Assembly: GCF_014646075.1 (NCBI RefSeq)
Contig: NZ_BMMT01000002.1
Span: 434,001 to 498,000 of the forward strand
Direction: 5' to 3'
Source of the DNA: Saccharopolyspora thermophila
Lineage (GTDB): Bacteria > Actinomycetota > Actinomycetes > Mycobacteriales > Pseudonocardiaceae
DNA length: 64,000 bases
Positions 1 through 64,000 of the stretch are shown here, piece after piece; within the stretch, counting starts at the first letter, position 1, and every line of letters begins with the position of its first letter. A model generated the notes under the pieces. That model worked only from the letters and a program-made list of their open reading frames with translations. It was not told the origin of the DNA and did no database searches. The position numbers were made by a program, and so were the translations under genes.

Positions 1-822
1 GTCCAACGTGCCCCAGCCCGGCCGGGCCGCCACCGCCGCAGCGGTCACCTGGCAGCACTTGGTGTCCGCCACGAAGATCAGGTTCGGGTTGGCCTGCAGG
101 ATGTGTTCCTGGGACAGCTGCGGGAACTTCCCGCCCGCCGGGTCGGCGATGTTGACCAGGCCGAACAGGTCGTAGACGTTGCCGACGAAGCTCTGCGACG
201 TCGCGCTGTAGAAGTCCGGGCTGACCTCGTGGTAGTAGCTCAGCGGCTGCGGCGGTCGAGGCGTGTCGCGGACGATCCGGTCGATCTCCGAGCGCATCCG
301 GCCCACCAGCTCGCGGGCCTGCCGGGTGTGCCCGGTGGCCTGGCCGAGCACCTCGATCTGCCGGTAGGCGTCCTCCAGCGTGGCCGCCGACGGGGTGAGC
401 AGCGTCGGCACGTTGACCACCTTCAGGCCCTCGGCCAGCTGCGTCGCGTTGTCCGGGGCGATGACCAGATCCGGCGTCCGCGCGCCGACCGCGGCCGCGT
501 CCGCGGAGAAGCCCGACAGGTCGGTGCGCGGCGCCTCCGGCGGGAAGTTCGAGTACTGGTCGACGGCGATGACCTGGTCGCCCGCGCCGATCGCGTACAG
601 CGTCTCGGTGGCGGTGGGCGACAGCGAGACGATCCGCTTCGGCTGCTGGGGCACGGTCACCGGCGGTTGACCGGGCAGTCCGACCTTGACCGGGAACGCC
701 GAGGCGGGGTCGTCGGCCGGGACCGGTGCCTCGGAGTGGGGGCGGGTGGCGCAGGCGGTGACCCCGGTGACCAGGGCCAGGACGACGAGCAGCAGGGTGG
801 CTAGGCGGCGGAACCCGGTCAT
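1..822 (-). CDS. Cobalamin-type ABC transporter substrate-binding lipoprotein (BtuF-like), 3' end outside window
   Basis: Reading leftwards from the ATG at 822 the frame stays open to base 1 (274 codons), so the C-terminus lies outside the window. The product begins with a basic n-region, a leucine/valine-rich core and a lipobox ending VTAC, as in a lipoprotein anchored outside the membrane. It continues with the class III binding-protein pattern (PKRIVSLSPTATETLYAIGA) that is typical of BtuF/FecB-like proteins, followed by a second conserved stretch around PDLVIAPDN. The family captures cobalamin or ferric siderophores for an ABC importer; the permease and ATPase should lie beyond base 1. 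The cobalamin riboswitch directly upstream argues for a corrinoid substrate. An AGGG-rich ribosome site sits just before the ATG. Family assignment is firm; the exact substrate is inferred from the riboswitch. Confidence 0.88.
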   Translation of the reverse strand, partial: MTGFRRLATLLLVVLALVTGVTACATRPHSEAPVPADDPASAFPVKVGLPGQPPVTVPQQPKRIVSLSPTATETLYAIGAGDQVIAVDQYSNFPPEAPRTDLSGFSADAAAVGARTPDLVIAPDNATQLAEGLKVVNVPTLLTPSAATLEDAYRQIEVLGQATGHTRQARELVGRMRSEIDRIVRDTPRPPQPLSYYHEVSPDFYSATSQSFVGNVYDLFGLVNIADPAGGKFPQLSQEHILQANPNLIFVADTKCCQVTAAAVAARPGWGTLD

Positions 823-929
823 GTCTTCCCTACGGTTCGGCCGGTGCGGCGGGCGTGGCCTCGCCGGAGCCGGGCGGCCTTGCCGAGCCTCCCCGAGCGA
901 GTCGCACCCCTGCACCGGGGGTGGCGGAC

Positions 930-1058
930 TTCGACGCCAGCGTGAGGCGACCTGGCTCGTGCCCGGCGCGCCGGGCCATCGCAGTTGCGGCACAGCACCG
1001 GGTTCGCACCGGTTTCGCTCGTCGCTGGCGTCCCGCGAGCACCCGGTTCGCGGGTACT
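930..1058 (-). promoter_or_regulatory. Cobalamin (B12) riboswitch
   Basis: On the minus strand the conserved core is readable: GGTGCGAACCCGGTGC (1010-995), then GCCGCAACTGC (991-981), and the B12-box-like GAGCCAGGTCGCCT (957-944), with paired arms between them. These match the order and spacing of the AdoCbl-binding riboswitch. It ends about 110 bases before the ATG at 822, so it should repress the BtuF-like gene when cobalamin is plentiful. The expression platform was not resolved; GC-rich hairpins lie between 830 and 925. Confidence 0.87.
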
Positions 1059-1065
1059 CTGAGCT

Positions 1066-1546
1066 GGAAAGATATCAGGAGAAGATCCACGCTCCGAGCC
1101 GCCGCCGAGTGTCGGAACGCACGCTCCCTACACCGCGGACCACCGAGCGGCTAGATTTGACAACGAATCGTGTTCGACGACGTACGGCGCCGGGAAGTGC
1201 ATTGAGAGACCGCACCCGGCGGCCGCGCGGAGGGAGGTGGGAACGTGCTCGCTCGCACGTGCGGTGAATCCGGCGGCGGAGCAGCTTCCGCCCCTCGCGC
1301 CACACGCCCCCTCTAACCCATCCGGGGGCGTTACAACAAGATGGTCAGCATCACTTCCACGGTGCTGCTTCCAGGTATCCTGGCTGTTAAAGTTCCCTGA
1401 ACGCTCCGGTCGCCCCATGCGGGCTGTCAGCGCCCGAACAATCCTGCCGTGCCACCGGAAGTCAACTGCGGGCCAGCGCCGTCCCGTGCCAGAAGTCATG
1501 AAGTCCCGGTCAGCAATTGACCGGCGCTTGCGCACGAGTACTGACG
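1066..1546. other. Intergenic region between riboswitch and gltB
   Basis: No gene recognised in about 480 bases. It must carry the promoter for the minus-strand riboswitch transcript and the one for gltB. Seen: a TTGACA hexamer at 1157-1162 without a good -10 partner, and a small palindrome CCAGG-TAT-CCTGG at 1371-1383 containing a possible -10 (TATCCT). Neither is strong enough to call a promoter. Confidence 0.4.
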
Positions 1547-1561
1547 AGGGAGGTCCGCGCA

Positions 1562-4500
1562 GTGGCTTTCTCCGCCGTCCCCGCAGCCCAGGGCCTGTAT
1601 GACCCGGCTGCGGAGCAGGATTCCTGCGGTGTCGCCATGGTCGCCGACATCCGCGGCCGCCGGTCCCACGGCATCGTCGCCGACGCGCTGACCGCGCTGG
1701 CGAACCTCGAGCACCGCGGCGCCGCCGGTGCGGAGCCCACCAGCGGGGACGGCGCCGGCATCCTGATCCAGCTACCGGACGAGCTGCTGCGCGCCGAAGC
1801 CGGTGTCGAGCTGCCGGAACCCGACGAGGCCGGGCAGCGCCGCTACGCCGCCGGCATGGCCTTCCTGCCCACCGACGTCGAGCAGCGCCGCCGCGTCGTC
1901 GAGCTCGTCGAGCGGATCGCCGCCGAGGAGAACCTGCGCGTGCTCGGCTGGCGGGACGTGCCGATCGCCCCGGAGAAGGCCGGCATCGGCGCCACCGCGC
2001 GCACGTGCATGCCGCACTTCGCCACCGTGCTGGTCGCCGGGCTGGGCGACGAGGCCGGGATCGAGCTGGACCGGTTGGCGTTCTGCCTGCGCAAGCGGGC
2101 CGAGCGGCTCGCCGCCCAGGACGGGCTGGAGCTGTACTTCCCGTCGCTGTCCAGCCGCACCATGGTCTACAAGGGCATGCTGACCACCGAGCAGCTGCCC
2201 GCCTTCTTCCCGGACCTCACCGACGAGCGGCTGGTCAGCGCGATCGCGCTGGTGCACAGCCGGTTCTCCACCAACACGTTCCCGTCGTGGCCGCTGGCGC
2301 ACCCGTTCCGCTACGTGGCGCACAACGGCGAGATCAACACCATCCGCGGCAACCGCAACCGGATGCGGGCCCGCGAGGCGCTGCTGCAGTCGGACCTGAT
2401 CCCCGGTGACCTGTCGCGGCTGTATCCGATCTGCGCCGAGGACGGTTCGGACTCCGCCTCCTTCGACGAGGTGCTGGAGCTGCTGCACCTGGGCGGCCGG
2501 AGCCTGCCGCACGCGGTGCTGATGATGGTGCCGGAGGCGTGGGAGAACCACGCCGAGATGGACCCGAAGCGCAGGGCGTTCTACCAGTTTCACGCCAGCC
2601 TGATGGAGCCGTGGGACGGCCCGGCCTGCGTGACCTTCACCGACGGCACGCTGGTCGGCGCGGTGCTGGACCGCAACGGGCTGCGCCCGGCGCGCTGGTG
2701 GCAGACCGCCGACGACCGGGTGGTGCTGGCCAGCGAGACCGGGGTGCTCAACGTCAAGCCCGAGGAGGTGGTGGCCAAGGGCCGCCTGCAGCCGGGCCGG
2801 ATGTTTCTGATCGACACCGCGCAGGGCCGCATCGTCGACGACGACGAGATCAAGACGCAGCTGGCCGAGGAGCACGCCTACGACGAGTGGCTGCACGCGG
2901 GCCTGCTGCACCTGGACAAGCTCCCGGACCGCGAGCACGTGGTGCACACCCACGAGTCCGTGGTGCGCCGCCAGCTGGCGTTCGGCTACACCGAGGAGGA
3001 GTTGCGCCTGCTGCTGGCGCCGATGGCGACCAGCGGCGGGGAACCGCTGGGCTCGATGGGGTCGGACACCCCGCCGGCGCCGCTGTCGCAGCGCTCCCGG
3101 ATGCTCTACGACTACTTCGTGCAGCAGTTCGCGCAGGTCACCAACCCGCCGCTGGACGCGATCCGGGAGGAGATCGTCACCTCGGTGGCGCGCGTGATGG
3201 GGCCGGAGCAGAACCTGCTGGCGCCGTCGGCGGCGTCCTGCCGGCACATCGTGCTGCCCAGCCCGGTGATCGACAACGACGAGCTGGCCAAGCTCATCCA
3301 CGTCAACGACGATGGCGACCTGCCCGGCTTCGCCTCCGCCGTGCTGTCCGGTCTGTACGAGGTGGGCGGTGGCGGTGCGGCGCTGGCCGAGGCCATCGAG
3401 CGGGTCCGGCAGGAGGCGTCGGAGGCGATCGCCGCCGGGGCGCGCGTGCTGGTGCTCTCCGACCGCGACTCCGACCACCGGATGGCGCCGATCCCGTCGC
3501 TGCTGCTCGTCTCGGCCGTGCACCAGCACCTGGTGCGTACCAAGGAGCGGCTGCGCGTGGCGCTGGTGGTGGAAAGCGGCGACGCCCGCGAGGTCCACCA
3601 CATCGCCACGCTGCTCGGCTACGGCGCCGCGGCGGTCAACCCGTACCTGGCGTTCGAGACCATCGAGGACATGATCGCCACCGGGGAGATCACCGGCATT
3701 CGGCCGAAGGTGGCGATCCGCAACTACGTGCAGGCGCTGGTCAAGGGCGTGCTGAAGGTGATGTCCAAGATGGGCATCTCCACCGTCGGCGCCTACACCG
3801 GCGCGCAGGTCTTCGAGGCCGTGGGTCTGTCCAAGGAACTCGTCGACGAGTACTTCCACGGCACCGCCTCCAAGCTCGGCGGGGTCGGCCTGGACGTGCT
3901 GGCCGAGGAGGTCGCGCAGCGGCACCGCCGCGCCTACCCGGACAACCCGACCGAGCGGGTGCACCGCAAGCTGGAGATCGGCGGCGACTACGCCTACCGC
4001 CGCGAGGGCGAGCTGCACCTGTTCACCCCGGAGACGGTGTTCTTGCTGCAGCACTCCACCAAGACCGGCAGGTACGACGTGTTCCGCAGGTACACCGCGG
4101 AGTGCAACCGGCTGGCGGCCGAGGGCGGTACGCTGCGCGGGCTGTTCAAGCTGGACAGCGGCCGGGAACCGATCGACATCGACGAGGTCGAGCCGATCTC
4201 GGAGATCATGAAGCGGTTCTCCACCGGTGCGATGAGCTACGGCGCGATCTCCGCGGAGGCGCACGAGACGCTGGCCATCGCGATGAACCGCATCGGCGGC
4301 AAGTCCAACTCCGGTGAGGGCGGCGAGGACGTCGACCGGCTCTACGACCCGGAGCGCCGCTCGGCGGTCAAGCAGGTCGCCTCCGGCCGCTTCGGGGTCA
4401 CCAGCGAGTACCTGGTCAACGCCACGGACATCCAGATCAAGATGGCGCAGGGCGCCAAGCCTGGCGAGGGCGGCCAGCTGCCCGGCCACAAGGTGTACCC

Positions 4501-6104
4501 GTGGATCGCCAGGACCCGGCACTCCACGCCGGGGGTCGGCCTGATCTCGCCGCCGCCGCACCACGACATCTACTCGATCGAGGACCTGGCGCAGCTGATC
4601 CACGACCTGAAGAACGCCAACGAACACGCCCGGATCCACGTCAAGCTGGTGTCCGAGGTCGGCGTCGGCACGGTCGCGGCCGGGGTGGCCAAGGCGCACG
4701 CGGATGTCGTGCTGATCTCCGGCCACGACGGCGGCACCGGTGCCGCGCCGCTGACCTCGCTGAAGCACGCGGGCACACCGTGGGAGGTCGGACTCGCCGA
4801 GACGCAGCAGACGCTGCTGCTCAACGGGCTGCGCGACCGCATCACGGTGCAGGTCGACGGCGGGTTCAAGACCGGCCGCGACGTGATCGTCGCCGCGCTG
4901 CTGGGCGCGGAGGAGTACGGCTTCGCCACCGCGCCGCTGGTGGTCGAGGGCTGCGTGATGATGCGCGTCTGCCACCTCGACACCTGCCCGGTCGGCGTCG
5001 CGACCCAGAACCCGGAGCTGCGCAAGCGCTACACCGGCAAGGCCGAGCACGTCGTGAACTTCTTCGAGTTCGTCGCGCAGGAGGTCCGCGAGTACCTGGC
5101 GCAGCTGGGCTTCCGCACCCTGGACGAGGCGATCGGCCAGGTCTCGGCGCTGCGCACGGACGAGGCCATCGAGCACTGGAAGGCCCGCGGCCTGGATCTG
5201 TCCCCGGTGTTCGCCGAGCCGGAGACGCCGTACTCGTCGGTGCGGCGCCGGGTCCGCGAGCAGGACCACGGCCTGGAACACGCGCTGGACCGCACGCTGA
5301 TCCAGCTCGCCGAGGCGGCGTTGGAGGACGCCCGCCCGGTGCGGCTGCAGCTGCCGGTGCGCAACGTCAACCGCACCGTCGGCACCCTGCTGGGCGCCGA
5401 GGTCAGCCGCCGCTACGGCGGGGAGGGCCTGCCGCCGGACACCATCCACGTGGAGCTGGAGGGCTCGGCCGGGCAGTCGCTGGGCGCGTTCCTGCCGCCC
5501 GGTATCACGCTGGACCTCATCGGTGACGCCAACGACTACGTCGGCAAGGGCCTGTCCGGCGGCCGGATCGTGGTCCGCCCGCACCCGGACTCGGTGTTCG
5601 CCGCCGAGGACCAGGTGATCGCGGGCAACGTGATCGGCTACGGCGCCACCAGCGGGGAGATCTTCCTGCGCGGCAAGGTCGGCGAGCGGTTCTGCGTGCG
5701 CAACTCCGGGGCCGTCGCGGTCGCCGAGGGCGCCGGGGACCACGCCTTCGAGTACATGACCGGCGGCCGGGCGGTGGTGCTGGGCAGCACCGGCCGCAAC
5801 GTCGGCGCCGGCATGTCCGGCGGCATCGCCTACGTGCTGAACCTGGACCCGGTGCGGGTGAACACCGCGATGGTGGACCTGCAGCGGCCCAGCGCCAAGG
5901 AACTGAAGTGGCTGCACGAGATCGTGCAGCGGCACCACGAACTGACCGGTTCGGCGGTGGCGGCCTCGCTGCTCGGCGACTGGCCGCGGCGCTCCGCGGC
6001 GTTCACCAAGGTGATGCCGCGCGACTACCAGCGCGTCCTGGAAGCGATGCGGATGGCCAAGGTCGAGGGCCGAGACGTGGACGAGGCGATCATGGAGGCT
6101 TCCC

Positions 6105-6112
<8 letters not shown>
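1562..6112 (+). CDS. gltB: Glutamate synthase (NADPH) large subunit
   Basis: Ferredoxin-type/NADPH GOGAT alpha subunit, 1516 residues from the GTG at 1562, chosen because GAGGGAGG lies just upstream; a longer frame from 1517 has no ribosome site. The N-terminal Ntn glutaminase domain begins at Cys22 ([11 protein letters not shown]) after a short propeptide that would be cleaved off. A central domain is followed by the FMN-binding synthase domain (about 800-1180), with the [3Fe-4S] cysteines C1131, C1137 and C1142 in [12 protein letters not shown]. The C-terminal part (about 1230-1480) is the GXGXG beta-helix domain. It transfers the amide nitrogen of glutamine to 2-oxoglutarate. Its stop overlaps the gltD start by 8 bases, so the two subunits are translationally coupled. 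Confidence 0.97.
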
Positions 6113-7610
<1,498 letters not shown>

Positions 7611-7626
7611 TTTCCCGCGGTGCAGG

Positions 7627-7736
7627 GCCGCGGATCAGCCGGGATAGCTCAGCCGTAGGGCACCGATGGCGATGGTCCTGAGTCCTACCAAGGGAATCAG
7701 GACCATCGCCGTTGCCATCACGTGACGATCCGCGGC
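7627..7736. repeat. Nested inverted repeats; probable terminator of gltBD
   Basis: The inner arms GGCGATGGTCCTGA (7668-7681) and TCAGGACCATCGCC (7697-7710) pair perfectly over 14 bp around a 15-base loop. The outer arms GCCGCGGATC (7627-7636) and GATCCGCGGC (7727-7736) pair perfectly over 10 bp around the whole element. No T-run follows on either strand. It lies between convergent gltD and the helicase gene, so a bidirectional terminator is the simplest reading. Confidence 0.7.
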
Positions 7737-7805
7737 GCAGCCACCAACCGGCGGCTTTGGGGTGAACCGGTGTTCCATCCCAGATCACCACGCCGCGGAC
7801 GGGGG

Positions 7806-10097
7806 TCAGATGCCGCGCAGGGACGCGGGGAGTTCGCCGGTGTGCACGACGCCGAGGCGCTGGGTGGCCCGGGTCAGCGCCACGTAGAGGTCGTTGCGGC
7901 CCTTCTCCGACTCGGTCACGATCGCCGCCGGTTCCACCACCAGCACCGAGTCGAACTCGAGCCCCTTGGCCTGCTCGACGGTCAGCAGCACCACCGGCGA
8001 CTCCAGGTCGTCGGGGCGGTCGCCGAGTACCGCCTGCGGCAGGGCCGCCACGAGCCCCGGGCCGAGGTCCGCCCACAGCCGCGGCGGCAGCAGGACCGCC
8101 AGGCGACCGTCCTCGACCTCGCGCAGCTCGGCCTCGACCAGCGCCGGTAGTTCGGCGGCGAGGTCGTCGACCCGCCTCGCCCACGGCCGGTGGCCGCTGG
8201 TGCGCACCGAGCTCGGCGCCTCCAGGTCGGTGTCCATGTCGGACAGCACGTTCGCCGCGACCGCCATGATCTCCGCCGGGGTGCGGTAGTTGACGGTCAG
8301 CTCCGCCAGCTTCCAGCGGTCCTGCACGTAGGGGTGCAGCACCTCGTGCCAGGTCCGCGCCCCGCCCAGCGCGCCGGTCTGCGCCACGTCGCCGACCAGC
8401 GTCATCGACCGGCTCGGGCAGCGGCGCATCAGCACCCGCCAGGCCATCGCCGACAGCTCCTGCGCCTCGTCGACGATGACGTGCCCGAACGTCCAGGTGC
8501 GGTCCTCGGCGGCGCGTTCGGCCGCCGTCAGGTCGCTGCGCGCGCGGAACCGCTCGGCGAGCAGTTCCGCGTCGAGCACGTCGGAGACCCGCAGCCGCTC
8601 CTCGTCGGCGATCTCCTCGTCCTGCTCCATGATGTGCAGCACGCCCTGCGCGTAGGCGAGTTCCTCGCGTTCCTGCCGGGCGCGTTCGGCGCGTTGCTGG
8701 GCGTCGTCCTCGCCGAGCAGTTCGGCCAGCTCGTCGAGCAGCGGGACGTCGGCGGGCGTCCACGGCGCGCCGGGGGGTCGCAGCAGTTCGGTGCGTTCGG
8801 CGTCGTTGAGGTGCCTGCGGGACGCGGACTCCAGCCGCTGCGGGCTGCTGAGCAGGTCGTCCAGCAGCTCCTGCGGGGTCAGTTCCGGCCACAGCTCGTC
8901 CAGCGCCTTGGTCACCACCTGGTCGGCGCGCAGTTCGCGGTTGATGTCGTCGAGATCGCGGCGGTCCAGCAGGTCGCGGCCCAGCCGGTCGGCGACCTGC
9001 AGGGTCAGCGCGGAGAACATCTCGTCGCGGAACACCCGGCGGGCCAGGTTGTGCGGTCGGCGGGTGCGGCGGGCGCGGGTGCGCGCGTGTAACGCGTCGC
9101 GGCGTTGGATGCGCAGCGCCTCGCGGTCGAAGGTGACCTCGACGTAGTCCTTCGGCACCTGCTGCCGGTCGCGCACCGCGGTGTGCAGCACGTCGACCAT
9201 GGCGGCCCGGCCCTTGATCTCGGCGGCCCGCGCCGACTCCTCGCCGGTCGCCGTGATCCCCGGGTACAGATCGCCCACAGTGGACAGGAGTACGCCGGTT
9301 TCGCCCAGCGAGGGCAGGACCTGGCCGATGTAGCGTAGGAACGTCGGGTTCGGGCCGACGACCAGGACACCGCGCTTGGACAGCTGCTCGCGGAAGGTGT
9401 ACAGCAGGTAGGCCGCCCGGTGCAGCGCGACCGCGGTCTTGCCGGTGCCGGGACCGCCCTGCACCACCAGCACCCCGTTCATCCCGGCGCGGATGATGCG
9501 GTCCTGTTCGCGCTGGATGGTGGCGACGATGTCCTGCATCTGCCCGGTGCGGCGGGCGTCGAGCCGGGCCAGCAGCGTGGCCTCCCCGGCCAGGCCCAGA
9601 TCGCTGCCCTGCTCGGCGGCGTCGAGGTCGAGCACCTCGTCCTCGTAGTCCAGCACCCGTCGCTGGCTGGTGCGCAGGTGCCGCCGACGGCGAACGCCGT
9701 CGCGGGCCGCGGCGGTGGCCAGGTAGAACGGCCGGGCCGCCGGGGCGCGCCAGTCCACCAGCAGCGGTTCGTACTCGTTGTCCTCGTCGAACAGCCCGAG
9801 CCGGCCGATGTGGAAGGTCTCGCCGCTGTCCAGGTCCAGCCGCCCGAAGCACATGCCGTGCTCGACCGCGCTGAGCTGCGCGAGCCTGTCGGTGTACATC
9901 CGGGTGGAGATGTCCCGCTCGGTGCGGGCCTGCGGCGGGCCGCCGCTGTCGCGCAGCGTGTTCCGCAACCGCTGCGTGGTCTCCTCGCGCAGCGCGTCGA
10001 GCTTTGCGTACAGCATGGTGAGGTACTGTTGTTCGGCCGCGATCTCCTGTGCGCGCACGGCATCCCGATCGGCTCGGGCGTTGGACAATTGCGCCAC
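7806..10097 (-). CDS. helD: HelD-family RNA polymerase-recycling ATPase / UvrD-like helicase
   Basis: A 763-residue superfamily 1 motor. The N-terminal about 100 residues are charged and helical, as in the HelD arm that inserts into the secondary channel of RNA polymerase. Walker A is GGPGTGKTAVALHRAAYL near residue 220; the DEAQELS helicase motif II and VGDVAQTG (motif III) lie in the middle; VEQAKGLEFDSVLVVEP and VALTRATQRLGVVH are the late motifs V-VI. HelD proteins release stalled RNA polymerase from DNA; some actinobacterial members (HelR) also displace rifamycins. I did not recognise a rifamycin-associated element upstream, so the resistance role is only a possibility. A TATATT hexamer on the minus strand near 10150 may be its -10. 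Confidence 0.88.
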   Translation of the reverse strand: MAQLSNARADRDAVRAQEIAAEQQYLTMLYAKLDALREETTQRLRNTLRDSGGPPQARTERDISTRMYTDRLAQLSAVEHGMCFGRLDLDSGETFHIGRLGLFDEDNEYEPLLVDWRAPAARPFYLATAAARDGVRRRRHLRTSQRRVLDYEDEVLDLDAAEQGSDLGLAGEATLLARLDARRTGQMQDIVATIQREQDRIIRAGMNGVLVVQGGPGTGKTAVALHRAAYLLYTFREQLSKRGVLVVGPNPTFLRYIGQVLPSLGETGVLLSTVGDLYPGITATGEESARAAEIKGRAAMVDVLHTAVRDRQQVPKDYVEVTFDREALRIQRRDALHARTRARRTRRPHNLARRVFRDEMFSALTLQVADRLGRDLLDRRDLDDINRELRADQVVTKALDELWPELTPQELLDDLLSSPQRLESASRRHLNDAERTELLRPPGAPWTPADVPLLDELAELLGEDDAQQRAERARQEREELAYAQGVLHIMEQDEEIADEERLRVSDVLDAELLAERFRARSDLTAAERAAEDRTWTFGHVIVDEAQELSAMAWRVLMRRCPSRSMTLVGDVAQTGALGGARTWHEVLHPYVQDRWKLAELTVNYRTPAEIMAVAANVLSDMDTDLEAPSSVRTSGHRPWARRVDDLAAELPALVEAELREVEDGRLAVLLPPRLWADLGPGLVAALPQAVLGDRPDDLESPVVLLTVEQAKGLEFDSVLVVEPAAIVTESEKGRNDLYVALTRATQRLGVVHTGELPASLRGI

Positions 10098-10203
10098 CTT
10101 TTTTGGCTGGGGATCAGGGAAGAAGCCCGACTCGGGCCCGACCCGCCAATATACCGCCCGCGGCGGGGCGGTCGCAGGGCCGCGGAGCCGGGCTCCCGGT
10201 TGC

Positions 10204-10689
10204 TCAGGCGGCGAGCAGGGTTTGGTGCGCTCTGCGCAGCAGCATCGCCATGCCCCTGCGGTGCCACGTCGACATCGGTGACCAGATCCGGGCCGCGAAG
10301 GCGTTGTGGTATCTGACGATCGTCGCAGCTGACACCTTCTCGTCTGCGACGCGGACGACGAGGTGGACCGCCAGTGACCAGGAGGTGGCTTCGATCCGCA
10401 GCCACCGGTCGCCGCGACCGCCGATCTTCCAGCCGCTCAGGTGGTCTGGTGACGGCCGCCGGTCCAGGCGCAGCTGCAGGAGCCCGCGGAAGATCAGGCG
10501 CGCCAGCGGGCCGGCGAAGGTCTTCTCGAACGCGGCGCGCGCCCATTCCTCGGCCGTGTGGTCGGCGACGCCGGTCGCCGCCAGCGTGAAGAAGTCGGTG
10601 TAGTGGGGATCGGTGATCGTGCTGAGCGCGCGGATCTCCCCGGGCACGACCTGGTGTTCGTGGATGGTCGGCACGGAATCGGACTGCAT
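10204..10689 (-). CDS. DUF2867-like protein
   Basis: 161 residues from the ATG at 10689. The sequence has the pattern of DUF2867/SRPBCC-like small proteins: an N-terminal region around IRALSTITDPHYTDFFTL, a GWKIGGRGDRWLRIEATSW core strand and a conserved WSPMSTWHRRGMAMLL C-terminus. No signal peptide or membrane segment is visible. Function is unknown; related proteins resemble ligand-binding START folds. A longer frame upstream is open but runs through unrelated sequence. It stands alone on the minus strand and directly abuts a truncated TetR-like coding remnant on the other strand. Confidence 0.72.
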   Translation of the reverse strand: MQSDSVPTIHEHQVVPGEIRALSTITDPHYTDFFTLAATGVADHTAEEWARAAFEKTFAGPLARLIFRGLLQLRLDRRPSPDHLSGWKIGGRGDRWLRIEATSWSLAVHLVVRVADEKVSAATIVRYHNAFAARIWSPMSTWHRRGMAMLLRRAHQTLLAA

Positions 10690-10695
10690 GTCCCT

Positions 10696-10823
10696 GTCTC
10701 TACCTCGGTGCCCTGGAAGGGCTTGGGAGCTTCCTCGCGGGGCACGCCCCGCACGACGTCGAGCTCGCCGAGCAGGCGATCCGCGGCGTGCTGGGGCTAC
10801 CACCGGTTTCCAGGTTTGCCTGA
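10696..10823 (+). pseudogene. C-terminal remnant of a TetR-family regulator (tentative)
   Basis: A plus-strand frame ending in TGA at 10821 encodes LYLGALEGLGSFLAG followed by HDVELAEQAIRGVLGL, which resembles the last helices of TetR-type ligand domains. No start codon, DNA-binding domain or upstream continuation exists; the frame runs back into the start of the DUF2867-like gene. It looks like the tail of a deleted regulator. The match is judged by eye only. Confidence 0.4.
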
Positions 10824-10869
10824 GTCTGGGTGCTCGTCGTGAGCGCCGGCCGCCACCCACGACCGCTGG

Positions 10870-12270
10870 TCACAGCACCGTCGACAGGCCCAGGATCACC
10901 GCGAACGAGACGACCGACAGCAGCGTCTCCATCACCGACCAGGTCCTGAGGGTCTGCCCGACGGTCATCCCGAAGTACTCCTTGACCAGCCAGAACCCGG
11001 CGTCGTTGACGTGCGAGAGGAACAGCGAGCCGGAGCCGATGGCCAGCGCCACCAGCGCACCCTGCGCCGGCGGCATCCCGGTCACCAGCGGCGCGACCAT
11101 CCCGGCCGCCGAGATGGTGGCCACCGTCGCGGAACCGGTGGCCACCCGGATACCCACCGCGATCAGCCAGCCGAGCACCAGCGGCGACAGGTGCGCCCCG
11201 CTCGCCACGTCGGTGATCATGGTGTTCACCCCGGAGTCGACCAGGGTCTGCTTGAACCCGCCACCGGCGCCGACGATGAGGATGATCCCGGCGATGGCGG
11301 GCAGCGATCCGCCGATCACGTCGGACAGCCGGTCGCGGCCGAACCGGGCGCCGCCGCCGAGCACCACGATGGCGATCAGCACGGTCAGCATCAGGGCGAC
11401 CACCGGGGTGCCGACGGTGTCGAGCACCCGGTAGCCGGCGCTGTCCTCCGGCAGCGTCAGGTCGGCGAGGGACTTGCCCAGCATCAGCACCACCGGCAGC
11501 AGCAGCATCGCCACCGACGCGACGAAACCGGGGCGCCTCTCCGGCGCAACCTGCTCCGGGGTCGTGCCCAGCAGGTGGGTGGCCGGGGGCAGGTCGACGC
11601 GGCGCGCGATGTGGGAGCCGAACAGCGGGCCGGCGACGATCGCGGTCGGGATGGCCACCACGACGCCCAGCGCGAGGGTGAGGCCGAGGTCCACGTGCAG
11701 TGCGTCGACGGCCGCGAGCGGGCCGGGGTGTGGCGGGACCAAACCGTGCAGGATCGACAGCCCGGCCAGCGCGGGGATGCCGATGCGCAGCATCGGCTGC
11801 TGGGACCGACTGGCCACCATGACCACCACCGGGACCAGCAGGACCACACCGACCTCGAAGAACATCGGCAGGCCCAGCAGCGCGGCGATGAACACCATCG
11901 CCCACGGCAGCGTCCGGCGGGTGGTGCGGCGTAGCACCGTCTCCACGATCTGCCCGGCGCCGCCGGTGTCGGTGAGCAGCTTGCCGAGCATCGCGCCGAG
12001 CGCGACGAGCAGGCCGACATCGCCGACAGTCTTGCCGAGGCCCTTGGTGAAGGTCTCCACGAGGTCCCCGAACGGCATGCCGGCGACGACGCCGAGTGTG
12101 GCGGCGCCCAGAGCCAGGGAGAGGAAGGGGTGCAGCTTCGCCCAGCTGATCAGCACGACGATGACCGCGATGCCCGCGACGGCCGCCACCAGCAGCCGGG
12201 TGTCGTGCGCGGTCCAGGTGCCCGCCTCGGTCGAGGCGCCGGCGAGGCTGCCGAAAAGGCTGTGCGACAT
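10870..12270 (-). CDS. gntP: Gluconate:H+ symporter, GntP family
   Basis: 466 residues with about twelve hydrophobic segments and no signal peptide. Conserved GntP features include ALGAMLGKLLTDTGGAG, LHGLVPPHPGPLAAVDALH and GSGSLFLSHVNDAGFWLVKEYFG. The start at ATG 12270 is preceded by GAGGAG; an in-frame extension to 12339 lacks a ribosome site and would cover the operator. The family imports gluconate or related sugar acids with protons. It is divergent from a FadR-type GntR regulator, which very likely controls it through the palindrome between them. No gluconate kinase gene lies alongside. Confidence 0.92.
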   Translation of the reverse strand: MSHSLFGSLAGASTEAGTWTAHDTRLLVAAVAGIAVIVVLISWAKLHPFLSLALGAATLGVVAGMPFGDLVETFTKGLGKTVGDVGLLVALGAMLGKLLTDTGGAGQIVETVLRRTTRRTLPWAMVFIAALLGLPMFFEVGVVLLVPVVVMVASRSQQPMLRIGIPALAGLSILHGLVPPHPGPLAAVDALHVDLGLTLALGVVVAIPTAIVAGPLFGSHIARRVDLPPATHLLGTTPEQVAPERRPGFVASVAMLLLPVVLMLGKSLADLTLPEDSAGYRVLDTVGTPVVALMLTVLIAIVVLGGGARFGRDRLSDVIGGSLPAIAGIILIVGAGGGFKQTLVDSGVNTMITDVASGAHLSPLVLGWLIAVGIRVATGSATVATISAAGMVAPLVTGMPPAQGALVALAIGSGSLFLSHVNDAGFWLVKEYFGMTVGQTLRTWSVMETLLSVVSFAVILGLSTVL

Positions 12271-12305
12271 GGGGGTTGGCTCCTCGTTGAGCAGCTGGTG
12301 CCGGC

Positions 12306-12357
12306 ACAGCCTACGCAATAAGTATGACTTTATTGCCATATTGACCGATTAAGTATG
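12306..12357. promoter_or_regulatory. Operator between gntP and its GntR regulator
   Basis: An AT-rich patch in GC-rich DNA. GCAATAA (12315-12321) and TTATTGC (12330-12336) form a perfect 7-bp inverted repeat with an 8-base spacer. TAAGTATG occurs twice, at 12319-12326 and 12350-12357, 31 bp apart (about three helical turns). The minus-strand hexamer TAGGCT (12311-12306) could be the gntP -10, which would place the palindrome over that promoter. Confidence 0.65.
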
Positions 12358-12494
12358 TCTGTTACGCGCATCACCCGTCTGTGGTGGCTTAGAGTGCGCA
12401 CGGATCGGAGCCGGGACGAATGCGACGCGGTGTTGTTGCCAGCCGCTGCCACGACGCCCCGCACCGCGAAGCGACGAGCGTCGGAGGGGATCGG

Positions 12495-13196
12495 ATGGGC
12501 GGCGGACTGCACGACAGGGTGCTGGACGTGCTCGGCCACGAGATCGCCGCCGGCGCGCACCCGCCGGGCAGCGTGCTGCGCATCGACGAGATGGAGCAGC
12601 GTTTCGGGATCTCCCGCAGCGTGGCCCGCGAGGTGGTGCGCAGCCTGGCGTCGATCCGGCTGGTGGTGGGCCGCAAGCGGGTCGGCATCGTGGTCCGGCC
12701 GCGCGCCGACTGGAACACCTTCGACCCGCTGCTGATCCGCTGGCTACTGGCCGCCGACCGCACCGCGCAGCTGAAGACACTGGCCGAGCTGCGCACCGCC
12801 GTCGAACCGGTGGCGGCCGGAGCCGCGGCGCAGCGGGCCACCGACGCCGACGCCGCGCGGCTGGTCGAGCTCGCCGAGCGGATGGTGGCCACCGCCCGTG
12901 CCGGCGACCTGGACACGTTCATGGACGCCGACGTCGCCTTCCACCGCCTGGTGCTGACCGCTTCCGGCAACGAGATGTTCGCGCAGCTGCACGAGGTCGT
13001 CGAGGAACTGCTGCGGTGGCGGGCCGGGCACGGCCTGATGCCGGTGCACCCGCGCCCGGTCGCCGTGCGGCTGCACTGCGAGATCGCGGAGTGCATCCGC
13101 AGCGGTGACCGGGCGCGGGCGGAGGAGGCGATGCGCGAACTGGTCGCCGAGGCGCTGGAGGGCACGCTGTCCGAGCTGGCCGCGACGCACCGGTGA
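12495..13196 (+). CDS. GntR-family regulator, FadR/FCD subfamily
   Basis: 233 residues from ATG 12495, which has GGAGGGG upstream; an earlier in-frame start at 12420 has none. The N-terminal winged helix (about 5-70) contains PPGSVLRIDEMEQRFGISR and SVAREVVRSLASIRLV. The C-terminal all-helical FCD domain (about 85-220) carries the metal/ligand-type residues in DVAFHRLVLTASGN and the late HCEIAECI segment. It is divergent from the gluconate permease with a palindromic operator between, so it is most likely the local repressor, with gluconate or a derivative releasing it. A TAGAGT hexamer at 12390-12395 may be its -10. Confidence 0.9.
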   Translation: MGGGLHDRVLDVLGHEIAAGAHPPGSVLRIDEMEQRFGISRSVAREVVRSLASIRLVVGRKRVGIVVRPRADWNTFDPLLIRWLLAADRTAQLKTLAELRTAVEPVAAGAAAQRATDADAARLVELAERMVATARAGDLDTFMDADVAFHRLVLTASGNEMFAQLHEVVEELLRWRAGHGLMPVHPRPVAVRLHCEIAECIRSGDRARAEEAMRELVAEALEGTLSELAATHR

Positions 13197-13198
13197 CG

Positions 13199-13217
13199 GG
13201 ACCTGATCCCCAGGTCC
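13199..13217. terminator. Short hairpin between convergent genes
   Basis: GGACCT (13199-13204) and AGGTCC (13212-13217) pair perfectly around a 7-base loop in the 49-base gap between the gntR-type gene and the convergent transglycosylase gene. No T-run. Confidence 0.4.
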
Positions 13218-13245
13218 GGCAGGCGACCACCTGCGCCGCCCGTCG

Positions 13246-14046
13246 TCAGTAGCCCTGGTAGCTGCCGCCGGAGGTGACGCCCACGACGCCCGGCACGTCG
13301 GAGACCGAGCCGTAGCGGGCGATCGCGTAGCGGGTGGCGGCGATGATGTTGTCGACCGGGTTGTAGATGTCCCCGTGCCCGGGCAGCGCGAAGGACTCGA
13401 AGGTCGGTTCGATCGTCTGCATCAGGCCGATGGACGGGGTGCCGGCGGCCGCGTTGGAGTCCCAGTTGTTGGTGGCGGTCGGGTCGCCGTTGGACTCGTG
13501 CATGATGATCGTCCGGATCGCCTCGGCGTCGCACTTCTCGCGCGGGACACCGTTGGCCTCCAGCACCGTGATCGCCTCGTCGATCCACGCGCCGATCTGG
13601 TCCTTGGGCTTGACCTCGGCGGCCGGGGCCGCCTCGGGCTGCGGCGCCGGGGGCTGCTCCGGTGCGGGCGCGGCGGCGGCTTCGGGGGTCGCCTGCGGGG
13701 CGGGCGCCGCTTGCGGGGCGTCCTGCTTGACCGGCGCGGAGGCCGGCGGCACGGGCCTCGCGGCCAGCGGCTTGGCGTGCGCGGCGGCCTGCACGGCGGG
13801 CTGGTCGGTCGGGGCGCTGCCCGCGCCGGTGACCACGCCGAGCACGCCGACCGCGGCCACCGCGACGCCCAGCTGTATCGACCGCATCTTCGGGGGGACG
13901 CGGTGCTGCCGGTCGCCGCGGGCCGTGACTCCGGCGAGCGCCGCCCGCAGGCGGGCCGCCGGTCGGGTCCGGGTCGCTTCGTTGGGGACGTTCGGGTCGG
14001 GGGAATTCAGTTGGTCGGGGGTCACGAGAGCCGAGAATCCCGGCAC
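13246..14046 (-). CDS. Secreted/anchored lytic transglycosylase-like protein (SLT, lysozyme-like domain)
   Basis: 266 residues. An N-terminal cytoplasmic stretch of about 55 residues is followed by one hydrophobic segment (GVAVAAVGVLGVVTGAG), then a long Ala/Pro-rich spacer and a C-terminal lysozyme-like domain (about 165-266). The domain holds the catalytic-type Glu in TIIMHESNGDP and the conserved GTPSIGLMQTIEPTF and YNPVDNIIAATRYA segments. It should cut or remodel peptidoglycan outside the membrane. The GTG at 14046 is the longest start; another GTG at 14025 is equally possible because neither has a clear ribosome site. A TATAAA on the minus strand near 14070 may be the -10. Confidence 0.85.
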   Translation of the reverse strand: MPGFSALVTPDQLNSPDPNVPNEATRTRPAARLRAALAGVTARGDRQHRVPPKMRSIQLGVAVAAVGVLGVVTGAGSAPTDQPAVQAAAHAKPLAARPVPPASAPVKQDAPQAAPAPQATPEAAAAPAPEQPPAPQPEAAPAAEVKPKDQIGAWIDEAITVLEANGVPREKCDAEAIRTIIMHESNGDPTATNNWDSNAAAGTPSIGLMQTIEPTFESFALPGHGDIYNPVDNIIAATRYAIARYGSVSDVPGVVGVTSGGSYQGY

Positions 14047-14142
14047 AGAGCGTGTCCGTGCATCGCGGTTTATACGCGGTTAGGTACCTAGAATCGCTCG
14101 AATGGGCGACATACTGCCGGGATTTAGCTACACACTGTGAGG

Positions 14143-16494
14143 TTACTCAGCGGGATTATCGTGCACGTCACCCGTGCGCTGGGCTGCCAGCCACCCGGCG
14201 ATCTGCGCGCGCGAGGAGAAGTCGAGCTTGATCAGGATGTTCTGCACGTGGCCCTCGACGGTGCGCTGCGCGATGACCAGGGTCTCCGCGATCTCCTTGT
14301 TGGTGTGACCCTGCGCCACCAGCTTCGCGATCTGGCGCTCCCGCCGGGTCAGCGGCATCTGGGGCCCGTCGCCGGTGCGCACCCGCGCGTGCCGCTTGAC
14401 CTCCAGCGCGAGGTCCACCGTCTGTGCCAGCGACAGCCGGCGGCCCCGGTCGAACGCCTCCTGGAACGCCTCGTCGCCGAGTGCCGCCCGGGTCTGTGCC
14501 TCGTGCGCGTCGTGGTCGGCGGCGAACGCCGCCCAGAAGCCGGGAGCCGAGCGCACCGCGTCCCACGCGGCGGAGGCCGCCCCGAACAACCGGGCCGCGC
14601 GGTCGTGGCGGCCCTGCCGCTGCGCGATCCAGGCCAGGACGTCGATGCTGAAGGCCATGCCCAGCCGGTGCTCCAACTGGCGCTGGAGGCGCAGCGCTTC
14701 CTTGGCGGCGCGCTCGGCGCGTTCGATCTCGCTGCGGCGGACCTCGATCTGCGCGCAGCCCCACAGCGCGAAGGAGCGCCAGGCCAGCTCGCCGGCCTCC
14801 TCGCCCAGCCGGATGCATTCGGACAGCAGCGCCAGCCCGGTCTCGTGCTCCCCGGTCAGGCCCTTCACCAGGCCCAGGGCGAACAGCGCGAACAGCTCCC
14901 CGTCGCGGTCGCCGTGCTTGCCGAACCGGCTGAGCGAGTCCTCCAGCAGGCCCACGGCGTGCGGGGAGTCATCGGCGAAGAACGCGGCCATGCCGCGCAC
15001 CAGGGCCAGATGCGCCTTCTCCACCTCGTCACCGCGCTGCGCGGCCAGCTCCGCTGCCTGGTCAAGCAGCGGCAGGGCCGCGTCGAGATCGCCCTGCAGG
15101 AGCGCGAACCAGGCGTCCACGCGCAGCGCGCGGACCCGCTCGGGCAGTCCCCTCGGGGTGAGGGCCAGCGCCTCGTCGAGCCAGTGCCGGGCTTCGGCGT
15201 TGAGGCCCCGAATGACCCAGTAGTGCCAGAGGTCAGTGGACATCCGCAGAGCCGTGGCGGCGGTTTCCGGCGCGCCCGCCGCGGTTCGCAGTGCGACCCG
15301 CAGATTGCCCTGGTCGTTGTGCAGCCGCTGCATCCAGGCGACCTGGTCGGGGCCGAGCCACTCGGCGGCGAAACGCCCGGCCAGCTCCGCGTACCAGGCC
15401 AGATGCCGCTGCTGCCGCGCCGCCAGCTCACCGGACTCGGCCAGCCTGTCCTGGCCGTACTCGCGCAGCGTGTGCGGCAGCCGGAACCGGACCTCCCCGT
15501 CGCCCTCCTCGCGCAGCAGCACCGACTTGTCCACCAGCGAGTGGATCGCGCCCAGCACCTCGGTCTCGGACAGGCCGTCGGTGGCGATGTGCTCGGCGGC
15601 GGCCAGGTCGAAGCTGCCGGAGAACACCGACACCCTGGCCCACGCCAGCCGGTCCTGTTCGGAGGCGAGCTCGTAGCTCCAGTCGATCAGCGCGCGCAGC
15701 GTCTGCTGCCGGGGCGGAGCGCTGCGACGCCCCTCGGTCAGCAGGTCGTAACGCTCGGAGAGGCGTTCCTCCAGCTGCTGTGGGGACAGCGAGCGCAGCC
15801 GCACCGCCGCCATCTCGATCGCCAGCGGGTTGCCGTCGAGCAGGTAGCACAGCCGCATCAGCGAGGTGGCGTTGTCGGGGGTGACCTCGAACTCCGGGAC
15901 GGCGGCCCGCGCCCGGTCGACGAACAGCCGCACCGAGGGGAACTGCTCGTATGCCTCGGGCGGCGGGAGGTGCTCGATGTCGGGGGCCTGCAGCGGCGGG
16001 ACCACCATGGTCGCCTCGCCGGCGACGCCCAGCGACTGCCTGCTGGTGGCCAGCACCCGGACGCCCGGGCACCAGCGCACCACCGCGTCCACCAGCAGCG
16101 CGACATCCTCGACCACGTGCTCGCAGTTGTCCAGCACGAGCAGCATCTCGCGGTTCTTGAGCTGCTCGACGACGGTGCCGAGATCCTCGCCGACGGACGG
16201 GCCGCTGATGCGCAGCTGCTCGATGACGGCGCCGACGACCAGTGAGCCGTCCTGCACGTCCTCCAGCTCGACGACCCAGGACTTGTCCCGGAACGACCGG
16301 CGCATGTTGGTGGCCACCCGGATGGCCAGCCGGGTCTTGCCGACCCCGCCGGGACCGGTCAGGGTCACCACGCGCGACTGGGCCAGCAGCCGCTTGGTGA
16401 GGGTGATCTCGTGGCGTCGACCGACGAAGCTCGTGACGTCGGCCGGGAGGTTGCCCGCTGGCTCCCGCACACGGGCCCGTGCAGTGGAGACCAC
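14143..16494 (-). CDS. LuxR-family regulator with AAA/NB-ARC-type ATPase domain
   Basis: 783 residues. The N-terminal ATPase has Walker A GPGGVGKT (47-54) and Walker B MLLVLDNCEH (about 115), then the winged-helix-like region around IDWSYELASEQDRLAW. The middle (about 400-690) is TPR-like helical repeats. The C-terminus has a LuxR helix-turn-helix: LTRRERQIAKLVAQGHTNKE followed by ETLVIAQRTVEGHVQNIL. Such proteins are ATP-switched activators; the signal is not evident. It is a single gene, transcribed towards the transglycosylase gene but separated from it. Length and domain order match large actinobacterial LuxR-AAA regulators. Confidence 0.92.
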   Translation of the reverse strand: MVSTARARVREPAGNLPADVTSFVGRRHEITLTKRLLAQSRVVTLTGPGGVGKTRLAIRVATNMRRSFRDKSWVVELEDVQDGSLVVGAVIEQLRISGPSVGEDLGTVVEQLKNREMLLVLDNCEHVVEDVALLVDAVVRWCPGVRVLATSRQSLGVAGEATMVVPPLQAPDIEHLPPPEAYEQFPSVRLFVDRARAAVPEFEVTPDNATSLMRLCYLLDGNPLAIEMAAVRLRSLSPQQLEERLSERYDLLTEGRRSAPPRQQTLRALIDWSYELASEQDRLAWARVSVFSGSFDLAAAEHIATDGLSETEVLGAIHSLVDKSVLLREEGDGEVRFRLPHTLREYGQDRLAESGELAARQQRHLAWYAELAGRFAAEWLGPDQVAWMQRLHNDQGNLRVALRTAAGAPETAATALRMSTDLWHYWVIRGLNAEARHWLDEALALTPRGLPERVRALRVDAWFALLQGDLDAALPLLDQAAELAAQRGDEVEKAHLALVRGMAAFFADDSPHAVGLLEDSLSRFGKHGDRDGELFALFALGLVKGLTGEHETGLALLSECIRLGEEAGELAWRSFALWGCAQIEVRRSEIERAERAAKEALRLQRQLEHRLGMAFSIDVLAWIAQRQGRHDRAARLFGAASAAWDAVRSAPGFWAAFAADHDAHEAQTRAALGDEAFQEAFDRGRRLSLAQTVDLALEVKRHARVRTGDGPQMPLTRRERQIAKLVAQGHTNKEIAETLVIAQRTVEGHVQNILIKLDFSSRAQIAGWLAAQRTGDVHDNPAE

Positions 16495-16729
16495 GCCACG
16501 AGCTTAACCCGCTGCGCGGGGCCTGACCTGGGATCTTGCCTCCCCGCACCGGCGTCACCCGGACGAGTGGGCGGACTTGGGCGTGGTGACCGTGCCGGGT
16601 GCCCAAAGCACCCTGAGCTCGTGCCGCTGACGCTCGACACGGGCGAGCACGTCGACGGCGAGTGGCCGCCACTATCGTGCGATCGACGAACAGCACGCCC
16701 AGGACTTGCAGCGAGGTATCCAGCAGTGA
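16495..16729. other. Intergenic region upstream of LuxR-AAA gene
   Basis: About 235 bases with no recognised gene. It should hold the promoter of the LuxR-AAA gene. The plus strand may include the eroded 5' half of the DUF3558 pseudogene that follows, but no recognisable N-terminus was found. Confidence 0.3.
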
Positions 16730-17095
16730 TCCGACGTTCCCGGTGTTGCGGGGCCCGGAGAGCCGCGACAGCAGTTCAGCTTCGAGACCGGCTGTCGTTT
16801 CGAGGGCGAGGACAGGTTTGTCTCGGTCTTCGAGAACCAGGAGAAGACCGTGGACAGCTACAAGTCCGACGGTAACCTGGGACAGCTACGAACCGATCGG
16901 CGAGATCGATGGCCGTAAAGCCGCCAGGGCTGTCGCCAAGGGTGCGTCCGGGCAGGGTGGCTGTTCGGCACTGATTGACGCTGGCGGCGGCGTGGTGATC
17001 GTCGATGTGGTCGGCGTGATGCGCGATTCGGTGCCCGACACCTGCGGCGAGGCCGAGCGGGCCGCCCGGCAGATCGCGCCGAAGCTGCCGAAGTA
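16730..17095 (+). pseudogene. Broken DUF3558 lipoprotein gene
   Basis: Two frames must be joined to read the family. The first (16730 to about 16865) gives QQFSFETGCRFEGED and FVSVFENQEKTVDSY. The second, in another frame, gives WDSYEPIGEIDGRKAARAV, GGCSALIDAGGG and the family-like ending CGEAERAARQIAPKLPK before TAA at 17093. DUF3558 proteins are secreted lipoproteins common in Pseudonocardiaceae. Here the signal peptide, lipobox and first half are missing and a frameshift lies near 16865-16880, so no functional product is expected. A sequencing error could explain the frameshift but not the missing 5' part. Confidence 0.55.
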
Positions 17096-17185
17096 ACGTG
17101 CCCGCCTGCGGCGTGCTCGGACGGCCCGTGGTCAGCCGCGAGTCGCTCGACGTGGCGATCCACAGTGGAGCCCCATCGAGGTGGC

Positions 17186-17299
17186 ATGATGGGCCCGCTC
17201 GACGAGGTGGCGAATTCGGGAATCGGGCCAGGCGAGGGTTTCCAAGAAATGTGGGGGCGGTTGGGGGCTGGCTGGCACGATATCGAACACGTGGTCTAA
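17186..17299 (+). CDS. Possible small or truncated protein (37 aa)
   Basis: An ATG with GAGGTGG upstream opens a 37-codon frame with MGPLDEVANSGIGPGEGF and a MWGRLGAGWHDIEHVV end. Codon choice is GC3-rich like real genes, but I do not recognise the protein. It sits between the DUF3558 pseudogene and the DUF2461 gene, so it could be a truncated neighbour. The rest of 17100-17420 shows nothing further. Confidence 0.3.
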   Translation: MMGPLDEVANSGIGPGEGFQEMWGRLGAGWHDIEHVV

Positions 17300-17420
17300 C
17301 ATCCGGTCAGCGTGCCCGGACACGCGCAGTCGCTGCGTCGAGGAGGGGGATTCTCGGACGGCATCCGGGCTCCGCGTCCGGCGAAGGGGGCAGGGCGCTT
17401 TCTCGGTCGAGCTGGGAGAA

Positions 17421-18149
17421 GTGGTGGGGCGCAAGGCGGCCGAACAGCGGTTCGAGGGCTTCGGTAGGGGAGTGGTCGAGTTCTTCGAAGGACTCGAAGA
17501 CGTCCAGGACGGCTGTCTCAGTGGTTCGCACCAAGAGATCGACAACGCCAAGACATACTGGAACGACCACCTCGAGCTCTACCGGGACCATGTGCGGCGG
17601 CCCATGGAGGCGCTGCTGGCCGAGCTGGAGCCGGAGTTCGCGCCGGGATTCGGCCGGGGCAAGGTGTTTCGCCCGCACCGCGACGTCCGGTTCAGCAACG
17701 ACAAGTCGCCTTACAAGACGCACTGCGGCGCCGTGATCGAGCCGGGGCGCGGCGGCGGCGCCTACTACGTGGAGGTCAGCGCTGCCGGGCTGCTCGTCGC
17801 CGGCGGGTGCTTCCACACCGAGTCCGACCAACTCGCCCGCTTCCGGACCGCGGTGGACACCAGCATCCACGGCGAGCGGCTGCGGGCGCTGCTCGACGCG
17901 CTGGTGCGGCAGGACTGGGAGATCGCAGGCGAGACGCTGCGCAGCCGCCCGCGCGGGGTGGCTGCCGACCACCCGCGGCTGGATCTGCTGCGGCACCGCA
18001 CGCTGTACGCGTTCCGCTCCTGGGAACCGGAGGATGTGCTGCACGAGCGCAGCTGCCTGGACCGGGTCCGGGAATCCTGGGCCGCGCTGCGCGAGCTCAA
18101 CCAGTGGTGCGCCGACCACATCGGGGTCAGCGAGAAGAAGCGCCGTTGA
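17421..18149 (+). CDS. DUF2461 family protein (TIGR02453-like)
   Basis: 242 residues from GTG 17421; the adjacent GTG 17424 is equally plausible behind GGGAGA. The family signature is clear: DNAKTYWNDHLELYRDHVRR, PMEALLAELEPEF, KVFRPHRDVRFSNDKSPYKT and YYVEVSAAGLLVAGG. Function of the family is unknown. Unlike usual members, which pass from FFEGLE almost straight to DN(S/A)K-YW, this protein has about 13 extra residues (VQDGCLSGSHQEI) at that junction. The 3' end overlaps the convergent VanZ gene by 23 bases. Confidence 0.85.
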   Translation: MVGRKAAEQRFEGFGRGVVEFFEGLEDVQDGCLSGSHQEIDNAKTYWNDHLELYRDHVRRPMEALLAELEPEFAPGFGRGKVFRPHRDVRFSNDKSPYKTHCGAVIEPGRGGGAYYVEVSAAGLLVAGGCFHTESDQLARFRTAVDTSIHGERLRALLDALVRQDWEIAGETLRSRPRGVAADHPRLDLLRHRTLYAFRSWEPEDVLHERSCLDRVRESWAALRELNQWCADHIGVSEKKRR

Positions 18150-18489
18150 TCCGCCGCGCCGCCGCGACCACCGACCAGCCCGCGACCGCGCCCACCACGT
18201 CGACGATCCCGTCCACCACGTCGCAGCTCCGTCCCAGCGGCAGCAGGCCCTGCAGCACCTCGGACGCCGCCGCGTAAGCGACCAGGCCCGGCAGCAGCCG
18301 CGCGGTCGGGAACCCGGCGATCCGGCCGGTGGCGGCCAGCGCCGCGAACAGCACGAAATGCACCACCTTGTCGGTGCCCGGCGGCGCGGTCGGCACCCCC
18401 GACTCCGGGGTGAACAGAACGACCAGGCTGGCCAGCGCCGCCACCGCGAAAGGTATCCGGGTGAGCTGCGTTCTGTAATGATCCAGCAA
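18127..18489 (-). CDS. VanZ-like membrane protein
   Basis: About 120 residues if translation begins at the TTG at 18489 just after GGGGAGA; an upstream GTG at 18537 would add 16 residues without a ribosome site. Four hydrophobic segments are visible, with the VanZ-type pattern KVVHFVLFAALAAT in the second and EVLQGLLPLGRSCDVVDGIV in the third to fourth. VanZ-like proteins are small membrane proteins; some raise teicoplanin tolerance, most are uncharacterised. It converges with and overlaps the end of the DUF2461 gene and is divergent from pyk. Confidence 0.78.
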   Translation of the reverse strand: MLDHYRTQLTRIPFAVAALASLVVLFTPESGVPTAPPGTDKVVHFVLFAALAATGRIAGFPTARLLPGLVAYAAASEVLQGLLPLGRSCDVVDGIVDVVGAVAGWSVVAAARRINGASSR

Positions 18490-18549
18490 CGATCTCCCCG
18501 ATCCGCATCCGCGGGCATGGCTGCGTGCTGCGTGCACCGGTCAACAGAC

Positions 18550-18563
18550 TACGCTGGCATAAC
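18550..18563 (+). promoter_or_regulatory. -10 hexamer for a probably leaderless pyk transcript
   Basis: TACGCT at 18550-18555 ends eight bases before the GTG at 18564, and no ribosome site precedes that GTG. In actinomycetes this spacing marks transcription starting at the start codon. No convincing -35 seen. Confidence 0.45.
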
Positions 18564-19985
18564 GTGAGTCGACGAGCCAAGATCGTTTGTACCATGGGCC
18601 CCGCCACCGCGACACCGGACAAGGTGGCTGAGCTCGTCAGCAGCGGAATGGACGTCGCCCGGCTGAACTTCAGCCACGGCAGCCACGCCGATCACCAGCA
18701 GGTCTACGAGATGGTCCGGGCCGCGGCCAAGGAGTCCGGCCGCGCCGTGGGCATCCTGGCCGACCTGCAGGGACCGAAGATCCGCCTCGGCAAGTTCGCC
18801 GCCGGGCCGGTGGAGTGGCGGACCGGCGACACGGTGCGCATCACGGTCGACGACGTCCAGGGCACCCACGAGCGGGTGTCCACCACGTACAAGGGCCTCG
18901 CCAAGGACGCCAAGGTCGGCGACCGGTTGCTGGTCGACGACGGCAAGGTGGGGCTGACCGTCACCGGCGTCGAGGACAACGACGTCGTGTGCGAGGTGAC
19001 CGAAGGTGGTCCGGTGTCGGACCACAAGGGAATCTCCTTGCCGGGCATGGATGTCTCGGTGCCCGCGCTGTCCGAAAAGGACATTGAGGACCTGGAGTTC
19101 GCGCTCGAGCTCGGCGTGGACTTCGTGGCGCTGTCGTTCGTCCGCAGCCCCGCCGACATCGACCTGGTGCACCAGGTGATGGACCGGGTCGGCCGCCGCA
19201 TCCCGGTGATCGCCAAGCTGGAGAAGCCGGAGGCGGTGGACAACCTGGAGGCCATCGTGCTGGCCTTCGACGGCGTCATGGTCGCCCGCGGCGACCTCGG
19301 CGTCGAACTGCCGCTGGAGCACGTGCCGCTGGTGCAGAAGAAGGCGATCCGGATCGCGCGCGAGAACGCCAAGCCGGTCATCGTCGCCACCCAGATGCTC
19401 GACTCCATGATCAACAACTCGCGCCCGACGCGGGCCGAGACCTCCGACGTCGCCAACGCGGTGCTCGACGGCACCGACGCGGTGATGCTCTCCGGCGAGA
19501 CCAGCGTCGGCCGCTACCCGGTCGAAACCGTGCAGACGATGGCCCGCATCATCGAGGCCGTCGAGGCCGGTTCCGCCGCGCCGCCGCCGCTGAGCCACGT
19601 CCCGCGCACCAAGCGCGGCGTGATCTCCTACGCGGCCCGCGACATCGGCGAACGGCTCAACGCCAAGGCGCTCGTCGCCTTCACGCAGTCCGGCGACACC
19701 GTGCGCCGGTTGGCCCGGTTGCACACCCGGCTGCCGCTGCTGGCGTTCACCCCGGAGGAGAGCGTGCGAAGTCAGCTCGCTCTCACTTGGGGGACAGAGA
19801 CGTTCCTGGTGCCTAAGGTGGACACCACCGACCAGATGGTGCGCCAGGTGGATCAGGCGATGCTGTCTCTCGGCCGGTCGCAGCGCGGCGACATGGTGGT
19901 CATCGTGGCGGGTTCGCCGCCCGGCACGGTCGGTTCCACCAACCTCATCCGCGTGCACCGGCTGGGCGAGGAGGACCACGTCTGA
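18564..19985 (+). CDS. pyk: Pyruvate kinase
   Basis: 473 residues from GTG 18564; upstream in-frame codons give non-family residues. The (beta/alpha)8 barrel starts SRRAKIVCTMGPATATPDKV; RLNFSHG is the nucleotide/phosphate site; VIAKLEKPEAVDNLEAIVLA and DGVMVARGDLGVELPLE hold the active-site Lys, Glu and Asp; NSRPTRAETSDVANAVLDG is the conserved late-barrel motif. The B domain lies about 70-165 and the C-terminal domain begins near 350. It converts phosphoenolpyruvate and ADP to pyruvate and ATP, feeding the pyruvate dehydrogenase encoded elsewhere in the window. Seventy-odd bases separate it from tesB on the same strand. Confidence 0.96.
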   Translation: MSRRAKIVCTMGPATATPDKVAELVSSGMDVARLNFSHGSHADHQQVYEMVRAAAKESGRAVGILADLQGPKIRLGKFAAGPVEWRTGDTVRITVDDVQGTHERVSTTYKGLAKDAKVGDRLLVDDGKVGLTVTGVEDNDVVCEVTEGGPVSDHKGISLPGMDVSVPALSEKDIEDLEFALELGVDFVALSFVRSPADIDLVHQVMDRVGRRIPVIAKLEKPEAVDNLEAIVLAFDGVMVARGDLGVELPLEHVPLVQKKAIRIARENAKPVIVATQMLDSMINNSRPTRAETSDVANAVLDGTDAVMLSGETSVGRYPVETVQTMARIIEAVEAGSAAPPPLSHVPRTKRGVISYAARDIGERLNAKALVAFTQSGDTVRRLARLHTRLPLLAFTPEESVRSQLALTWGTETFLVPKVDTTDQMVRQVDQAMLSLGRSQRGDMVVIVAGSPPGTVGSTNLIRVHRLGEEDHV

Positions 19986-20058
19986 TCCCAGTTCCACCGG
20001 ACGGGAGCCACCCGGCGCTCCCGTCCGGCGACCGGGCGTGAGGACCGAGGAGCGTGCA

Positions 20059-20991
20059 GTGACCGAAGCGGCCCGAGCAGCAGCCGCCGATCCCACCGGA
20101 AGCTGGGAGGGAACCGTCCCACTGGACGTCAACGGCCTGCCGCACGGACAGCCGGTCCTGGACAGCCTGGTGGCGCTGCTGGACCTGGAGCGCATCGAGG
20201 AGAACATCTTCCGCGGGGTCAGCCCCGCCTCCTCGCCGGTGCGCGTCTTCGGCGGTCAGGTCGCCGGCCAGGCGCTGGTCGCCGCCGGCCGCACGGTTCC
20301 GCCGGAGCGGCGGGTGCACTCCCTGCACGCCTATTTCATCCGGCCCGGAGACCCGAGCATCCCGATCGTCTACGAGGTCGACCGCACCCGCGACGGCCGG
20401 TCCTTCACCACTCGCCGCGTGGTGGCCGTGCAGCGCGGAAAGGCGATCTTCTCCCTGTCGGCGTCGTTCCAGCTCGACGAGGAGGGCATCGACCACGCCG
20501 ACCCGATGCCGGAGGTGCCCGACCCCGAGTCGCTGCCGACCTACGGCGAGCAGGTCGGTGACCTGGTCGAGGTGCTGGGGCGGCAGCCGCGGCCCATCGA
20601 CGTCCGCTACGTGACCGACCCGCCGTGGGTGAGCCGCGAGAAGGAGACGCGGGAGGCGCGCAGCCAGGTGTGGATGCGGGCGGACGGCGTACTGCCCGAC
20701 GACGACCTGCTGCACGTGTGCATCGCGGCGTTCGCGTCGGACATGACGCTGCTGGACGCGGTGCTGGCGCGGCACGGCGTCTACTGGGGACTGGACCGGG
20801 TCAACGGCGCGAGCCTGGACCACGCGATGTGGTTCCACCGCCGCTTCCGCGCCGACGAGTGGTTGCTCTACGACTGCGCCTCGCCCAGCGCCTCCGGAGC
20901 GCGTGGCCTGGCGACCGGTCGCTTCTTCTCCCGCGACGGCCGCCTGGTGGCGACGGTGGTCCAGGAGGGCCTGCTCCGCGTCAACCGCTGA
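20059..20991 (+). CDS. tesB: Acyl-CoA thioesterase II
   Basis: 310 residues; the GTG at 20059 is preferred because GAGGAG lies seven bases upstream, though a GTG at 20038 is in frame. The double-hotdog fold is recognisable: VRVFGGQVAGQALVAAGRTV near residue 65, HSLHAYFIRPGDPSIPIVYE, and the second-half signature SLDHAMWFHRRFRADEWLLY followed by ARGLATGRFFSRDGRLVATV. It hydrolyses acyl-CoA thioesters in the cytosol. Probably cotranscribed with pyk. A decayed copy of the second half is present near 48.1-48.3 kb. Confidence 0.94.
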   Translation: MTEAARAAAADPTGSWEGTVPLDVNGLPHGQPVLDSLVALLDLERIEENIFRGVSPASSPVRVFGGQVAGQALVAAGRTVPPERRVHSLHAYFIRPGDPSIPIVYEVDRTRDGRSFTTRRVVAVQRGKAIFSLSASFQLDEEGIDHADPMPEVPDPESLPTYGEQVGDLVEVLGRQPRPIDVRYVTDPPWVSREKETREARSQVWMRADGVLPDDDLLHVCIAAFASDMTLLDAVLARHGVYWGLDRVNGASLDHAMWFHRRFRADEWLLYDCASPSASGARGLATGRFFSRDGRLVATVVQEGLLRVNR

Positions 20992-21036
20992 CCACCGCGC
21001 GATCCAGCGGAGATCGACTTCGGTCAATCCGGCCGC

Positions 21037-21536
21037 TCAGCGACGGCGTCGTCTGCGGCGCAGGTGCGGTGGGGGCGTCAGGGCCCTGGTGTGCAGTTGT
21101 TCCAGGACGATCGAGCTGGTGAAGTGGCGGACCTCCGTACGCGAGGCGAGCTTGTCGACCAGGAACTCCTGCAGGTGAGTGGTGTCGGCGACCGCCACGT
21201 GCAGCAGGAAGTCGGCCTGCCCGCTGACGTGCAGCAGCGAACGGGTTTCCCGCTGCGCCATCACGAACTCCCGGAACTGGTCGACGACCTCGCGGGTGTG
21301 CGGTCGGACGTTGATCGCCACCACCGCTTCCAGGACCAGCCCGGTCGCCGCCGGGTCAACGTCGATGTGTGACCCGGTGATCACGCCCTGTTCCCGCAGC
21401 CGCCGGACCCGCTGCAGGCAGCTGGAGGGGGCCAGCCCCACGCGCTCGGCCAGCACCCGGTTCGGCAGCGTCGCGTCGTTCTGCAGTTCCTCCAGGATCA
21501 GCCAGTCGACCGAATCCAGTTCGACAGATTCCCGCA
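21037..21536 (-). CDS. Lrp/AsnC-family regulator
   Basis: 165 residues from ATG 21536. An N-terminal helix-turn-helix (LDSVDWLILEELQNDATLPN, ERVGLAPSSCLQRVRRLREQ) is followed by a RAM ligand-binding domain (AVVAINVRPHTREVVDQFRE, ADFLLHVAVADTTHLQEFLV). Its end is unusual: an HL followed by seven consecutive arginines after a proline run, beyond the usual RAM boundary. Divergent from a LysE exporter with about 100 bases between, the classic arrangement in which the Lrp protein senses an amino acid and turns the exporter on. Confidence 0.92.
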
Positions 21537-21634
21537 TAACCGAACATCCTACGGCGTCACTGGAAACGCGGCGAACATATGACGGACGATGTGGGCGACT
21601 TCCACCCGACCTGCGAGTTTGCGAAGGAGCTGTC

Positions 21635-22243
21635 GTGCACATCGCCTGGGGGTCGTTCCTGCTGGCGCTGCTGGTGATCGTCCTGGTACCGGGGCCGGAC
21701 TTCGTCCTGGTGACCCGCAACGCGGCCAACGGCGCGCGCTGGGGATGGCTGGCCGCCGCCGGGGTGACCTGCGGTCTGCTGCTGCACGCGACGGCCGCCA
21801 CCCTGGGGCTGTCGGCGCTGGTGGTGACCGTGCCGGGGGCGCTGCTGGTGGTGAAGACCATCGGCGTGGCCTACCTTGCCTGGATGGGGTGGCAGATTGT
21901 GCGCCGGTCCGGCGCGGCGGCGCAGCCGACCACTGTGGACACCCCGCGGTCCGCGGGTGCGGTCTTCGCACGCGGCCTGCTCACCGATGTGCTCAACCCC
22001 AAGGTGATGCTGACCTTCCTGACGCTGCTGCCGCAGGCGATGGACCCGGCGGCGGCGCCGATGCCGCAGGCCGCGCTGCTCAGTGGTGTCGCGGTGACCG
22101 CGTTCGGCGTGTGGTGGCTGATCGTGGTGCCGTCGGTGCGGTGGCTGTCCGCGCTGCTGTCGGGGCCGCGGCGCCGCAGGGTCTTCGAGCGGTGCTGCGG
22201 CGGGGCGCTGCTGGCCATGGCCGCCTCGATCGCCGTCGGCTGA
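21635..22243 (+). CDS. LysE/RhtB-family amino-acid exporter
   Basis: 202 residues from GTG 21635, with GAAGGAG just upstream. Six hydrophobic segments; the first carries the family motif VPGPDFVLVTRNAANGARWG, and LNPKVMLTFLTLLPQ is the conserved fourth-helix region. LysE-type proteins export basic or neutral amino acids with protons. Divergent from an Lrp-type regulator, its likely controller. The exact substrate cannot be read from the sequence. Confidence 0.92.
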   Translation: MHIAWGSFLLALLVIVLVPGPDFVLVTRNAANGARWGWLAAAGVTCGLLLHATAATLGLSALVVTVPGALLVVKTIGVAYLAWMGWQIVRRSGAAAQPTTVDTPRSAGAVFARGLLTDVLNPKVMLTFLTLLPQAMDPAAAPMPQAALLSGVAVTAFGVWWLIVVPSVRWLSALLSGPRRRRVFERCCGGALLAMAASIAVG

Positions 22244-22339
22244 CCGCCGACCGGCGGATCAAGACAGACCATGCGGAGTCGTTGGCCAACCGTCATGATC
22301 GTGCATGATCTGTGCGGGGCGGGCCGAAGGAGCTGCGCG

Positions 22340-23911
22340 ATGCGTCGACGCTGGGCGTTCGGGTTGGTGCTGGCACTGGGGATGCCGTTGGCGTCCGTGG
22401 CCGTTTCGGGCGCGGCCCCCGCCGGCCCGGACGCGCTGCGGGTCGATCTGGACGACATTCTCGCCGACGCCCGCCTCAGGGGCGCGCACGCCGGGGTGGT
22501 GGTGCGCGACCCGGCCACCGACGAGGTGCTCTACAGCAGGCAGGCCGCGGACCGCGCGACCCCGGCGTCGAACGCCAAGCTGCTCACCGCCGCCGCGGCG
22601 CTGGAGGTGCTGGGGCCCGAGTACCGCTTCCGCACCGAGGTCGTCACCAACGCCCCGCAGCTGGGCCCGGTGCTGCTCGGTGACCTGTACCTGCGCGGCA
22701 CCGGTGATCCCACCCTGCTGGCCACCGACTACGACCGGTTGGCCGAGCAGGTGGCGGCGGCAGGAATCCGCGAGGTCCGGGGCCGGCTGCGCACCGACGA
22801 CACGTGGTTCGACGACGTGCCGCTGGGCACCGGCTGGGTATGGGATGACGAGCCGTACTACTACGCCGCACCGGTGTCCGCGCTGACCGTCGCCCCGAAC
22901 ACCGACTTCGACGCCGGAACCGTGATCGTGCGGGTTGTCCCGACCGTCGAGGGGCGGCCCGCGCAGGTGTCGCTGGACCCGCCGACCAGGGCCGTGCGGA
23001 TCGACAACCGGACGACGACCTCGGCCGAGGGGGTGGCCGACGTGTCGGTGCTGCGCGACCACGGCGGTTCCCGGGTCGTGGTGAGCGGAACGATCCCGGC
23101 GGGTGCGCAGCCGGTCGAGGACTTCACCACCGTTTTGGACCCGTCCGCCTACGCCGCGGACGTCTTCGCCCGCGCGCTGGCCGCCCACGGCGTGGTTGTT
23201 CGCGGCACCGGGGAGGGCACCGCGCCCGGGGGCGCGCGGGTGCTGGCCGAGCGGCAGTCGATGCCGTTGCGGGAGCTGCTGGTGCCGTTCATGAAGCTGA
23301 GCAACAACGGACACGCCGAGGTGCTGGTCAAGGCGATGGGGCGCGAGGTCCGCGGCGAGGGCAGCTGGGCCGCGGGCCTGGCGGTGCTGACCGAGCAGGT
23401 GCGCGGGCTGGGCGTGGACCCGCAGGTGCTGCGTCTGGTGGACGGCTCTGGATTGTCCACGATGGACTCCGTGACGCCCGAGCAACTGACCGTACTGCTG
23501 GACAATGCGCGGGAACGACCGTGGTTTCCGGTCTTTTACGACTCGTTGCCGGTGGCGGGCGTCGCGGACCGCATGGTCGGCGGCACGCTGCGCAACCGGA
23601 TGGGTGGGACGGCCGCGGCCGGCAACGTGCACGCCAAGACCGGCTCGCTGACCGGGGTCATCTCACTGTCCGGTTACGTCACCGCGGCCGACGGCCGCGA
23701 GCTGGTGTTCTCGGTGGTGTTCAACGACTTTCTCGGCAGTTCCCCGCAGGATCTACAGGACGCGATCGCGATCCGGCTGGCCGGGTACGACGGTGCCGCG
23801 GACCAACCGCGGGGCCGGGTGCGGGTGCCGCGGGCTCGCGTTCTCCAGGACGATCCGGCCACCTCGGTCGACGAGAGCGCGCTGGAGTGCTCGTGGGTCA
23901 AAGCGTGCTGA
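22340..23911 (+). CDS. dacB: D-alanyl-D-alanine carboxypeptidase / endopeptidase (PBP4 type)
   Basis: 523 residues from ATG 22340, with AAGGAG upstream. A signal peptide (about 1-26, ending SGAAPA) sends it outside. The serine penicillin-recognition motifs are present: SNAK (S77, K80), SNN in MKLSNNGHAEVL, and KTG in HAKTGSLTGV. The long insert between the first and second motifs (about 110-300) is typical of peptidase S13. It trims or cuts peptidoglycan stem peptides. The last about 50 residues, rich in Pro/Arg, extend past the domain. An inverted repeat follows the stop. Confidence 0.94.
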   Translation: MRRRWAFGLVLALGMPLASVAVSGAAPAGPDALRVDLDDILADARLRGAHAGVVVRDPATDEVLYSRQAADRATPASNAKLLTAAAALEVLGPEYRFRTEVVTNAPQLGPVLLGDLYLRGTGDPTLLATDYDRLAEQVAAAGIREVRGRLRTDDTWFDDVPLGTGWVWDDEPYYYAAPVSALTVAPNTDFDAGTVIVRVVPTVEGRPAQVSLDPPTRAVRIDNRTTTSAEGVADVSVLRDHGGSRVVVSGTIPAGAQPVEDFTTVLDPSAYAADVFARALAAHGVVVRGTGEGTAPGGARVLAERQSMPLRELLVPFMKLSNNGHAEVLVKAMGREVRGEGSWAAGLAVLTEQVRGLGVDPQVLRLVDGSGLSTMDSVTPEQLTVLLDNARERPWFPVFYDSLPVAGVADRMVGGTLRNRMGGTAAAGNVHAKTGSLTGVISLSGYVTAADGRELVFSVVFNDFLGSSPQDLQDAIAIRLAGYDGAADQPRGRVRVPRARVLQDDPATSVDESALECSWVKAC

Positions 23912-23961
23912 ATGCACCTGGGAAAAACGGGAAACTGAGGCCAACCAGCTGATGTGCGATA

Positions 23962-23996
23962 CGGTCTCGGGACGATTCGGGGGATCCCGGAGACCG
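23962..23996 (+). terminator. Hairpin after dacB
   Basis: CGGTCTCGGGA (23962-23972) pairs with TCCCGGAGACCG (23985-23996) with one bulged base. It lies between the dacB stop and the DedA gene. No T-run, so termination strength is uncertain. Confidence 0.45.
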
Positions 23997-24062
23997 CGCC
24001 GCGGGTGCGCCGGTAGCGTGACGCCAGTTCGTTGCCCGCGCACAGCCGAGGAGCCCGGTGAA

Positions 24063-24731
24063 GTGACGTTCATCAGTGACATGCTGGCCCTGGTGGCCGG
24101 ACTGCCGAGGCCGTTGCTGGTCCTGGTGACCGGCGCTCTGGTGCTGGGCGAGTGCACCATCGGGCTCGGCTTCCTGGTGCCCGGTGAGACCGGGCTGCTG
24201 GTCGCCTCGGCCGCGGTGACCGACCTCGGGTTCTTCCTGACGCTGGCCGGGATCGTCGCGCTGTGCGCCGCGGTCGGCGACAACATCGGGTTCTGGCTCG
24301 GGCGCCGCTACCGGTTGAAGATGCGCGAGACGAAGGTGGTGCGCAAGCTCGGCCAGCACCACTGGGACCGCGCGGGGCGGCTGCTGTGCCGGTGGGGGAT
24401 GGGCGCGGTGCTGGTGGCCCGCTTCCTGCCGGTGGTGCGCACGCTGATTCCCGCGGCGGCCGGCGCGAGCGGCATGAGCTACCTGCGCTTCTTCGTGTCG
24501 TCGCTGGTCGGTGCGGTCGCGTGGTCGGGTTTGCACGTCGGGATCGGCTGGGCGGCCGGGGCCTCGGCGAAGTACGTCGAGGAGCTGCTCGGCCGGACCA
24601 GTTGGGTCCTGGTGGTGGCGATGATCGCCGTGGGCGTGGGCATCCGGGTGTGGCGCCGCCGCCGGGCCAACCGCGAACCCGCCGAGGAGATCGCGGCCGA
24701 GGCCCGCGACGACGTCGAGTCCGCGGCCTGA
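24063..24731 (+). CDS. DedA-family membrane protein
   Basis: 222 residues from GTG 24063 after a GAGGAG; an ATG at 24081 is an alternative. The family pattern is clear: LGFLVPGETGLLVASAAVT, VGDNIGFWLGRRY, and the arginine motif RFLPVVRTLIPAAAGASGM. Four to five membrane segments. DedA proteins act as flippases/transporters for polyprenyl-phosphate or phosphatidylethanolamine in several bacteria and affect envelope stress tolerance. Separate from dacB by a hairpin and convergent with bioB. Confidence 0.92.
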   Translation: MTFISDMLALVAGLPRPLLVLVTGALVLGECTIGLGFLVPGETGLLVASAAVTDLGFFLTLAGIVALCAAVGDNIGFWLGRRYRLKMRETKVVRKLGQHHWDRAGRLLCRWGMGAVLVARFLPVVRTLIPAAAGASGMSYLRFFVSSLVGAVAWSGLHVGIGWAAGASAKYVEELLGRTSWVLVVAMIAVGVGIRVWRRRRANREPAEEIAAEARDDVESAA

Positions 24732-24750
24732 CCCAGCGGCGGTTTTTCGG

Positions 24751-25812
24751 TCAGGCGTTCGCGGGTTGGTCGGTGCCGACTCCGCGGCGGCGGATCGCCA
24801 CCAGGTCGTGCCGTGCCTGCGGCAGGGTCTGCTCGTCGGTGCCCTCGATGGTGAAACCGGCGTCGGCGATCATCTGCCGGTCGTCGGCCCCCGGCTGCCC
24901 CTCGCTGGTCAGGTAGTCGCCCAGGAAGATCGAGTTCGTCACCTGCAGCGCCAGCGGTTGCAGACTGCGCAGGTGGATCTCCCGGCCGCCCGCCAGGCGC
25001 ACCTCGACGTCCGGGAAGCAGAACCGGAACAGCGCCAGAATCCGCAGGCAGCGCACCGGCGTCAGGTGCCAGTCGGCCTCCAGCGGGGTGCCCTGCATCG
25101 GGATCAGGAAGTTGATCGGCACCGAGTCCGGGTGGAGTTCACGCAGTTGGAACGCCATGTCCACGACGTCCTCATCGGACTCGCCCATGCCGAAGATGGC
25201 CCCCGAGCACGGCGACAGGCCCGCCCCGGTGGCCTGCCGTACGGTGTCCACCCGGTCGGCGAACGCGTGCGTGGAGCAGATGTCGGCGTAACGGGTTTCG
25301 TTGGTGTTGAGGTTGTGGCTGTAGGCGTCCACCCCGGCCTCGCGCAGCCGGTCTGCCTGCCCCGGCTTGAGCAGGCCCAGGCAGGCGCAGATCTCCACGC
25401 CCGGCTGCCGCGCCCGGATCGCCTCGATCATCTCGGCGACCCGGCCGATGTCGCGCTGCCCCGGGCCGCGCCCGCTGGCCACCAGGCAGATCCGCTTCGC
25501 ACCGGCCTGTGCCGCCCGGTCGGCGGCCTCGGCCGCCTCCGCCGGACTGATCCAGGAGTATGTGAGGATGTCCGAAGTGGACCCCAGCCGCTGCGAGCAG
25601 TAGCTGCAGTCCTCCGGGCACAGCCCGCTCCTGACGTTGATGATGGTGTTGAGCTTGACCCGGCGGCCGAAGAAGTGCCGCCGGACCCGCCCGGCCGCGG
25701 CCACCACGTCCAGCACGTCGAGTTCGTCGGTGAGCAGGGCGAGTGCCTCGTCGTGGGTCGGCGCACCCCGGCGGAGTGCCTTGGCGACCAGCTCGTCCAG
25801 CGAGATCGTCAT
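24751..25812 (-). CDS. bioB: Biotin synthase
   Basis: 353 residues from ATG 25812, with GCGAGG about eight bases upstream; an in-frame start at 25848 lacks support. A radical-SAM protein: C65, C69 and C72 (CPEDCSYC) bind the [4Fe-4S] cluster and SAM; the [2Fe-2S] site cysteines lie in [14 protein letters not shown] and [13 protein letters not shown], with the distal Arg in [11 protein letters not shown]. It inserts sulfur into dethiobiotin. No other bio genes are adjacent. The C-terminal tail (about 335-353) is a short extension. Confidence 0.96.
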
Positions 25813-25921
25813 GCCGAGAGCCTCGCCGACCCACGGCCGGGCCAACAACGTCGCGTTCCTACAAGATCCGCACCAGCGCCTTGTCGGCGTGGTTGGGGAT
25901 GTCGGGAAGAACCAGCGATGT

Positions 25922-27304
25922 TCAGTCGCGGGCGGGTTCCCGCTCCGGCTGCCTGCGGCGCACCGCGAGGTAGCCGACCGCGACGGCGATCGCCAGCGGC
26001 GGCGTGATGTAGAGCGCGATCCGGGTCTCCGCGTCGAAGGCCAGCAGCACCACGACGAACGCCAGGAACGCCAGGACGACGTAGTTCGACAGCGGCGCGA
26101 GCGGCATCCGGAACGGGCTCGCCTCGAGCTCGCCGCGGGCCACCTTCCGGCGGTAGCCGAGGTGCGAGATGACGATCATCGCCCAGGTGAAGATGGCGCC
26201 GACCGTGCTCGCGCTGGTGATGTAGGTGAACGCCTGCTCCGGGACGACGTAGTTGAGCACCACGCCGATCAGCATCGCGCAGAACGTCACGCCGATCGCC
26301 CGCGCGGGCACGGCACGGGTGCTCAGCCGCCCGACCGCGCGCGGGGCCTGGCCGTCCTCGGACAGCGTGCGCAGCATCCGCGCCGTGGAGTAGATGCCGC
26401 TGTTGCACGACGAAAGCGCCGCGGTGGTGACCACGAAGTTGATCACGCCCGCGGCGGCCGGGATGCCGATCAGGGTGAATGCGTGCACGAACGGGCTGCC
26501 GCTGACCGGGAACTGGTTCCACGGCACCAGCGCGGTCAGCGCGATCAGCGCGCCCACGTAGAAGATCAGGATTCGCCAGATCACCGAGTTGACCGCCCGC
26601 GGCAGCACCTTCTGCGGGTTGGTGCTCTCGCTGGCGGTCTGCCCCACCATCTCGACGCCGACGAACGCGAACATGACGATCTGGAACGCCAGCAGCGACG
26701 AGGCCGCCCCGTTCGGGAAGAGTCCGCCGTGAGCCCAGATGTTGCTCAGTGACGCGGTGTCGCCGAGGTCGCTGAAGCCGAACGCCAGGATCGCCGCGGC
26801 GAGCACGATCAGGCCGATGATGGCCAGCACCTTGATCAGCGCGAACCAGAACTCGAACTCGCCGAACAGTTTCACCGCGATCAGGTTCACCCCGCTGAGC
26901 ACGATGAGCGCGCCGAGCGCGGGGATCCACTGCGGGACGTGCGGGAACCAGAACTGGAAGTACTCGCCGACCGCGGTGATCTCCGCCATCCCGGTGACGA
27001 TCCACACCAGCCAGTAGCCCCAGCCGACGGCGAACCTGGCCCACGGGCCGACGAACTCGCCCGCGTATTCGGCGAAGGAGCCGCTGACCGGGCGGTACAT
27101 CAGCAGTTCGCCGAGCGCCCGCATGACGAAATAGATGATCAGGCCGCCGATCGCGTAGACCAGGATGAGGCCCGGACCGACCTGGTGGAGCGCCTTGCCC
27201 GAACCGAGGAACAACCCGACACCGATCGCACCGCCGATGGCGATCATGTTGATGTGCCGGGTACTCAGGTCCTTCCGGTATTCCTCGGCGACTGGTTGGC
27301 TCAT
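25922..27304 (-). CDS. APC-family amino-acid permease (CycA/GABA permease type)
   Basis: 460 residues, twelve predicted membrane helices. The APC/AAT signature [18 protein letters not shown] opens helix 1, with [20 protein letters not shown] and [20 protein letters not shown] further on. The ATG at 27304 is the start; AGGAGTT lies upstream. Close to D-serine/D-alanine/glycine transporters. It lies next to, and in the same direction as, the gcvT-glyA operon, which makes glycine or serine attractive substrates, but a strong terminator separates them so it has its own promoter. Substrate is inferred. Confidence 0.88.
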
Positions 27305-27432
27305 CGAGTGAACTCCTCACTGCCAGCATGTTGTGCTGAAACTGCGGAGATACTCGGACATCCGACGAGTGGAAGCAAGAGTTTTCGCCGCTGTTGTAAC
27401 CCCTTTTTCCCCATCGGGTAGTCCACTTAGGA

Positions 27433-27490
27433 CAAAAAGGGAGCGCGCCACGGCACTCCGGACCAGATTGTCCGGAATGCCGTGACGCGC
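27433..27490 (-). terminator. Intrinsic terminator of the gcvT-glyA operon
   Basis: Two 21-base arms (27490-27470 and 27463-27443) pair on the minus strand with only two G-U wobbles around a 6-base loop, followed by CTCCCTTTTTGTC. Stem plus T-run directly after glyA is a textbook intrinsic terminator. Confidence 0.9.
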
Positions 27491-27530
27491 TGCCGCGTCG
27501 CCTCACATGTTCAGTTCGCCGGTCACCGGA

Positions 27531-28802
27531 TCAGCGGTTCGGGTACAGCGGGTGCTTCGCGGCCAGCGCCTCGACGCGGGCCCGCAGCTTGGCTTCGTCG
27601 TAGCCGGGCTTGAGGGCTTCGGCGATGATGTCGGCGACCTCGGTGAACTCGTCCTTGCCGAAACCGCGGGTGGCCAGCGCCGGGGTGCCGATGCGCAGCC
27701 CGGAGGTCACCATCGGCGGGCGCGGGTCGTTGGGCACCGCGTTGCGGTTGACCGTGATGCCGATCGAGTGCAGCCGGTCCTCGGCCTGCTTGCCGTCCAG
27801 CTCGCTGTTGCGCAGGTCCACCAGCACCAGGTGCACGTCGGTGCCGCCGGAGACCAGCTGCACCCCGGCCTCGGCCGCGTCGGCGGCCAGCAGCCGCTCG
27901 GCCAGGATCCGCGCGCCCTCCAGGGTGCGCCGCTGCCGGTCGGCGAACTCCTCACCGGCGGCGATCTTGAACGCCACCGCCTTGCCGGCGATCACGTGCT
28001 CCAGCGGACCGCCCTGCTGGCCGGGGAACACCGCGGAGTTGAACTTCTTGGTGAACCCTTCGTCGGAGGACAGGATCACCCCACCGCGCGGACCGCCCAG
28101 CGTCTTGTGCGTGGTGGTGGTGACCACGTGCGCGTGCGGCACCGGGTTGGGGTGCAGTCCGGCCGCGACCAGCCCGGCGAAGTGCGCCATGTCCACCATC
28201 AGGTAGGCGCCGACCTCGTCGGCGATCTCCCGGAACCGCGCGAAGTCCAGCTGCCGCGGGTAGGCCGACCACCCGGCGATGATCAGCTGCGGCCGGTGCT
28301 CGCGCGCCAGCCGGGCCACCTCGTCCATGTCGACCCGGTGATCGGTGTCGCTGACGTGGTAGGGCACCACGGTGTAGAGCTTGCCGGAGAAGTTGATCCG
28401 CATGCCGTGCGTCAGGTGACCGCCGTGCGCCAGGTCCAGACCCATGATCGTGTCACCCGGCTTGAGCAGCGCGAACATCGCCGCCGCGTTCGCCTGCGCC
28501 CCCGAGTGCGGCTGCACGTTGGCAAACGAGGCCCCGAACAGCTTCTTGACCCGGTCGATGGCCAGCTGCTCGATGACGTCGACGTGCTCGCAGCCGCCGT
28601 AGTAGCGCCGACCCGGATACCCCTCGGCGTACTTGTTGGTCAGTACCGAACCCTGCGCCTCCAGCACGGCCTCGGGCGCGAAGTTCTCCGAGGCGATCAT
28701 CTCCAGCGTGGTCTGCTGGCGGCTCAGCTCGGCGCCGATCGCCGCCGCCACCTCGGGGTCGACCGCGGCCAGCTTGTCGTTGAACAGGTCGGGTGTCGAC
28801 AT
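27531..28802 (-). CDS. glyA: Serine hydroxymethyltransferase
   Basis: 423 residues from ATG 28802 with GGAGG upstream; a longer open frame into gcvT is not family sequence. The PLP lysine is K233 in [14 protein letters not shown]. Other family motifs are [25 protein letters not shown] and [11 protein letters not shown]. It interconverts serine and glycine using tetrahydrofolate. It lies 22 bases after gcvT and is controlled by the tandem glycine riboswitch, so it probably serves glycine disposal together with the cleavage system. Confidence 0.97.
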
Positions 28803-28824
28803 GGTGTTGCCTCCAGGTGTCTCG

Positions 28825-29928
28825 TCAGGCGTTGCGGCGGTAGAAGGGCAGCTCGACCACCCGCACCGCAACGGGCTTGCCGCGCAGGTCCACCTGCAGC
28901 TGGCTGCCGGGTTCGGCGTGGTCGCGGTCCACGTAGGCCATGGCGATCGGGTGCCCCAGAGTCGGCGACGGCGCACCACTGGTGACCACGCCGATCTCGG
29001 CCCCGTCGGCGTCCAGCACGCGGTAGCCGTGGCGGGGCGCGCGCCGCTGGTCGGTGGTCAGCCCCACCAGGGTGCGGTCGGTGGGCTTCTCCGCCGCCGC
29101 GGCCAGCGCCGCCCTGCCGACGAAATCGCCCGGTTTGTCGAGCTTGACGACCCGGCCCAGGTTGGCGTGGTAGGGCGTGAGGTCGGCGGACAGCTCGTTG
29201 CCGTACAGCGGCATGCCCGCCTCCAGCCGCAGCGTGTCGCGGCAGGACAGTCCGGCCGGCTGCAGGTCGTGCGCGGCGCCGGACTCGGTCAGCGCCTGCC
29301 AGACGGCCTCGGCGTCGCCGGGTGCGGTGAACAGCTCGAAGCCGTCCTCGCCGGTGTAACCGGTGCGGGCCAGCAGCACGTCCCGGCCCGCGACCTGGCT
29401 GCGGTAGCCCGCGTAGTACCTGACCTCGTCGAGGTTCGTGCTGGTCAGCGGGGCAAGGATGGCGACCGCGTGGGGGCCCTGCACCGCGATGAGCGCGTAG
29501 GAGTCGGAGACGTCCTGGTGCTGGGCGTCGAACCCGGCCACCCGCTCGGCCAGCTGGGCGGAGACCACGGCGGCGTTGGCCGCGTTCGCCACCACCAGGA
29601 ACTCCTGTTCCTCGAGCCGGTACACGATCAGGTCGTCGAGCACGCCGCCCTCGGCGTTGCAGATCATCGTGTAGCGGGCGCGGCCCGGCCGGATCGCGGA
29701 CGCGTGGGCGACCAGCGCGTAGTCCAGCGCCTCGGCGGCCTGCGGCCCGGTGATCCGGATCTCGCCCATGTGGCTCAGGTCGAACAGTCCGGCGGCGGTG
29801 CGCACCGCGTTGTGCTCCGCGGTGTCCCCGCGGTAGCGCAGCGGCATCTGCCAACCGGCGAACTCGGTGAACGTGGCACCGAGTGCCTCGTGCACGTGGT
29901 GCAACGGCGTCCGTCGTGGCGACGACAT
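28825..29928 (-). CDS. gcvT: Glycine cleavage system aminomethyltransferase (T protein)
   Basis: 367 residues from ATG 29928 behind AGGAGGAG. Family motifs: [20 protein letters not shown] near the start, [24 protein letters not shown] (catalytic region) and [19 protein letters not shown]. It takes the aminomethyl group from lipoyl-H protein and makes methylene-tetrahydrofolate and ammonia. First gene after the glycine riboswitch, followed by glyA. gcvH and gcvP are not in the window, so the rest of the complex must be encoded elsewhere. Confidence 0.96.
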
Positions 29929-30042
29929 TGAGACTCCTCCTGGGTGGGCGCCGGTCGGCAGTCGAGGGCCGGTCAGCTCACTGCGCCCAACCTTATCGGG
30001 GGCACCTCGACCCCGACCTGCGCGGGTTGGCGCTGGTCGGGC

Positions 30043-30232
30043 GGTCTCCCCGGAGTCATTGGCCTGAGAGTTTCACCACTCGCGACGGGTGGCTTGCACC
30101 GTGGGCGAGAAGCGCGTGCTTCTGCTTTTCTCCGTGTTCGCCTGGTGCCGTGCGGTGACGGTGCCTGAGAGTTTGCTGGGGAGTGTTGCTCCTTCGGCGC
30201 CCCGCCCGCAGCGAGGTCTCTCCCGCACGACG
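30043..30232 (-). promoter_or_regulatory. Tandem glycine riboswitch
   Basis: Two aptamers are readable on the minus strand. Aptamer I: GCGGGAGAGACC, GCCGAAGGAGCAA and AACTCTCAGGCACC (about 30229-30150). Aptamer II: CGGAGAAAAGC, CCCACGGTGCAAGCC and AAACTCTCAGGCC (about 30140-30045). The repeated CTCTCAGG cores separated by a short linker are diagnostic. It precedes gcvT-glyA and should switch the operon on when glycine is high. Confidence 0.93.
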
Positions 30233-30317
30233 TCATCGGCGCGGTCTTCAGTTGTGCGATCTGAACCTACGGACGGGGGCGGACCGAAGTCAACCGACCG
30301 GGGCCCGCGGGCGACGG

Positions 30318-30965
30318 TCACTCCCGCGGTGTTCCGCTCGTGGTGGTCAGGTCGCGGTACTGCTTCTGGAGGCCGTCGATGAGGGCTTCGAGGGCCAGCT
30401 CGAAGCTGCCCTCGTCGATCTCCGCCGCGTGCTCGCGCAGCAGGTGGGCCTTGTTCAGGTGCGGGAAGCGCTCGTCGTAGAGGGCCGCGTCCGCCGGGAA
30501 GCCGCTGCTGAACGAACCCAGGGCCGAGCCCACCACCAGGTACTTCGTCGAGGCGCCGATCATCGTCGCGTAGCGCTGCGGCCAGCCCGCCCTGGTCAGG
30601 CCACCGTGCACCGCGTCCGCCCGGCGCAGCGCGTTCTCCCGGCGGGCCGGGCCCGAGGCCAGAAACGGGACCAGGTTCGGGTGCGCCACCAGGGCCGCCC
30701 GGTAGGAGCGGGCCCAGGTGCGCAGGCCCGTCGTCCAGTCCTGCTCGAACCCCGAGACGTCCACCGCGGCCATCACGTCGTCGGCGATCTCGTGCAGCAG
30801 CTGGTCCTTGGTCGCCACGTGGTTGTACAGCGATGCCGCGCGCACCCCGAGCCGGTCGGCCAGCCGCCGCATGGACAGCGCCTCCAGGCCCTCGGCGTCG
30901 ATGATCTCCAGCCCGACGCGCCGGATGCGTTCCGGGGACAGCAGGGGGGTGCTCGGTCTGGGCAC
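30318..30965 (-). CDS. TetR-family regulator
   Basis: 215 residues from GTG 30965, which has GGAGGAGGA upstream; a TTG/GTG pair further up would swallow that site. The HTH is at about 15-60: SPERIRRVGLEIIDAEGLEA, LSMRRLADRLGVRAASLYNH, VATKDQLLHEIAD. The C-terminal domain resembles the TetR_C_1 type. Divergent from an acyl-CoA dehydrogenase with a 17-bp palindrome between, so it most likely represses that gene and itself in response to an acyl-CoA or similar ligand. Confidence 0.92.
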   Translation of the reverse strand: MPRPSTPLLSPERIRRVGLEIIDAEGLEALSMRRLADRLGVRAASLYNHVATKDQLLHEIADDVMAAVDVSGFEQDWTTGLRTWARSYRAALVAHPNLVPFLASGPARRENALRRADAVHGGLTRAGWPQRYATMIGASTKYLVVGSALGSFSSGFPADAALYDERFPHLNKAHLLREHAAEIDEGSFELALEALIDGLQKQYRDLTTTSGTPRE

Positions 30966-31024
30966 GGTCCTCCTCCTCACCAATCCCTTGCGGTGCTCGC
31001 CGGGACGGTTTTAGGCTGCCATAA

Positions 31025-31041
31025 AACTAACGTCGTTAGTT
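31025..31041. promoter_or_regulatory. TetR operator
   Basis: AACTAACGTCGTTAGTT is a perfect palindrome of two 8-bp arms around a central T. It lies between the divergent TetR gene and acyl-CoA dehydrogenase gene, 29 bases before the latter's ATG, and has the form common for TetR-family sites controlling fatty-acid genes. Confidence 0.82.
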
Positions 31042-31069
31042 AGGTGGTCGTGGGAAAGGAACTCCGGCG

Positions 31070-32248
31070 ATGGTCGACTTCTCGCTGTCCGACACCGAGC
31101 GCGACATCCGCGACTGGGTCCGCAACTTCGTCCGGCGCGAGCTGGTGCCGCTGGAGCCCGAGGTGCTGCGTCGGGAACGGGCGGGTGAGCGCGGCCTGAC
31201 CAGGGAGGAGCAGCGGGCCCTCCAGGACAAGGCGAGGCAGGCCGGGTTCTGGGGCGTGCAGACCCCCGAGGAGTACGGCGGCATGGGTCTGTCCGCGGTG
31301 ATGACCGCGCTGATCGAGGTCGAACTCGGCCGCACCTTCGTGCCGTTCCGGTTCGGCGGCTACGCCGACAACATCCTCTACCACGCCAACGAGGAGCAGA
31401 AGCAGCGCTACCTCATCCCCACCATCGAGGGCGAGCGCACGTCCTGCTTCGCGATCACCGAGCCCGGCGCCGGATCGGACGCCAAGAACCTGCGCACCAC
31501 CGCGGTCCGGGACGGCGACGAGTGGGTGATCAACGGCGAGAAGACCTTCATCACCGGTGGCATCGACGCCGACTTCGTGATGGTCTTCGCCGTCACCGAC
31601 CGGGACAGGGGCGCCAACGGCGGCGTCACCTGCTTCCTGGTCGACCGGGACATGGGCTGGAAGTCCGAGCCGATCGACATCATGGGCCCGTGGGAGCGCC
31701 AGCCCGCCGCCCTGGTGTTCGACAACGTGCGCGTGCCGCGCAGCAACGTACTCGGCGAGGTCGGCCACGGCTTCGCACTCGCCATGCAGTGGATCGGCCG
31801 CGGCCGCTACCTGCTGCCCGCCCGCGCCCTCGGCGCGTGCGAACGGCTGGTCGAGATGGGTGTGGAATACGCCAAAACCCGCGAGACCTTCGGCAAGCCG
31901 CTTGCCGAGCGGCAGGCCATCCAGTGGATGATCGCCGACTCGGCGGTGGAGATCGAGGCGCTGCGCTGGCTGGTGCTGCAGGCCGCCTGGCAGGTCGACC
32001 AGGGCATGGACTCGCGGCACGCGCAGTCCATCGCCAAGCTCTACGGCGGCACCCGCGCCAACGAGATCGTCGACCGCATCCTGCAGATCCACGGCGGCAT
32101 GGGCTACACCAAGGAACTGCCCATCGAGCGCTGGTACCGCGACCTGCGCCTGCTACGCATCTTCGAAGGAACCGACGAGATCCAGCGCCGCACCATCGCC
32201 CGCAACGTGCTCAACGGCCACGCCTCCCTCGGCGGCGTCCTCGGGTAG
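31070..32248 (+). CDS. Acyl-CoA dehydrogenase
   Basis: 392 residues from ATG 31070 with AAAGGAA upstream. Family features: CFAITEPGAGSDAKNLRTTA (FAD/substrate loop), GEKTFITGGIDADFVMVFA, YAKTRETFGKPLAERQAIQW, and the end RIFEGTDEIQRRTIARNVL, which carries the usual late FAD contacts. It introduces the alpha-beta double bond in acyl-CoA using FAD and electron-transfer flavoprotein. Divergent from a TetR regulator. Chain-length specificity cannot be judged. Confidence 0.94.
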   Translation: MVDFSLSDTERDIRDWVRNFVRRELVPLEPEVLRRERAGERGLTREEQRALQDKARQAGFWGVQTPEEYGGMGLSAVMTALIEVELGRTFVPFRFGGYADNILYHANEEQKQRYLIPTIEGERTSCFAITEPGAGSDAKNLRTTAVRDGDEWVINGEKTFITGGIDADFVMVFAVTDRDRGANGGVTCFLVDRDMGWKSEPIDIMGPWERQPAALVFDNVRVPRSNVLGEVGHGFALAMQWIGRGRYLLPARALGACERLVEMGVEYAKTRETFGKPLAERQAIQWMIADSAVEIEALRWLVLQAAWQVDQGMDSRHAQSIAKLYGGTRANEIVDRILQIHGGMGYTKELPIERWYRDLRLLRIFEGTDEIQRRTIARNVLNGHASLGGVLG

Positions 32249-32334
32249 GGCCCGGGCGGTTCCGGCGCGCTGAAGCATGACCGTTTCGTCGGTAGCCTGG
32301 TGGTAGCCGTGACCGCGACCCGCCGGGAGGAACG

Positions 32335-32490
32335 ATGTCGCTGTTGAAGAAGGTCACCGAGTTCGCCCACAGCCCGCAGGGCAGGAAGGTGCTCGACCAG
32401 GCCAAGAAGTACGCCTCCGACCCGAAGAACAAGGAGAAGATCGACCAGGTCGTGCACAAGCTCTTCGGCAAGGGTGGCAAGAGCCACTGA
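32335..32490 (+). CDS. Small conserved actinobacterial protein (51 aa)
   Basis: ATG 32335 follows GGGAGGAACG. The 51-residue product is lysine-rich and helical: [20 protein letters not shown], then [18 protein letters not shown] and a GKGGKSH tail. It resembles a family of short cytosolic proteins of unknown function found across actinobacteria with the pattern LKK-x-x-EFA-x-SPQGK. A perfect 12-bp hairpin follows the stop, so it forms its own transcription unit. Confidence 0.72.
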
Positions 32491-32501
32491 CTCTCCTGCG
32501 C

Positions 32502-32530
32502 CATGCCCCCGGCACCACGCCGGGGGCATG
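32502..32530 (+). terminator. Hairpin terminator after the 51-aa gene
   Basis: CATGCCCCCGGC (32502-32513) and GCCGGGGGCATG (32519-32530) pair perfectly around a 5-base loop, 11 bases after the stop codon. No T-run. Confidence 0.7.
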
Positions 32531-32618
32531 CCGTAGATCGCCTGATCATCGGCTGTGCGGCGGCGCGATCGACAGTAGAGTCGCGCCGGGTGCCCAGCGA
32601 AGAGCCGCGGAGGGTGCG

Positions 32619-33815
32619 ATGGGCAGCGCGTACGTGGTCGGGACGTTCGACACCAAGGGCACCGAACTGCGCTACGTCGCCGGACTCCTGGCGCGCGGGC
32701 ACTCCGTGGTCACCGTGGACCTGTCCACCAGCGGTGCCGCCTCCGATGCCGACGTTCCGGCTGCGGCGGTCGCCGCGCATCACCCGGACGGGGCCGAAGC
32801 GGTGTTCACCGGTGAGCGCGGCACGGCTGTGGCGTCGATGGCCGCGGCGTTCGAGCGGTTCGTGGTGGGCCGGGACATCGACGGCATCATCGGCCTCGGC
32901 GGCTCGGGTGGCACGGCGCTGATCGCACCGGCGATGCGCGCCCTGCCGATCGGCGTGCCCAAGATCCTGGTGTCCACTGTGGCTTCCGGCGACGTCTCGC
33001 CCTATGTGGACGCAACGGACATCGCGATGTTCCCGTCCGTCACCGACGTGGCCGGACTGAACCACATCTCCCGCCGCGTGCTGGGCAACGCCGCGCACGC
33101 GCTGCTGGGCGCACTGACCCACCCCGTGCCGCCGCACGAGGGCAAACCGGCCGTCGCGCTCACCATGTTCGGGGTCACCACACCATGCGTGACCGCGGTG
33201 GCCCGGGAACTGGCCGCCGACCACGACCCGCTGGTGTTCCACGCGACCGGCACCGGCGGCCGGGCCATGGAGAAACTCGTCGACGACGGCCTGGTGTGCG
33301 CGGTGCTGGACATCAGCACCACCGAGGTGTGCGACCTGATCGCCGGGGGAGTGATGAGCGCGGGCGAGCAGCGGCTGGACGCCATCGCCCGCACCCGTGT
33401 GCCCTACGTCGGCTCCTGCGGAGCCCTCGACATGGTGAACTTCGGCGCGCTGGACACGGTTCCGGCCCGGTACCGGAACCGCACCCTGCACGTGCACAAC
33501 CCGCAGGTGACGTTGATGCGCACCACCGCCGACGAGTGCCGCCGGATCGGGGAGTTCATCGCCGCCAAGCTCAACGCCTGCCATGGACCGGTGCGGTTCC
33601 TGCTGCCGGAGGGCGGGGTGTCCATGTTGGACGCTCCGGGGCAGCCGTTCCACGACCCCGGGGCCGACGCGGTGCTGTTCGACACGATCGAGGAGCGGTT
33701 GCAGCAGACCACCGACCGCCGGCTGCGGCGGTTGCCGCACCACATCAACGATCCCGAGTTCGCCGCGGCACTCGTCGCGGCCTTCCGCGACATCGCTTTC
33801 CAGGAGGCACGATGA
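32619..33815 (+). CDS. Tm-1-like ATP-binding protein (UPF0261)
   Basis: 398 residues from ATG 32619 with GGAGG upstream and a TAGAGT -10 at 32576-32581. The N-terminal part ([40 protein letters not shown]) and the C-terminal part ([20 protein letters not shown]) match the Tm-1-like N-terminal domain known from the tomato ToMV resistance protein and its bacterial relatives, an ATP-binding fold. The stop overlaps the next start (ATGA). The partner gene encodes the TIM-barrel half, so the two are a split version of the plant protein. Bacterial function is unknown. Confidence 0.88.
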
Positions 33816-34642
33816 GCCGATTCGACCGCGCCGAGCTGATGCGGCGGTTGCGCGCCAAGGTGGCGCGCGGCGAGCCGATCGTCGGCGGCGGGGCGGGCAC
33901 CGGGCTGTCGGCGAAGTGCGAGGAAGCCGGCGGCATCGATGTGATCGTCATCTACAACTCGGGCCGCTACCGGATGGCCGGGCGCGGGTCGCTGGCCGGG
34001 CTGCTGGCCTACGGCAACGCCAACGAGATCGTGCTGGAGATGGCCCGCGAGGTGCTGCCGGTGGTGCGGCACACCCCGGTGCTGGCCGGGGTCAACGGCA
34101 CCGACCCGTTCCTGCTGCGCGACCGGTTCCTGGCCGAGCTGCGCGACCTCGGCTTCGCCGGCATCCAGAACTTCCCGACCGTCGGGCTCATCGACGGCGT
34201 CTTCCGGGCCAACCTGGAGGAGACCGGCATGGGCTACGGGCTGGAGGTGGAGCTGGTCGCCGCCGCGCACGAGGCCGACCTGCTCACCACGCCGTACGTG
34301 TTCTCCAGCGACGACGCGCGGGCGATGACCGAGGCGGGCGCGGACATCGTCGTCTGCCACCTGGGGTTGACCACCGGCGGTGCGATCGGCGCCCAGACGG
34401 CCAGGTCCCTCGACGACTGCGTGGCGCTGATCGACGAGTGGTCAGCGGCGGCGACCGAGGTGCGCGAGGACGTGCTGGTGCTCTGCCACGGCGGGCCGAT
34501 CTCGATGCCGGAGGACGCGGCCTACGTGCTGTCGCGGACCAAGCGCTGCCACGGCTTCTACGGGGCCAGCAGCATGGAGCGGCTGCCCACCGAGCGGGCG
34601 CTGACCGAGCAGACCCGGGCGTTTCGGAACCTGACGAAGTGA
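33812..34642 (+). CDS. PEP-hydrolase-like TIM-barrel protein (Tm-1 C-terminal type)
   Basis: 276 residues from ATG 33812, overlapping the previous stop by 4 bases. The sequence has the family run [76 protein letters not shown] and a late [18 protein letters not shown] segment. Related proteins are annotated as phosphoenolpyruvate hydrolase family or TIM-barrel signal proteins; the activity is not proven. Translational coupling to the Tm-1-like protein suggests the two act together. Confidence 0.87.
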
Positions 34643-34658
34643 GCTGGTGGAGGTAGCG

Positions 34659-35129
34659 GTGGCGAAGTCCTACGCGAGCGCGGTGATCGAGGCCCCGGCC
34701 GAGCAGGTGTGGCAGGTAGTGCGCGACTTCGACGGACTGCCGAGGTGGCATCCGGCGATCACCGCCAGCGAGATCGAGGACGGCGCGGCGGCCGACACGG
34801 TGGGCTGCGTCCGGCACCTGACGTTGGCCGACGGCGGGGTGGTCCGCGAGCAGCTGGTGTCGCTGGACGACGCCGACCGCAGCTACACCTACGACATCGT
34901 CGAGAGCCCGTTTCCGGTGCGCAGCTACCGCGCCACCATTCGCGTGCGCCCGATCACCGACACCGGACACAGCTTCGTGGAGTGGTACGCGCACTACGAC
35001 GCGGACGCGGCCGACGAGGACCAACTCGACCGGACGTTCGCCACGGACGTCTATCGGACCGGGTTGACCGCCCTGCGCAACCACCTCCGCAACCCGAACA
35101 CGGGCGTGTGGGGTGTTGGTGACGCGTGA
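34659..35129 (+). CDS. SRPBCC-family (polyketide cyclase/START-like) protein
   Basis: 156 residues from GTG 34659, which has GGTGGAGG upstream; GTG 34647 is in frame but overlaps that ribosome site. Pattern: SAVIEAPAEQVWQVVRDFDG, LPRWHPAITASEIEDG, VGCVRHLTLADGGVVREQLV and HSFVEWYAHYDADAAD. The fold binds small hydrophobic ligands. It starts 17 bases after the PEP-hydrolase-like gene, so a three-gene operon is likely. Ligand unknown. Confidence 0.85.
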   Translation: MAKSYASAVIEAPAEQVWQVVRDFDGLPRWHPAITASEIEDGAAADTVGCVRHLTLADGGVVREQLVSLDDADRSYTYDIVESPFPVRSYRATIRVRPITDTGHSFVEWYAHYDADAADEDQLDRTFATDVYRTGLTALRNHLRNPNTGVWGVGDA

Positions 35130-35258
35130 CGGGCGCCCCTGACCAGGCAGGTCGGGCAACGGGGCCCCGCATCCGTCAGCCCCCTTCGCTCGGCTGGGTG
35201 ATGGTGGGGCGTACCCCGTGCGGAACGGGCGCGCGGCGGGGGTCCTAGAGTCTGGCGC

Positions 35259-36215
35259 GTGCCAAGCAGCGTCACCCACCCCGCCGCGGACACCGCCCAG
35301 GCCGACCGGGTCGTCGTCACCGGAGGATCCGGTTTCGTCGGCCGAGCCGTGGTGCGCGCCTTCCTGGAGCGCGGCACCCCGGTCACCGTCGTCGACCTGC
35401 ACGAGCCACCCGCCGAGCTGCGTCACGAGCTGCTGACCCACGTGCCCGGCGACCTGCGAAACGCCGCGGTGCGCGACGCAGCGGTGCCGGAGGGCGCCGC
35501 CGGGATCATCCACCTGGCCGCGATCACCTCCGTGCTGCGCTCGGTGGACCGGCCCGTCGAGACCTACGCCAACAATGTCGAGGTCACCCAGGAACTGCTG
35601 GAACTGGCCCGGCAGCGCGGGGTCGGCCGCTTCGTGCTGGCCTCCACCAACGCCGTCGTCGGCGACATCGGCCACGGCACGATCACCGAGACGCTGCCGC
35701 TGCGCCCGCTCACGCCCTACGGCGCCACCAAGGCCGCCTGCGAGATGCTGCTGTCCGGCTACGCGGGGGCCTACGGCATGGCGACCTGCGCGCTGCGCTT
35801 CACCAACATCTACGGCCCGGGCATGGGCCACAAGGACAGCTTCATCCCCCGCCTGATGCGGGCCGCGCTGGCGAACACCGGCGTCGAGGTGTACGGCGAC
35901 GGGGCCCAGCGCCGCGACTTCGTGCACCTCAACGACGTCGTGCAGGGCGTGCTCGCCGCGTGGGACAAGCAGTACACCGGCACGGCGATCATCGGCTCCG
36001 GCCGGTCCATCACGGTGCTGGAGCTCATCGACGCGGTCCGCGCCGCCACCGGCGAGCCGCTGCCGGTCACCCACGTGCCCGCCAAGAACGGCGAGATGCC
36101 CGCGGTGATCGTGGACATCACCAGGGCGCAGCGGGAGCTCGGCTACGCACCGGACGTCGAACTGACCGACGGGCTGCGCACCGTCTGGGCGGACTTCCGC
36201 CGCGGGATGCCATGA
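35259..36215 (+). CDS. NAD-dependent nucleotide-sugar epimerase/dehydratase
   Basis: 318 residues. An extended SDR with VVVTGGSGFVGRAVVRAFLE (NAD site, about 20-39), the HLAAITSVLRSVDRP segment, and the active-site YGATK; RFTNIYGPGM and YGDGAQRRDFVHLNDVV are typical of UDP-glucose 4-epimerase-like enzymes. The GTG 35259 has no ribosome site but a TAGAGT hexamer at 35246-35251 ends eight bases before it, so a leaderless start is likely. Its stop overlaps the next gene's ATG by 4 bases, tying it to the membrane glycosyltransferase and hence to glycan assembly. Substrate unknown. Confidence 0.9.
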   Translation: MPSSVTHPAADTAQADRVVVTGGSGFVGRAVVRAFLERGTPVTVVDLHEPPAELRHELLTHVPGDLRNAAVRDAAVPEGAAGIIHLAAITSVLRSVDRPVETYANNVEVTQELLELARQRGVGRFVLASTNAVVGDIGHGTITETLPLRPLTPYGATKAACEMLLSGYAGAYGMATCALRFTNIYGPGMGHKDSFIPRLMRAALANTGVEVYGDGAQRRDFVHLNDVVQGVLAAWDKQYTGTAIIGSGRSITVLELIDAVRAATGEPLPVTHVPAKNGEMPAVIVDITRAQRELGYAPDVELTDGLRTVWADFRRGMP

Positions 36216-38482
36216 CGGGAGCGCTCGCGCGGGTCCTGCGGCGGCACTGGCTGCTGGCGCTGCTCGTGCTGGCCGGCCTGGCCCTGCGGGTCGTGGTGCA
36301 GCTGGCCTACCGGCCCGCGCTGCTCTACATCGACTCGTTCCGCTACCTCGACGACGTCGGGGCGTTCTTCCCGGGCGGCCTCAACCCGGTCGGCTACGAG
36401 GTCTTCCTGTGGCCGCTGCTGGCCGTCGGCAACCTGACCCTGGTGGTCGCCGTGCAGCACCTGCTCGGTCTCGGCCTGGGGGTGGGCAGCTACGCGCTGC
36501 TGCAGCGGCTGGGTGTGCGGTCCTGGATCGCCGCGGTGGCCGCGGCCCCGGTGCTGCTGGACGCCTACCAGCTGCAGATCGAGCACAACATCATGTCGGA
36601 CCTGCTGTTCCAGGTCCTGCTGCTGGCCGCGATCGGGGTGCTGACGTGGTGGGGCCCGCCCGGCCCGAAACTCGCCGCGCTGGCCGGGGTGGTGCTGGCC
36701 GCCGCCGTGGTGGTGCGCCTCGTCGGCGTCACCCTGGTCATCCCGGCCGCGTTGTTCGTGCTGCTGGCCGCCGGGCGGCGACCGCGCGACGGCTGGCGGC
36801 GACGGCTGGTCGCCACCGCGGCGCTCGGCGGCGCGTTCGTCGCGGGCGTGTTCGGCTACGCGCTGTACCACCTGGCCTGCACCGGAGCGCTGGGCATCGG
36901 CGGTTCCCACGGCGGGGCGCTCTACGGGCGGGCCGCGGTGGTCGCCGACTGCGAACACCTCGACCTCACCCCCGAGGAGCGGCTGGTCTGCCCGGCCGAG
37001 CCGTTCGAGCAGCGCCAGCGCAACGGCATCGACTTCTACATCCACTTCTGGCACGTCCACGACAACGTCGAGCAGTTCCTGCCGGAGGACATGGACGTCG
37101 CCACCGCGCAGGGCTCGTTCACCCGTAAGGTGCTGCTGCACCAGCCGCTGGACATGGTCGGCGGGATGGTCGAGGACTTCGGCAAGGGGTTCGCCCCCAC
37201 CCGCACCCAGACGCCCGGCGACGTGCCGCTGGATCGCTGGCAGTTCCAGGTCCGGTACCCGATGTACGCGCCGGACTGGTACGTCACCGAGTGGGCCGAG
37301 CTCTACGACGACGGGCAGCTGTCGGTCGATTCGGACCTGGCCGGGTTCCTGCGCGCCTACCAGCTCGGCGGCGGTTACACGCCCGGCACCGCGCTGGGCG
37401 GCGCGCTCCTCCTCGCCGCGCTGGCCGTGCTCGGCGTGGGCCGGGCGCGCCGTTCCGGGCTGCGCGCGGTCTGCCTGCTCCCGGCGGGCCTGGCGACGAC
37501 CGTGCTGGCCACCGCGGCCGCCATGGAGTTCTCGTGGCGCTACCAGCTGCCCGGTCTGCTGCTGATCCCACTCGCCGGGGCGCTCGGTGTCACGGCGCTG
37601 ACCGGCCACCGCCGCCCCGAATCACCGGCCCCGACCGTATTGCACAAGGAGAGTCAGATGCCCAGCTTCCCCGACGAGGTCGACCAGGCAGCGCTGGAGG
37701 ACTACGCCGCGCGCTGCGGCGACCACCGGTTCGCGCCGGTGGTCGTGCTGATCGCCGCCTACAACGAGGAGGAGTCGCTCGGCGAGGTGCTGGACTCGAT
37801 TCCGGCCCGCTGCTGCGACCTGGACGTCGACAAGCTCGTGGTGGTCGACGGCGCCACCGACCGCACCGCCGAGGTCGCGATCAAGCACGGTGCCTGGACC
37901 TGCGTCGCGCCGACCAACCGCGGGCAGGGCGCGGCGCTGCGGCTCGGCTACCGGCTGGCGGCCGAGCGCGGCGCGCGCTACGTCATCACCACCGACGCGG
38001 ACGGCCAGTACGACATCACCGAGCTGCCGATGCTGCTGCGCCCGCTTCTCGACGGCCGCGCCGACTTCGTCACCGGCTCGCGGCGGCTGGGCAGCAACGA
38101 GCGTCCCGCGCTGATCCGCCGAATCGGCACCCACGTGTTCGCCTGGCTGGTCAGCGCGCTGACCGGGCAGCGCATCACCGACACGTCCTTCGGGTTCCGC
38201 GGGATGCGCGTCGAGGTGCCGAACTCGGTGACCCTGGAGCAGCCGCAGTACCAGTCCTCGGAGCTGCTGGTCGGCGTGCTCAGCCACGGCTACCGGGTGC
38301 TGGAGCAGCCGATGCGGATGCGGCCGCGCGTCGCCGGGCGGAGCAAGAAGGGCAACGACCTGCTCTACGGCTACCGCTACGCGCGGGTCGTGCTGGGCAC
38401 CTGGTGGCGGGAGCGCCGCACCCGCCACACCGCGGGCGAGCAGGAGCGGGTCAGCGAGCCCGCTGCGGTGGGCGAGCGGTGA
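36212..38482 (+). CDS. Membrane glycosyltransferase (GT-C-like) fused to polyprenyl-phosphate GT2
   Basis: One open frame of 756 residues from ATG 36212. Residues 1-482 are a polytopic membrane protein with about nine to ten helices and a large extracytoplasmic region (about 240-390); the first loop LLYIDSFRYLDDVG is acidic, as in GT-C enzymes that use lipid-linked sugars. Residues 483-756 are a cytosolic GT2 domain like dolichyl/undecaprenyl-phosphate hexosyltransferases: VVLIAAYNEEESLGEVLDSI, VVVDGATDRTAEVAIKHGA, the DADGQYD metal motif, and DTSFGFRGMRVE. No stop codon separates the parts, yet AAGGAG sits eight bases before the internal ATG 37658, so a separate 274-residue GT2 could also be made. 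Overlaps the convergent GtrA gene by 32 bases. Confidence 0.85.
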   Translation: MTGALARVLRRHWLLALLVLAGLALRVVVQLAYRPALLYIDSFRYLDDVGAFFPGGLNPVGYEVFLWPLLAVGNLTLVVAVQHLLGLGLGVGSYALLQRLGVRSWIAAVAAAPVLLDAYQLQIEHNIMSDLLFQVLLLAAIGVLTWWGPPGPKLAALAGVVLAAAVVVRLVGVTLVIPAALFVLLAAGRRPRDGWRRRLVATAALGGAFVAGVFGYALYHLACTGALGIGGSHGGALYGRAAVVADCEHLDLTPEERLVCPAEPFEQRQRNGIDFYIHFWHVHDNVEQFLPEDMDVATAQGSFTRKVLLHQPLDMVGGMVEDFGKGFAPTRTQTPGDVPLDRWQFQVRYPMYAPDWYVTEWAELYDDGQLSVDSDLAGFLRAYQLGGGYTPGTALGGALLLAALAVLGVGRARRSGLRAVCLLPAGLATTVLATAAAMEFSWRYQLPGLLLIPLAGALGVTALTGHRRPESPAPTVLHKESQMPSFPDEVDQAALEDYAARCGDHRFAPVVVLIAAYNEEESLGEVLDSIPARCCDLDVDKLVVVDGATDRTAEVAIKHGAWTCVAPTNRGQGAALRLGYRLAAERGARYVITTDADGQYDITELPMLLRPLLDGRADFVTGSRRLGSNERPALIRRIGTHVFAWLVSALTGQRITDTSFGFRGMRVEVPNSVTLEQPQYQSSELLVGVLSHGYRVLEQPMRMRPRVAGRSKKGNDLLYGYRYARVVLGTWWRERRTRHTAGEQERVSEPAAVGER

Positions 38483-38912
38483 ACACCAACCGGTCCACCA
38501 GCACGAACTTGACCACGAACATCACCGCGTAGGTGCCCACGAAGGCGCCCCACACGACGGCGACCTGGCCGGGCCGGGACTGCGGGAACAGCACGTGCGC
38601 CAGCGACTCGGCGTGGTGCGTGGCCAGCGCGGCCAGCAGTGCGGTGCCCACCGAGATCACCGCGTAGCGCACGATCTCGCCGCGCAGCGCCTCCCGGCCG
38701 CCCCCACCCCAGGTGCGCCGGTTGAGGGTGAAGTTCGGGACGGCCCCACCCAGCCAGGCCAGCACCGTGGCCACCACCGGCGCCGCACCCAACGAGTAGG
38801 ACAGCAGGAAAACGAGCTGGCTGATGCCGGTCGCCACGACCGAGGCCGCGGCGAAGCGGCTCAGCAACCGCCAGTACCGTCGTGCGGCGGGGCGCTCGGC
38901 GGTCTGCGCCAC
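38451..38912 (-). CDS. GtrA-family membrane protein
   Basis: 153 residues from GTG 38912, which follows AGAGGAG; a longer frame to 39023 lacks a ribosome site. Four hydrophobic helices and the GtrA pattern LSRFAAASVVATGISQLVF, NFTLNRRTWGG and VVKFVLVDRLVF. GtrA proteins are thought to help move undecaprenyl-phosphate-linked sugars across the membrane, working with a GT2 of the type encoded opposite and a membrane transferase. Its 3' end overlaps the GT2-encoding frame by 32 bases on the other strand. Confidence 0.88.
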   Translation of the reverse strand: MAQTAERPAARRYWRLLSRFAAASVVATGISQLVFLLSYSLGAAPVVATVLAWLGGAVPNFTLNRRTWGGGGREALRGEIVRYAVISVGTALLAALATHHAESLAHVLFPQSRPGQVAVVWGAFVGTYAVMFVVKFVLVDRLVFTARPPQRAR

Positions 38913-39037
38913 GGTGGCTCCTCTCGGGCGGGCGGTTGCTCCGGTGGCACCATACCCAGTCGGCATTCCCAGCTGATTCCCAGCTTGAGCCGGGAAACGG
39001 GCAGCCCTTCGGGCGAAGGTCACGAGATGAGAACATG

Positions 39038-39058
39038 CCCGATGTTGTATCCATCGGG
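39038..39058. promoter_or_regulatory. Palindrome upstream of the sulfoquinovose synthase gene
   Basis: CCCGATG (39038-39044) and CATCGGG (39052-39058) are perfect 7-bp arms with a 7-base spacer, 40 bases before the GTG at 39098 and within the divergent gap to gtrA. Could be an operator or a leader hairpin. Confidence 0.45.
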
Positions 39059-39061
39059 TGA

Positions 39062-40267
<1,206 letters not shown>

Positions 40268-40560
40268 CACCCCTCAGCCGTTCCGGAGGGGGCTGGCTGA
40301 CTGCGTGGCCCGGGCTGCTGCGCCAACCGGACCTACGACACGGCCGACTGGGGGCTGGAATATGCCACCCAGTCGGGGCACACTGGGCTGCACACGTTGC
40401 GGTCGCGTCCAAGGGCCGTGGTACGGGGAGCGGTGCCCCGGGCGCGGAGCAGTGGCTCCGCCTCCCGGGGCGCCTACCGTGTGTCGGGGGGCTTCCACAC
40501 GGTCTACTGAACAGTAACTCGTTCGGACGGCCGCTGCGATACGGCACGTGGGTAATTTGT
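40268..40560. other. Intergenic region downstream of the SQD1-like gene
   Basis: About 290 bases without a recognised gene; together with the structured stretch that follows it separates two convergent genes. Short GC-rich repeats are present but no clear terminator was found here. Confidence 0.35.
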
Positions 40561-40563
40561 TGC

Positions 40564-40635
40564 GGGGACCGACCTACTTCCGCGTGACGGCGCCCGTCAC
40601 CCGGTTGGCCGGTGAGCAGCGCGCGGTTGGTCCCC
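40564..40635. other. Predicted structured element / terminator region
   Basis: Outer arms GGGGACCGACC (40564-40574) and GGTTGGTCCCC (40625-40635) pair with one G-T type mismatch. Inside, GTGACGG-CGC-CCGTCAC (40584-40600) is a perfect 7-bp hairpin, and CACCCGG/CCGGTG (40598-40613) offers an alternative partner. It follows the stop of the minus-strand TauE gene and may terminate it, but the branched form is more than a simple hairpin. Confidence 0.4.
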
Positions 40636-40698
40636 GGCGAAGGCTCCCAGGTGCAGGCAAACTTGGCGGTCGGTCCCCGTCCCGAGTCGTGTGCCGCG

Positions 40699-41601
40699 TC
40701 AGTTGCGGACCGGTTCGCCGGTCTCCTCGACCTCGTCGAACTCGCGCCGCTCGGCCAGCACCACCCGGACCGTGTAGGCAATCGCGGCCACCCAGGCCAC
40801 CACGATCGCGGCGTAGATGATCGTCGACGACGGGGCGGGCAGGTCGATGTTCTTGATCAGCGTCCGGGCGTTGGTCAGCACGATCAGCCCGCCCGCGCCG
40901 ACGCCGATCAGCCGCATCGGCACGATCCGTACCAGGTACGCCGCCAGCGGCGCCGCGATGACCCCGCCGAGCAGCAGCGCGCCCACCATGGTCCAGGACA
41001 GCTCCTGGTGCGCCAGCGAGGTCAGAAAGCCCAGGCTGGCCGCGAACGCGATCAGAAACTCGCTGGTGTCGACCGAGCCGATGACCTTGCGTGGTTCCAC
41101 CTTGCCGGTGCTCAGCAGCGTCGGCGTCGCCACCGGGCCCCAGCCGCCACCACCGGTGGCGTCGACGAACCCGGCGACCAGGCCGAGCGGTGCGAGCAGC
41201 TTGGGGCTCACGCCGGTGAGCTGCCGGCGGCGCAGCGGGCGGACGGCGAACTTCAGCAGCACGTAGATCCCGAGCACCAGCAGGATCGTGGACATCCACG
41301 GCTCGGCGGCCTCGGTGGAGAGGTTGCTCAGCACGGTGGCGCCGAGGAAGGCGCCGACCGCGCCCGGCACGCCGAGGGTCAGCACCACCTTCCAGTCCAC
41401 ATTGCCGAACCGCCAGTGCGACAGGCCCGATGCCACCGACGTGCCGAGCTCCGCGAGGTGCACGGACGCCGACGCGAGCGCGGGGCTGAGCCCTGCGGTG
41501 AGCAGGATCGTCGTCGAGGTCACCCCGTAGGCCATGCCGAGGGAGCCGTCGACCAACTGCGCGACGAAACCACCGATCGCGAAGATCAGGAATGCTTGCA
41601 C
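40699..41601 (-). CDS. TauE/SafE-family sulfite exporter
   Basis: 300 residues, about eight hydrophobic helices. Family signatures: IGGFVAQLVDGSLGMAYGVT in helix 1, HLAELGTSVASGLSHWRFGN, GLVAGFVDATGGGGWGPVAT and a second-half GALLLGGVIAAPLAAYLV. The start at ATG 41601 lies about 105 bases after a short leader-peptide gene with the conserved motif of cysteine-attenuated sulfur operons, so expression probably responds to cysteine. TauE/SafE proteins export sulfite or sulfonates. Its closeness to a sulfite-consuming SQD1-type enzyme suggests linked sulfite management. Convergent with that gene. Confidence 0.9.
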   Translation of the reverse strand: MQAFLIFAIGGFVAQLVDGSLGMAYGVTSTTILLTAGLSPALASASVHLAELGTSVASGLSHWRFGNVDWKVVLTLGVPGAVGAFLGATVLSNLSTEAAEPWMSTILLVLGIYVLLKFAVRPLRRRQLTGVSPKLLAPLGLVAGFVDATGGGGWGPVATPTLLSTGKVEPRKVIGSVDTSEFLIAFAASLGFLTSLAHQELSWTMVGALLLGGVIAAPLAAYLVRIVPMRLIGVGAGGLIVLTNARTLIKNIDLPAPSSTIIYAAIVVAWVAAIAYTVRVVLAERREFDEVEETGEPVRN

Positions 41602-41706
41602 GATGTCTCCGTTAGGTGCGGGGTGCCTGGACGGGCGCGCGGCGGAACGGGCGCGAGCAGCGCCTGCCGTGATGAGAGGGAAGTCGAGCAGAGGTGGAAG
41701 CGGGGC

Positions 41707-41799
41707 CTACCGCGTGCACCGACACCCTGCGGAGGTGACGCGGCGCAGGTCTACGTGGAGGCGCTGCACCAGCAGCCGCCACTGATCACCAGGCGTCAT
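41707..41799 (-). CDS. Cysteine-type attenuator leader peptide (30 aa)
   Basis: A 30-codon frame from ATG 41799 to TAG 41707. The middle reads LLVQRLHVDLRRVTSAGC and the end RCTR, matching the actinobacterial leader peptides that precede sulfur-assimilation genes (pattern R-x-HVDL-x-RV-x-SA-x-C). In that class, slow translation at the late cysteine codons when cysteine is scarce changes downstream expression. It is 105 bases upstream of the TauE/SafE gene. No ribosome site precedes the ATG, as is common for leaderless leader peptides. Too short for routine gene finding. Confidence 0.82.
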   Translation of the reverse strand: MTPGDQWRLLVQRLHVDLRRVTSAGCRCTR

Positions 41800-41809
41800 G
41801 CGGGACAGT

Positions 41810-42195
41810 GAATCAGATCAGGCCGTCGTGTGGCACCGGCTCCCAGACTGCGGGAGGGATGACCGCGGTGTGTGCCCAAGACCACTTTCGGCGGTACTCG
41901 ATCTCGTGAGCAGTGTTCCACCGACCGCCGCCTGATCTGTCCGGTGTGGACTCGCCGCCGGCCGGATGCGGTGCGCGGTGGTCGCAACCGGGTTCGTCCT
42001 GGCGTGATCGATTCACGCCAGACCTGCGAAAACGCCGATTTCGGCGCTGGTTGGGCAGCTGGGGTTGCGGTCCTGTCGCAGCCGCGCACGAACACGCGTG
42101 CGGCAGACCTCGCCGTTATCAGAAGGTCATCTTCTTTGATTTCGAAGAGTAATCAGTTGGGCAGTGCCAGTGCGCTTTGATCTCCTCAAACGGGT
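41810..42195. other. Intergenic region with a possible coding remnant
   Basis: Mostly without recognised genes. On the minus strand a frame ending at 41813 encodes EIEYRRKWSWAHTAVIPPAV then WEPVPHDGLI, which looks protein-like and may be the C-terminal remnant of a lost gene; I do not recognise the family. The stretch 42100-42180 is clearly less GC-rich than its surroundings. Confidence 0.35.
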
Positions 42196-42201
42196 GAACG
42201 A

Positions 42202-42231
42202 TTGCATGTATCGGTAACGCTCCGCTACGTT
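42202..42231 (+). promoter_or_regulatory. Candidate housekeeping promoter of the LytM gene
   Basis: TTGCAT (42202-42207), an 18-base spacer and TACGTT (42226-42231) lie 110 bases before the ATG at 42341 on the same strand. Confidence 0.5.
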
Positions 42232-42340
42232 CGGCGCTCGCAAGTCACGGTTCGGTCACGTCACGCGCCTCGCCCCCGAGAGGTGCTCCCGCGCTCCCCC
42301 GGCGGGAAGGGACCGGATCCCCCCGAGACGGAAGGTCAAG

Positions 42341-43096
42341 ATGGGCAAGCACCGCAAGGAGGGCGGCCATCCCCCGAAGACCGCCTCCCTGGTCCGCAAC
42401 AAGGTGGCTGCCGTGCTCGTCGCCGGTGGCGCCTTGGCAGCCGTCGGCCAGCCGCTGGCCGACGCCGAACCCGGTCCGGTCGAGCGACCCACGCAGGTGG
42501 CCGGCAACCACGACCTGAGACTGGCGCTCACCGGCACCGAGCAGACCCCGGCCGCGGTCAGGCTGCTCGCGGCCCAGCGCCCCGTCGACTCGCGCGTCGA
42601 GTCGCAGAAGATCGACAAGAGCCAGGCCATCGAGCAGGCCCGCATCGCCCGCGAGGAAGCGGCTGCGGCCGCCAGGCGCGCGGCCGAGGAGGAAGCGGCC
42701 CGCAAGGCCTCGGACTACGTCAAGCCCGCCGAAGGCACGTTCACCTCCGGCTTCGGTGCCCGGTGGGGCACCAGCCACTACGGCATCGACATCGCCAACA
42801 GCATCGGCACGCCGATCCGCTCGGTGGCGGCCGGGAAGGTGATCAACGCTGGTCCGGCCAGCGGCTTCGGACTGTGGGTGCGGGTCCAGCACGACGACGG
42901 CACGATCACCGTCTACGGCCACGTCAACACGATCGAGGTCAGCGTCGGCCAGCGGGTCGGCGCCGGCGAGCAGATCGCCACGATGGGCAACCGCGGCCAG
43001 TCCACCGGGCCGCACCTGCACTTCGAGGTGATCCAGAACGGCAAGAAGATCAACCCGCTGCCCTGGTTGAGCGCGCGCGGCATCTCCGTGCAGTGA
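42341..43096 (+). CDS. LytM-type M23 peptidase, secreted
   Basis: 251 residues from ATG 42341, with GACGGAAGG upstream. An N-terminal signal/anchor (VAAVLVAGGALAAVG, about 22-36) is followed by an Ala/Glu/Arg-rich coiled coil (about 88-125) and a C-terminal peptidase M23 domain. Zinc ligands are H146 and D150 (HYGID) and H225/H227 (HLHFE). It should cut peptidoglycan cross-bridges or, if the coiled coil dominates, activate other hydrolases. Single gene; a hairpin separates it from the convergent sigma-factor gene. Confidence 0.93.
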   Translation: MGKHRKEGGHPPKTASLVRNKVAAVLVAGGALAAVGQPLADAEPGPVERPTQVAGNHDLRLALTGTEQTPAAVRLLAAQRPVDSRVESQKIDKSQAIEQARIAREEAAAAARRAAEEEAARKASDYVKPAEGTFTSGFGARWGTSHYGIDIANSIGTPIRSVAAGKVINAGPASGFGLWVRVQHDDGTITVYGHVNTIEVSVGQRVGAGEQIATMGNRGQSTGPHLHFEVIQNGKKINPLPWLSARGISVQ

Positions 43097-43110
43097 CGCG
43101 CCCCCCAGCT

Positions 43111-43151
43111 GCCGCCCGGGACCCGAAATCCCCCGACGGGTTCCGGGCGGC
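43111..43151. terminator. Bidirectional hairpin between LytM and sigma-factor genes
   Basis: GCCGCCCGGGACCC (43111-43124) pairs with GGGTTCCGGGCGGC (43138-43151) with a single G-T wobble around a 13-base loop, in the gap between convergent genes. Confidence 0.72.
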
Positions 43152-43200
43152 GTCACATCTGATCGCCTCGCATGCCGCCACCTTCGGTGCGCGGCGCCGG

Positions 43201-44016
43201 TCAGTCGCTGACCGCCTCGGTGGGGCGGTCCTCCTCCAGGCGCTGGCGTAACCACGCGAGCGTGCGGGCCAGCAGGCGGGAGACGTGCATCTGGGAGATG
43301 CCGATCTGTTCGGCGATCTGCGTCTGGGTCATGCCGCGGAAGAACCGCATCACCAGGATGCGCCGCTCCCGCTCCGGCAGCTCCGCCAGCAGCGGGCGCA
43401 CCATCTCCCGGTTCTCCACCTCGGCCAGCTCGGCGTCGTCGGAGCCGATGGCGTCGCCGAGCGGGATCTCGTCGGTGTCGGTCAGCAGCTCGTCCAGCGA
43501 GGCGCTGCGGTAGGCGTTGCCCGCCTCCAGCCCGCGGTAGACGTCGTCGGTGCTGATCCCCAGGTTCCTGGCGAGCTCGCTCGGCGTCGGCGCGCGCCCC
43601 AGCTCCTGCGACAGGCGGGCGATCGCCGCCGACACCGACAGGTGCAGCTCCTGCAGCCGACGCGGCATCCGCACCGCCCACCCGGTGTCGCGGAAGTGCC
43701 GCCGGACCTCGCCCATGATCGTCGGCACCGCGTAGGACAAGAAGTCCACGCCGCGGTTCGGGTCGAACCGGTCCACCGCGTTGATCAGACCGAGCGTCGC
43801 CACCTGCGCGAGGTCCTCCTGCGACTCGCCGCGATGGCTGAACCGACGGGCGATGTGCTCGGCGACCGGCAGGTGCTCGGTCACCAGGGTGTCGCGCAAC
43901 TCGGCGCGACGCGGATCGTGCTCGTCGAGCTCCGCGAGCTCGACGAACAGCGGCGCCAGTCGGTCGTAGCGCTCGTTGCGGGAGTGTGCAGTCGGCTCGG
44001 TTTCCGCTCGCTTCAC
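43201..44016 (-). CDS. SigB/SigF-family RNA polymerase sigma factor
   Basis: 271 residues from GTG 44016, overlapping the stop of the RsbW-type gene by 4 bases (GTGA). Region 2 is LVTEHLPVAEHIARRFSHRG to LINAVDRFDPNRGVDFLSYA; region 3 spans LSVSAAIARLSQELGRAP; region 4 ends LPERERRILVMRFFRGMTQT and IAEQIGISQMHVSRLLARTL. This is the stress/differentiation sigma group held in check by RsbW-type kinases. The pair lies behind a GTTT-N16-GGGTAC promoter typical of this sigma group, so it probably drives its own operon. Confidence 0.93.
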   Translation of the reverse strand: MKRAETEPTAHSRNERYDRLAPLFVELAELDEHDPRRAELRDTLVTEHLPVAEHIARRFSHRGESQEDLAQVATLGLINAVDRFDPNRGVDFLSYAVPTIMGEVRRHFRDTGWAVRMPRRLQELHLSVSAAIARLSQELGRAPTPSELARNLGISTDDVYRGLEAGNAYRSASLDELLTDTDEIPLGDAIGSDDAELAEVENREMVRPLLAELPERERRILVMRFFRGMTQTQIAEQIGISQMHVSRLLARTLAWLRQRLEEDRPTEAVSD

Positions 44017-44453
44017 CCGTGGGCCGTCCGTCCCTTGGTCAACTCGATCCGGACCAGGTGACTGCCGTTGGCAGTCGGGTCCGACTCGACCGAGGTTGAC
44101 ACATCATCGGCGAGCGCGCTGAGCACGCGCCAGCTGAAGGTGTCCTTACGCGGACCGAACGCGTCGTCGCTGGACACCTCCGCCGTCACCGACAGCCCGT
44201 GGTCATCGGAGCGGAACCGGCACACCAGGGTCGCTGCCGGGGCTGCGAGCCGGATCAGCGTCGAACACGCCTCGTCCACCGCCAGCCGCAGGTCCGCGAT
44301 GGAGTCGACGTCGTAGTCCGCGCGCATGGCAAGGTCCCCGACCACCGCCCGCATCACCGCCAGCTGGGCGGGCTCCGCTGCGATCCGCACCTCGACGAGG
44401 TTCGTCGCGGACTTCTCCGGCTCCACAGAAGCGAGCTCCCGCTCCACGCTCAT
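44013..44453 (-). CDS. RsbW-type anti-sigma factor / serine kinase (HATPase_c)
   Basis: 146 residues from ATG 44453 with GAGGTG upstream. The GHKL ATPase fold is seen in VEVRIAAEPAQLAVMRAVVG, the N-box LRLAVDEACSTLIRLA and a late SWRVLSALADDV helix followed by GSHLVRIELTKG. Such proteins bind and inhibit SigB/SigF-type factors until released by an anti-anti-sigma factor, which is not encoded alongside. Translationally coupled to the sigma-factor gene. Confidence 0.9.
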   Translation of the reverse strand: MSVERELASVEPEKSATNLVEVRIAAEPAQLAVMRAVVGDLAMRADYDVDSIADLRLAVDEACSTLIRLAAPAATLVCRFRSDDHGLSVTAEVSSDDAFGPRKDTFSWRVLSALADDVSTSVESDPTANGSHLVRIELTKGRTAHG

Positions 44454-44510
44454 TCCGGCACCTCGTCTCAGTTCGGTGCGTGCCGCGCACACCTTACTCA
44501 CAGTCACCTG

Positions 44511-44536
44511 GTACCCGAGCCCTGCACCGAACAAAC
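44511..44536 (-). promoter_or_regulatory. SigB/SigF-type promoter of the anti-sigma/sigma operon
   Basis: On the minus strand GTTT (44536-44533), 16 bases, then GGGTAC (44516-44511), about 57 bases before the anti-sigma ATG. This fits the GTTT-N-GGGTA(T/C) consensus of the group and implies autoregulation. Confidence 0.6.
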
Positions 44537-44548
44537 GGGCGGCTCGGG

Positions 44549-45175
44549 CTACAAAAGGGTGATCCAGTACTCCCAGAACGCCTGCAGGACCAGGACCACG
44601 ATCACCAGATACCACACCACGAGCACCGTGCTGTGGAACCGGGCCAGCGCCGCGCCGGTGCCCGGTCGGCCACCGAGGTCGCCGCTGGTGAGATTGCGCA
44701 ACGTCGTGTACCAGAACAGCGGGATCGTCGTGGCCCACACGACCATGCAGTACGGGCACAGCGCGCCGATCGTGTAGAGGCTCTGGACCACCAGCCAGTG
44801 GATGAACAGCACGGCCAGCGTGGTCCCGGCCTGCATGCCCAGCCAGAACCAGCGCGGCGGCCGGAACCCGGCCAGCAGCGCGGCCCCGGCGGTGACGATC
44901 ACCGGGAACGCGGCCACCCCCATCAGCGGGTTGGGGAAGCCCAGCAGCGCCGCCTGCGGGGTGTCCATCACCGTGCCGCAGGACAGGATCGGGTTGATGC
45001 TGCACGTCGGCACGTAGTCCGGGTTGGCCAGCTTCTGCAGCTTCTCGACGGTCAGGGCGAACGAGGCCACCAGGCCGACGAGGCCCCCCACGACGTACAG
45101 CCAGGCCAGCCCGCGCGGCGCGGCCGGAGCCGGCTGCTCGGCCTCGGCGCGTTCGATGTCGATGCCCGTGGTCAC
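44549..45175 (-). CDS. Vitamin K epoxide reductase (VKOR) family protein
   Basis: 208 residues, four to five membrane helices. The loop cysteines C58 and C66 (TCSINPILSCG) and the active CPYC motif (C140, C143) are in place. Bacterial VKOR reoxidises the DsbA-like thiol oxidase using quinones. The start GTG 45175 overlaps the stop of the DsbA-like gene by 4 bases, so the pair is translationally coupled, the usual arrangement in actinobacteria, which lack DsbB. Confidence 0.94.
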   Translation of the reverse strand: MTTGIDIERAEAEQPAPAAPRGLAWLYVVGGLVGLVASFALTVEKLQKLANPDYVPTCSINPILSCGTVMDTPQAALLGFPNPLMGVAAFPVIVTAGAALLAGFRPPRWFWLGMQAGTTLAVLFIHWLVVQSLYTIGALCPYCMVVWATTIPLFWYTTLRNLTSGDLGGRPGTGAALARFHSTVLVVWYLVIVVLVLQAFWEYWITLL

Positions 45176-45924
45176 TTCGCGAGCTCCGCGTTCAGCTTGC
45201 CGAGGAAGTCGTCGGCCAGCTGCCGGAAGGTCTGCACGTCGTCGCCGGGCTGGTACTTCCGACCGTTGATGAACAGGCTCGGGGTGCCCCTCACCCCGGC
45301 GAGGTTGCCGTCGGCGACGTCGGCGTCGATCTTGGCGTTGACCTGCGGCGAGTTCACGTCCTGCCGGAACTTCGCCACATCCAGGCCGATCTGCTGGGCG
45401 TACTGCTCGAACAGTGCGCTGGCCTTCGCCGTGTCACTGCTGACGTTCGCGCCGTCGGGAGCCAGCGCCCAGGCTTCGTAGTTGTCGTAGAGGGCGTGGT
45501 ACATCTCCTTGTACTTGCCCTGCAGCCCGGCGGCCTCGGCGGCCTGCGCCGCCGAGCGCGCCAGCGGGTGGCCCTGCAGCGGGAAGTTGCGCGTGACGAA
45601 GGTGATCCGGCCCGCGTAGTCCTTCTCGATCTGCTTGGTCAGCGCGGTGTAGTAGCTGTGGCAGGCCGGGCACTGGTAGTCGAGGAACTCCACGACGGTG
45701 ACCTTGTTGTCCGGCGAGTCGATCAGCGCGTGGCTGTCCGGTTTGCGCAGCACCTCGGCCGGGACGGCCGGGGCGGGGGCGGCGCTGTCGCCCGAGCCAC
45801 CGCCGCGGTTGAACAACAGGATCCCGCCGATCACGACGACGGCGACGACCACCACGACGATGGTGAGCACGACGTTCACGGACAGCCCGCCACCGCGGGT
45901 CACCGGGTTCTGGTTCTTCGGCAT
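45172..45924 (-). CDS. DsbA-like thiol oxidoreductase, membrane-anchored
   Basis: 250 residues from ATG 45924. One N-terminal membrane anchor (about 17-37), a Pro/Ala linker, and a thioredoxin-fold domain with the active site CPAC (C85, C88 in FLDYQCPACHSYY) and the cis-Pro loop GVRGTPSLFING. It introduces disulfides into exported proteins and is recycled by the VKOR protein encoded next to it. Confidence 0.94.
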   Translation of the reverse strand: MPKNQNPVTRGGGLSVNVVLTIVVVVVAVVVIGGILLFNRGGGSGDSAAPAPAVPAEVLRKPDSHALIDSPDNKVTVVEFLDYQCPACHSYYTALTKQIEKDYAGRITFVTRNFPLQGHPLARSAAQAAEAAGLQGKYKEMYHALYDNYEAWALAPDGANVSSDTAKASALFEQYAQQIGLDVAKFRQDVNSPQVNAKIDADVADGNLAGVRGTPSLFINGRKYQPGDDVQTFRQLADDFLGKLNAELAK

Positions 45925-46046
45925 GGTGCGCTATCACCCTCGGGTCCACTCCGGAGCACAACAGGCCCAGTTTCCCGCATTCACTCGATCAGGTTTTTCA
46001 GCGGGGGCAACTCACAGCGCGTTTTCAGACCCTTCTCAGCCTTACC

Positions 46047-46074
46047 GGTTTTCCCACCCGCGGCGTCCGGGTAG
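46047..46074 (+). promoter_or_regulatory. SigF-like promoter before the DNA ligase gene
   Basis: GGTTT (46047-46051), a 17-base spacer and GGGTAG (46069-46074) lie on the plus strand only 10 bases before the ATG at 46085. It resembles the promoters used by the SigB/SigF-type factor encoded 2 kb away. Confidence 0.4.
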
Positions 46075-46084
46075 CCGTTTTCCG

Positions 46085-47080
46085 ATGAACGATCCGTTCC
46101 CGCTGCTCGACCCCGCCGAGCAGGCCAGCCTGCGGCCGTGGCCGGGCGGCACCTGGCACGAGCCGCAGCTGGCGACGCTGACCCACCAGCGGTTCTCCGA
46201 CCAAAGGTGGATCTTCGAGCGCAAACTGGACGGGGTGCGGGTGATCGCCGGGTGCGACGGGGCGCAGCCGCAGCTGTGGTCCCGCAACCGCAAGCGGGTC
46301 GACGCCGCCTACCCCGAGCTCCTCGACGCGCTCAGCGCACAGGGCGCGGAGCGGTTCGTGATCGACGGCGAGGTGGTCGCCTTCGAGGGCAACCAGACCA
46401 GCTTCGCCCGGTTGCAGAAGCGGATCCACCTGACCGACCCGCGCGCCGCCCGGCGCACGGGTGTCCCGGTCTACTACTACGTCTTCGACCTGATCGCGTT
46501 CGGCGGCGTGGACCTCACCCGCCTGGCGCTGCGGACCCGGAAACGGTTGTTGCGCGAGTGCTTCGAGTTCGCCGATCCGCTGCGCTTCAGCGCGCACCGC
46601 TCGGGCACCGGCGAGCAGTACTTCCGAGAGGCGTGCGCGCAGGGCTGGGAGGGGCTGATCGCCAAGCGCGCCGACCGGCCCTACCGCGCGGGACGCAGCC
46701 GGGACTGGCTGAAGTTCAAGTGCGTCAACGACCAGGAGTTCGTGATCGGTGGCTTCACCGAGCCCAAGGGATCCCGGGTCGGCTTCGGCGCCCTGCTGGT
46801 TGGCTACTACCAGCAGTCCCGGCTGCGCTACGCGGGCAAGGTCGGCACCGGCTACGACGAGCGGACGCTGCGCGACCTGCGCGCCCGGCTGGACGAACTG
46901 ACCGTCGCGGACCCACCGTTCGCCGACCCGGTCACCGAACCCGGTGCGCACTGGGTGGCGCCGGAACTGGTGGCGCAGGTCGGCTTCACCGAGTGGACCG
47001 CCGACGGCAGGCTGCGGCATCCGCGTTTTTCCGGGCTGCGCGAGGACAAACGCCCGTCGGACGTGGTGCGCGAGGGGTGA
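46085..47080 (+). CDS. ATP-dependent DNA ligase (LigC / LigD-ligase-domain type)
   Basis: 331 residues. The nucleotidyl-transfer lysine is K47 in FERKLDGVR (motif I); DGEVVAF is motif III, GWEGLIAKRAD motif IV, and WLKFKC motif V; an OB-fold C-terminal domain follows with GGFTEPKGSRVGFGALLVG. No polymerase or nuclease domain is attached, so it is a stand-alone ligase of the kind acting in repair or end joining, not the replicative NAD-dependent enzyme. No ku gene lies nearby. The ATG 46085 lacks a clear ribosome site but is very close to a SigF-like promoter. Confidence 0.92.
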   Translation: MNDPFPLLDPAEQASLRPWPGGTWHEPQLATLTHQRFSDQRWIFERKLDGVRVIAGCDGAQPQLWSRNRKRVDAAYPELLDALSAQGAERFVIDGEVVAFEGNQTSFARLQKRIHLTDPRAARRTGVPVYYYVFDLIAFGGVDLTRLALRTRKRLLRECFEFADPLRFSAHRSGTGEQYFREACAQGWEGLIAKRADRPYRAGRSRDWLKFKCVNDQEFVIGGFTEPKGSRVGFGALLVGYYQQSRLRYAGKVGTGYDERTLRDLRARLDELTVADPPFADPVTEPGAHWVAPELVAQVGFTEWTADGRLRHPRFSGLREDKRPSDVVREG

Positions 47081-47084
47081 GCGC

Positions 47085-47225
47085 TCAGCGCCCGACGATC
47101 GGCACCTGGTTGGCGGTGGGCTGGACCGGAGTCTGCGGAGGGCTCCACGCGGCGAGAAGAACAGTCGTGACGACCATCAGTACCGTTCCGACAACCGACA
47201 CGATCGTGCGGCTGCTGCTCTGCAT
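47085..47225 (-). CDS. Small single-helix membrane protein (46 aa), hypothetical
   Basis: A frame from ATG 47225 encodes one hydrophobic helix (TIVSVVGTVLMVVTTVLLAA) followed by a Pro-rich tail QTPVQPTANQVPIVG. A GTG at 47321 would add 32 residues. I do not recognise it; it resembles a short anchored peptide. It converges with the ligase gene and lies 4 bases from its stop, and could be cotranscribed with the regulator gene upstream of it on the minus strand. Confidence 0.4.
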   Translation of the reverse strand: MQSSSRTIVSVVGTVLMVVTTVLLAAWSPPQTPVQPTANQVPIVGR

Positions 47226-47323
47226 GCTGGGTGCCCCGGCTTTCTCGCGTAGGGATTCTCGGATGGGAGGCAGGCGGCGGCGGACGTCCCCTAACAGGGG
47301 TGTCGCCGCTGACGGGCACAACG

Positions 47324-48055
47324 TTAACGACCTCCCCGTTGTTCCGGGTGTGACGCGGAACGCCCTGGTAGGGGCGGGTTTTCGGGCTCGGGCCAGAGCC
47401 CCCGTTGCTGCAGGTGGCGGATCAGCAACTCTCCGGTGCGGACGACGTGCCGCTGCATGCCCACCCGTGCGGCGACGGGATCACGGTGCTGCAGCGCGGA
47501 AAGCACGGCGTGGTGGTCGGCCACCGCGATCTCCCGCCAGTCCGGCAGGTCGCTGAGCACGGTGTGCGGCGTGTAGCGCCGGGCGACGTCGAGGAACCAC
47601 GCCAGCTTGGGCGACTCGGCGACCCGGGAGACGGTGGTGTGAAAGCGGGTCACCAGCTCGCCCACGTCCACCAGCACGAACGGGCTGGACAACTGCATTT
47701 CCTCGTGCAGGGCCGCGAGTTCGGCGAGCTGCGCGGCGCTGATCCGGCTGGCCGCGCGGGCGGCCAGCTCGCCGCCGATGACGGCCTGCAGCCGGTGGGC
47801 ATCCTCGAAGTCCTGGCAGTCCAGCGGCGCGACGGTGAAGCCGCGGCGGGGTTCGAGGGTGACGAAGCCGTCGCCGCGCAGCGCCAGCAGCGCCTCGCGC
47901 ACGGGAGTGACGCTCACGCCGAGTTCCTCGGCGAGCCGCTCCAGATGCAGGTGGTCGCCCGGCCGCAGGTCCCCGGCCATGATCCGGTCCCGTAGCCGGG
48001 CGGCAAGCGCGTCGGGCAGTCTCGGGGCGTTCGTGCGCATCGCCGTGGGGGTCAC
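47324..48055 (-). CDS. GntR-family regulator, FCD subfamily
   Basis: 243 residues from GTG 48055, with ATG 48040 as an alternative; neither has a strong ribosome site. Winged helix: ALAARLRDRIMAGDLRPGDH and ERLAEELGVSVTPVREALLA. FCD domain: FEDAHRLQAVIGGELAARAA, then VTRFHTTVSRVAESPKLAWF and VADHHAVLSALQHRDPVAAR, with histidines in metal-ligand positions. No adjacent catabolic genes point to its target. It starts immediately next to a decayed thioesterase gene on the other strand. Confidence 0.87.
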   Translation of the reverse strand: MTPTAMRTNAPRLPDALAARLRDRIMAGDLRPGDHLHLERLAEELGVSVTPVREALLALRGDGFVTLEPRRGFTVAPLDCQDFEDAHRLQAVIGGELAARAASRISAAQLAELAALHEEMQLSSPFVLVDVGELVTRFHTTVSRVAESPKLAWFLDVARRYTPHTVLSDLPDWREIAVADHHAVLSALQHRDPVAARVGMQRHVVRTGELLIRHLQQRGLWPEPENPPLPGRSASHPEQRGGR

Positions 48056-48060
48056 CGCGC

Positions 48061-48300
48061 GACCACCGGCTGTCCGACGACCCCCTGCCGCACATGACGC
48101 TGGTGCACGGCCTCGACCGGCACGCCGAGGGCGTGCAGCTGGCCAGCCTGGATCACGCGATGTGGTGTCACGACGTCCTCCGCGCCGACGAGTGGCTTAC
48201 GACCGGACTGCCCGGTTGTCGCGGGCGGCCGGGTGCTTGGACGCGGCACCGTCTTCGACCGTTCCGGCCCGCCAGGTCGCCACCGTCGCGCAGGAGGGGC
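48061..48300 (+). pseudogene. Remnant of a TesB-type acyl-CoA thioesterase
   Basis: The first frame gives GVQLASLDHAMWCHDVLRAD then EWL, matching the second-hotdog signature of TesB (compare SLDHAMWFHRRFRADEWLLY in the intact gene at 20059). Other frames then give GGRVLGRGTVFDRSG and ARQVATVAQEG, matching the following TesB strands. So the C-terminal part is present in pieces separated by frameshifts and the N-terminal half is missing. No product expected. Confidence 0.65.
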
Positions 48301-48366
48301 GGCGGTGCCTCAGGCGCCTCCGCCGACGGGTCCGAACGGGGCCGGGCGGCCGGTATCGTCCAGAAC

Positions 48367-49575
48367 GTGGTAGCTGATCCTGCCGACTCCGCCACCGAAG
48401 TGACGCACGCGCTGGCCCGGGCGCGGCTCGCCGACGTGCCGGCGCTCACCGAGCGGCTGATGGCCGCCATCTTCACCGACAACCCGGAGTGGACCGACTA
48501 CAGCCCGGTGCCCAAGGAGGACCTCTGGGAGGGCTGCCGCCAGTACCTCGGGCGCATCCTGGAGATCCTCAGCGGTGAGGTGGGCGGCCCGGACGGCGAC
48601 GACGTCGCGGCCGCGATCGGCCGCCGCCGCGCCGAGCAGGGCGTGCCCTTGGAGGTCATGCTGCGGACCTTCCGGCTCGGTGGGCGGATCGTGTGGGAGG
48701 CGCTGGTCGACCAGGCGCACCAGGACGGCGCCGACCCGGACTCGATGCTCGGGGTGGCCACCTCGATCTGGACGGTCATCGACGGGCTGTCCTCGACGCT
48801 GTCGACGTCGTACCGCAACACCGAGATGGAGCGGGTGCGCCGCGACGACCAGCGGCGCCACGCGCTGGTGGAGGACCTGCTCGCCGGCCGGGCGCGGGAC
48901 ATCGCGTTCGCGCAGCGCACCGCCAAGGAGCTGGACCTGCCCACCGGCGGGTCGTACCTGGTGGTCGTCGCGGAGATGACCCACGACGGCGGTTTCGCCC
49001 TGCGCGGCCACCAGGACGCGCTGAGCGCGCTGCACTTCCGGTCGGTGTGGCAGGTGCGCGCCGACTCGCTGGTGGGACTGATCGCTTTGGAGCAGCGCGG
49101 CAAGGATCTCGCGCTGGACGCGCTGCGGCCGCTGGCCCGCGGGCGCGTGGCGGCGTCGCCGGTGGTGCGCGGGCTGGCCGAGGTGGGCCTCGCCCACCAG
49201 CTCGCGCTGACCACGCTGGGCACCTCCTCACACGGGGCCGCGGAGCTGGTGACGCTGGAGGAGCGGTTCCCGGAGGCGCTGCTGGTGCAGTCGCCCGACC
49301 TGGCGCAACGCCTGCTGGAGACGCAGCTGGGTCCGGTGCTGGAACTGCCGGTGCGGGAGCGCGACATGCTGCTGGACACGCTCACGGCGTGGCTGGAGGA
49401 GAACTGCTCCACGGCCAACGCGGCGGTCCGCCTGCACTGCCACCGCAACACCGTGCTCAACCGCCTCCACCGCATCACGTCGCTGATCGGCCAGCCGCTC
49501 TACGGCCGCACGGCCTACGTGTCCCTGTCGCTCGCGCTGTCCGCCCTGCGCCTCCGCGACGGCCTGCGCGGCTGA
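48367..49575 (+). CDS. PucR/CdaR-type transcriptional regulator
   Basis: 402 residues from GTG 48367. TATCGT at 48354-48359 ends eight bases before it and there is no ribosome site, so a leaderless transcript is likely; open frame further upstream is thioesterase remnant. The N-terminal helical domain (about 10-160) includes VPLEVMLRTFRLGGRIVWEA; a middle GGDEF-like regulatory fold follows (about 180-280); the C-terminal PucR helix-turn-helix is in WLEENCSTANAAVRLHCHRN and TVLNRLHRITSLIG. Members activate catabolic or differentiation genes in response to metabolites. The effector is unknown. Confidence 0.9.
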   Translation: MVADPADSATEVTHALARARLADVPALTERLMAAIFTDNPEWTDYSPVPKEDLWEGCRQYLGRILEILSGEVGGPDGDDVAAAIGRRRAEQGVPLEVMLRTFRLGGRIVWEALVDQAHQDGADPDSMLGVATSIWTVIDGLSSTLSTSYRNTEMERVRRDDQRRHALVEDLLAGRARDIAFAQRTAKELDLPTGGSYLVVVAEMTHDGGFALRGHQDALSALHFRSVWQVRADSLVGLIALEQRGKDLALDALRPLARGRVAASPVVRGLAEVGLAHQLALTTLGTSSHGAAELVTLEERFPEALLVQSPDLAQRLLETQLGPVLELPVRERDMLLDTLTAWLEENCSTANAAVRLHCHRNTVLNRLHRITSLIGQPLYGRTAYVSLSLALSALRLRDGLRG

Positions 49576-49605
49576 GCCGGCGGGGTTGACAGCCCCGAAC
49601 GAAAA

Positions 49606-49634
49606 CCCGCCCGGTTCGACGATCACCGGGCGGG
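49606..49634. terminator. Bidirectional terminator between pucR-type and DUF397 genes
   Basis: CCCGCCCGGT (49606-49615) and ACCGGGCGGG (49625-49634) pair perfectly around a 9-base loop. On the minus strand the stem is followed by TTTTCG, on the plus strand by CTTGT. Confidence 0.82.
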
Positions 49635-49650
49635 CTTGTCGCTGCGCGGC

Positions 49651-49815
49651 TCAGCGGTCGAACCGGCCACCCTTGATCGCGTCGATGAACGCGGCCCACT
49701 GCCTGCCGGTCGCCGTGAAGTTGCCGGCGTCGCGGTTCTTCGTGTCGCGCACCGCGGCGCCACCACTGATGCGACCGACCTCAACGCAGTTCTCGGCCCC
49801 CTGGCTGCGGCTCAC
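49651..49815 (-). CDS. DUF397 family protein (54 aa)
   Basis: GTG 49815 to TGA 49651. The family pattern is clear: RSQGAENCVEVGRISGGAAV, RDTKNRDAGNF and ATGRQWAAFIDAIKGGRFD. DUF397 proteins usually follow an XRE-type regulator gene in actinomycetes and act with it; here no such partner is adjacent. The usual N-terminal W-x-K/T-SS motif is missing or lies in another frame: a 13-codon frame (49853-49812) ending TSDE-stop overlaps the GTG by 4 bases, so either translation is coupled or the 5' end is frameshifted. Confidence 0.75.
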   Translation of the reverse strand: MSRSQGAENCVEVGRISGGAAVRDTKNRDAGNFTATGRQWAAFIDAIKGGRFDR

Positions 49816-49908
49816 TCGTCGGATGTTGTAACTGTGCGCAGTGTATCGAACACCTCACGTAACGACCAGTGTGAGCGAGCGTGTCCAGGTTCATCGCCGA
49901 CACGAGCC

Positions 49909-49967
49909 GTAACTGTCGTGTTACATGTTGTGTTCGTCACGTGGGGAAATGTGCGGAGTGCACATTT
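49909..49967. promoter_or_regulatory. Two palindromes upstream of the lpdA-pdh operon
   Basis: GTAAC-6-GTTAC at 49909-49924 and AAATGTGC-GGAGT-GCACATTT at 49947-49967 (perfect 8-bp arms). The region is markedly AT-richer than its surroundings and lies 130-190 bases before the lpdA start and 94-152 bases before the DUF397 start on the other strand. Candidate operators. Confidence 0.55.
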
Positions 49968-50097
49968 GGCCGGGGGGTAAGTCTGGGCAACCGGGCATAG
50001 CGCGCACGTGGTCGCGCTCACGACACTCACGGTGAGAATTGCCCGCTCGATCCGGGCTTTCCGTAACCAGCGCGTGCAGTCAAAGGAGCACAGCGAA

Positions 50098-51558
50098 GTG
50101 CAGGAGTTCGACCTTCTCGTGGTGGGCGGCGGCCCGGGTGGTTACGTCGCCGCGATCCGGGCCGCACAGCGCGGTCTCTCGGTCGGTGTGGTGGAAAAGG
50201 AACGGCCCGGCGGGGTCTGCCTGAACTGGGGCTGCATCCCCACCAAGGCGATGCTGCGCTCGGCCGAGGTCTACGAGACCGTCCTGCACGCGGCTGACTT
50301 CGGCGTCAACGTCGAGAACGTCAGCGTCGACTACGACGCGATCCGGCGCCGCAAGAGCAGCGTCGTCAAGGGCCTCACCGACGGCGTGGCGGGCCTGCTG
50401 AAGAGCAACGGCGTCACCGTCATCAACGGCCACGCCCGGTTCACCGGACCGACCACCGTGGACGTCTACGCCACCGGGGACTCGCCGCTGGGCGCCGACG
50501 GCCCGCGCTACGCCGCCGAACCGGCCGGCGCGCAGCCGATCGAGCAGGTCTCGGCCCGCGACGTCATCATCGCCACCGGCTCGGTCCCCGTGCAGCTGCC
50601 GCTGCCCGGCGCCGACCTGCCCGGCGTCATCACCTCCGACGGCGCCTTCGGTCTGACCGAGGTGCCCCGCCGCATCGCCATCATCGGCGGCAGCGCGGTC
50701 GGCGCCGAGTGGGCCACCCTCTTCGCCACCCTCGGCAGCGAGGTCAGCATCATCGAGATGCAGAAGACCCTGGTGCCCGCCGAGGACGCCGAGATCGGCA
50801 AGGCCCTGGGCCGCTCCTTCACCAAGCGCGGCATCAAGGTCCTCACCGAGGCCACCGTGTCCCGCATCGACCAGGGCGCCGACGGTCTCGAGGTCACCGT
50901 GGACGGCGCGAAGCCGCAGAAGATCGACGCCGACGTGGTGCTGGTGGGGGTTGGCCGCAAGCCCAACACCGCCCACCTCGACCTGGACCGGACCGGGGTG
51001 GCCACCACCGAGCGCGGGTTCATCGTCGTCGACGACAAGCTACGCACCAACGTCGAGCACGTCTACGCCATCGGCGACGTGACCGGCAAGGCGCTGCTGG
51101 CGCACGTCGCGTCCCACCAGGGTGTGGTCGCCGCCGAGACGATCGCCGGGCACCACGCCTCGATCGACTACAACGTGATCCCGGCCGCCACCTTCACGCA
51201 CCCGGAGATCGCCAGCGTCGGCCTCACCGAGGCGCAGGCCGTCGAGGCCGGGCACGAGGTCGTGACCGCCAGGTTCCCGTTCGCCGCGCTGGGCCGCGCG
51301 CAGAGCTACGGCGACACCGAGGGCTTCCTCAAGATCGTGGCCGGCAAGAAGTACGGCGAGGTCCTCGGCGTGCACATCATCGGCCACTCCGCCAGCGACC
51401 TGATCACCGAGGGCGCGCTGGCCATGGCGCTGGAAGCCACCCTCGACGAGCTCGCCGAGACCATCCACGCGCACCCCACCCTGGGGGAGATCGGCATGGA
51501 GGCCGCGATGGCCGCGCTGGGTCTGCCGGTCCACATCGCACCGCCGAAGAAGCGCTGA
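50098..51558 (+). CDS. lpdA: Dihydrolipoyl dehydrogenase (E3)
   Basis: 486 residues from GTG 50098 behind AAAGGAG. FAD fold DLLVVGGGPGGYVAAIRAAQ at the start; redox disulfide C41-C46 in GGVCLNWGCIPTK; NAD fold IAIIGGSAVGAEWATLFATL; FAD-binding YAIGDVTGKALLAHVA; and the C-terminal active-site pair in HAHPTLGEIGMEA. It reoxidises dihydrolipoamide of the E2 protein. First gene of the pdh cluster, 32 bases before pdhA. The insert between about 120 and 150 (GDSPLGADGPRYAAE) is slightly longer than in many E3 proteins. Confidence 0.95.
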   Translation: MQEFDLLVVGGGPGGYVAAIRAAQRGLSVGVVEKERPGGVCLNWGCIPTKAMLRSAEVYETVLHAADFGVNVENVSVDYDAIRRRKSSVVKGLTDGVAGLLKSNGVTVINGHARFTGPTTVDVYATGDSPLGADGPRYAAEPAGAQPIEQVSARDVIIATGSVPVQLPLPGADLPGVITSDGAFGLTEVPRRIAIIGGSAVGAEWATLFATLGSEVSIIEMQKTLVPAEDAEIGKALGRSFTKRGIKVLTEATVSRIDQGADGLEVTVDGAKPQKIDADVVLVGVGRKPNTAHLDLDRTGVATTERGFIVVDDKLRTNVEHVYAIGDVTGKALLAHVASHQGVVAAETIAGHHASIDYNVIPAATFTHPEIASVGLTEAQAVEAGHEVVTARFPFAALGRAQSYGDTEGFLKIVAGKKYGEVLGVHIIGHSASDLITEGALAMALEATLDELAETIHAHPTLGEIGMEAAMAALGLPVHIAPPKKR

Positions 51559-51590
51559 AGGCAGAGCCTTTTTCCGAAAGGGGATCCGTC

Positions 51591-52694
51591 ATGGCACAGA
51601 CGGCCACGCGCAGCAAACCGTCCACCCGAGGTGCTGCCAAGTCGCGCCGCGGCAGCGCGGTACGCGGCTCCGGCGGCGGTGCGTTCGCCGGGGAGTCGCC
51701 GGAGCTGCTGCGGGACTACTTCCACGAGATGACCCTGATCCGCCGCTTCGAGGAGCGCGCGGCCCAGGGCTACACCCAGGCCAAGATCGGCGGGTACTGC
51801 CACCTCAACCTCGGCGAGGAGGCCACCGTCGTCGGCCTGATGCGCGCCCTGCGCAAGACCGACCTGCTGTTCACCAACTACCGCGAGCACGGCTACGCCA
51901 TCGCCAAGGGCATCGAGCCCGGTCGCGTGATGGCCGAGCTGTACGGCCGCACCACCGGCACCTCCAAGGGCTGGGGCGGCTCGATGCACATGTTCGACGT
52001 CGAGGCCGGGCTGCTCGGTGGCTACGGCATCGTCGGCGGCCAGATCCCGCTGGCCACCGGTGCCGCGCTGGCCATCGACTACCGCGGCGGCGACCAGGTC
52101 GTGATGTGCCAGATGGGCGACGGCACCACCAACATCGGTGCCTTCCACGAGGCGCTGAACATCGCCGCCCTGTGGAAACTGCCGGTGGTCTTCGTGGTGA
52201 TCAACAACCAGCTCGGCATGGGCACCACGGTGGAGCGGTCCTCGGCGGAGTCGGAGCTGTACAAGCGCGCCGCGGCCTACCGGATGCACGGCGAGCGGGT
52301 GGACGGCACCGACGTGCTGGCCGTGCGCGACGCGGCGACCCGGCTCGTCGAGCGGGCCCGCTCCGGCGGCGGCCCGGCCCTGCTGGAGGCCGTCAGCGAG
52401 CGGCTGAAGGGCCACTCGGTGGTCGACCCGGCCAAGTACCGCAGCGAGGAGGCGGTGGAGAAGGCTCGCCAGGCCGACCCGGTCGCCAACTTCCGGGCCC
52501 AGCTCATCGAGGCCGGTGTCCTCGACGAGGACGGCGCCGCCGAGATCGAACGCAAGGCGCAGGCCGAGGCCGACGCGGCGGTCGCGTTCGCCGACGACAG
52601 CCCGCACCCGGACCCGTCGACGCTGTTCGACTACACCTACGCCACCCCGGTGGCCAACGATTCGCGACGGCTCCCCGCCGACCCGGTGTTCTGA
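51591..52694 (+). CDS. pdhA: Pyruvate dehydrogenase E1 component, alpha subunit
   Basis: 367 residues from ATG 51591, with AAAGGGGA upstream. A basic Ser/Thr/Arg-rich leader of about 35 residues precedes the family region FHEMTLIRRFEERAAQGYTQ. The thiamine-diphosphate motif is GDGTTNIGAFHEALNIAALW then VINN; the phosphorylation-loop-like segment is RMHGERVDGTDV. With PdhB it decarboxylates pyruvate and reductively acetylates lipoyl-E2. Organised as alpha2beta2 type, unlike the single-chain AceE also found in actinomycetes. It could alternatively act on branched-chain 2-oxo acids; the sequence does not exclude this. Confidence 0.9.
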   Translation: MAQTATRSKPSTRGAAKSRRGSAVRGSGGGAFAGESPELLRDYFHEMTLIRRFEERAAQGYTQAKIGGYCHLNLGEEATVVGLMRALRKTDLLFTNYREHGYAIAKGIEPGRVMAELYGRTTGTSKGWGGSMHMFDVEAGLLGGYGIVGGQIPLATGAALAIDYRGGDQVVMCQMGDGTTNIGAFHEALNIAALWKLPVVFVVINNQLGMGTTVERSSAESELYKRAAAYRMHGERVDGTDVLAVRDAATRLVERARSGGGPALLEAVSERLKGHSVVDPAKYRSEEAVEKARQADPVANFRAQLIEAGVLDEDGAAEIERKAQAEADAAVAFADDSPHPDPSTLFDYTYATPVANDSRRLPADPVF

Positions 52695-52750
52695 CGCCAC
52701 TTCCGGGTCAGCCGAACCGTCGCGGTATTTGCGACACCCCGCCACGTTCC

Positions 52751-52806
52751 ACCGCGGGCCTTTCGCACGCCACTGCGGAAGGCCCGCGGTACACCAAATG
52801 CTTTTT
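52751..52806 (+). terminator. Terminator-like hairpin between pdhA and pdhB
   Basis: ACCGCGGGCCTT (52751-52762) and AAGGCCCGCGGT (52779-52790) pair perfectly over 12 bp; TTTTT follows at 52802-52806, eleven bases after the stem. The position inside the operon suggests partial termination or an RNA-processing/stability element. Confidence 0.7.
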
Positions 52807-52823
52807 GTGCAGGAGTAACAACC

Positions 52824-53819
52824 TTGGCCGTCATCTCGTATCGCCAAGCGTTGCACGACACGCTTCGCGAGGAAATGCTGCGCGATGAGGACGTCTTCCT
52901 CATCGGCGAGGAAATCGGGGTCTTCGAGGGCTCCTACAAGATCACCGCAGGGCTGCTGAAGGAGTTCGGCGAGAAGCGGGTCCGCGACACCCCGATCGCC
53001 GAGGAGGGCTTCGTCGGCGCCGCGGTCGGCGCCGCCATGCTGGGCCTGCGGCCGGTCGTGGAACTGATGACGATCAACTTCTCGCTGATCGCGCTGGACC
53101 AGATCGTCAACCACGCGGCCAAGATCTACGGCATGTTCGGCGGCCAGACCAGTGTGCCGATGGTGCTGCGCACCCCGGGCGGCGGCGGCCAGCAGCTCGG
53201 GGCCACGCACTCGCAGAACATCGAGCTGTACTACGCGTTCGTGCCGGGCCTGAAGGTCGTGGCGCCGAGCACCCCGGCCGACGCCAAGGCCCTGCTGCTG
53301 GCGTCCATCCGGGACAACGACCCGGTGCTGTTCCTGGAGAACCTCGCGCTGTACAACACCAAGGGCGAGGTGCCCGACGTGGTCGAGCCGGCCGAGATCG
53401 GCAAGGCCAAGGTGACCCGGGAGGGCACCGACATCACCATCATCGGCTACTCGCGGATGGCGATGATCGCCCAGCAGGTGGCGGAGAAGCTGCACGCCGA
53501 GGAGGGCATCAACGCCGAGGTCGTCGACCTGCGGAGCCTGCGCCCGCTGGACCGGCACACCATCGTGGAGTCCGTGCGCAAGACCGGCTGCGCCGTGGTC
53601 GCCGAGGACGACTGGCTGACCTACGGCATCGGTGCGGAGATCGCGGCGTCGATCTCCGACGGCGCGTTCGACTACCTGGACGCCCCGGTGCGCCGTGTTG
53701 CGGCGGCGGAGGTGCCGCTGCCGTACGCCAAGCCGCTGGAGCGCGCCGCGCTGCCGTCCGCGGAATCCTTGACCACGGCCGTCCACCAGACCCTGGAAGC
53801 GGTCGGCCGCCGCCGCTGA
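52824..53819 (+). CDS. pdhB: Pyruvate dehydrogenase E1 component, beta subunit
   Basis: 331 residues from a TTG at 52824, chosen because GCAGGAG lies eight bases upstream and the family N-terminus (AVISYRQALHDTLREEMLRD) begins there. Motifs: VFLIGEEIGVFEG, TPIAEEGFVGAAVGAAMLGL, the potassium/TPP-loop region APSTPADAKALLLASIRDND, and VVDLRSLRPLDRHTIVESV. It completes the E1 active site with PdhA. Lies 24 bases before pdhC and after an intercistronic hairpin. Confidence 0.93.
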   Translation: MAVISYRQALHDTLREEMLRDEDVFLIGEEIGVFEGSYKITAGLLKEFGEKRVRDTPIAEEGFVGAAVGAAMLGLRPVVELMTINFSLIALDQIVNHAAKIYGMFGGQTSVPMVLRTPGGGGQQLGATHSQNIELYYAFVPGLKVVAPSTPADAKALLLASIRDNDPVLFLENLALYNTKGEVPDVVEPAEIGKAKVTREGTDITIIGYSRMAMIAQQVAEKLHAEEGINAEVVDLRSLRPLDRHTIVESVRKTGCAVVAEDDWLTYGIGAEIAASISDGAFDYLDAPVRRVAAAEVPLPYAKPLERAALPSAESLTTAVHQTLEAVGRRR

Positions 53820-53843
53820 GTCTGTGCTCACCCGAGGAAGACG

Positions 53844-55100
<1,257 letters not shown>

Positions 55101-55195
55101 CCAGCGGGCGGAGGGGCCATGGTGCTCCTCCGCCCGCCGGGACACCGGCGTGGTTGTGCCGGTGGCGACACCCGGTCCCGCCGCGCGTTCGGCCT

Positions 55196-55239
55196 GGCCC
55201 CTTCCGCGACGTCCCCGACCGTCGCGGAAGGGGCCTTTT
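55196..55239 (+). terminator. Intrinsic terminator of the pdh operon
   Basis: GGCCCCTTCCGCGAC (55196-55210) and GTCGCGGAAGGGGCC (55221-55235) pair perfectly over 15 bp around a 10-base loop, followed directly by TTTT. Confidence 0.92.
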
Positions 55240-55334
55240 CACGCCCCACATCGCTCGAGGCGCATGCCGTGCTGGTGTGGGTGCGACCGCGGCCTGGGAC
55301 CGGGTTTCGGCGAAGTTGGGAGGTGGGGATGCTG

Positions 55335-56354
55335 TCAGGTGAGGGCGTTGGCGAGTTTGGGGGTCAGGCGGTCCAGGGCGAAGGGAATGCTTGACACCGT
55401 TGCCGAGCCGAGCGCCATGGTCAGGTCGTAGTCGTCGAGCAGGACCAGCGCGCCGCGCTTGGCCGCGGGCAGGTTGTTCAGCAGCGGGTCGTTGCGCACC
55501 GCGTCCACATCGGTCGGTCTGGCGGTGGTGACGATGACGACGTCGGCGTCCAGCAGCGACACCTGCTCCTTGCTGATCTTGACGTTGAACCGGCCGTCGC
55601 TGTCGAGGCTGTCGATGCCCGGCGCCAGCCGCAGACCCAGCTGCTCCAGCAGCGCGGTCCGCGCGTCCTGCTTGGTGTAGGCGGCGTAGGTGCCCGCCGA
55701 GTCGGTGCGGACCGTGACGTGCGTGCGGCCCTCGAACAGCGGGTTCGCCCGCCGGGTCTGCTCGATGCGCGCCTGGGTGTCGGCGACCATCCTGGCGACG
55801 TCAGCCTCGCGGCCCAGCACCCGGCCGATGGTCTCGGCCTGCACCCGCCAGTCCACGCCGTAGTCGATGGCGTTCGGCGGCTGCGCCACCACCGGGTTGA
55901 AGCTGCTCAGCCGGTGGTACTGGTCCTGGGTCAGCGCGCTCTGCACCGCGATCATCACGTCCGGGGCGAGCGCGATGACGCCCTCCACGTCGACCTCGCT
56001 GCCGAAGATCTTGGGCCGTTCGGCGCCCAGCAGGGGCTGCACCCACGGGCCGACGCCGCTCTCCCACGGTCCCCACCTGGTCAACCCGGCCGGGACGACG
56101 CCCAGCGGCAGCAGCACGTCGTGGTCGGTGATGCCGAGGGTGACGACGCGCTTCGGGGCCGCCTCGATCCGCGCGGTGCCGTACCGGTTCGGGATGGTCA
56201 CGGGGAAACCGGGCCCGGCCGGGGCGCGGCCCGTCGCGTCGGACCCGCCGGTGCCGCACGCCGCCAGCCCGGCCGCGAGCACACCGGTCACGCCGAGCAC
56301 AAAGCCCCGGCGGCCGAACGTGCCGGTCCGGGTCGCTGGGGGAGGCGTCATCAC
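55335..56354 (-). CDS. Iron-siderophore-type ABC substrate-binding lipoprotein
   Basis: 339 residues from ATG 56354 with AAGGACC upstream (56351 is a second ATG). The signal peptide has a twin-arginine-like FGRRGFVLG and a lipobox LAACG with the lipidated Cys33. The binding-protein fold is seen in PKRVVTLGITDHDVLLPLGV, GSEVDVEGVIALAPDVMIAV and LSSFNPVVAQPPNAIDYGVD. The FecB/FepB group binds ferric siderophores, and an iron-box-like site lies just upstream. No permease genes adjoin it, so it relies on a transporter elsewhere. Confidence 0.88.
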   Translation of the reverse strand: MMTPPPATRTGTFGRRGFVLGVTGVLAAGLAACGTGGSDATGRAPAGPGFPVTIPNRYGTARIEAAPKRVVTLGITDHDVLLPLGVVPAGLTRWGPWESGVGPWVQPLLGAERPKIFGSEVDVEGVIALAPDVMIAVQSALTQDQYHRLSSFNPVVAQPPNAIDYGVDWRVQAETIGRVLGREADVARMVADTQARIEQTRRANPLFEGRTHVTVRTDSAGTYAAYTKQDARTALLEQLGLRLAPGIDSLDSDGRFNVKISKEQVSLLDADVVIVTTARPTDVDAVRNDPLLNNLPAAKRGALVLLDDYDLTMALGSATVSSIPFALDRLTPKLANALT

Positions 56355-56382
56355 GGGTCCTTCGTCCTCGGAGTCGATCTAC

Positions 56383-56401
56383 ACAAGCAAGGCTAACCTC
56401 A
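56383..56401. promoter_or_regulatory. Candidate iron box (DtxR/IdeR type)
   Basis: AAGGCTAACCTCA on the plus strand matches the GGCTAACCT half of the DtxR/IdeR site exactly, while the other half is poor (about 13 of 19 positions overall). It lies about 30-45 bases before the ATG of the siderophore-binding lipoprotein gene. Confidence 0.5.
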
Positions 56402-56517
56402 CTGGCACGGTCGGCCGAATCCGATCGCCTGGTGAGCCGGATCACTCGCACAGATCGGCGAGGTATCGTGAGCACACGCTCACGGTGCGCAACGGGGCGC
56501 GGGATGCAGGAGTCGCC

Positions 56518-56730
56518 ATGAGTGACGATGACGTGTTCGGCCGTCGTTGGGTCCTCGCCGAGGACGAGCTGCTGAGGATGCTGTGGCGCTGCCACGCGGG
56601 CGAGAACCCCGACGTCGTCCTGCTGGAGCTGCACGCCAACCGCCGTGAGGACCGGCGCGAACCCGCCGCCGGGCGCGCCCCCCGCGTCACCCGCCACCTG
56701 CGCCGCGACCGCCACCGGGCGGTGCGCTGA
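56518..56730 (+). CDS. Small hypothetical protein (70 aa)
   Basis: ATG 56518 follows GCAGGAG at good spacing. The product has a mixed acidic start (SDDDVFGRRWVLAEDELLRM), a helix LWRCHAGENPDVVLLELHAN and a strongly basic tail (RHLRRDRHRAVR). A TATCGT hexamer about 50 bases upstream may be the -10. I do not recognise a family. Start signal and codon use support a real gene; the function is unknown. Confidence 0.6.
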   Translation: MSDDDVFGRRWVLAEDELLRMLWRCHAGENPDVVLLELHANRREDRREPAAGRAPRVTRHLRRDRHRAVR

Positions 56731-56810
56731 AATCCGGCGGACCGCCGCCCCGGCCGGGCGGGCGGCCGATACGGTGTCGTTGATCGCCACCGCACTGGAG
56801 ACCACACCTG

Positions 56811-57578
56811 ATGAATTCGTTCTTCGCCGGAACCCGCACGCTCGGCACCGGATTCGCCATCATCCTGCGCAGTCCCCGGCTGCTGTTGCTGGGTGCGTTG
56901 CCGGCGCTGATCAGCGCCGTGCTGCTGCTCGCCGGCCTCGGCGCCCTGACCTACTTCAGCGGTGACGTGGTCACCTGGCTGACCCCGTTCGCCGAGGGGT
57001 GGAGCGACGTCGCCCGCAACGCCCTGCGTATCCTGCTCGGCGTGGCGCTCGTCGGCGCCGCCGCGGTGCTCGCCTCGGTGTCGTTCATCGCGCTGACGTT
57101 GCTGGTCGGCGGCCCGTTCTACGAGCACATCGCGGAGCAGGCCGAGGAGCGGCTCGGGCTGGACACCTCCGATGACGGCGCCGGCCTGGTGCGCTCGCTC
57201 GCCCGCGGCATCCGGGACTCGCTGAAACTGGTCGGGATCGCGGCGGTCGGCGCCGTCGTGCTGTTCGCCATCGGGTTCGTCCCGGTCGTCGGGCAGATCG
57301 CGGCGCTGGTGCTCGGCGCCCTGTTCGGCGCGTGGGTGCTCGCCCTGGAGATGGTCGGCCTGGTGTTCCAGCGGCGCGGCCTCACGCTCGGCGACCGCCA
57401 TCGGGAGCTGCGCCGCCACCGGGCGGTGGTGTTCGGCTTCGCCCTGCCCACCTACCTGCTGTGCCTGGTCCCGGTCCTGCAGCTGGTGGTGATCCCGTCG
57501 GCGGTGGTCGGCGGCACGCTGCTGGCGCACCGGGTGCTGGGCCCGGCGCCCCGGCGAGGTGCCGTTGCGCAGCGGTGA
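56811..57578 (+). CDS. EI24 / CysZ-like membrane protein
   Basis: 255 residues from ATG 56811. Four to six hydrophobic helices with the EI24 domain pattern LLVGGPFYEHIAEQAEERLG, GFVPVVGQIAALVLGALFGA and FQRRGLTLGDRHRELRRHRA. The EI24/CysZ family includes sulfate permeases of cysteine synthesis, but many actinobacterial members are uncharacterised, so a sulfate role is only possible. It starts 80 bases after the 70-residue protein gene and 35 bases before the amidohydrolase gene. Confidence 0.85.
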   Translation: MNSFFAGTRTLGTGFAIILRSPRLLLLGALPALISAVLLLAGLGALTYFSGDVVTWLTPFAEGWSDVARNALRILLGVALVGAAAVLASVSFIALTLLVGGPFYEHIAEQAEERLGLDTSDDGAGLVRSLARGIRDSLKLVGIAAVGAVVLFAIGFVPVVGQIAALVLGALFGAWVLALEMVGLVFQRRGLTLGDRHRELRRHRAVVFGFALPTYLLCLVPVLQLVVIPSAVVGGTLLAHRVLGPAPRRGAVAQR

Positions 57579-57613
57579 TTCGCGCCGCACCGCGTTCGGC
57601 CTAGAGTCGGGGT

Positions 57614-58927
57614 GTGACGCAGCCTGGGCGACCCGATGACTCCTACCTGCGCGCGGTGTCGGCGGCGACCGAGCGGGCGGTGGCCGCGGCCGAGCCGATC
57701 CGGTCTGACTTCGCCGGTGCCGGCGAGGCGCTGCGAGCCGACGTCGAGCGGTGGGTGGACGACCACGCCGCGGACCTGCTGGCGCTGAGCCACGACCTGC
57801 ACGCGCACCCCGAGGAGGCGTTCGCCGAGCACCGGTCCGTCGCGCGGGTCGCGGAACTGCTGCGGCAGCGCGGTTTCGACGCCGAAGTCGGTGTCGGCGG
57901 ACTGGAAACGGCGCTGCGCACCGGGATCGGCACCGGGAGTCCGCACGTCGCGGTGCTGGCCGAGTACGACGCGCTGCCCGGCATCGGGCACGGCTGCGGG
58001 CACAACATCATCTGCGCTGCCGGGGTCGGAGGTTTTCTCGCCGCGGCCACGGCCGTGGCGGTCACCGGCGGCCGGGTGACCCTGGTGGGCACTCCGGCCG
58101 AGGAGGGCGGCGGCGGCAAGGAGCACCTCGCCAGGGCGGGCGTTTTCGACGACGTCGACGCGGTCGTGATGCTGCACCCGTTCTCGCACGACATCGCCAC
58201 GCACCCGTTCCTGGGGCGCCGCCAGCTGGAGGTCGTCTTCCACGGGGTGGCCGCGCACGCCGCCGCGCAGCCGTTCATGGGGCGCAACGCCCTGGACGCG
58301 GTGGTGGCGACCTACCAGGGCGTGGCCGCGCTGCGCCAGCACATCCCCTCGACGGACCGGGTGCACGGGATCATCACCGACGGCGGCAAGCGCCCGAACG
58401 TGGTGCCCGACCGCGCCGCGGCGCTGTTCTACGTGCGTTCCGCGGAGCCGGGTTCGCTGCAGGACCTGGCCGCGCGCATCGAGGCGATCGCGCACGGCGC
58501 GGCCTCGATGACCGGCTGCGGCGTCGAGCTGAGGTGGGACGAGAGCCCGGCCTACCTGCCGATCCGGCACAACGACACGCTGGCGGCCCGCTGGGCGCGG
58601 CACCAGGCGCGCCGGGGCCGCACGTCGCTGCCGCGGGGTGTGGTGCCGGAGTACCTGACGGGGTCGACGGACCTGGGCAACCTCAGCTACCGGCTGCCCG
58701 CGATCCACCCGATGATCGGCCTGGGTGATCCGAACCTCTCGCTGCACACCGAGGAGTTCGCCGCCGCGGCGGCCTCCGCAGCGGGGGACCAGGCGGTGCT
58801 GGACGGCGCGGTGGGCCTGGCTCTGACCACAGTGGACTTTCTGGCGGACGCGGAGCTGCGCGCGGCGGTCCGCGAGGAGTTCGAAGCGGCGGGCGGAGCC
58901 CTTGACGTCACCACCTACTTCGCCTGA
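57614..58927 (+). CDS. M20-family amidohydrolase
   Basis: 437 residues from GTG 57614. TAGAGT at 57602-57607 ends six bases before it without a ribosome site, pointing to a leaderless start. Metal-site motifs are VLAEYDALPGIGHGCGHN, GTPAEEGGGGKEHLA and the late LSLHTEEFAAAA; the dimerisation region has VFHGVAAHAAAQPFMGRNAL. The closest group is AbgB/amidohydrolase-like M20D proteins that cut amide-linked amino acids from conjugates. Substrate unknown. Confidence 0.9.
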   Translation: MTQPGRPDDSYLRAVSAATERAVAAAEPIRSDFAGAGEALRADVERWVDDHAADLLALSHDLHAHPEEAFAEHRSVARVAELLRQRGFDAEVGVGGLETALRTGIGTGSPHVAVLAEYDALPGIGHGCGHNIICAAGVGGFLAAATAVAVTGGRVTLVGTPAEEGGGGKEHLARAGVFDDVDAVVMLHPFSHDIATHPFLGRRQLEVVFHGVAAHAAAQPFMGRNALDAVVATYQGVAALRQHIPSTDRVHGIITDGGKRPNVVPDRAAALFYVRSAEPGSLQDLAARIEAIAHGAASMTGCGVELRWDESPAYLPIRHNDTLAARWARHQARRGRTSLPRGVVPEYLTGSTDLGNLSYRLPAIHPMIGLGDPNLSLHTEEFAAAAASAAGDQAVLDGAVGLALTTVDFLADAELRAAVREEFEAAGGALDVTTYFA

Positions 58928-59047
58928 CTCCGCCGCCGCGGAGCCATGATCTGCGACGGAAGATCGGCGCACCGCGGTCGAACCGGAGCTCGTCGTGCGC
59001 GCGTCCGGCTGCGCTACGCTGGAACGCGGCCTGTCACCGAACACGAG

Positions 59048-59764
59048 ATGTCTACTGTGGATGAATTGGTGCGGGAGTGGACCGCGCAGCTGCTCGACCC
59101 GGGCAACGCCGCCGCCCTCGTGGTGGGCGCGGTCGCGCTGGTCCTGGTGCTCAACCGCAGCACGTGGCCGCTGCTGCGCAACGTCGTGACGATCGCGCAC
59201 GAGGGCGGGCACGCGGTGGTCGCGTTGCTCAGCGGCCGCAAGCTCAACGGCATCCGGCTGCACTCCGACACCTCCGGGCTGACCGTCTCCACGGGGCGGT
59301 CGAGCGGACCCGGCATGGTCCTCACCCTGCTCGCCGGGTATCCGGCCGTGTCGCTGCTGGGACTCGGCGGCGCGTGGCTGGTCGCCGCCGACCTCGCCCA
59401 GGTGATGCTGTGGGTCGCCATCGGGTTGCTCGTCGTGATGCTGCTGGCCATCCGCAACGCCTACGGTGTGCTGTCCGTGCTGGTCACCGGCGGTGTGCTC
59501 GTCGCGGTGTCGTGGTTGGCCACCCCCGCCTGGCAGGCCCTGTGCTGTGCGCTGTTCAGCTGGTTTCTGCTCTTCGGCGGCCTGCGGCCGATCGGCGAGC
59601 TGCGGCGCAAGCGGTCCCGGGGCCGCGCGCCGGACTCCGACGCCGACCAGCTGGCCCGGTTGACCGGGGTGCCGGCTGCGATGTGGCTGCTGTGCTGGTA
59701 CCTGATCGGCGTGGTGGCGCTGCTGCTGGGCGCGCGTTGGTTGCTGCTGATGCCGCAGGTGTGA
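59048..59764 (+). CDS. M50-type membrane metallopeptidase-like protein
   Basis: 238 residues from ATG 59048. Five to six hydrophobic helices; the zinc motif HEGGH (H51-H55) lies at the end of TWPLLRNVVTIAHEGGHAVV, followed by LLSGRKLNGIRLHSDTSG. This is the M50B-like group of small actinobacterial membrane proteins. The second-half Asp motif expected for site-2 proteases is not obvious, so true intramembrane proteolysis is unproven. The ribosome site is weak. Confidence 0.85.
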   Translation: MSTVDELVREWTAQLLDPGNAAALVVGAVALVLVLNRSTWPLLRNVVTIAHEGGHAVVALLSGRKLNGIRLHSDTSGLTVSTGRSSGPGMVLTLLAGYPAVSLLGLGGAWLVAADLAQVMLWVAIGLLVVMLLAIRNAYGVLSVLVTGGVLVAVSWLATPAWQALCCALFSWFLLFGGLRPIGELRRKRSRGRAPDSDADQLARLTGVPAAMWLLCWYLIGVVALLLGARWLLLMPQV

Positions 59765-59810
59765 GACGGCGCTCGTTGCCTGTCGGCCCGCCATCCACCA
59801 CCATCGCGGC

Positions 59811-60716
59811 GTGACAAGTTCTTCCACTGTCTTGGGCGGCGAGTTCGCGCTGGGCGCGGACGTGACGGTGCACCGAGTCGGTTTCGGCGCCATGCAGCTG
59901 GCGGGACCAGGCGTGTTCGGCCCGCCGACCGATCGCGACCGGTCGATCCGCGTGCTGCGCCGGGCCGTTGAGCTGGGCATTGACCACATCGACACCAGCG
60001 ACTTCTACGGCCCCTGGGTGGTCAACGAGCTGATCGCCGAGGCGCTGCATCCCTACGGCGACAACCTCGTGCTGGCCACGAAGATCGGCGCCTACCGGGA
60101 CCACCAGGGAGCGTGGCTGCCGCTGAGCCATCCGGACGCGCTGCGCGCCCAGGTGCACGACAACCTGCGCCGCCTGCGGGTCGAGGCGCTGGACCTGGTG
60201 TACCTGCGCTACATCGCCGACCAGCCCGGCATCGAGCTGGCCGACCAGCTCGGGGCGCTGGTCGAGCTTCGTGAGCAGGGGCTGGTGCGCAACATCGGGC
60301 TGTCCAACGTGTCCGCCGAGCAGTTCGAGCAGGCGCGGCAGCACACCGAGATCGCCGCCGTGCAGAACCTTTACAACGTGGTGAACCGCAGCTCCGCGGA
60401 CCTGCTGGACCGCACCGCGCGGGTCGGTGTCGCCTTCGTCCCGTTCTTCCCGCTGGGCTCCGGGTTCTCCGCCAGCCGCGCCCGCGAGGACGGCGTGCTG
60501 CGCTCGATCGCGGAGCGGCTCGGCGCGACACCGGCCCAGGTGTCCCTGGCCTGGCTGCTGCGGCGGTCGCCGAACGTCCTGCTCATCCCGGGCACGTCGT
60601 CGGTGGCGCACCTGGAGGAGAACACCGCGGCGGCGGTGGTGGAGCTCACCGCGGACGACGTGGCGGCGCTGGACGCGCTGGTCGCGGAGGGCGAAAGCCT
60701 CGAAGCAGCCCACTGA
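59811..60716 (+). CDS. Aldo/keto reductase
   Basis: 301 residues from GTG 59811, which has no ribosome site and may be leaderless. The family tetrad is present: D and Y in HIDTSDFYGPWVVNELIAEA, K in LVLATKIGAY, and the later HDNLRRLRVEALDLVYLRY, where the usual His of the LVQ(L)H motif is replaced by tyrosine or arginine. NADPH-site residues lie in LIPGTSSVAHLEENTAA. Related proteins are annotated as oxidoreductases of unknown substrate. Confidence 0.9.
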   Translation: MTSSSTVLGGEFALGADVTVHRVGFGAMQLAGPGVFGPPTDRDRSIRVLRRAVELGIDHIDTSDFYGPWVVNELIAEALHPYGDNLVLATKIGAYRDHQGAWLPLSHPDALRAQVHDNLRRLRVEALDLVYLRYIADQPGIELADQLGALVELREQGLVRNIGLSNVSAEQFEQARQHTEIAAVQNLYNVVNRSSADLLDRTARVGVAFVPFFPLGSGFSASRAREDGVLRSIAERLGATPAQVSLAWLLRRSPNVLLIPGTSSVAHLEENTAAAVVELTADDVAALDALVAEGESLEAAH

Positions 60717-60934
60717 TCATTCGGAGTTGCGTGGAGGGCATCTCCGGCCAGGTGGTCAGGGGGTGCCCTTCACCCGGAACGGCCTCACGTGATCAGGCGC
60801 AGCTTTGTCCAATTTGTTCGAAAAGTCGTCTCGATCGATACGGATGGTCGCGGCACGGTCACGCCTCACCGGCCCGGCTGGTGTCACCCAGTAGTCTTGC
60901 CGACACGCACTGGCACAAGGAGTGAGGCGCCACC

Positions 60935-61744
60935 GTGACCGAACAGGCGACGTGGGTTCCTGACGACGTCGACGAGGAGGTTCCCAGCGCGGCGCGGCTC
61001 TACGACTACCTGCTCGGTGGCGCGCACAACTTTGCTGCGGACCGCGCGCTGGCCGAGAAGTTCCTTGCCGCCCTGCCCAGCGCGCGGGACGTGGCCCGCC
61101 TCAACCGGGCCTTTCTGCGCCGGGCAGTGGTGTTCCTCGCCGATCAGGGCATCCGGCAGTTCCTCGACGTCGGCTCCGGGATCCCGACGGTCGGCAACGT
61201 GCACGAGATCGCCCACGACATCGACCCGCAGGCGCGCGTGGTCTACGTCGACCACGAGTCCGTCGCCGTCGCGCACAGCCAGCTGCTGCTGGACGGCAAC
61301 GACAACGCCACCATCGTGCAGGCCGACCTGCTGGAGCCGGACGCCATCCTGCAGCACCCGGAAACCCGCCGGCTGCTGGATTTCTCCCAGCCGATCGGGC
61401 TGATCATGGCGGGGGTCATCCACTTCGTCCCGCACGAGGCCGACGCCCCGGCGATCATCGCCGCCTACCGCGACGCGCTCGCCCCTGGCAGCTACCTGGC
61501 GCTGTCGCACTTCACCGCCGACATCAGTCCGGACGAGATGGCCGGTGTGGTGGAGATCATGCGCCGCAGTTCCGACCCGATCCACCCCCGCACCCGCGCG
61601 GAGATCACCGAGCTGTTCGCCGGCTTCGAGATCGTCGAACCCGGCATCGTGGGCACCGCGCTGTGGCGCCCCGACCGGCCGGAACAGGCCGCCGACGAGC
61701 CCGGCGGCTCGCAGATCTACGCGGGGGTGGGACGCAAGCTGTGA
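60935..61744 (+). CDS. SAM-dependent methyltransferase, DUF574 (Methyltransf_19) family
   Basis: 269 residues from GTG 60935 behind AAGGAG. Family hallmarks: SAARLYDYLLGGAHNFAADR near the start, the SAM site FLDVGSGIPTVGNVHEIA, VVYVDHESVAVAHSQLLL and GVIHFVPHEADAP. The group is abundant in actinomycetes and of unknown substrate. Start 85 bases before the stop-to-start gap leading into the PAS-GGDEF-EAL gene on the same strand, so the two may share a transcript. Confidence 0.92.
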   Translation: MTEQATWVPDDVDEEVPSAARLYDYLLGGAHNFAADRALAEKFLAALPSARDVARLNRAFLRRAVVFLADQGIRQFLDVGSGIPTVGNVHEIAHDIDPQARVVYVDHESVAVAHSQLLLDGNDNATIVQADLLEPDAILQHPETRRLLDFSQPIGLIMAGVIHFVPHEADAPAIIAAYRDALAPGSYLALSHFTADISPDEMAGVVEIMRRSSDPIHPRTRAEITELFAGFEIVEPGIVGTALWRPDRPEQAADEPGGSQIYAGVGRKL

Positions 61745-61829
61745 GCCGCTCACGGGGGGCGTGTCGCAGATCGTCGATGATGTTGTTAGGAAGGTGGCAT
61801 TGCCAGCGAACGCGTGACGGACGGTCAAG

Positions 61830-63992
61830 ATGAGCGAGGGAACTGCCGACGCCCCTGAAGGGACGCCGGAGGTGCTGGTCCCGCAGCGGTACGACGCCGA
61901 GTGGCGGGCCGAGGTGGCCCGCCGGTGGGCCGCTCAGCTGAGCACCGCCTCCTACATCCCGCTGGCCCGCGACACCGTCGAGCACACCCTGCAGGACCTG
62001 CTCACCGACATCGTCAAGGCGCTGGACGATCCGGTCGCGGTGGAGGAGGTCGGCCGCGCCGTGGGCAGCCGACTGGTCGAGATCCACGCCACCGGTGAGG
62101 ACAGCCTGACGCTGAGCCTGGCCGTGCTGCGCGACGCGCTGGTCCACCAGCTCGGCAACGACGAGGTGCGCGGCATGATGGGCCTCGTCGCCGCGATCGC
62201 CGCCGGGTACGCCGCGGCCGACCGCGAGAGCACGTTCATCCAGCAGGAGACGCTGAAGAAGGCGCTGCTGCGGTCGAAGCTGAAGGCCGACCGGGAACTG
62301 GCGGCCAGCGAGGCGCGGTTCGGGGAGGTGTTCACCACCACCCCGATCGGGGTCGCGATCTGCGACCTGACCGGCAAGTTCGTGCAGGTCAACCCGGCCT
62401 GGGAGGCCACCCTCGGCTACCACTCGCAGCACCTGGCGTCGATGACGATCCACGACCTGTTCCATCCCGACGACGCCGAGTACCTGACCAGCGCCTACGC
62501 CGAACTGGCCGAGGGCGGCAGCGCCCAGCGGCTCAGCGAGCGGAAACGCCTGCTGCGCGCCAACGGCGAGGAAGCCTGGGCGTACCTGGCGGTGTCGGTG
62601 CTGCGCGGATCGGACGGGGCGCCGTGCAACTTCGTCACGATGGTCGAGGACATCACCGAACTGCACATGCTGCAGGAGCGCTTCCAGTACCAGGCGCTGC
62701 ACGACGCGCTGACCGGGTTGCCGAACCGGCAGTTCTTCCACACCCGGCTGGAGGCGGCCATCGCGCAGCTGCCCGCGGACGCCCGGCTGACGCTGTACCA
62801 CCTGAGCCTGGACGGCTTCGAGCTGATCAACGACGGGCTGGGCTACGAGGTCGGCGACCGGGTGATCAAGGTGGTGGCCCGGCGGCTGGAGGCGCTGGTC
62901 GAGAACGAGGAGGCCATCGTCGCCCGCTTCGGCGGCACCGAGTTCGCCGTCATGATCTGGGAGCAGGCGACGACCCCACCGGTCGCGCAGCTGCCCCAGC
63001 TGATCAACGAGATGCTCGCCGAACCCATCTACGTCGGCGAGCACGGCATCGCCGCGTCGGCCAGTGTCGGCGTGGTCCAGCGGGTGGTGGCCGAAGCGGA
63101 CGCGGCGAACATGCTGTGGGCCGCGGACGTCGCGTTGCGCCGCGCGGAGTCGGCGGGCAAGCGGCAGTGGGCGCTGTTCGACCCGGACCGGGCGCCGGAG
63201 GAGCGCGTCGAGTCCAAGCTGGCGGCGGTGATGCCGGGCGGCCTGGAGCTCGGGGAGTTCGACGTGGTCTACCGGCCGCTGGCGCGGCTGGACTCCGGTC
63301 GGCTGGTCACGTTGCGGGCCGAACTGCGATGGGAGACCGGTCAGTACGGCACCTTCGAGCACACCGAGGTCCTGCGGCTGGCCGAGCGGTCCGGGGTGAC
63401 GTTGTCGCTGCGGGACTGGATGTTCCAGACGGCCTGGCAGCAACTGCGCGAGTGGCACGAGTCCGGGCACCGGGTGCGGTTGACGCTCATGCTGAGCCGC
63501 AACCAGGGCCAGGATCCCGACCTGGCCGCGATGATCCACCGCGCGCTCGACGCGGGGGACGTCGATCCGCAGTGGCTGCGGCTGTGCCTGCCGGTGGCGG
63601 CGGTCGGCGGCGACAACGAGGAAGCCCGCGACAACGTCCGCTATCTCGCCAACCGCGGCATCGGGACGTCCCTGCACGGCTTCCACGGCTCGCCCGAGGA
63701 ACTGCGGCTGCTGCGCGACCTGCCGGCCGACGTGGTGCGCCTGGACGACGCACTGGTCGACATCGTGCGCACCGCGGAATCCCCGGAAGTGCCCGAGGTG
63801 CAGGCGATCCGCAGCCTGGTGCCGCTGGTGCACGCATGCGGCGCGGCGGTGTGCGTCAGCGGGGTCGACTCCGAGGAGCAGGCGGCGGTCTGGCGGGAGA
63901 TCGGCTGTGAGATCGGCGCCGGAGCGCTCTTCGGCGAACCCCTACTGTCCTTCGACGTCCCCGACTTTCTCGAGGGCACCAACCTCGCCTAG
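61830..63992 (+). CDS. PAS-GGDEF-EAL protein with degenerate catalytic motifs
   Basis: 720 residues from ATG 61830, no membrane segments. Order: an N-terminal helical domain (about 20-150), a PAS domain (about 158-285, FTTTPIGVAICDLTGKFVQV), GGDEF (about 290-440) and EAL (about 450-710). The diguanylate-cyclase signature reads GGTEF (368-372) instead of GGDEF/GGEEF. The EAL signature is replaced by LRAELRW, the DDFGTG loop by LHGFHGSPEE, and metal ligands are not apparent. So the protein probably neither makes nor breaks c-di-GMP but could bind it or signal through PAS. Family membership is certain; loss of activity is inferred. Confidence 0.9.
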   Translation: MSEGTADAPEGTPEVLVPQRYDAEWRAEVARRWAAQLSTASYIPLARDTVEHTLQDLLTDIVKALDDPVAVEEVGRAVGSRLVEIHATGEDSLTLSLAVLRDALVHQLGNDEVRGMMGLVAAIAAGYAAADRESTFIQQETLKKALLRSKLKADRELAASEARFGEVFTTTPIGVAICDLTGKFVQVNPAWEATLGYHSQHLASMTIHDLFHPDDAEYLTSAYAELAEGGSAQRLSERKRLLRANGEEAWAYLAVSVLRGSDGAPCNFVTMVEDITELHMLQERFQYQALHDALTGLPNRQFFHTRLEAAIAQLPADARLTLYHLSLDGFELINDGLGYEVGDRVIKVVARRLEALVENEEAIVARFGGTEFAVMIWEQATTPPVAQLPQLINEMLAEPIYVGEHGIAASASVGVVQRVVAEADAANMLWAADVALRRAESAGKRQWALFDPDRAPEERVESKLAAVMPGGLELGEFDVVYRPLARLDSGRLVTLRAELRWETGQYGTFEHTEVLRLAERSGVTLSLRDWMFQTAWQQLREWHESGHRVRLTLMLSRNQGQDPDLAAMIHRALDAGDVDPQWLRLCLPVAAVGGDNEEARDNVRYLANRGIGTSLHGFHGSPEELRLLRDLPADVVRLDDALVDIVRTAESPEVPEVQAIRSLVPLVHACGAAVCVSGVDSEEQAAVWREIGCEIGAGALFGEPLLSFDVPDFLEGTNLA

Positions 63993-64000
63993 CGCTCCGC

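Follow-up and report, generated by a model that had tools for sequence, protein, structure and literature searches.

A candidate sulfosugar variant of a multi-component transmembrane glycosylation system in Saccharopolyspora thermophila and related actinobacteria

Genes of the locus and their predicted products

The window, a stretch of 64,000 nucleotides from Saccharopolyspora thermophila, carries between positions 35259 and 41799 the genes and features listed below. We refer to the SDR, GT-C-GT2 and SQD1 genes together as the cassette.

35259..36215, + strand: SDR-family NDP-sugar epimerase (Pfam Epimerase, E 1.4e-55)
36212..37657, + strand: GT-C membrane glycosyltransferase part of a fusion, 482 aa (no Pfam match; fold from AlphaFold2)
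37658..38482, + strand: GT2 (GT-A) part of the fusion, polyprenyl-phosphate sugar synthase type (Pfam Glycos_transf_2), in frame with the GT-C part
38451..38912, - strand: GtrA-type small membrane protein, presumed flippase (Pfam GtrA_DPMS_TM)
39098..40267, + strand: SQD1-type UDP-sulfoquinovose synthase (phmmer match to 1qrr, catalytic residues)
40699..41601, - strand: TauE/SafE-family exporter (Pfam E 9.8e-40), judged to lie outside the cassette
41707..41799, - strand: cysteine-type leader ORF of 30 codons ahead of TauE, ending in AGCRCTR, likewise outside the cassette

Every gene named by the initial annotation was found in the window and was open. The arrangement had to be redrawn, however: the GT-C and GT2 genes are a single reading frame, and GtrA lies on the opposite strand, so that the genes do not form one operon. 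The SDR stop codon is overlapped by the start of the fusion ORF in an ATGA motif, and the GtrA ORF is convergent with the fusion ORF and overlaps the 3' end of its GT2 part. The Pfam match of GtrA (E 2.3e-9) was obtained with a longer version of the ORF that extends to 39023.

The SQD1-type protein, encoded by a single full-length copy in the genome, is 59.5% identical to Arabidopsis SQD1 and matched the structure 1qrr with a phmmer E of 3.2e-161, which bears out the earlier description of a full-length enzyme of this type. It retains H96, R101, T145, M146, G147, E148, Y149, S180, Y182 and K186 (1qrr numbering), and also contains the [ST]MG...YxxxK motif, described as the catalytic signature of UDP-sulfoquinovose synthases (PMC8987622). 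In 75 SQD1 genes linked to GT-C, the window gene included, nine of these residues were present throughout and E148 in 71. The score against NCBIfam NF041015 was 472.8 bits (next model 40.7), which is under the curated cut-off of 575, so we call the protein SQD1-type rather than a proven equivalog. Four other actinobacterial SQD1 proteins also missed this cut-off, with 312.5 to 468.4 bits. A PAPS reductase homologue (64% identical) in the genome suggests that the organism can make sulfite. SQD1 is head-to-head with a PAPS reductase gene in two loci from another genus, where CysD/CysN-like genes (names assigned by eye) are also present. A pattern search of the loci with SQD1 above 700 bits found no cysteine-type leader upstream of that gene.

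In the SDR protein, S129, T130, Y154, K158 and K192 did not vary among 83 aligned sequences, including that of the window. The nearest solved structure was MoeE5, a UDP-glucuronate 4-epimerase according to a reference title in PMC12338863. A counterpart of the anion-binding arginine of UDP-glucuronate 4-epimerases was sought, and the region contains the invariant K192 and mostly a histidine at position 191; as an anion-binding counterpart, this pair is suggestive only.

The fusion ORF (36212-38482) encodes 756 aa. Its N-terminal 482 residues had no Pfam match at E 0.001, and the remainder matched Glycos_transf_2 with E 3.2e-18. Since an in-frame ATG at 37658 follows the sequence AAGGAGA, the GT2 part could also be started on its own. 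In an alignment of 51 sequences, D41, H83, D117, E124 and R169 of the membrane part were invariant, and cysteines 247 and 260 nearly so. The AlphaFold2 model of this part had a pLDDT of 92.8. Structural comparison of the model returned, with Z from 20.9 to 11.5, entries whose titles identify them as GT-C transferases or as complexes containing one, among them PIG-U, which we take to be of GT-C type. Pmt4 (Z 20.9, rmsd 4.1 over 329) and ArnT (Z 19.1, rmsd 4.3 over 301) scored higher than the Z of about 14 that helical models commonly reach as their best with this tool. Foldseek by itself returned nothing at E 0.001 or below, and the best hit of the GT-C profile in PDB sequences had an E of 0.91. 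The Foldseek rows included CLC and other non-GT-C proteins. The prediction supports a GT-C fold for the membrane part, and the GT-C-like transferase joined to GT2 proposed earlier is thus retained, as one ORF. In a model of the whole fusion both parts were folded, with uncertain relative placement (pTM 0.66). The NCBIfam models nearest to the GT2 part were dolichyl-phosphate hexose transferase, AglJ and PpgS, all under their cut-offs, and the nearest PDB entries were ArnC-type enzymes and DPMS; by sequence, this part is predicted to be a polyprenyl-phosphate sugar synthase.

Conservation and shared inheritance of the genes

For comparison we took the best 80 of 536 stretches encoding an SQD1 relative, found by SQD1 alone, a choice that over-represents near relatives; genes in comparison loci were called with a simple caller made for this analysis. 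By tblastn, GT2 was present in 77 of these loci, the SDR in 75 (72 by clustering) and the GT-C part in 63; in 52 of the latter, GT-C and GT2 share one ORF. SQD1 lacked GT2 in three loci (L032, L038, L055), and 17 loci, including those of Nonomuraea and Streptomyces humicola, lacked this GT-C. GT2 clusters around SQD1 more than chance would have it: 75 matches were within four genes, with only one match in 374 gene positions at distances of 5-9. For 59 further SQD1 genes, the corresponding figures were 38 and 0 of 367. These 59 genes came from 45 of the 101 SQD1-bearing genomes of a phylum sample, chosen by family and contig size, and from relatives; one locus (L180) was left out because its gene call was truncated.

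Among 200 genomes of the family, with the best 8-9 first-look candidates scored in each, 76 contained both SQD1 and GT-C, 6 only SQD1, 5 only GT-C and 113 neither (Fisher p 2.5e-41). SQD1 was thus without GT-C in 6 of 82 genomes, and GT-C without SQD1 in 5 of 81. By genus the counts were 22, 2, 1 and 21 (p 1.5e-9), with both genes in 22 of the 46 genera sampled; because the genomes are related, both p values overstate independence. These frequencies bear out SQD1, GT2, GT-C and SDR as a conserved set. In one genome (G023), SQD1 and the rest of the cassette are on different contigs.

The initial annotation had held that conservation of SQD1 without glycosyltransferase neighbours would count against its reading, and on this point the findings are divided. 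When the four best first-look candidates were scored per genome of the phylum sample, this GT-C was not matched in 85 of the 101 genomes that carry SQD1. On the other side, 49 of the further SQD1 genes had no GT-C nearby, and 26 of them nevertheless had a GT2 within four genes, while 6 had an adjacent GT4. Related GT-C/GT2 pairs (L203, L204) also occur in a genome without SQD1, which indicates that the transferase family as such is not tied to sulfoquinovose.

Among 21 congeners, the same 15 carry SQD1 and the GT-C part. One Saccharopolyspora clade of six lacks SDR, GT-C-GT2 and SQD1 but has kept GtrA, which elsewhere is flanked by SDR and GT-C-GT2 on one side and SQD1 on the other. This difference is one event, and we infer that it was a joint loss. 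In two genera, SQD1 was exchanged in place for a distant homologue (44% identical), with the flanks and the rest of the cassette retained. Between L201 and L148, the flanks are 64-88%, SDR 87% and GT-C-GT2 73% identical, against 44% for SQD1, which is also turned round; L200 and L041 show a similar exchange without inversion. The SQD1 tree (115 rows, 28 near-duplicate loci named for exclusion, with a warning of long branches that meet) and the GT-C tree (65 of 90 rows, 25 near-duplicates from the same list left out) disagree at the swapped loci; all trees but one were quick searches without bootstrap. The common absence in one clade and the exchange in place bind SQD1 to the membrane transferase.

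GtrA was a usual neighbour of SQD1, in 74 of the 80 loci with a profile seeded from these loci and in 59 by tblastn. Its place as a flippase-like partner stands to that extent, but it is not dedicated to the cassette, since it stays in the six genomes where the other parts are absent; as a dedicated component it was ruled out.

TauE adjoins SQD1 in 13 of the 80 loci, all from Saccharopolyspora or Halosaccharopolyspora. It is present in all six Saccharopolyspora genomes without SQD1 and absent from 2 of the 15 with it. A simple filter detected a leader in 8 of 19 TauE loci, including four of the six without the cassette. Leaders of this type are cysteine attenuators. Sulfite control as a part of the system, proposed earlier, had to be abandoned: TauE is not co-inherited with SQD1 and, with its leader, is a separate sulfur gene independent of the cassette.

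Sulfolipid, related sugars and secondary metabolism

In the sulfolipid pathway, the partner of SQD1/SqdB is a GT4 lipid glycosyltransferase. SQD1 might accordingly feed ordinary sulfoquinovosyl diacylglycerol (SQDG) through a GT4 encoded elsewhere, with SDR and GT-C-GT2 adding another sugar as neighbours by chance or loose co-selection. A GT4 from beside SQD1 in other genomes matched six proteins of the genome at E 1e-10, none of them on the window's contig. The earlier statement that no SqdX/SQD2-type enzyme is present thus holds for the neighbourhood of this SQD1 and its contig; other contigs of the genome carry GT4 genes, of which the best is 39% identical to the SQD1-adjacent one. Both have phosphatidylglycerol glycosyltransferase as their nearest NCBIfam model, far under its cut-off. 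The layout expected for SQDG, with a GT4 next to SQD1, was seen at 6 of the 59 further genes. In some cases SQD1 is located away from the cassette, and SQDG is named in a figure legend of a study on Mycobacterium smegmatis lipids (PMC7393984). Yet the best genomic GT4 occurs in 18 of the 21 congeners, including five of the six without SQD1, and so is no dedicated SQD1 partner. GT-C, in contrast, accompanies SQD1 in 76 of the 82 SQD1-bearing genomes and shares its absence in one clade, and the locus has re-acquired a distant SQD1. We therefore regard the SQDG explanation as unlikely.

Two other readings were considered. The SQD1-type enzyme might make a related nucleotide sugar for transfer, with another C6 nucleophile or as UDP-glucose-5,6-ene without sulfite. 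The score under the NCBIfam cut-off would fit, as would the formation of UDP-glucose-5,6-ene by Agl3 when sulfite is omitted (PMC4388408). The compared active-site residues, however, are those of Arabidopsis SQD1, and both the PAPS reductase homologue and the head-to-head arrangement in another genus speak for sulfite; this reading appears quite improbable. The cassette could also serve to glycosylate secondary metabolites with a sulfosugar instead of decorating the envelope. Organisms with the cassette are prolific metabolite producers, and MoeE5 presumably belongs to moenomycin biosynthesis. Occurrence in 22 of 46 genera, flanks that differ between genera, and a polyprenyl-type GT2 with a GT-C, which speaks for extracytoplasmic acceptors, leave this explanation very little weight.

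Proposed pathway and comparison with known systems

We consider it reasonably probable that the locus encodes a sulfosugar variant of a multi-component transmembrane glycosylation system. To judge by its genes, the cassette probably makes sulfoquinovose, carries it across the membrane and decorates the cell surface. Given its identity and active site, SQD1 would convert UDP-glucose and sulfite into UDP-sulfoquinovose. The SDR, of NDP-sugar 4-epimerase type, may, as a speculation, act on UDP-sulfoquinovose itself or provide a second sugar. On the cytoplasmic side, the GT2 part would by its family load the sulfosugar onto polyprenyl phosphate, and the GtrA-type protein, which other lipid-linked sugars probably use as well, would let the product cross. 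With its predicted fold, the GT-C part might then pass the sugar to an extracytoplasmic acceptor, perhaps a protein or a glycan of the wall, and the fusion would couple making and use of the donor. The earlier proposal of a polyprenyl-linked sugar placed outside the cell is still the best mechanism, given the conserved set and the predicted GT-C fold. A wider claim seems to us possible but doubtful: in many actinobacteria, a bifunctional enzyme would load polyprenyl phosphate with sulfoquinovose on the inner side and transfer the sugar on the outer side, and secreted proteins or wall glycans would as a result bear a sulfonated sugar. Should UDP-sulfoquinovose be the substrate of the SDR, this sugar would instead be the C4 epimer, 6-sulfo-galactose.

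Sulfoquinovose is the headgroup of the photosynthetic sulfolipid; as a surface decoration, it is described so far from glycans of some archaea. We know of no earlier bacterial lipid-linked sulfosugar donor, and this one would be the first. Among the listed open-licence papers on sulfoquinovose and actinomycetes, judged by titles and abstract beginnings, the subjects were degradation, algae, marine products or lipids, and none dealt with an actinobacterial sulfoquinovose glycan. If the reading is true, sulfoquinovose would also come from Gram-positive soil bacteria that do not photosynthesize, as a strongly acidic sugar of their surface, and the sulfoquinovosidases of soil would find a substrate in bacterial glycans. 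A GT-A/GT-C enzyme in one polypeptide would allow synthesis and use of a lipid-linked sugar to be studied together, and the reading clearly predicts a feature of cell-wall chemistry in cultured genera.

The SQD1/SqdB-SqdX/SQD2 sulfolipid pathway shares the UDP-sulfoquinovose synthase, but it pairs this with a GT4 where the present locus has GT2 and GT-C. Mycobacterial PpgS, a GT2, loads polyprenyl phosphate for a GT-C partner, placing galactosamine on arabinan, and is a near NCBIfam model of the window GT2. The latter reaches only 77.9 bits against a cut-off of 370, however, and the PpgS system uses separate proteins and another sugar.

In the Sulfolobus S-layer N-glycan pathway (Agl3, Agl1), a UDP-sulfoquinovose synthase, about 40% identical to SQD1, likewise leads through a membrane glycosyltransferase to a surface glycan; the pathway is archaeal, transfer is predicted to be directly from UDP-sulfoquinovose, and the sections consulted name no GT-C-GT2 fusion (PMC4388408). 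The Actinoplanes clusters gsf and wps-1 resemble the locus as actinomycete GtrA-dependent glycosylation for which sulfur-bearing surface sugars are proposed, but there sulfotransferases add the sulfur as ester sulfate, in a possible sulfated polysaccharide, the membrane transferase is not GT-C according to the authors, and the sections consulted make no mention of SQD1 or UDP-sulfoquinovose (PMC13390465). The multi-component, or three-component, systems (Gtr, CsbB/GtcA/YfhO, GtlA/GtcA/GtlB) likewise have a polyprenyl-loading GT-A, a GtrA-type protein and a GT-C transferase. One GtrA protein, CflA, is reported to serve several donors (PMC8035078). The donors described in the sections consulted are neutral hexoses, GlcNAc and pentofuranoses, with no sulfosugar named (PMC11127046, PMC8035078). 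In contrast to these systems, the present locus has a UDP-sulfoquinovose synthase and an epimerase built in and combines GT-A with GT-C in a single polypeptide; its donor would carry a sulfonate.

Gene set, conserved active site and predicted fold

The window holds the three cassette genes, which encode an SDR epimerase, a GT-C-GT2 fusion and an SQD1-type protein, together with a GtrA gene and further neighbors:

32619-35129, upstream of the SDR gene: UPF0261, PEP-hydrolase-like and polyketide-cyclase-like genes
35259-40267: SDR epimerase, 756-residue ORF, convergent GtrA gene, SQD1-type gene
after the SQD1-type gene, opposite strand: TauE and a short leader ORF
44549-45924: VKOR-like and DsbA-like pair beside a SigB-type sigma factor (names assigned by eye)

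The 756-residue ORF is a single frame, of which residues 1-482 (the GT-C part) have no Pfam match and the remainder is assigned by Pfam to GT2. Among loci found by SQD1 similarity alone (the best 80 of 536), the GT-C part was present in 63; 52 of these carry it in one frame with GT2, and in 11 the two are separate genes. Given these counts, the fusion cannot be put down to an assembly error.

Over aligned positions, the SQD1-type protein shares 59.5% identity with Arabidopsis SQD1; it matches the solved SQD1 structure with an E value of 3.2e-161 and keeps the signature TMG...YxxxK. According to a passage in PMC4388408, Agl3 is inactivated by alanine at His95, Arg101, Met145, Tyr182 or Lys186, impaired by alanine at Ser180, Thr185, Glu147 or Tyr148, and still active as T144A. 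In our own mapping, in which Arg101 is the least certain position, the window residues matched to those tested in Agl3 are the same as in SQD1; position 185 is a serine in both. Across 75 GT-C-linked genes, nine of the ten matched active-site positions are invariant, and E148 is replaced by V in four. The window protein does not reach the NCBIfam cut-off (472.8 versus 575), which is also missed by four other actinobacterial homologues. We infer from these sequence comparisons that it is a UDP-sulfoquinovose synthase. Among the 32 GT2-linked SQD1 genes in the alignment, proline replaces R101 in 14.

An AlphaFold2 model of the GT-C part, built from 51 window and locus sequences, reached a pLDDT of 92.8 and a pTM of 0.91. 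In Foldseek the lowest E value was 7.6e-3, so no match reached 0.001, but PMT and OST chains received a probability of 1.0. VIA-align 2 matched the model to Pmt4 (Z 20.9, rmsd 4.1, 329 aligned), ArnT (Z 19.1, rmsd 4.3, 301 aligned), and chains of OST, ALG3, EmbB and AftB. Judged by titles, the top 50 rows listed were GT-C transferases or complexes containing one, counting a PIG-U row that we take to be of GT-C type, with the lowest rows in the range given by the tool as common for helical models. The catalytic acid of GT-C enzymes is expected directly after the first membrane helix. D41, invariant in 51/51 sequences, occupies this position in the prediction, as expected for a putative catalytic acid.

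Linkage and co-occurrence

In the 80 loci, tblastn detected GT2 in 77, SDR in 75 and GtrA in 59 (74 when a profile was used). GT2 matches lay 1-4 genes from SQD1, with only 1 in 374 positions at distance 5-9; this clustering was repeated around 59 further SQD1 genes (0/367 at distance 5-9). Of these 59, 10 had GT-C and 26 had GT2 but no GT-C; a GT4 adjoined 6, and the remaining 17 had none of the three. The GT-C part was found in Actinopolyspora, Amycolatopsis, Saccharomonospora, Kribbella and Pseudonocardia. It is missing from Nonomuraea and Streptomyces humicola, which do carry GT2 and SDR; a different membrane protein is present in Nonomuraea.

Among 200 Pseudonocardiaceae genomes, 76 carried both SQD1 and the GT-C part, 11 one alone (SQD1 6, GT-C 5) and 113 neither; by genus, the counts were 22 with both, 2 with SQD1 alone, 1 with GT-C alone and 21 with neither. 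In 396 Actinomycetota genomes, SQD1 was found in 101, GT-C in 19 and both in 16. These searches scored few first-look candidates per genome, and the p-values are inflated by kinship among genomes.

The fetched loci (L numbers) also showed other arrangements. A SAM methyltransferase, present in 18/80 loci (for example L029, L047, L048) and adjoining SQD1 in 16 of the 18, could possibly O-methylate the sugar. Near the further SQD1 genes, one GT2 is a DUF2304-GT2 protein (L160), and a 322-355-residue relative of the cassette GT2 adjoins SQD1 in L160, L162, L164-L167, L171-L174, L194 and L195. A GT4 gene directly adjoins SQD1 in L158 (GtrA gene next), L163, L168, L169, L193 and L145; such loci are candidate non-photosynthetic SQDG loci in actinobacteria. 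In L197 and L198 (~6000-12600; another genus of the family), an SQD1 homologue of 49-51% identity is arranged head-to-head with genes for a PAPS reductase and for CysD/CysN-like proteins (named by eye), and an HlyD-like gene and a processive-type GT2 gene follow the SQD1 homologue; the product is perhaps a sulfoquinovose polymer. In L203 and L204, from a genome (G022) without SQD1 match, GT-C homologues lie beside separate GT2 genes; this pairing of transferases thus occurs with other sugars as well.

Joint absence and SQD1 replacement

Six of the 21 Saccharopolyspora congeners lack SQD1. They keep the order TetR-ACAD-GtrA-TauE-M23-SigB, and the SDR, GT-C-GT2 and SQD1 genes, which elsewhere lie on both sides of GtrA, are absent at their locus. 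Because the six form one clade, the absence is a single event, and the same order in other genera points to loss. GtrA persists in the six as an open frame (74-79% identity, tblastn), and therefore it likely also serves further lipid-linked sugars. An excerpt of PMC8035078 presents CflA as one GtrA common to several donors.

L201 and L148 come from different genera but represent one and the same locus: both flanks are 64-88% identical, SDR 87% and GT-C-GT2 73%, but SQD1 is only 44% identical and inverted. The same swap, without inversion, distinguishes L200 from L041 and L050. L200 and L201 form a deep separate branch in the SQD1 tree; in the GT-C tree they nest with L148, L041, L050 and L056 (100% SH-aLRT). 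Since their SQD1s are 86% identical, both replacements may be one swap. Such in-place uptake of a distant same-family SQD1 is evidence for a need of its reaction at the locus.

TauE, which the initial annotation had included as sulfite control, does not belong to the cassette. It is present at only 13/80 loci and in 19 of the 21 congeners, including all six without SQD1 and missing from two with it; its leader ORF likewise occurs in genomes with and without SQD1. The upstream UPF0261 trio occurs together in 20/80 loci, each of them from the Saccharopolyspora group. It was not found in the six cassette-less genomes or in L021, which has the cassette, and we do not count it as a cassette part. 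The VKOR-like/DsbA-like pair is retained in the 22 Saccharopolyspora-group loci and in the six genomes without SQD1.

Proposed pathway and comparison with known systems

The SQD1-type enzyme would synthesize UDP-sulfoquinovose in the cytoplasm, and the GT2 part would load the sulfosugar onto polyprenyl phosphate. The GtrA-type protein would help to flip the lipid-linked sugar across the membrane, and the GT-C part would transfer it on the outer side. The solved structure closest to the SDR is MoeE5, an epimerase for a sugar with acidic C6 according to a reference title in PMC12338863. The SDR has an invariant lysine close to where such an epimerase carries its carboxylate-binding arginine. That the SDR epimerizes UDP-sulfoquinovose is a guess.

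Among the matches listed, we found no description of such a system in the open-licence literature. The cassette would work like a three-component glycosylation system, whose structural features it shares as far as computation can test them. Compared with that system, it adds the putative sulfosugar supply and the GT-A/GT-C fusion; these, and a GT-C part without Pfam match, are new here.

Follow-up and report, generated by a model that had tools for sequence, protein, structure and literature searches.

A 30-codon open reading frame upstream of a TauE/SafE-family permease gene in Saccharopolyspora thermophila encodes a leader peptide, and comparative evidence lends good support to its cysteine-type control of the downstream gene (tauE). 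This assignment draws on the family to which the peptide belongs, its conservation, the Cys codon retained in it, and the sulfur genes that lie behind paralogous leaders. The locus, whose leader status is well supported, adds a member to a known type of regulator. The novelty lies more in two features that extend beyond it: the use of the rare codon UGU for the regulatory Cys, and a second leader family designated FWPSRR.

In the window, by which we mean the entire 64,000-nucleotide stretch that was analyzed, the leader occupies positions 41707–41799 on the minus strand, begins with ATG, ends with TAG, and encodes the peptide MTPGDQWRLLVQRLHVDLRRVTSAGCRCTR. A sequence-only reading had marked this 30-residue frame and placed it 105 bases before TauE/SafE; the ORF is confirmed, and the interval to the GTG start of tauE (41602–41706, minus strand) measures exactly 105 nt. 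The permease gene (40699–41601, minus strand; 300 amino acids) matches PF01925 with 137.1 bits (E 9.8e-40; Pfam gathering cut-off 32.6). The spacer is C-rich (C 0.49, G 0.23) and may serve as a Rho loading site. The ribosome-binding region of tauE (41599–41620, minus strand) comprises GCACC, CGGAG (41607–41611), and the GTG start. Within the leader, the TGT codon for the regulatory Cys26 lies at 41722–41724 (minus strand), where all 18 members of the genus set carry the same codon. It falls inside a candidate anti-RBS strand (41716–41742, minus strand) that folding and codon conservation suggest and that contains CTCCG (41730–41734) and GGGTGT (41722–41727).

A block conserved in the genus suggests a candidate promoter, TGCCAC-N17-TTCACT (41807–41835, minus strand), positioned 7 nt ahead of the leader ATG; a scan with the consensus promoter did not pick it up. 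Because no SD precedes the leader ATG, the mRNA is probably leaderless and would start at or adjoining the leader AUG. Directly upstream of the candidate -35, the strongly conserved block CCCGCACTCTGAGAG (41840–41860, minus strand) is a possible regulator site. At the leader-tauE locus, we found neither an intrinsic terminator nor a U-tract, and Rfam recognized no known RNA family. Elsewhere in the window, a tandem glycine riboswitch (RF00504, 63.8 and 38.3 bits) occupies 30043–30235 on the minus strand.

The suggestion that the frame carries the core of a leader peptide is borne out by a profile search: the peptide scores 28.5 bits (E 8e-7) against NF042934, an NCBIfam model named putative leader peptide (cis_reg_atten) with a cut-off of 27. 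The bare stretch reaches 25.8 bits in a DNA-frame search, below that cut-off, so the leader is best classed by sequence as a borderline-scoring member. It shows the second mark of the family, a short reading frame that precedes a sulfur gene, insofar as TauE has the sulfur role ascribed to it. The leader shares the core HVDL..V.SA.C with NF042934, but in the window and genus leaders the usual HVDLC has R or L in place of its first Cys. We rejected assignment to the Cys-rich Ms4527A leaders (NF042936), against which the peptide scores 24.9 bits with a cut-off of 45. The run of Cys codons of that type is absent; C26 alone is invariant and C28 is missing in many members of the genus, so the sequence does not read as a poly-cysteine leader.

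Comparison with known systems clarifies this placement. Poly-cysteine attenuators of the Ms4527A type in mycobacteria are described as leaderless sORFs (PMC13236596, citing Canestrari et al. 2020; PMC9094748). Like these, the window leader is a short ORF before a sulfur-related gene, has a probable leaderless start, and is proposed here to attenuate translation through SD unmasking. It differs in having one invariant Cys (UGU) within a conserved peptide core, whereas the Ms4527A type has a Cys run. As in the classical trp, ilv, and leu attenuators, control codons in the leader peptide would sense their own amino acid, but unlike those systems, the window locus yielded no intrinsic terminator or U-tract. 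A literature search found no paper on a leader at tauE, an absence that constitutes weak evidence.

Conservation extends throughout the close relatives of the window locus. All 18 close Saccharopolyspora orthologues of tauE, that of the window and others 83–91% identical, have the leader 38–117 nt ahead of the gene, with the consensus MTxGDQWRLLxQRLHVDLxRVTSAxCR. Two diverged Saccharopolyspora tauE genes (59%) have no such leader upstream. An HMM of leader cores, run on 80 TauE loci of named genomes, matches 24 of the upstream regions and none of the antisense, downstream, or shuffled controls. The matches come from Saccharopolyspora, whose leader was part of the training set, and from Actinomycetospora, Modestobacter, Gordonia, and Kribbella, which were left out of it. 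The NF042934 match, the conservation in 18 of 18 orthologues, and the clean controls thus confirm that the leader ORF is real and not a chance occurrence. Many of the remaining TauE loci lack a leader HMM match. Some of the leaderless loci carry palindrome-like, operator-like elements near the promoter (TTGTCGACCAAGTYGATAGGAG; TTCCTATTAAACTGATCGGAA), which are possibly sites for Rrf2-type regulators. Paralogous HVDL leaders precede sulfur genes, among them those for sulfite reductase, serine acetyltransferase, APS kinase, sulfonate transport, and cysteine dioxygenase, all assigned by sequence reading except cysteine dioxygenase.

The leader is constrained at the level of codons as well as amino acids. 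The run ACC TCC GCA (G/C)GG TGT CGG is nearly invariant in the genus leaders (one has TCA). When the comparison is limited to codons whose amino acid is invariant, 15 of 21 leader codons are the same throughout the 18 species versus 69 of 201 in tauE (Fisher p 0.0015). In a sample of 79 HVDL family members from about 20 genomes, which are related so that counts are not independent events, automatic counting of the Cys codon gave TGT at the regulatory Cys in 63 of 78 members versus 9 of 163 in the downstream genes. Third-position GC falls to 0.19 at this codon, compared with 0.64–0.97 at the 14 preceding codons. Reading of the rows revealed ten leaders as true TGC exceptions, all in a single class, YVDLRRV(S/A)SALC, located before sulfite-reductase-type genes; the remaining five TGC counts refer to an earlier Cys, and the conserved Cys of those leaders is TGT. 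Rare UGU is the regulatory Cys codon in most HVDL leaders. The Ser at position -3 is encoded by AGC, TCC, or TCG, which indicates that the peptide sequence itself is also under selection. These patterns suggest that the sensor need not be a run of Cys codons and can instead be one rare Cys codon set in a conserved peptide.

A second family of leaders displays the same codon preference. Pseudonocardia tauE genes have no HVDL leader; 87–299 nt upstream of them lies another conserved uORF that ends in LERFWPSRRxxAFDE(F/L)CR (family consensus LExFWPSRRxxAFDEFCR). Among the genomes covered by profile searches, FWPSRR leaders occur in 31 of 150 from the window's family, 34 of 200 from its order, and 34 of 297 from its class, and in one order-level genus the leader again precedes tauE. 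Genes found behind FWPSRR leaders encode TauE, a PF13379 binding protein, beta-carbonic anhydrase, APS kinase, a Cys/Met PLP enzyme, a PF03601 protein, and cysteine dioxygenase. In all 61 sequences, a set partly used to train the profile, the Cys of these leaders is encoded by TGT, versus 6 of 57 downstream, and other codons vary synonymously. FWPSRR leaders match no NCBIfam leader model and no Pfam or Rfam family, and a literature search with the motif plus other terms found no paper, which is again weak evidence. These peptides have the appearance of a second leader family that has gone unnoticed and that could help to locate sulfur genes across many genomes of actinomycetes. We regard it as an even call whether actinomycetes have at least two leader families, HVDL (catalogued) and FWPSRR (uncatalogued), that act as single-codon cysteine sensors through a rare, wobble-read UGU and take each other's place before the same genes, including tauE; within that same evenly balanced reading, the common rule would be a conserved nascent chain that ends at UGU with no Cys run. 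Cysteine dioxygenase-like genes stand behind leaders of both types. Since the dioxygenase degrades cysteine, induction by cysteine shortage would act in the wrong direction there.

The model we favor, with reasonable though not strong confidence, is a cysteine-responsive attenuator in which a starved ribosome stalls at UGU and frees the tauE RBS. We infer that transcription starts at or near the leader AUG and that ribosomes translate the 30 codons of the resulting mRNA. When Cys-tRNA is ample, the ribosome would clear the single conserved UGU and depart the leader. The vacated 3' codons (CUCCG-CA-GGGUGU and their neighbors) would then pair with the SD and GUG of tauE and repress its translation. 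When Cys-tRNA is scarce, the ribosome would stall at UGU, cover the anti-RBS strand, and leave the tauE RBS free. The net effect would be to switch on the permease under cysteine shortage. An account of M. smegmatis cysteine genes describes SD unmasking (PMC13236596, citing Canestrari et al. 2020).

Folding analysis gives moderate support to an RBS-occluding attenuator at leader-tauE. In every member of the genus, the 3' codons of the leader are able to pair with the SD and start of tauE in a long, imperfect duplex. In 14 of 18 loci, which are not independent of each other, the native codons make the RBS costlier to open than do 57 or more of 60 synonymous recodings, and a simulated ribosome at Cys26 cuts this cost in most genus loci. 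Where Gly is replaced by Arg (GGG to CGG), the anti-RBS strand pairs differently, with GACAUCGUGC. Outside the genus, the effect is clear in Kribbella (2 of 2 loci) and Modestobacter (1 of 4). It is not seen on folding of Actinomycetospora and Gordonia leaders, and leader-RBS pairing is not seen at FWPSRR-tauE loci; occlusion of the RBS by the leader as a universal mechanism is rejected on these grounds. The window locus is among the weakest in the genus in this respect. Folded at full length, its RBS is not occluded (4.5 against 5.0 in the controls) and gives 4.5 both with and without a stalled ribosome, a negative result for which we rejected that fold as proof of occlusion. The effect appears only when the first 15 codons are omitted (10.0 to 7.1 kcal/mol) or, to a modest degree, in a duplex test (synonymous fraction 0.08).

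The lack of an intrinsic terminator at the locus also fits Rho-dependent attenuation, previously proposed for mycobacterial cys leaders (PMC1262725), in which translation or stalling on the leader sets Rho loading on the C-rich spacer, termination occurs before tauE, and RBS pairing has a minor part or none. All 18 loci have C-rich, G-poor spacers that otherwise vary in sequence and length, but this C-richness is a value for the spacers alone. Moreover, Rho leaves unexplained why the codons of the leader at UGU and ahead of it fit the RBS more closely than synonymous ones do, and we consider it unlikely. Slightly less doubtful, and compatible with the attenuator model, is a nascent-chain arrest sensor: the stall would be caused by the RLHVDLxRVxSAxC peptide and not by Cys-tRNA shortage alone, with cysteine or some other sulfur signal inside the ribosomal tunnel as a possible trigger. 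Conservation of the peptide far beyond the Cys while codons vary, as for the Ser noted above, is what such a sensor would show, and the second leader family behaves alike with a different conserved peptide. Against it, the strict UGU preference points to tRNA sensing at the codon level. The strong conservation of the peptide within the genus could also reflect a small functional protein that acts in trans instead of a cis leader, but many short paralogues precede different sulfur genes, the rare UGU is confined to one site, and the tail is variable, which renders this explanation very improbable.

If the attenuator model is correct, a TauE-type permease takes its place in a ribosome-controlled sulfur regulon of actinomycetes. 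The earlier proposal that the leader confers cysteine-type control on this gene is well supported, whereas the label "sulfite exporter" goes beyond the evidence, in that the permease family is broad; sulfite export that responds to cysteine supply is plausible. Wider TSUP permeases include sulfite exporters as well as the C. glutamicum sulfate permease CysZ (PMC5840216). No solved relative was found by sequence, and "sulfite exporter" is a family name only. Were TauE induced when cysteine runs short, import by the permease would fit just as well, as would a safety valve for sulfite during sulfonate scavenging. The gene context is one of sulfur metabolism. Convergent with tauE lies a UDP-sulfoquinovose synthase-like gene (39098–40267, plus strand) that scores 472.8 bits, below the equivalog cut-off of 575, and such a neighbor is present in the flanking sequence covered for 12 of 18 genus loci; UDP-sulfoquinovose synthase uses sulfite. 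A stretch of 7.2 kb in another genome of the window's family contains tauE together with the genes for a PF13379 binding protein and a PF03601 protein, all three preceded by FWPSRR-type leaders of their own.
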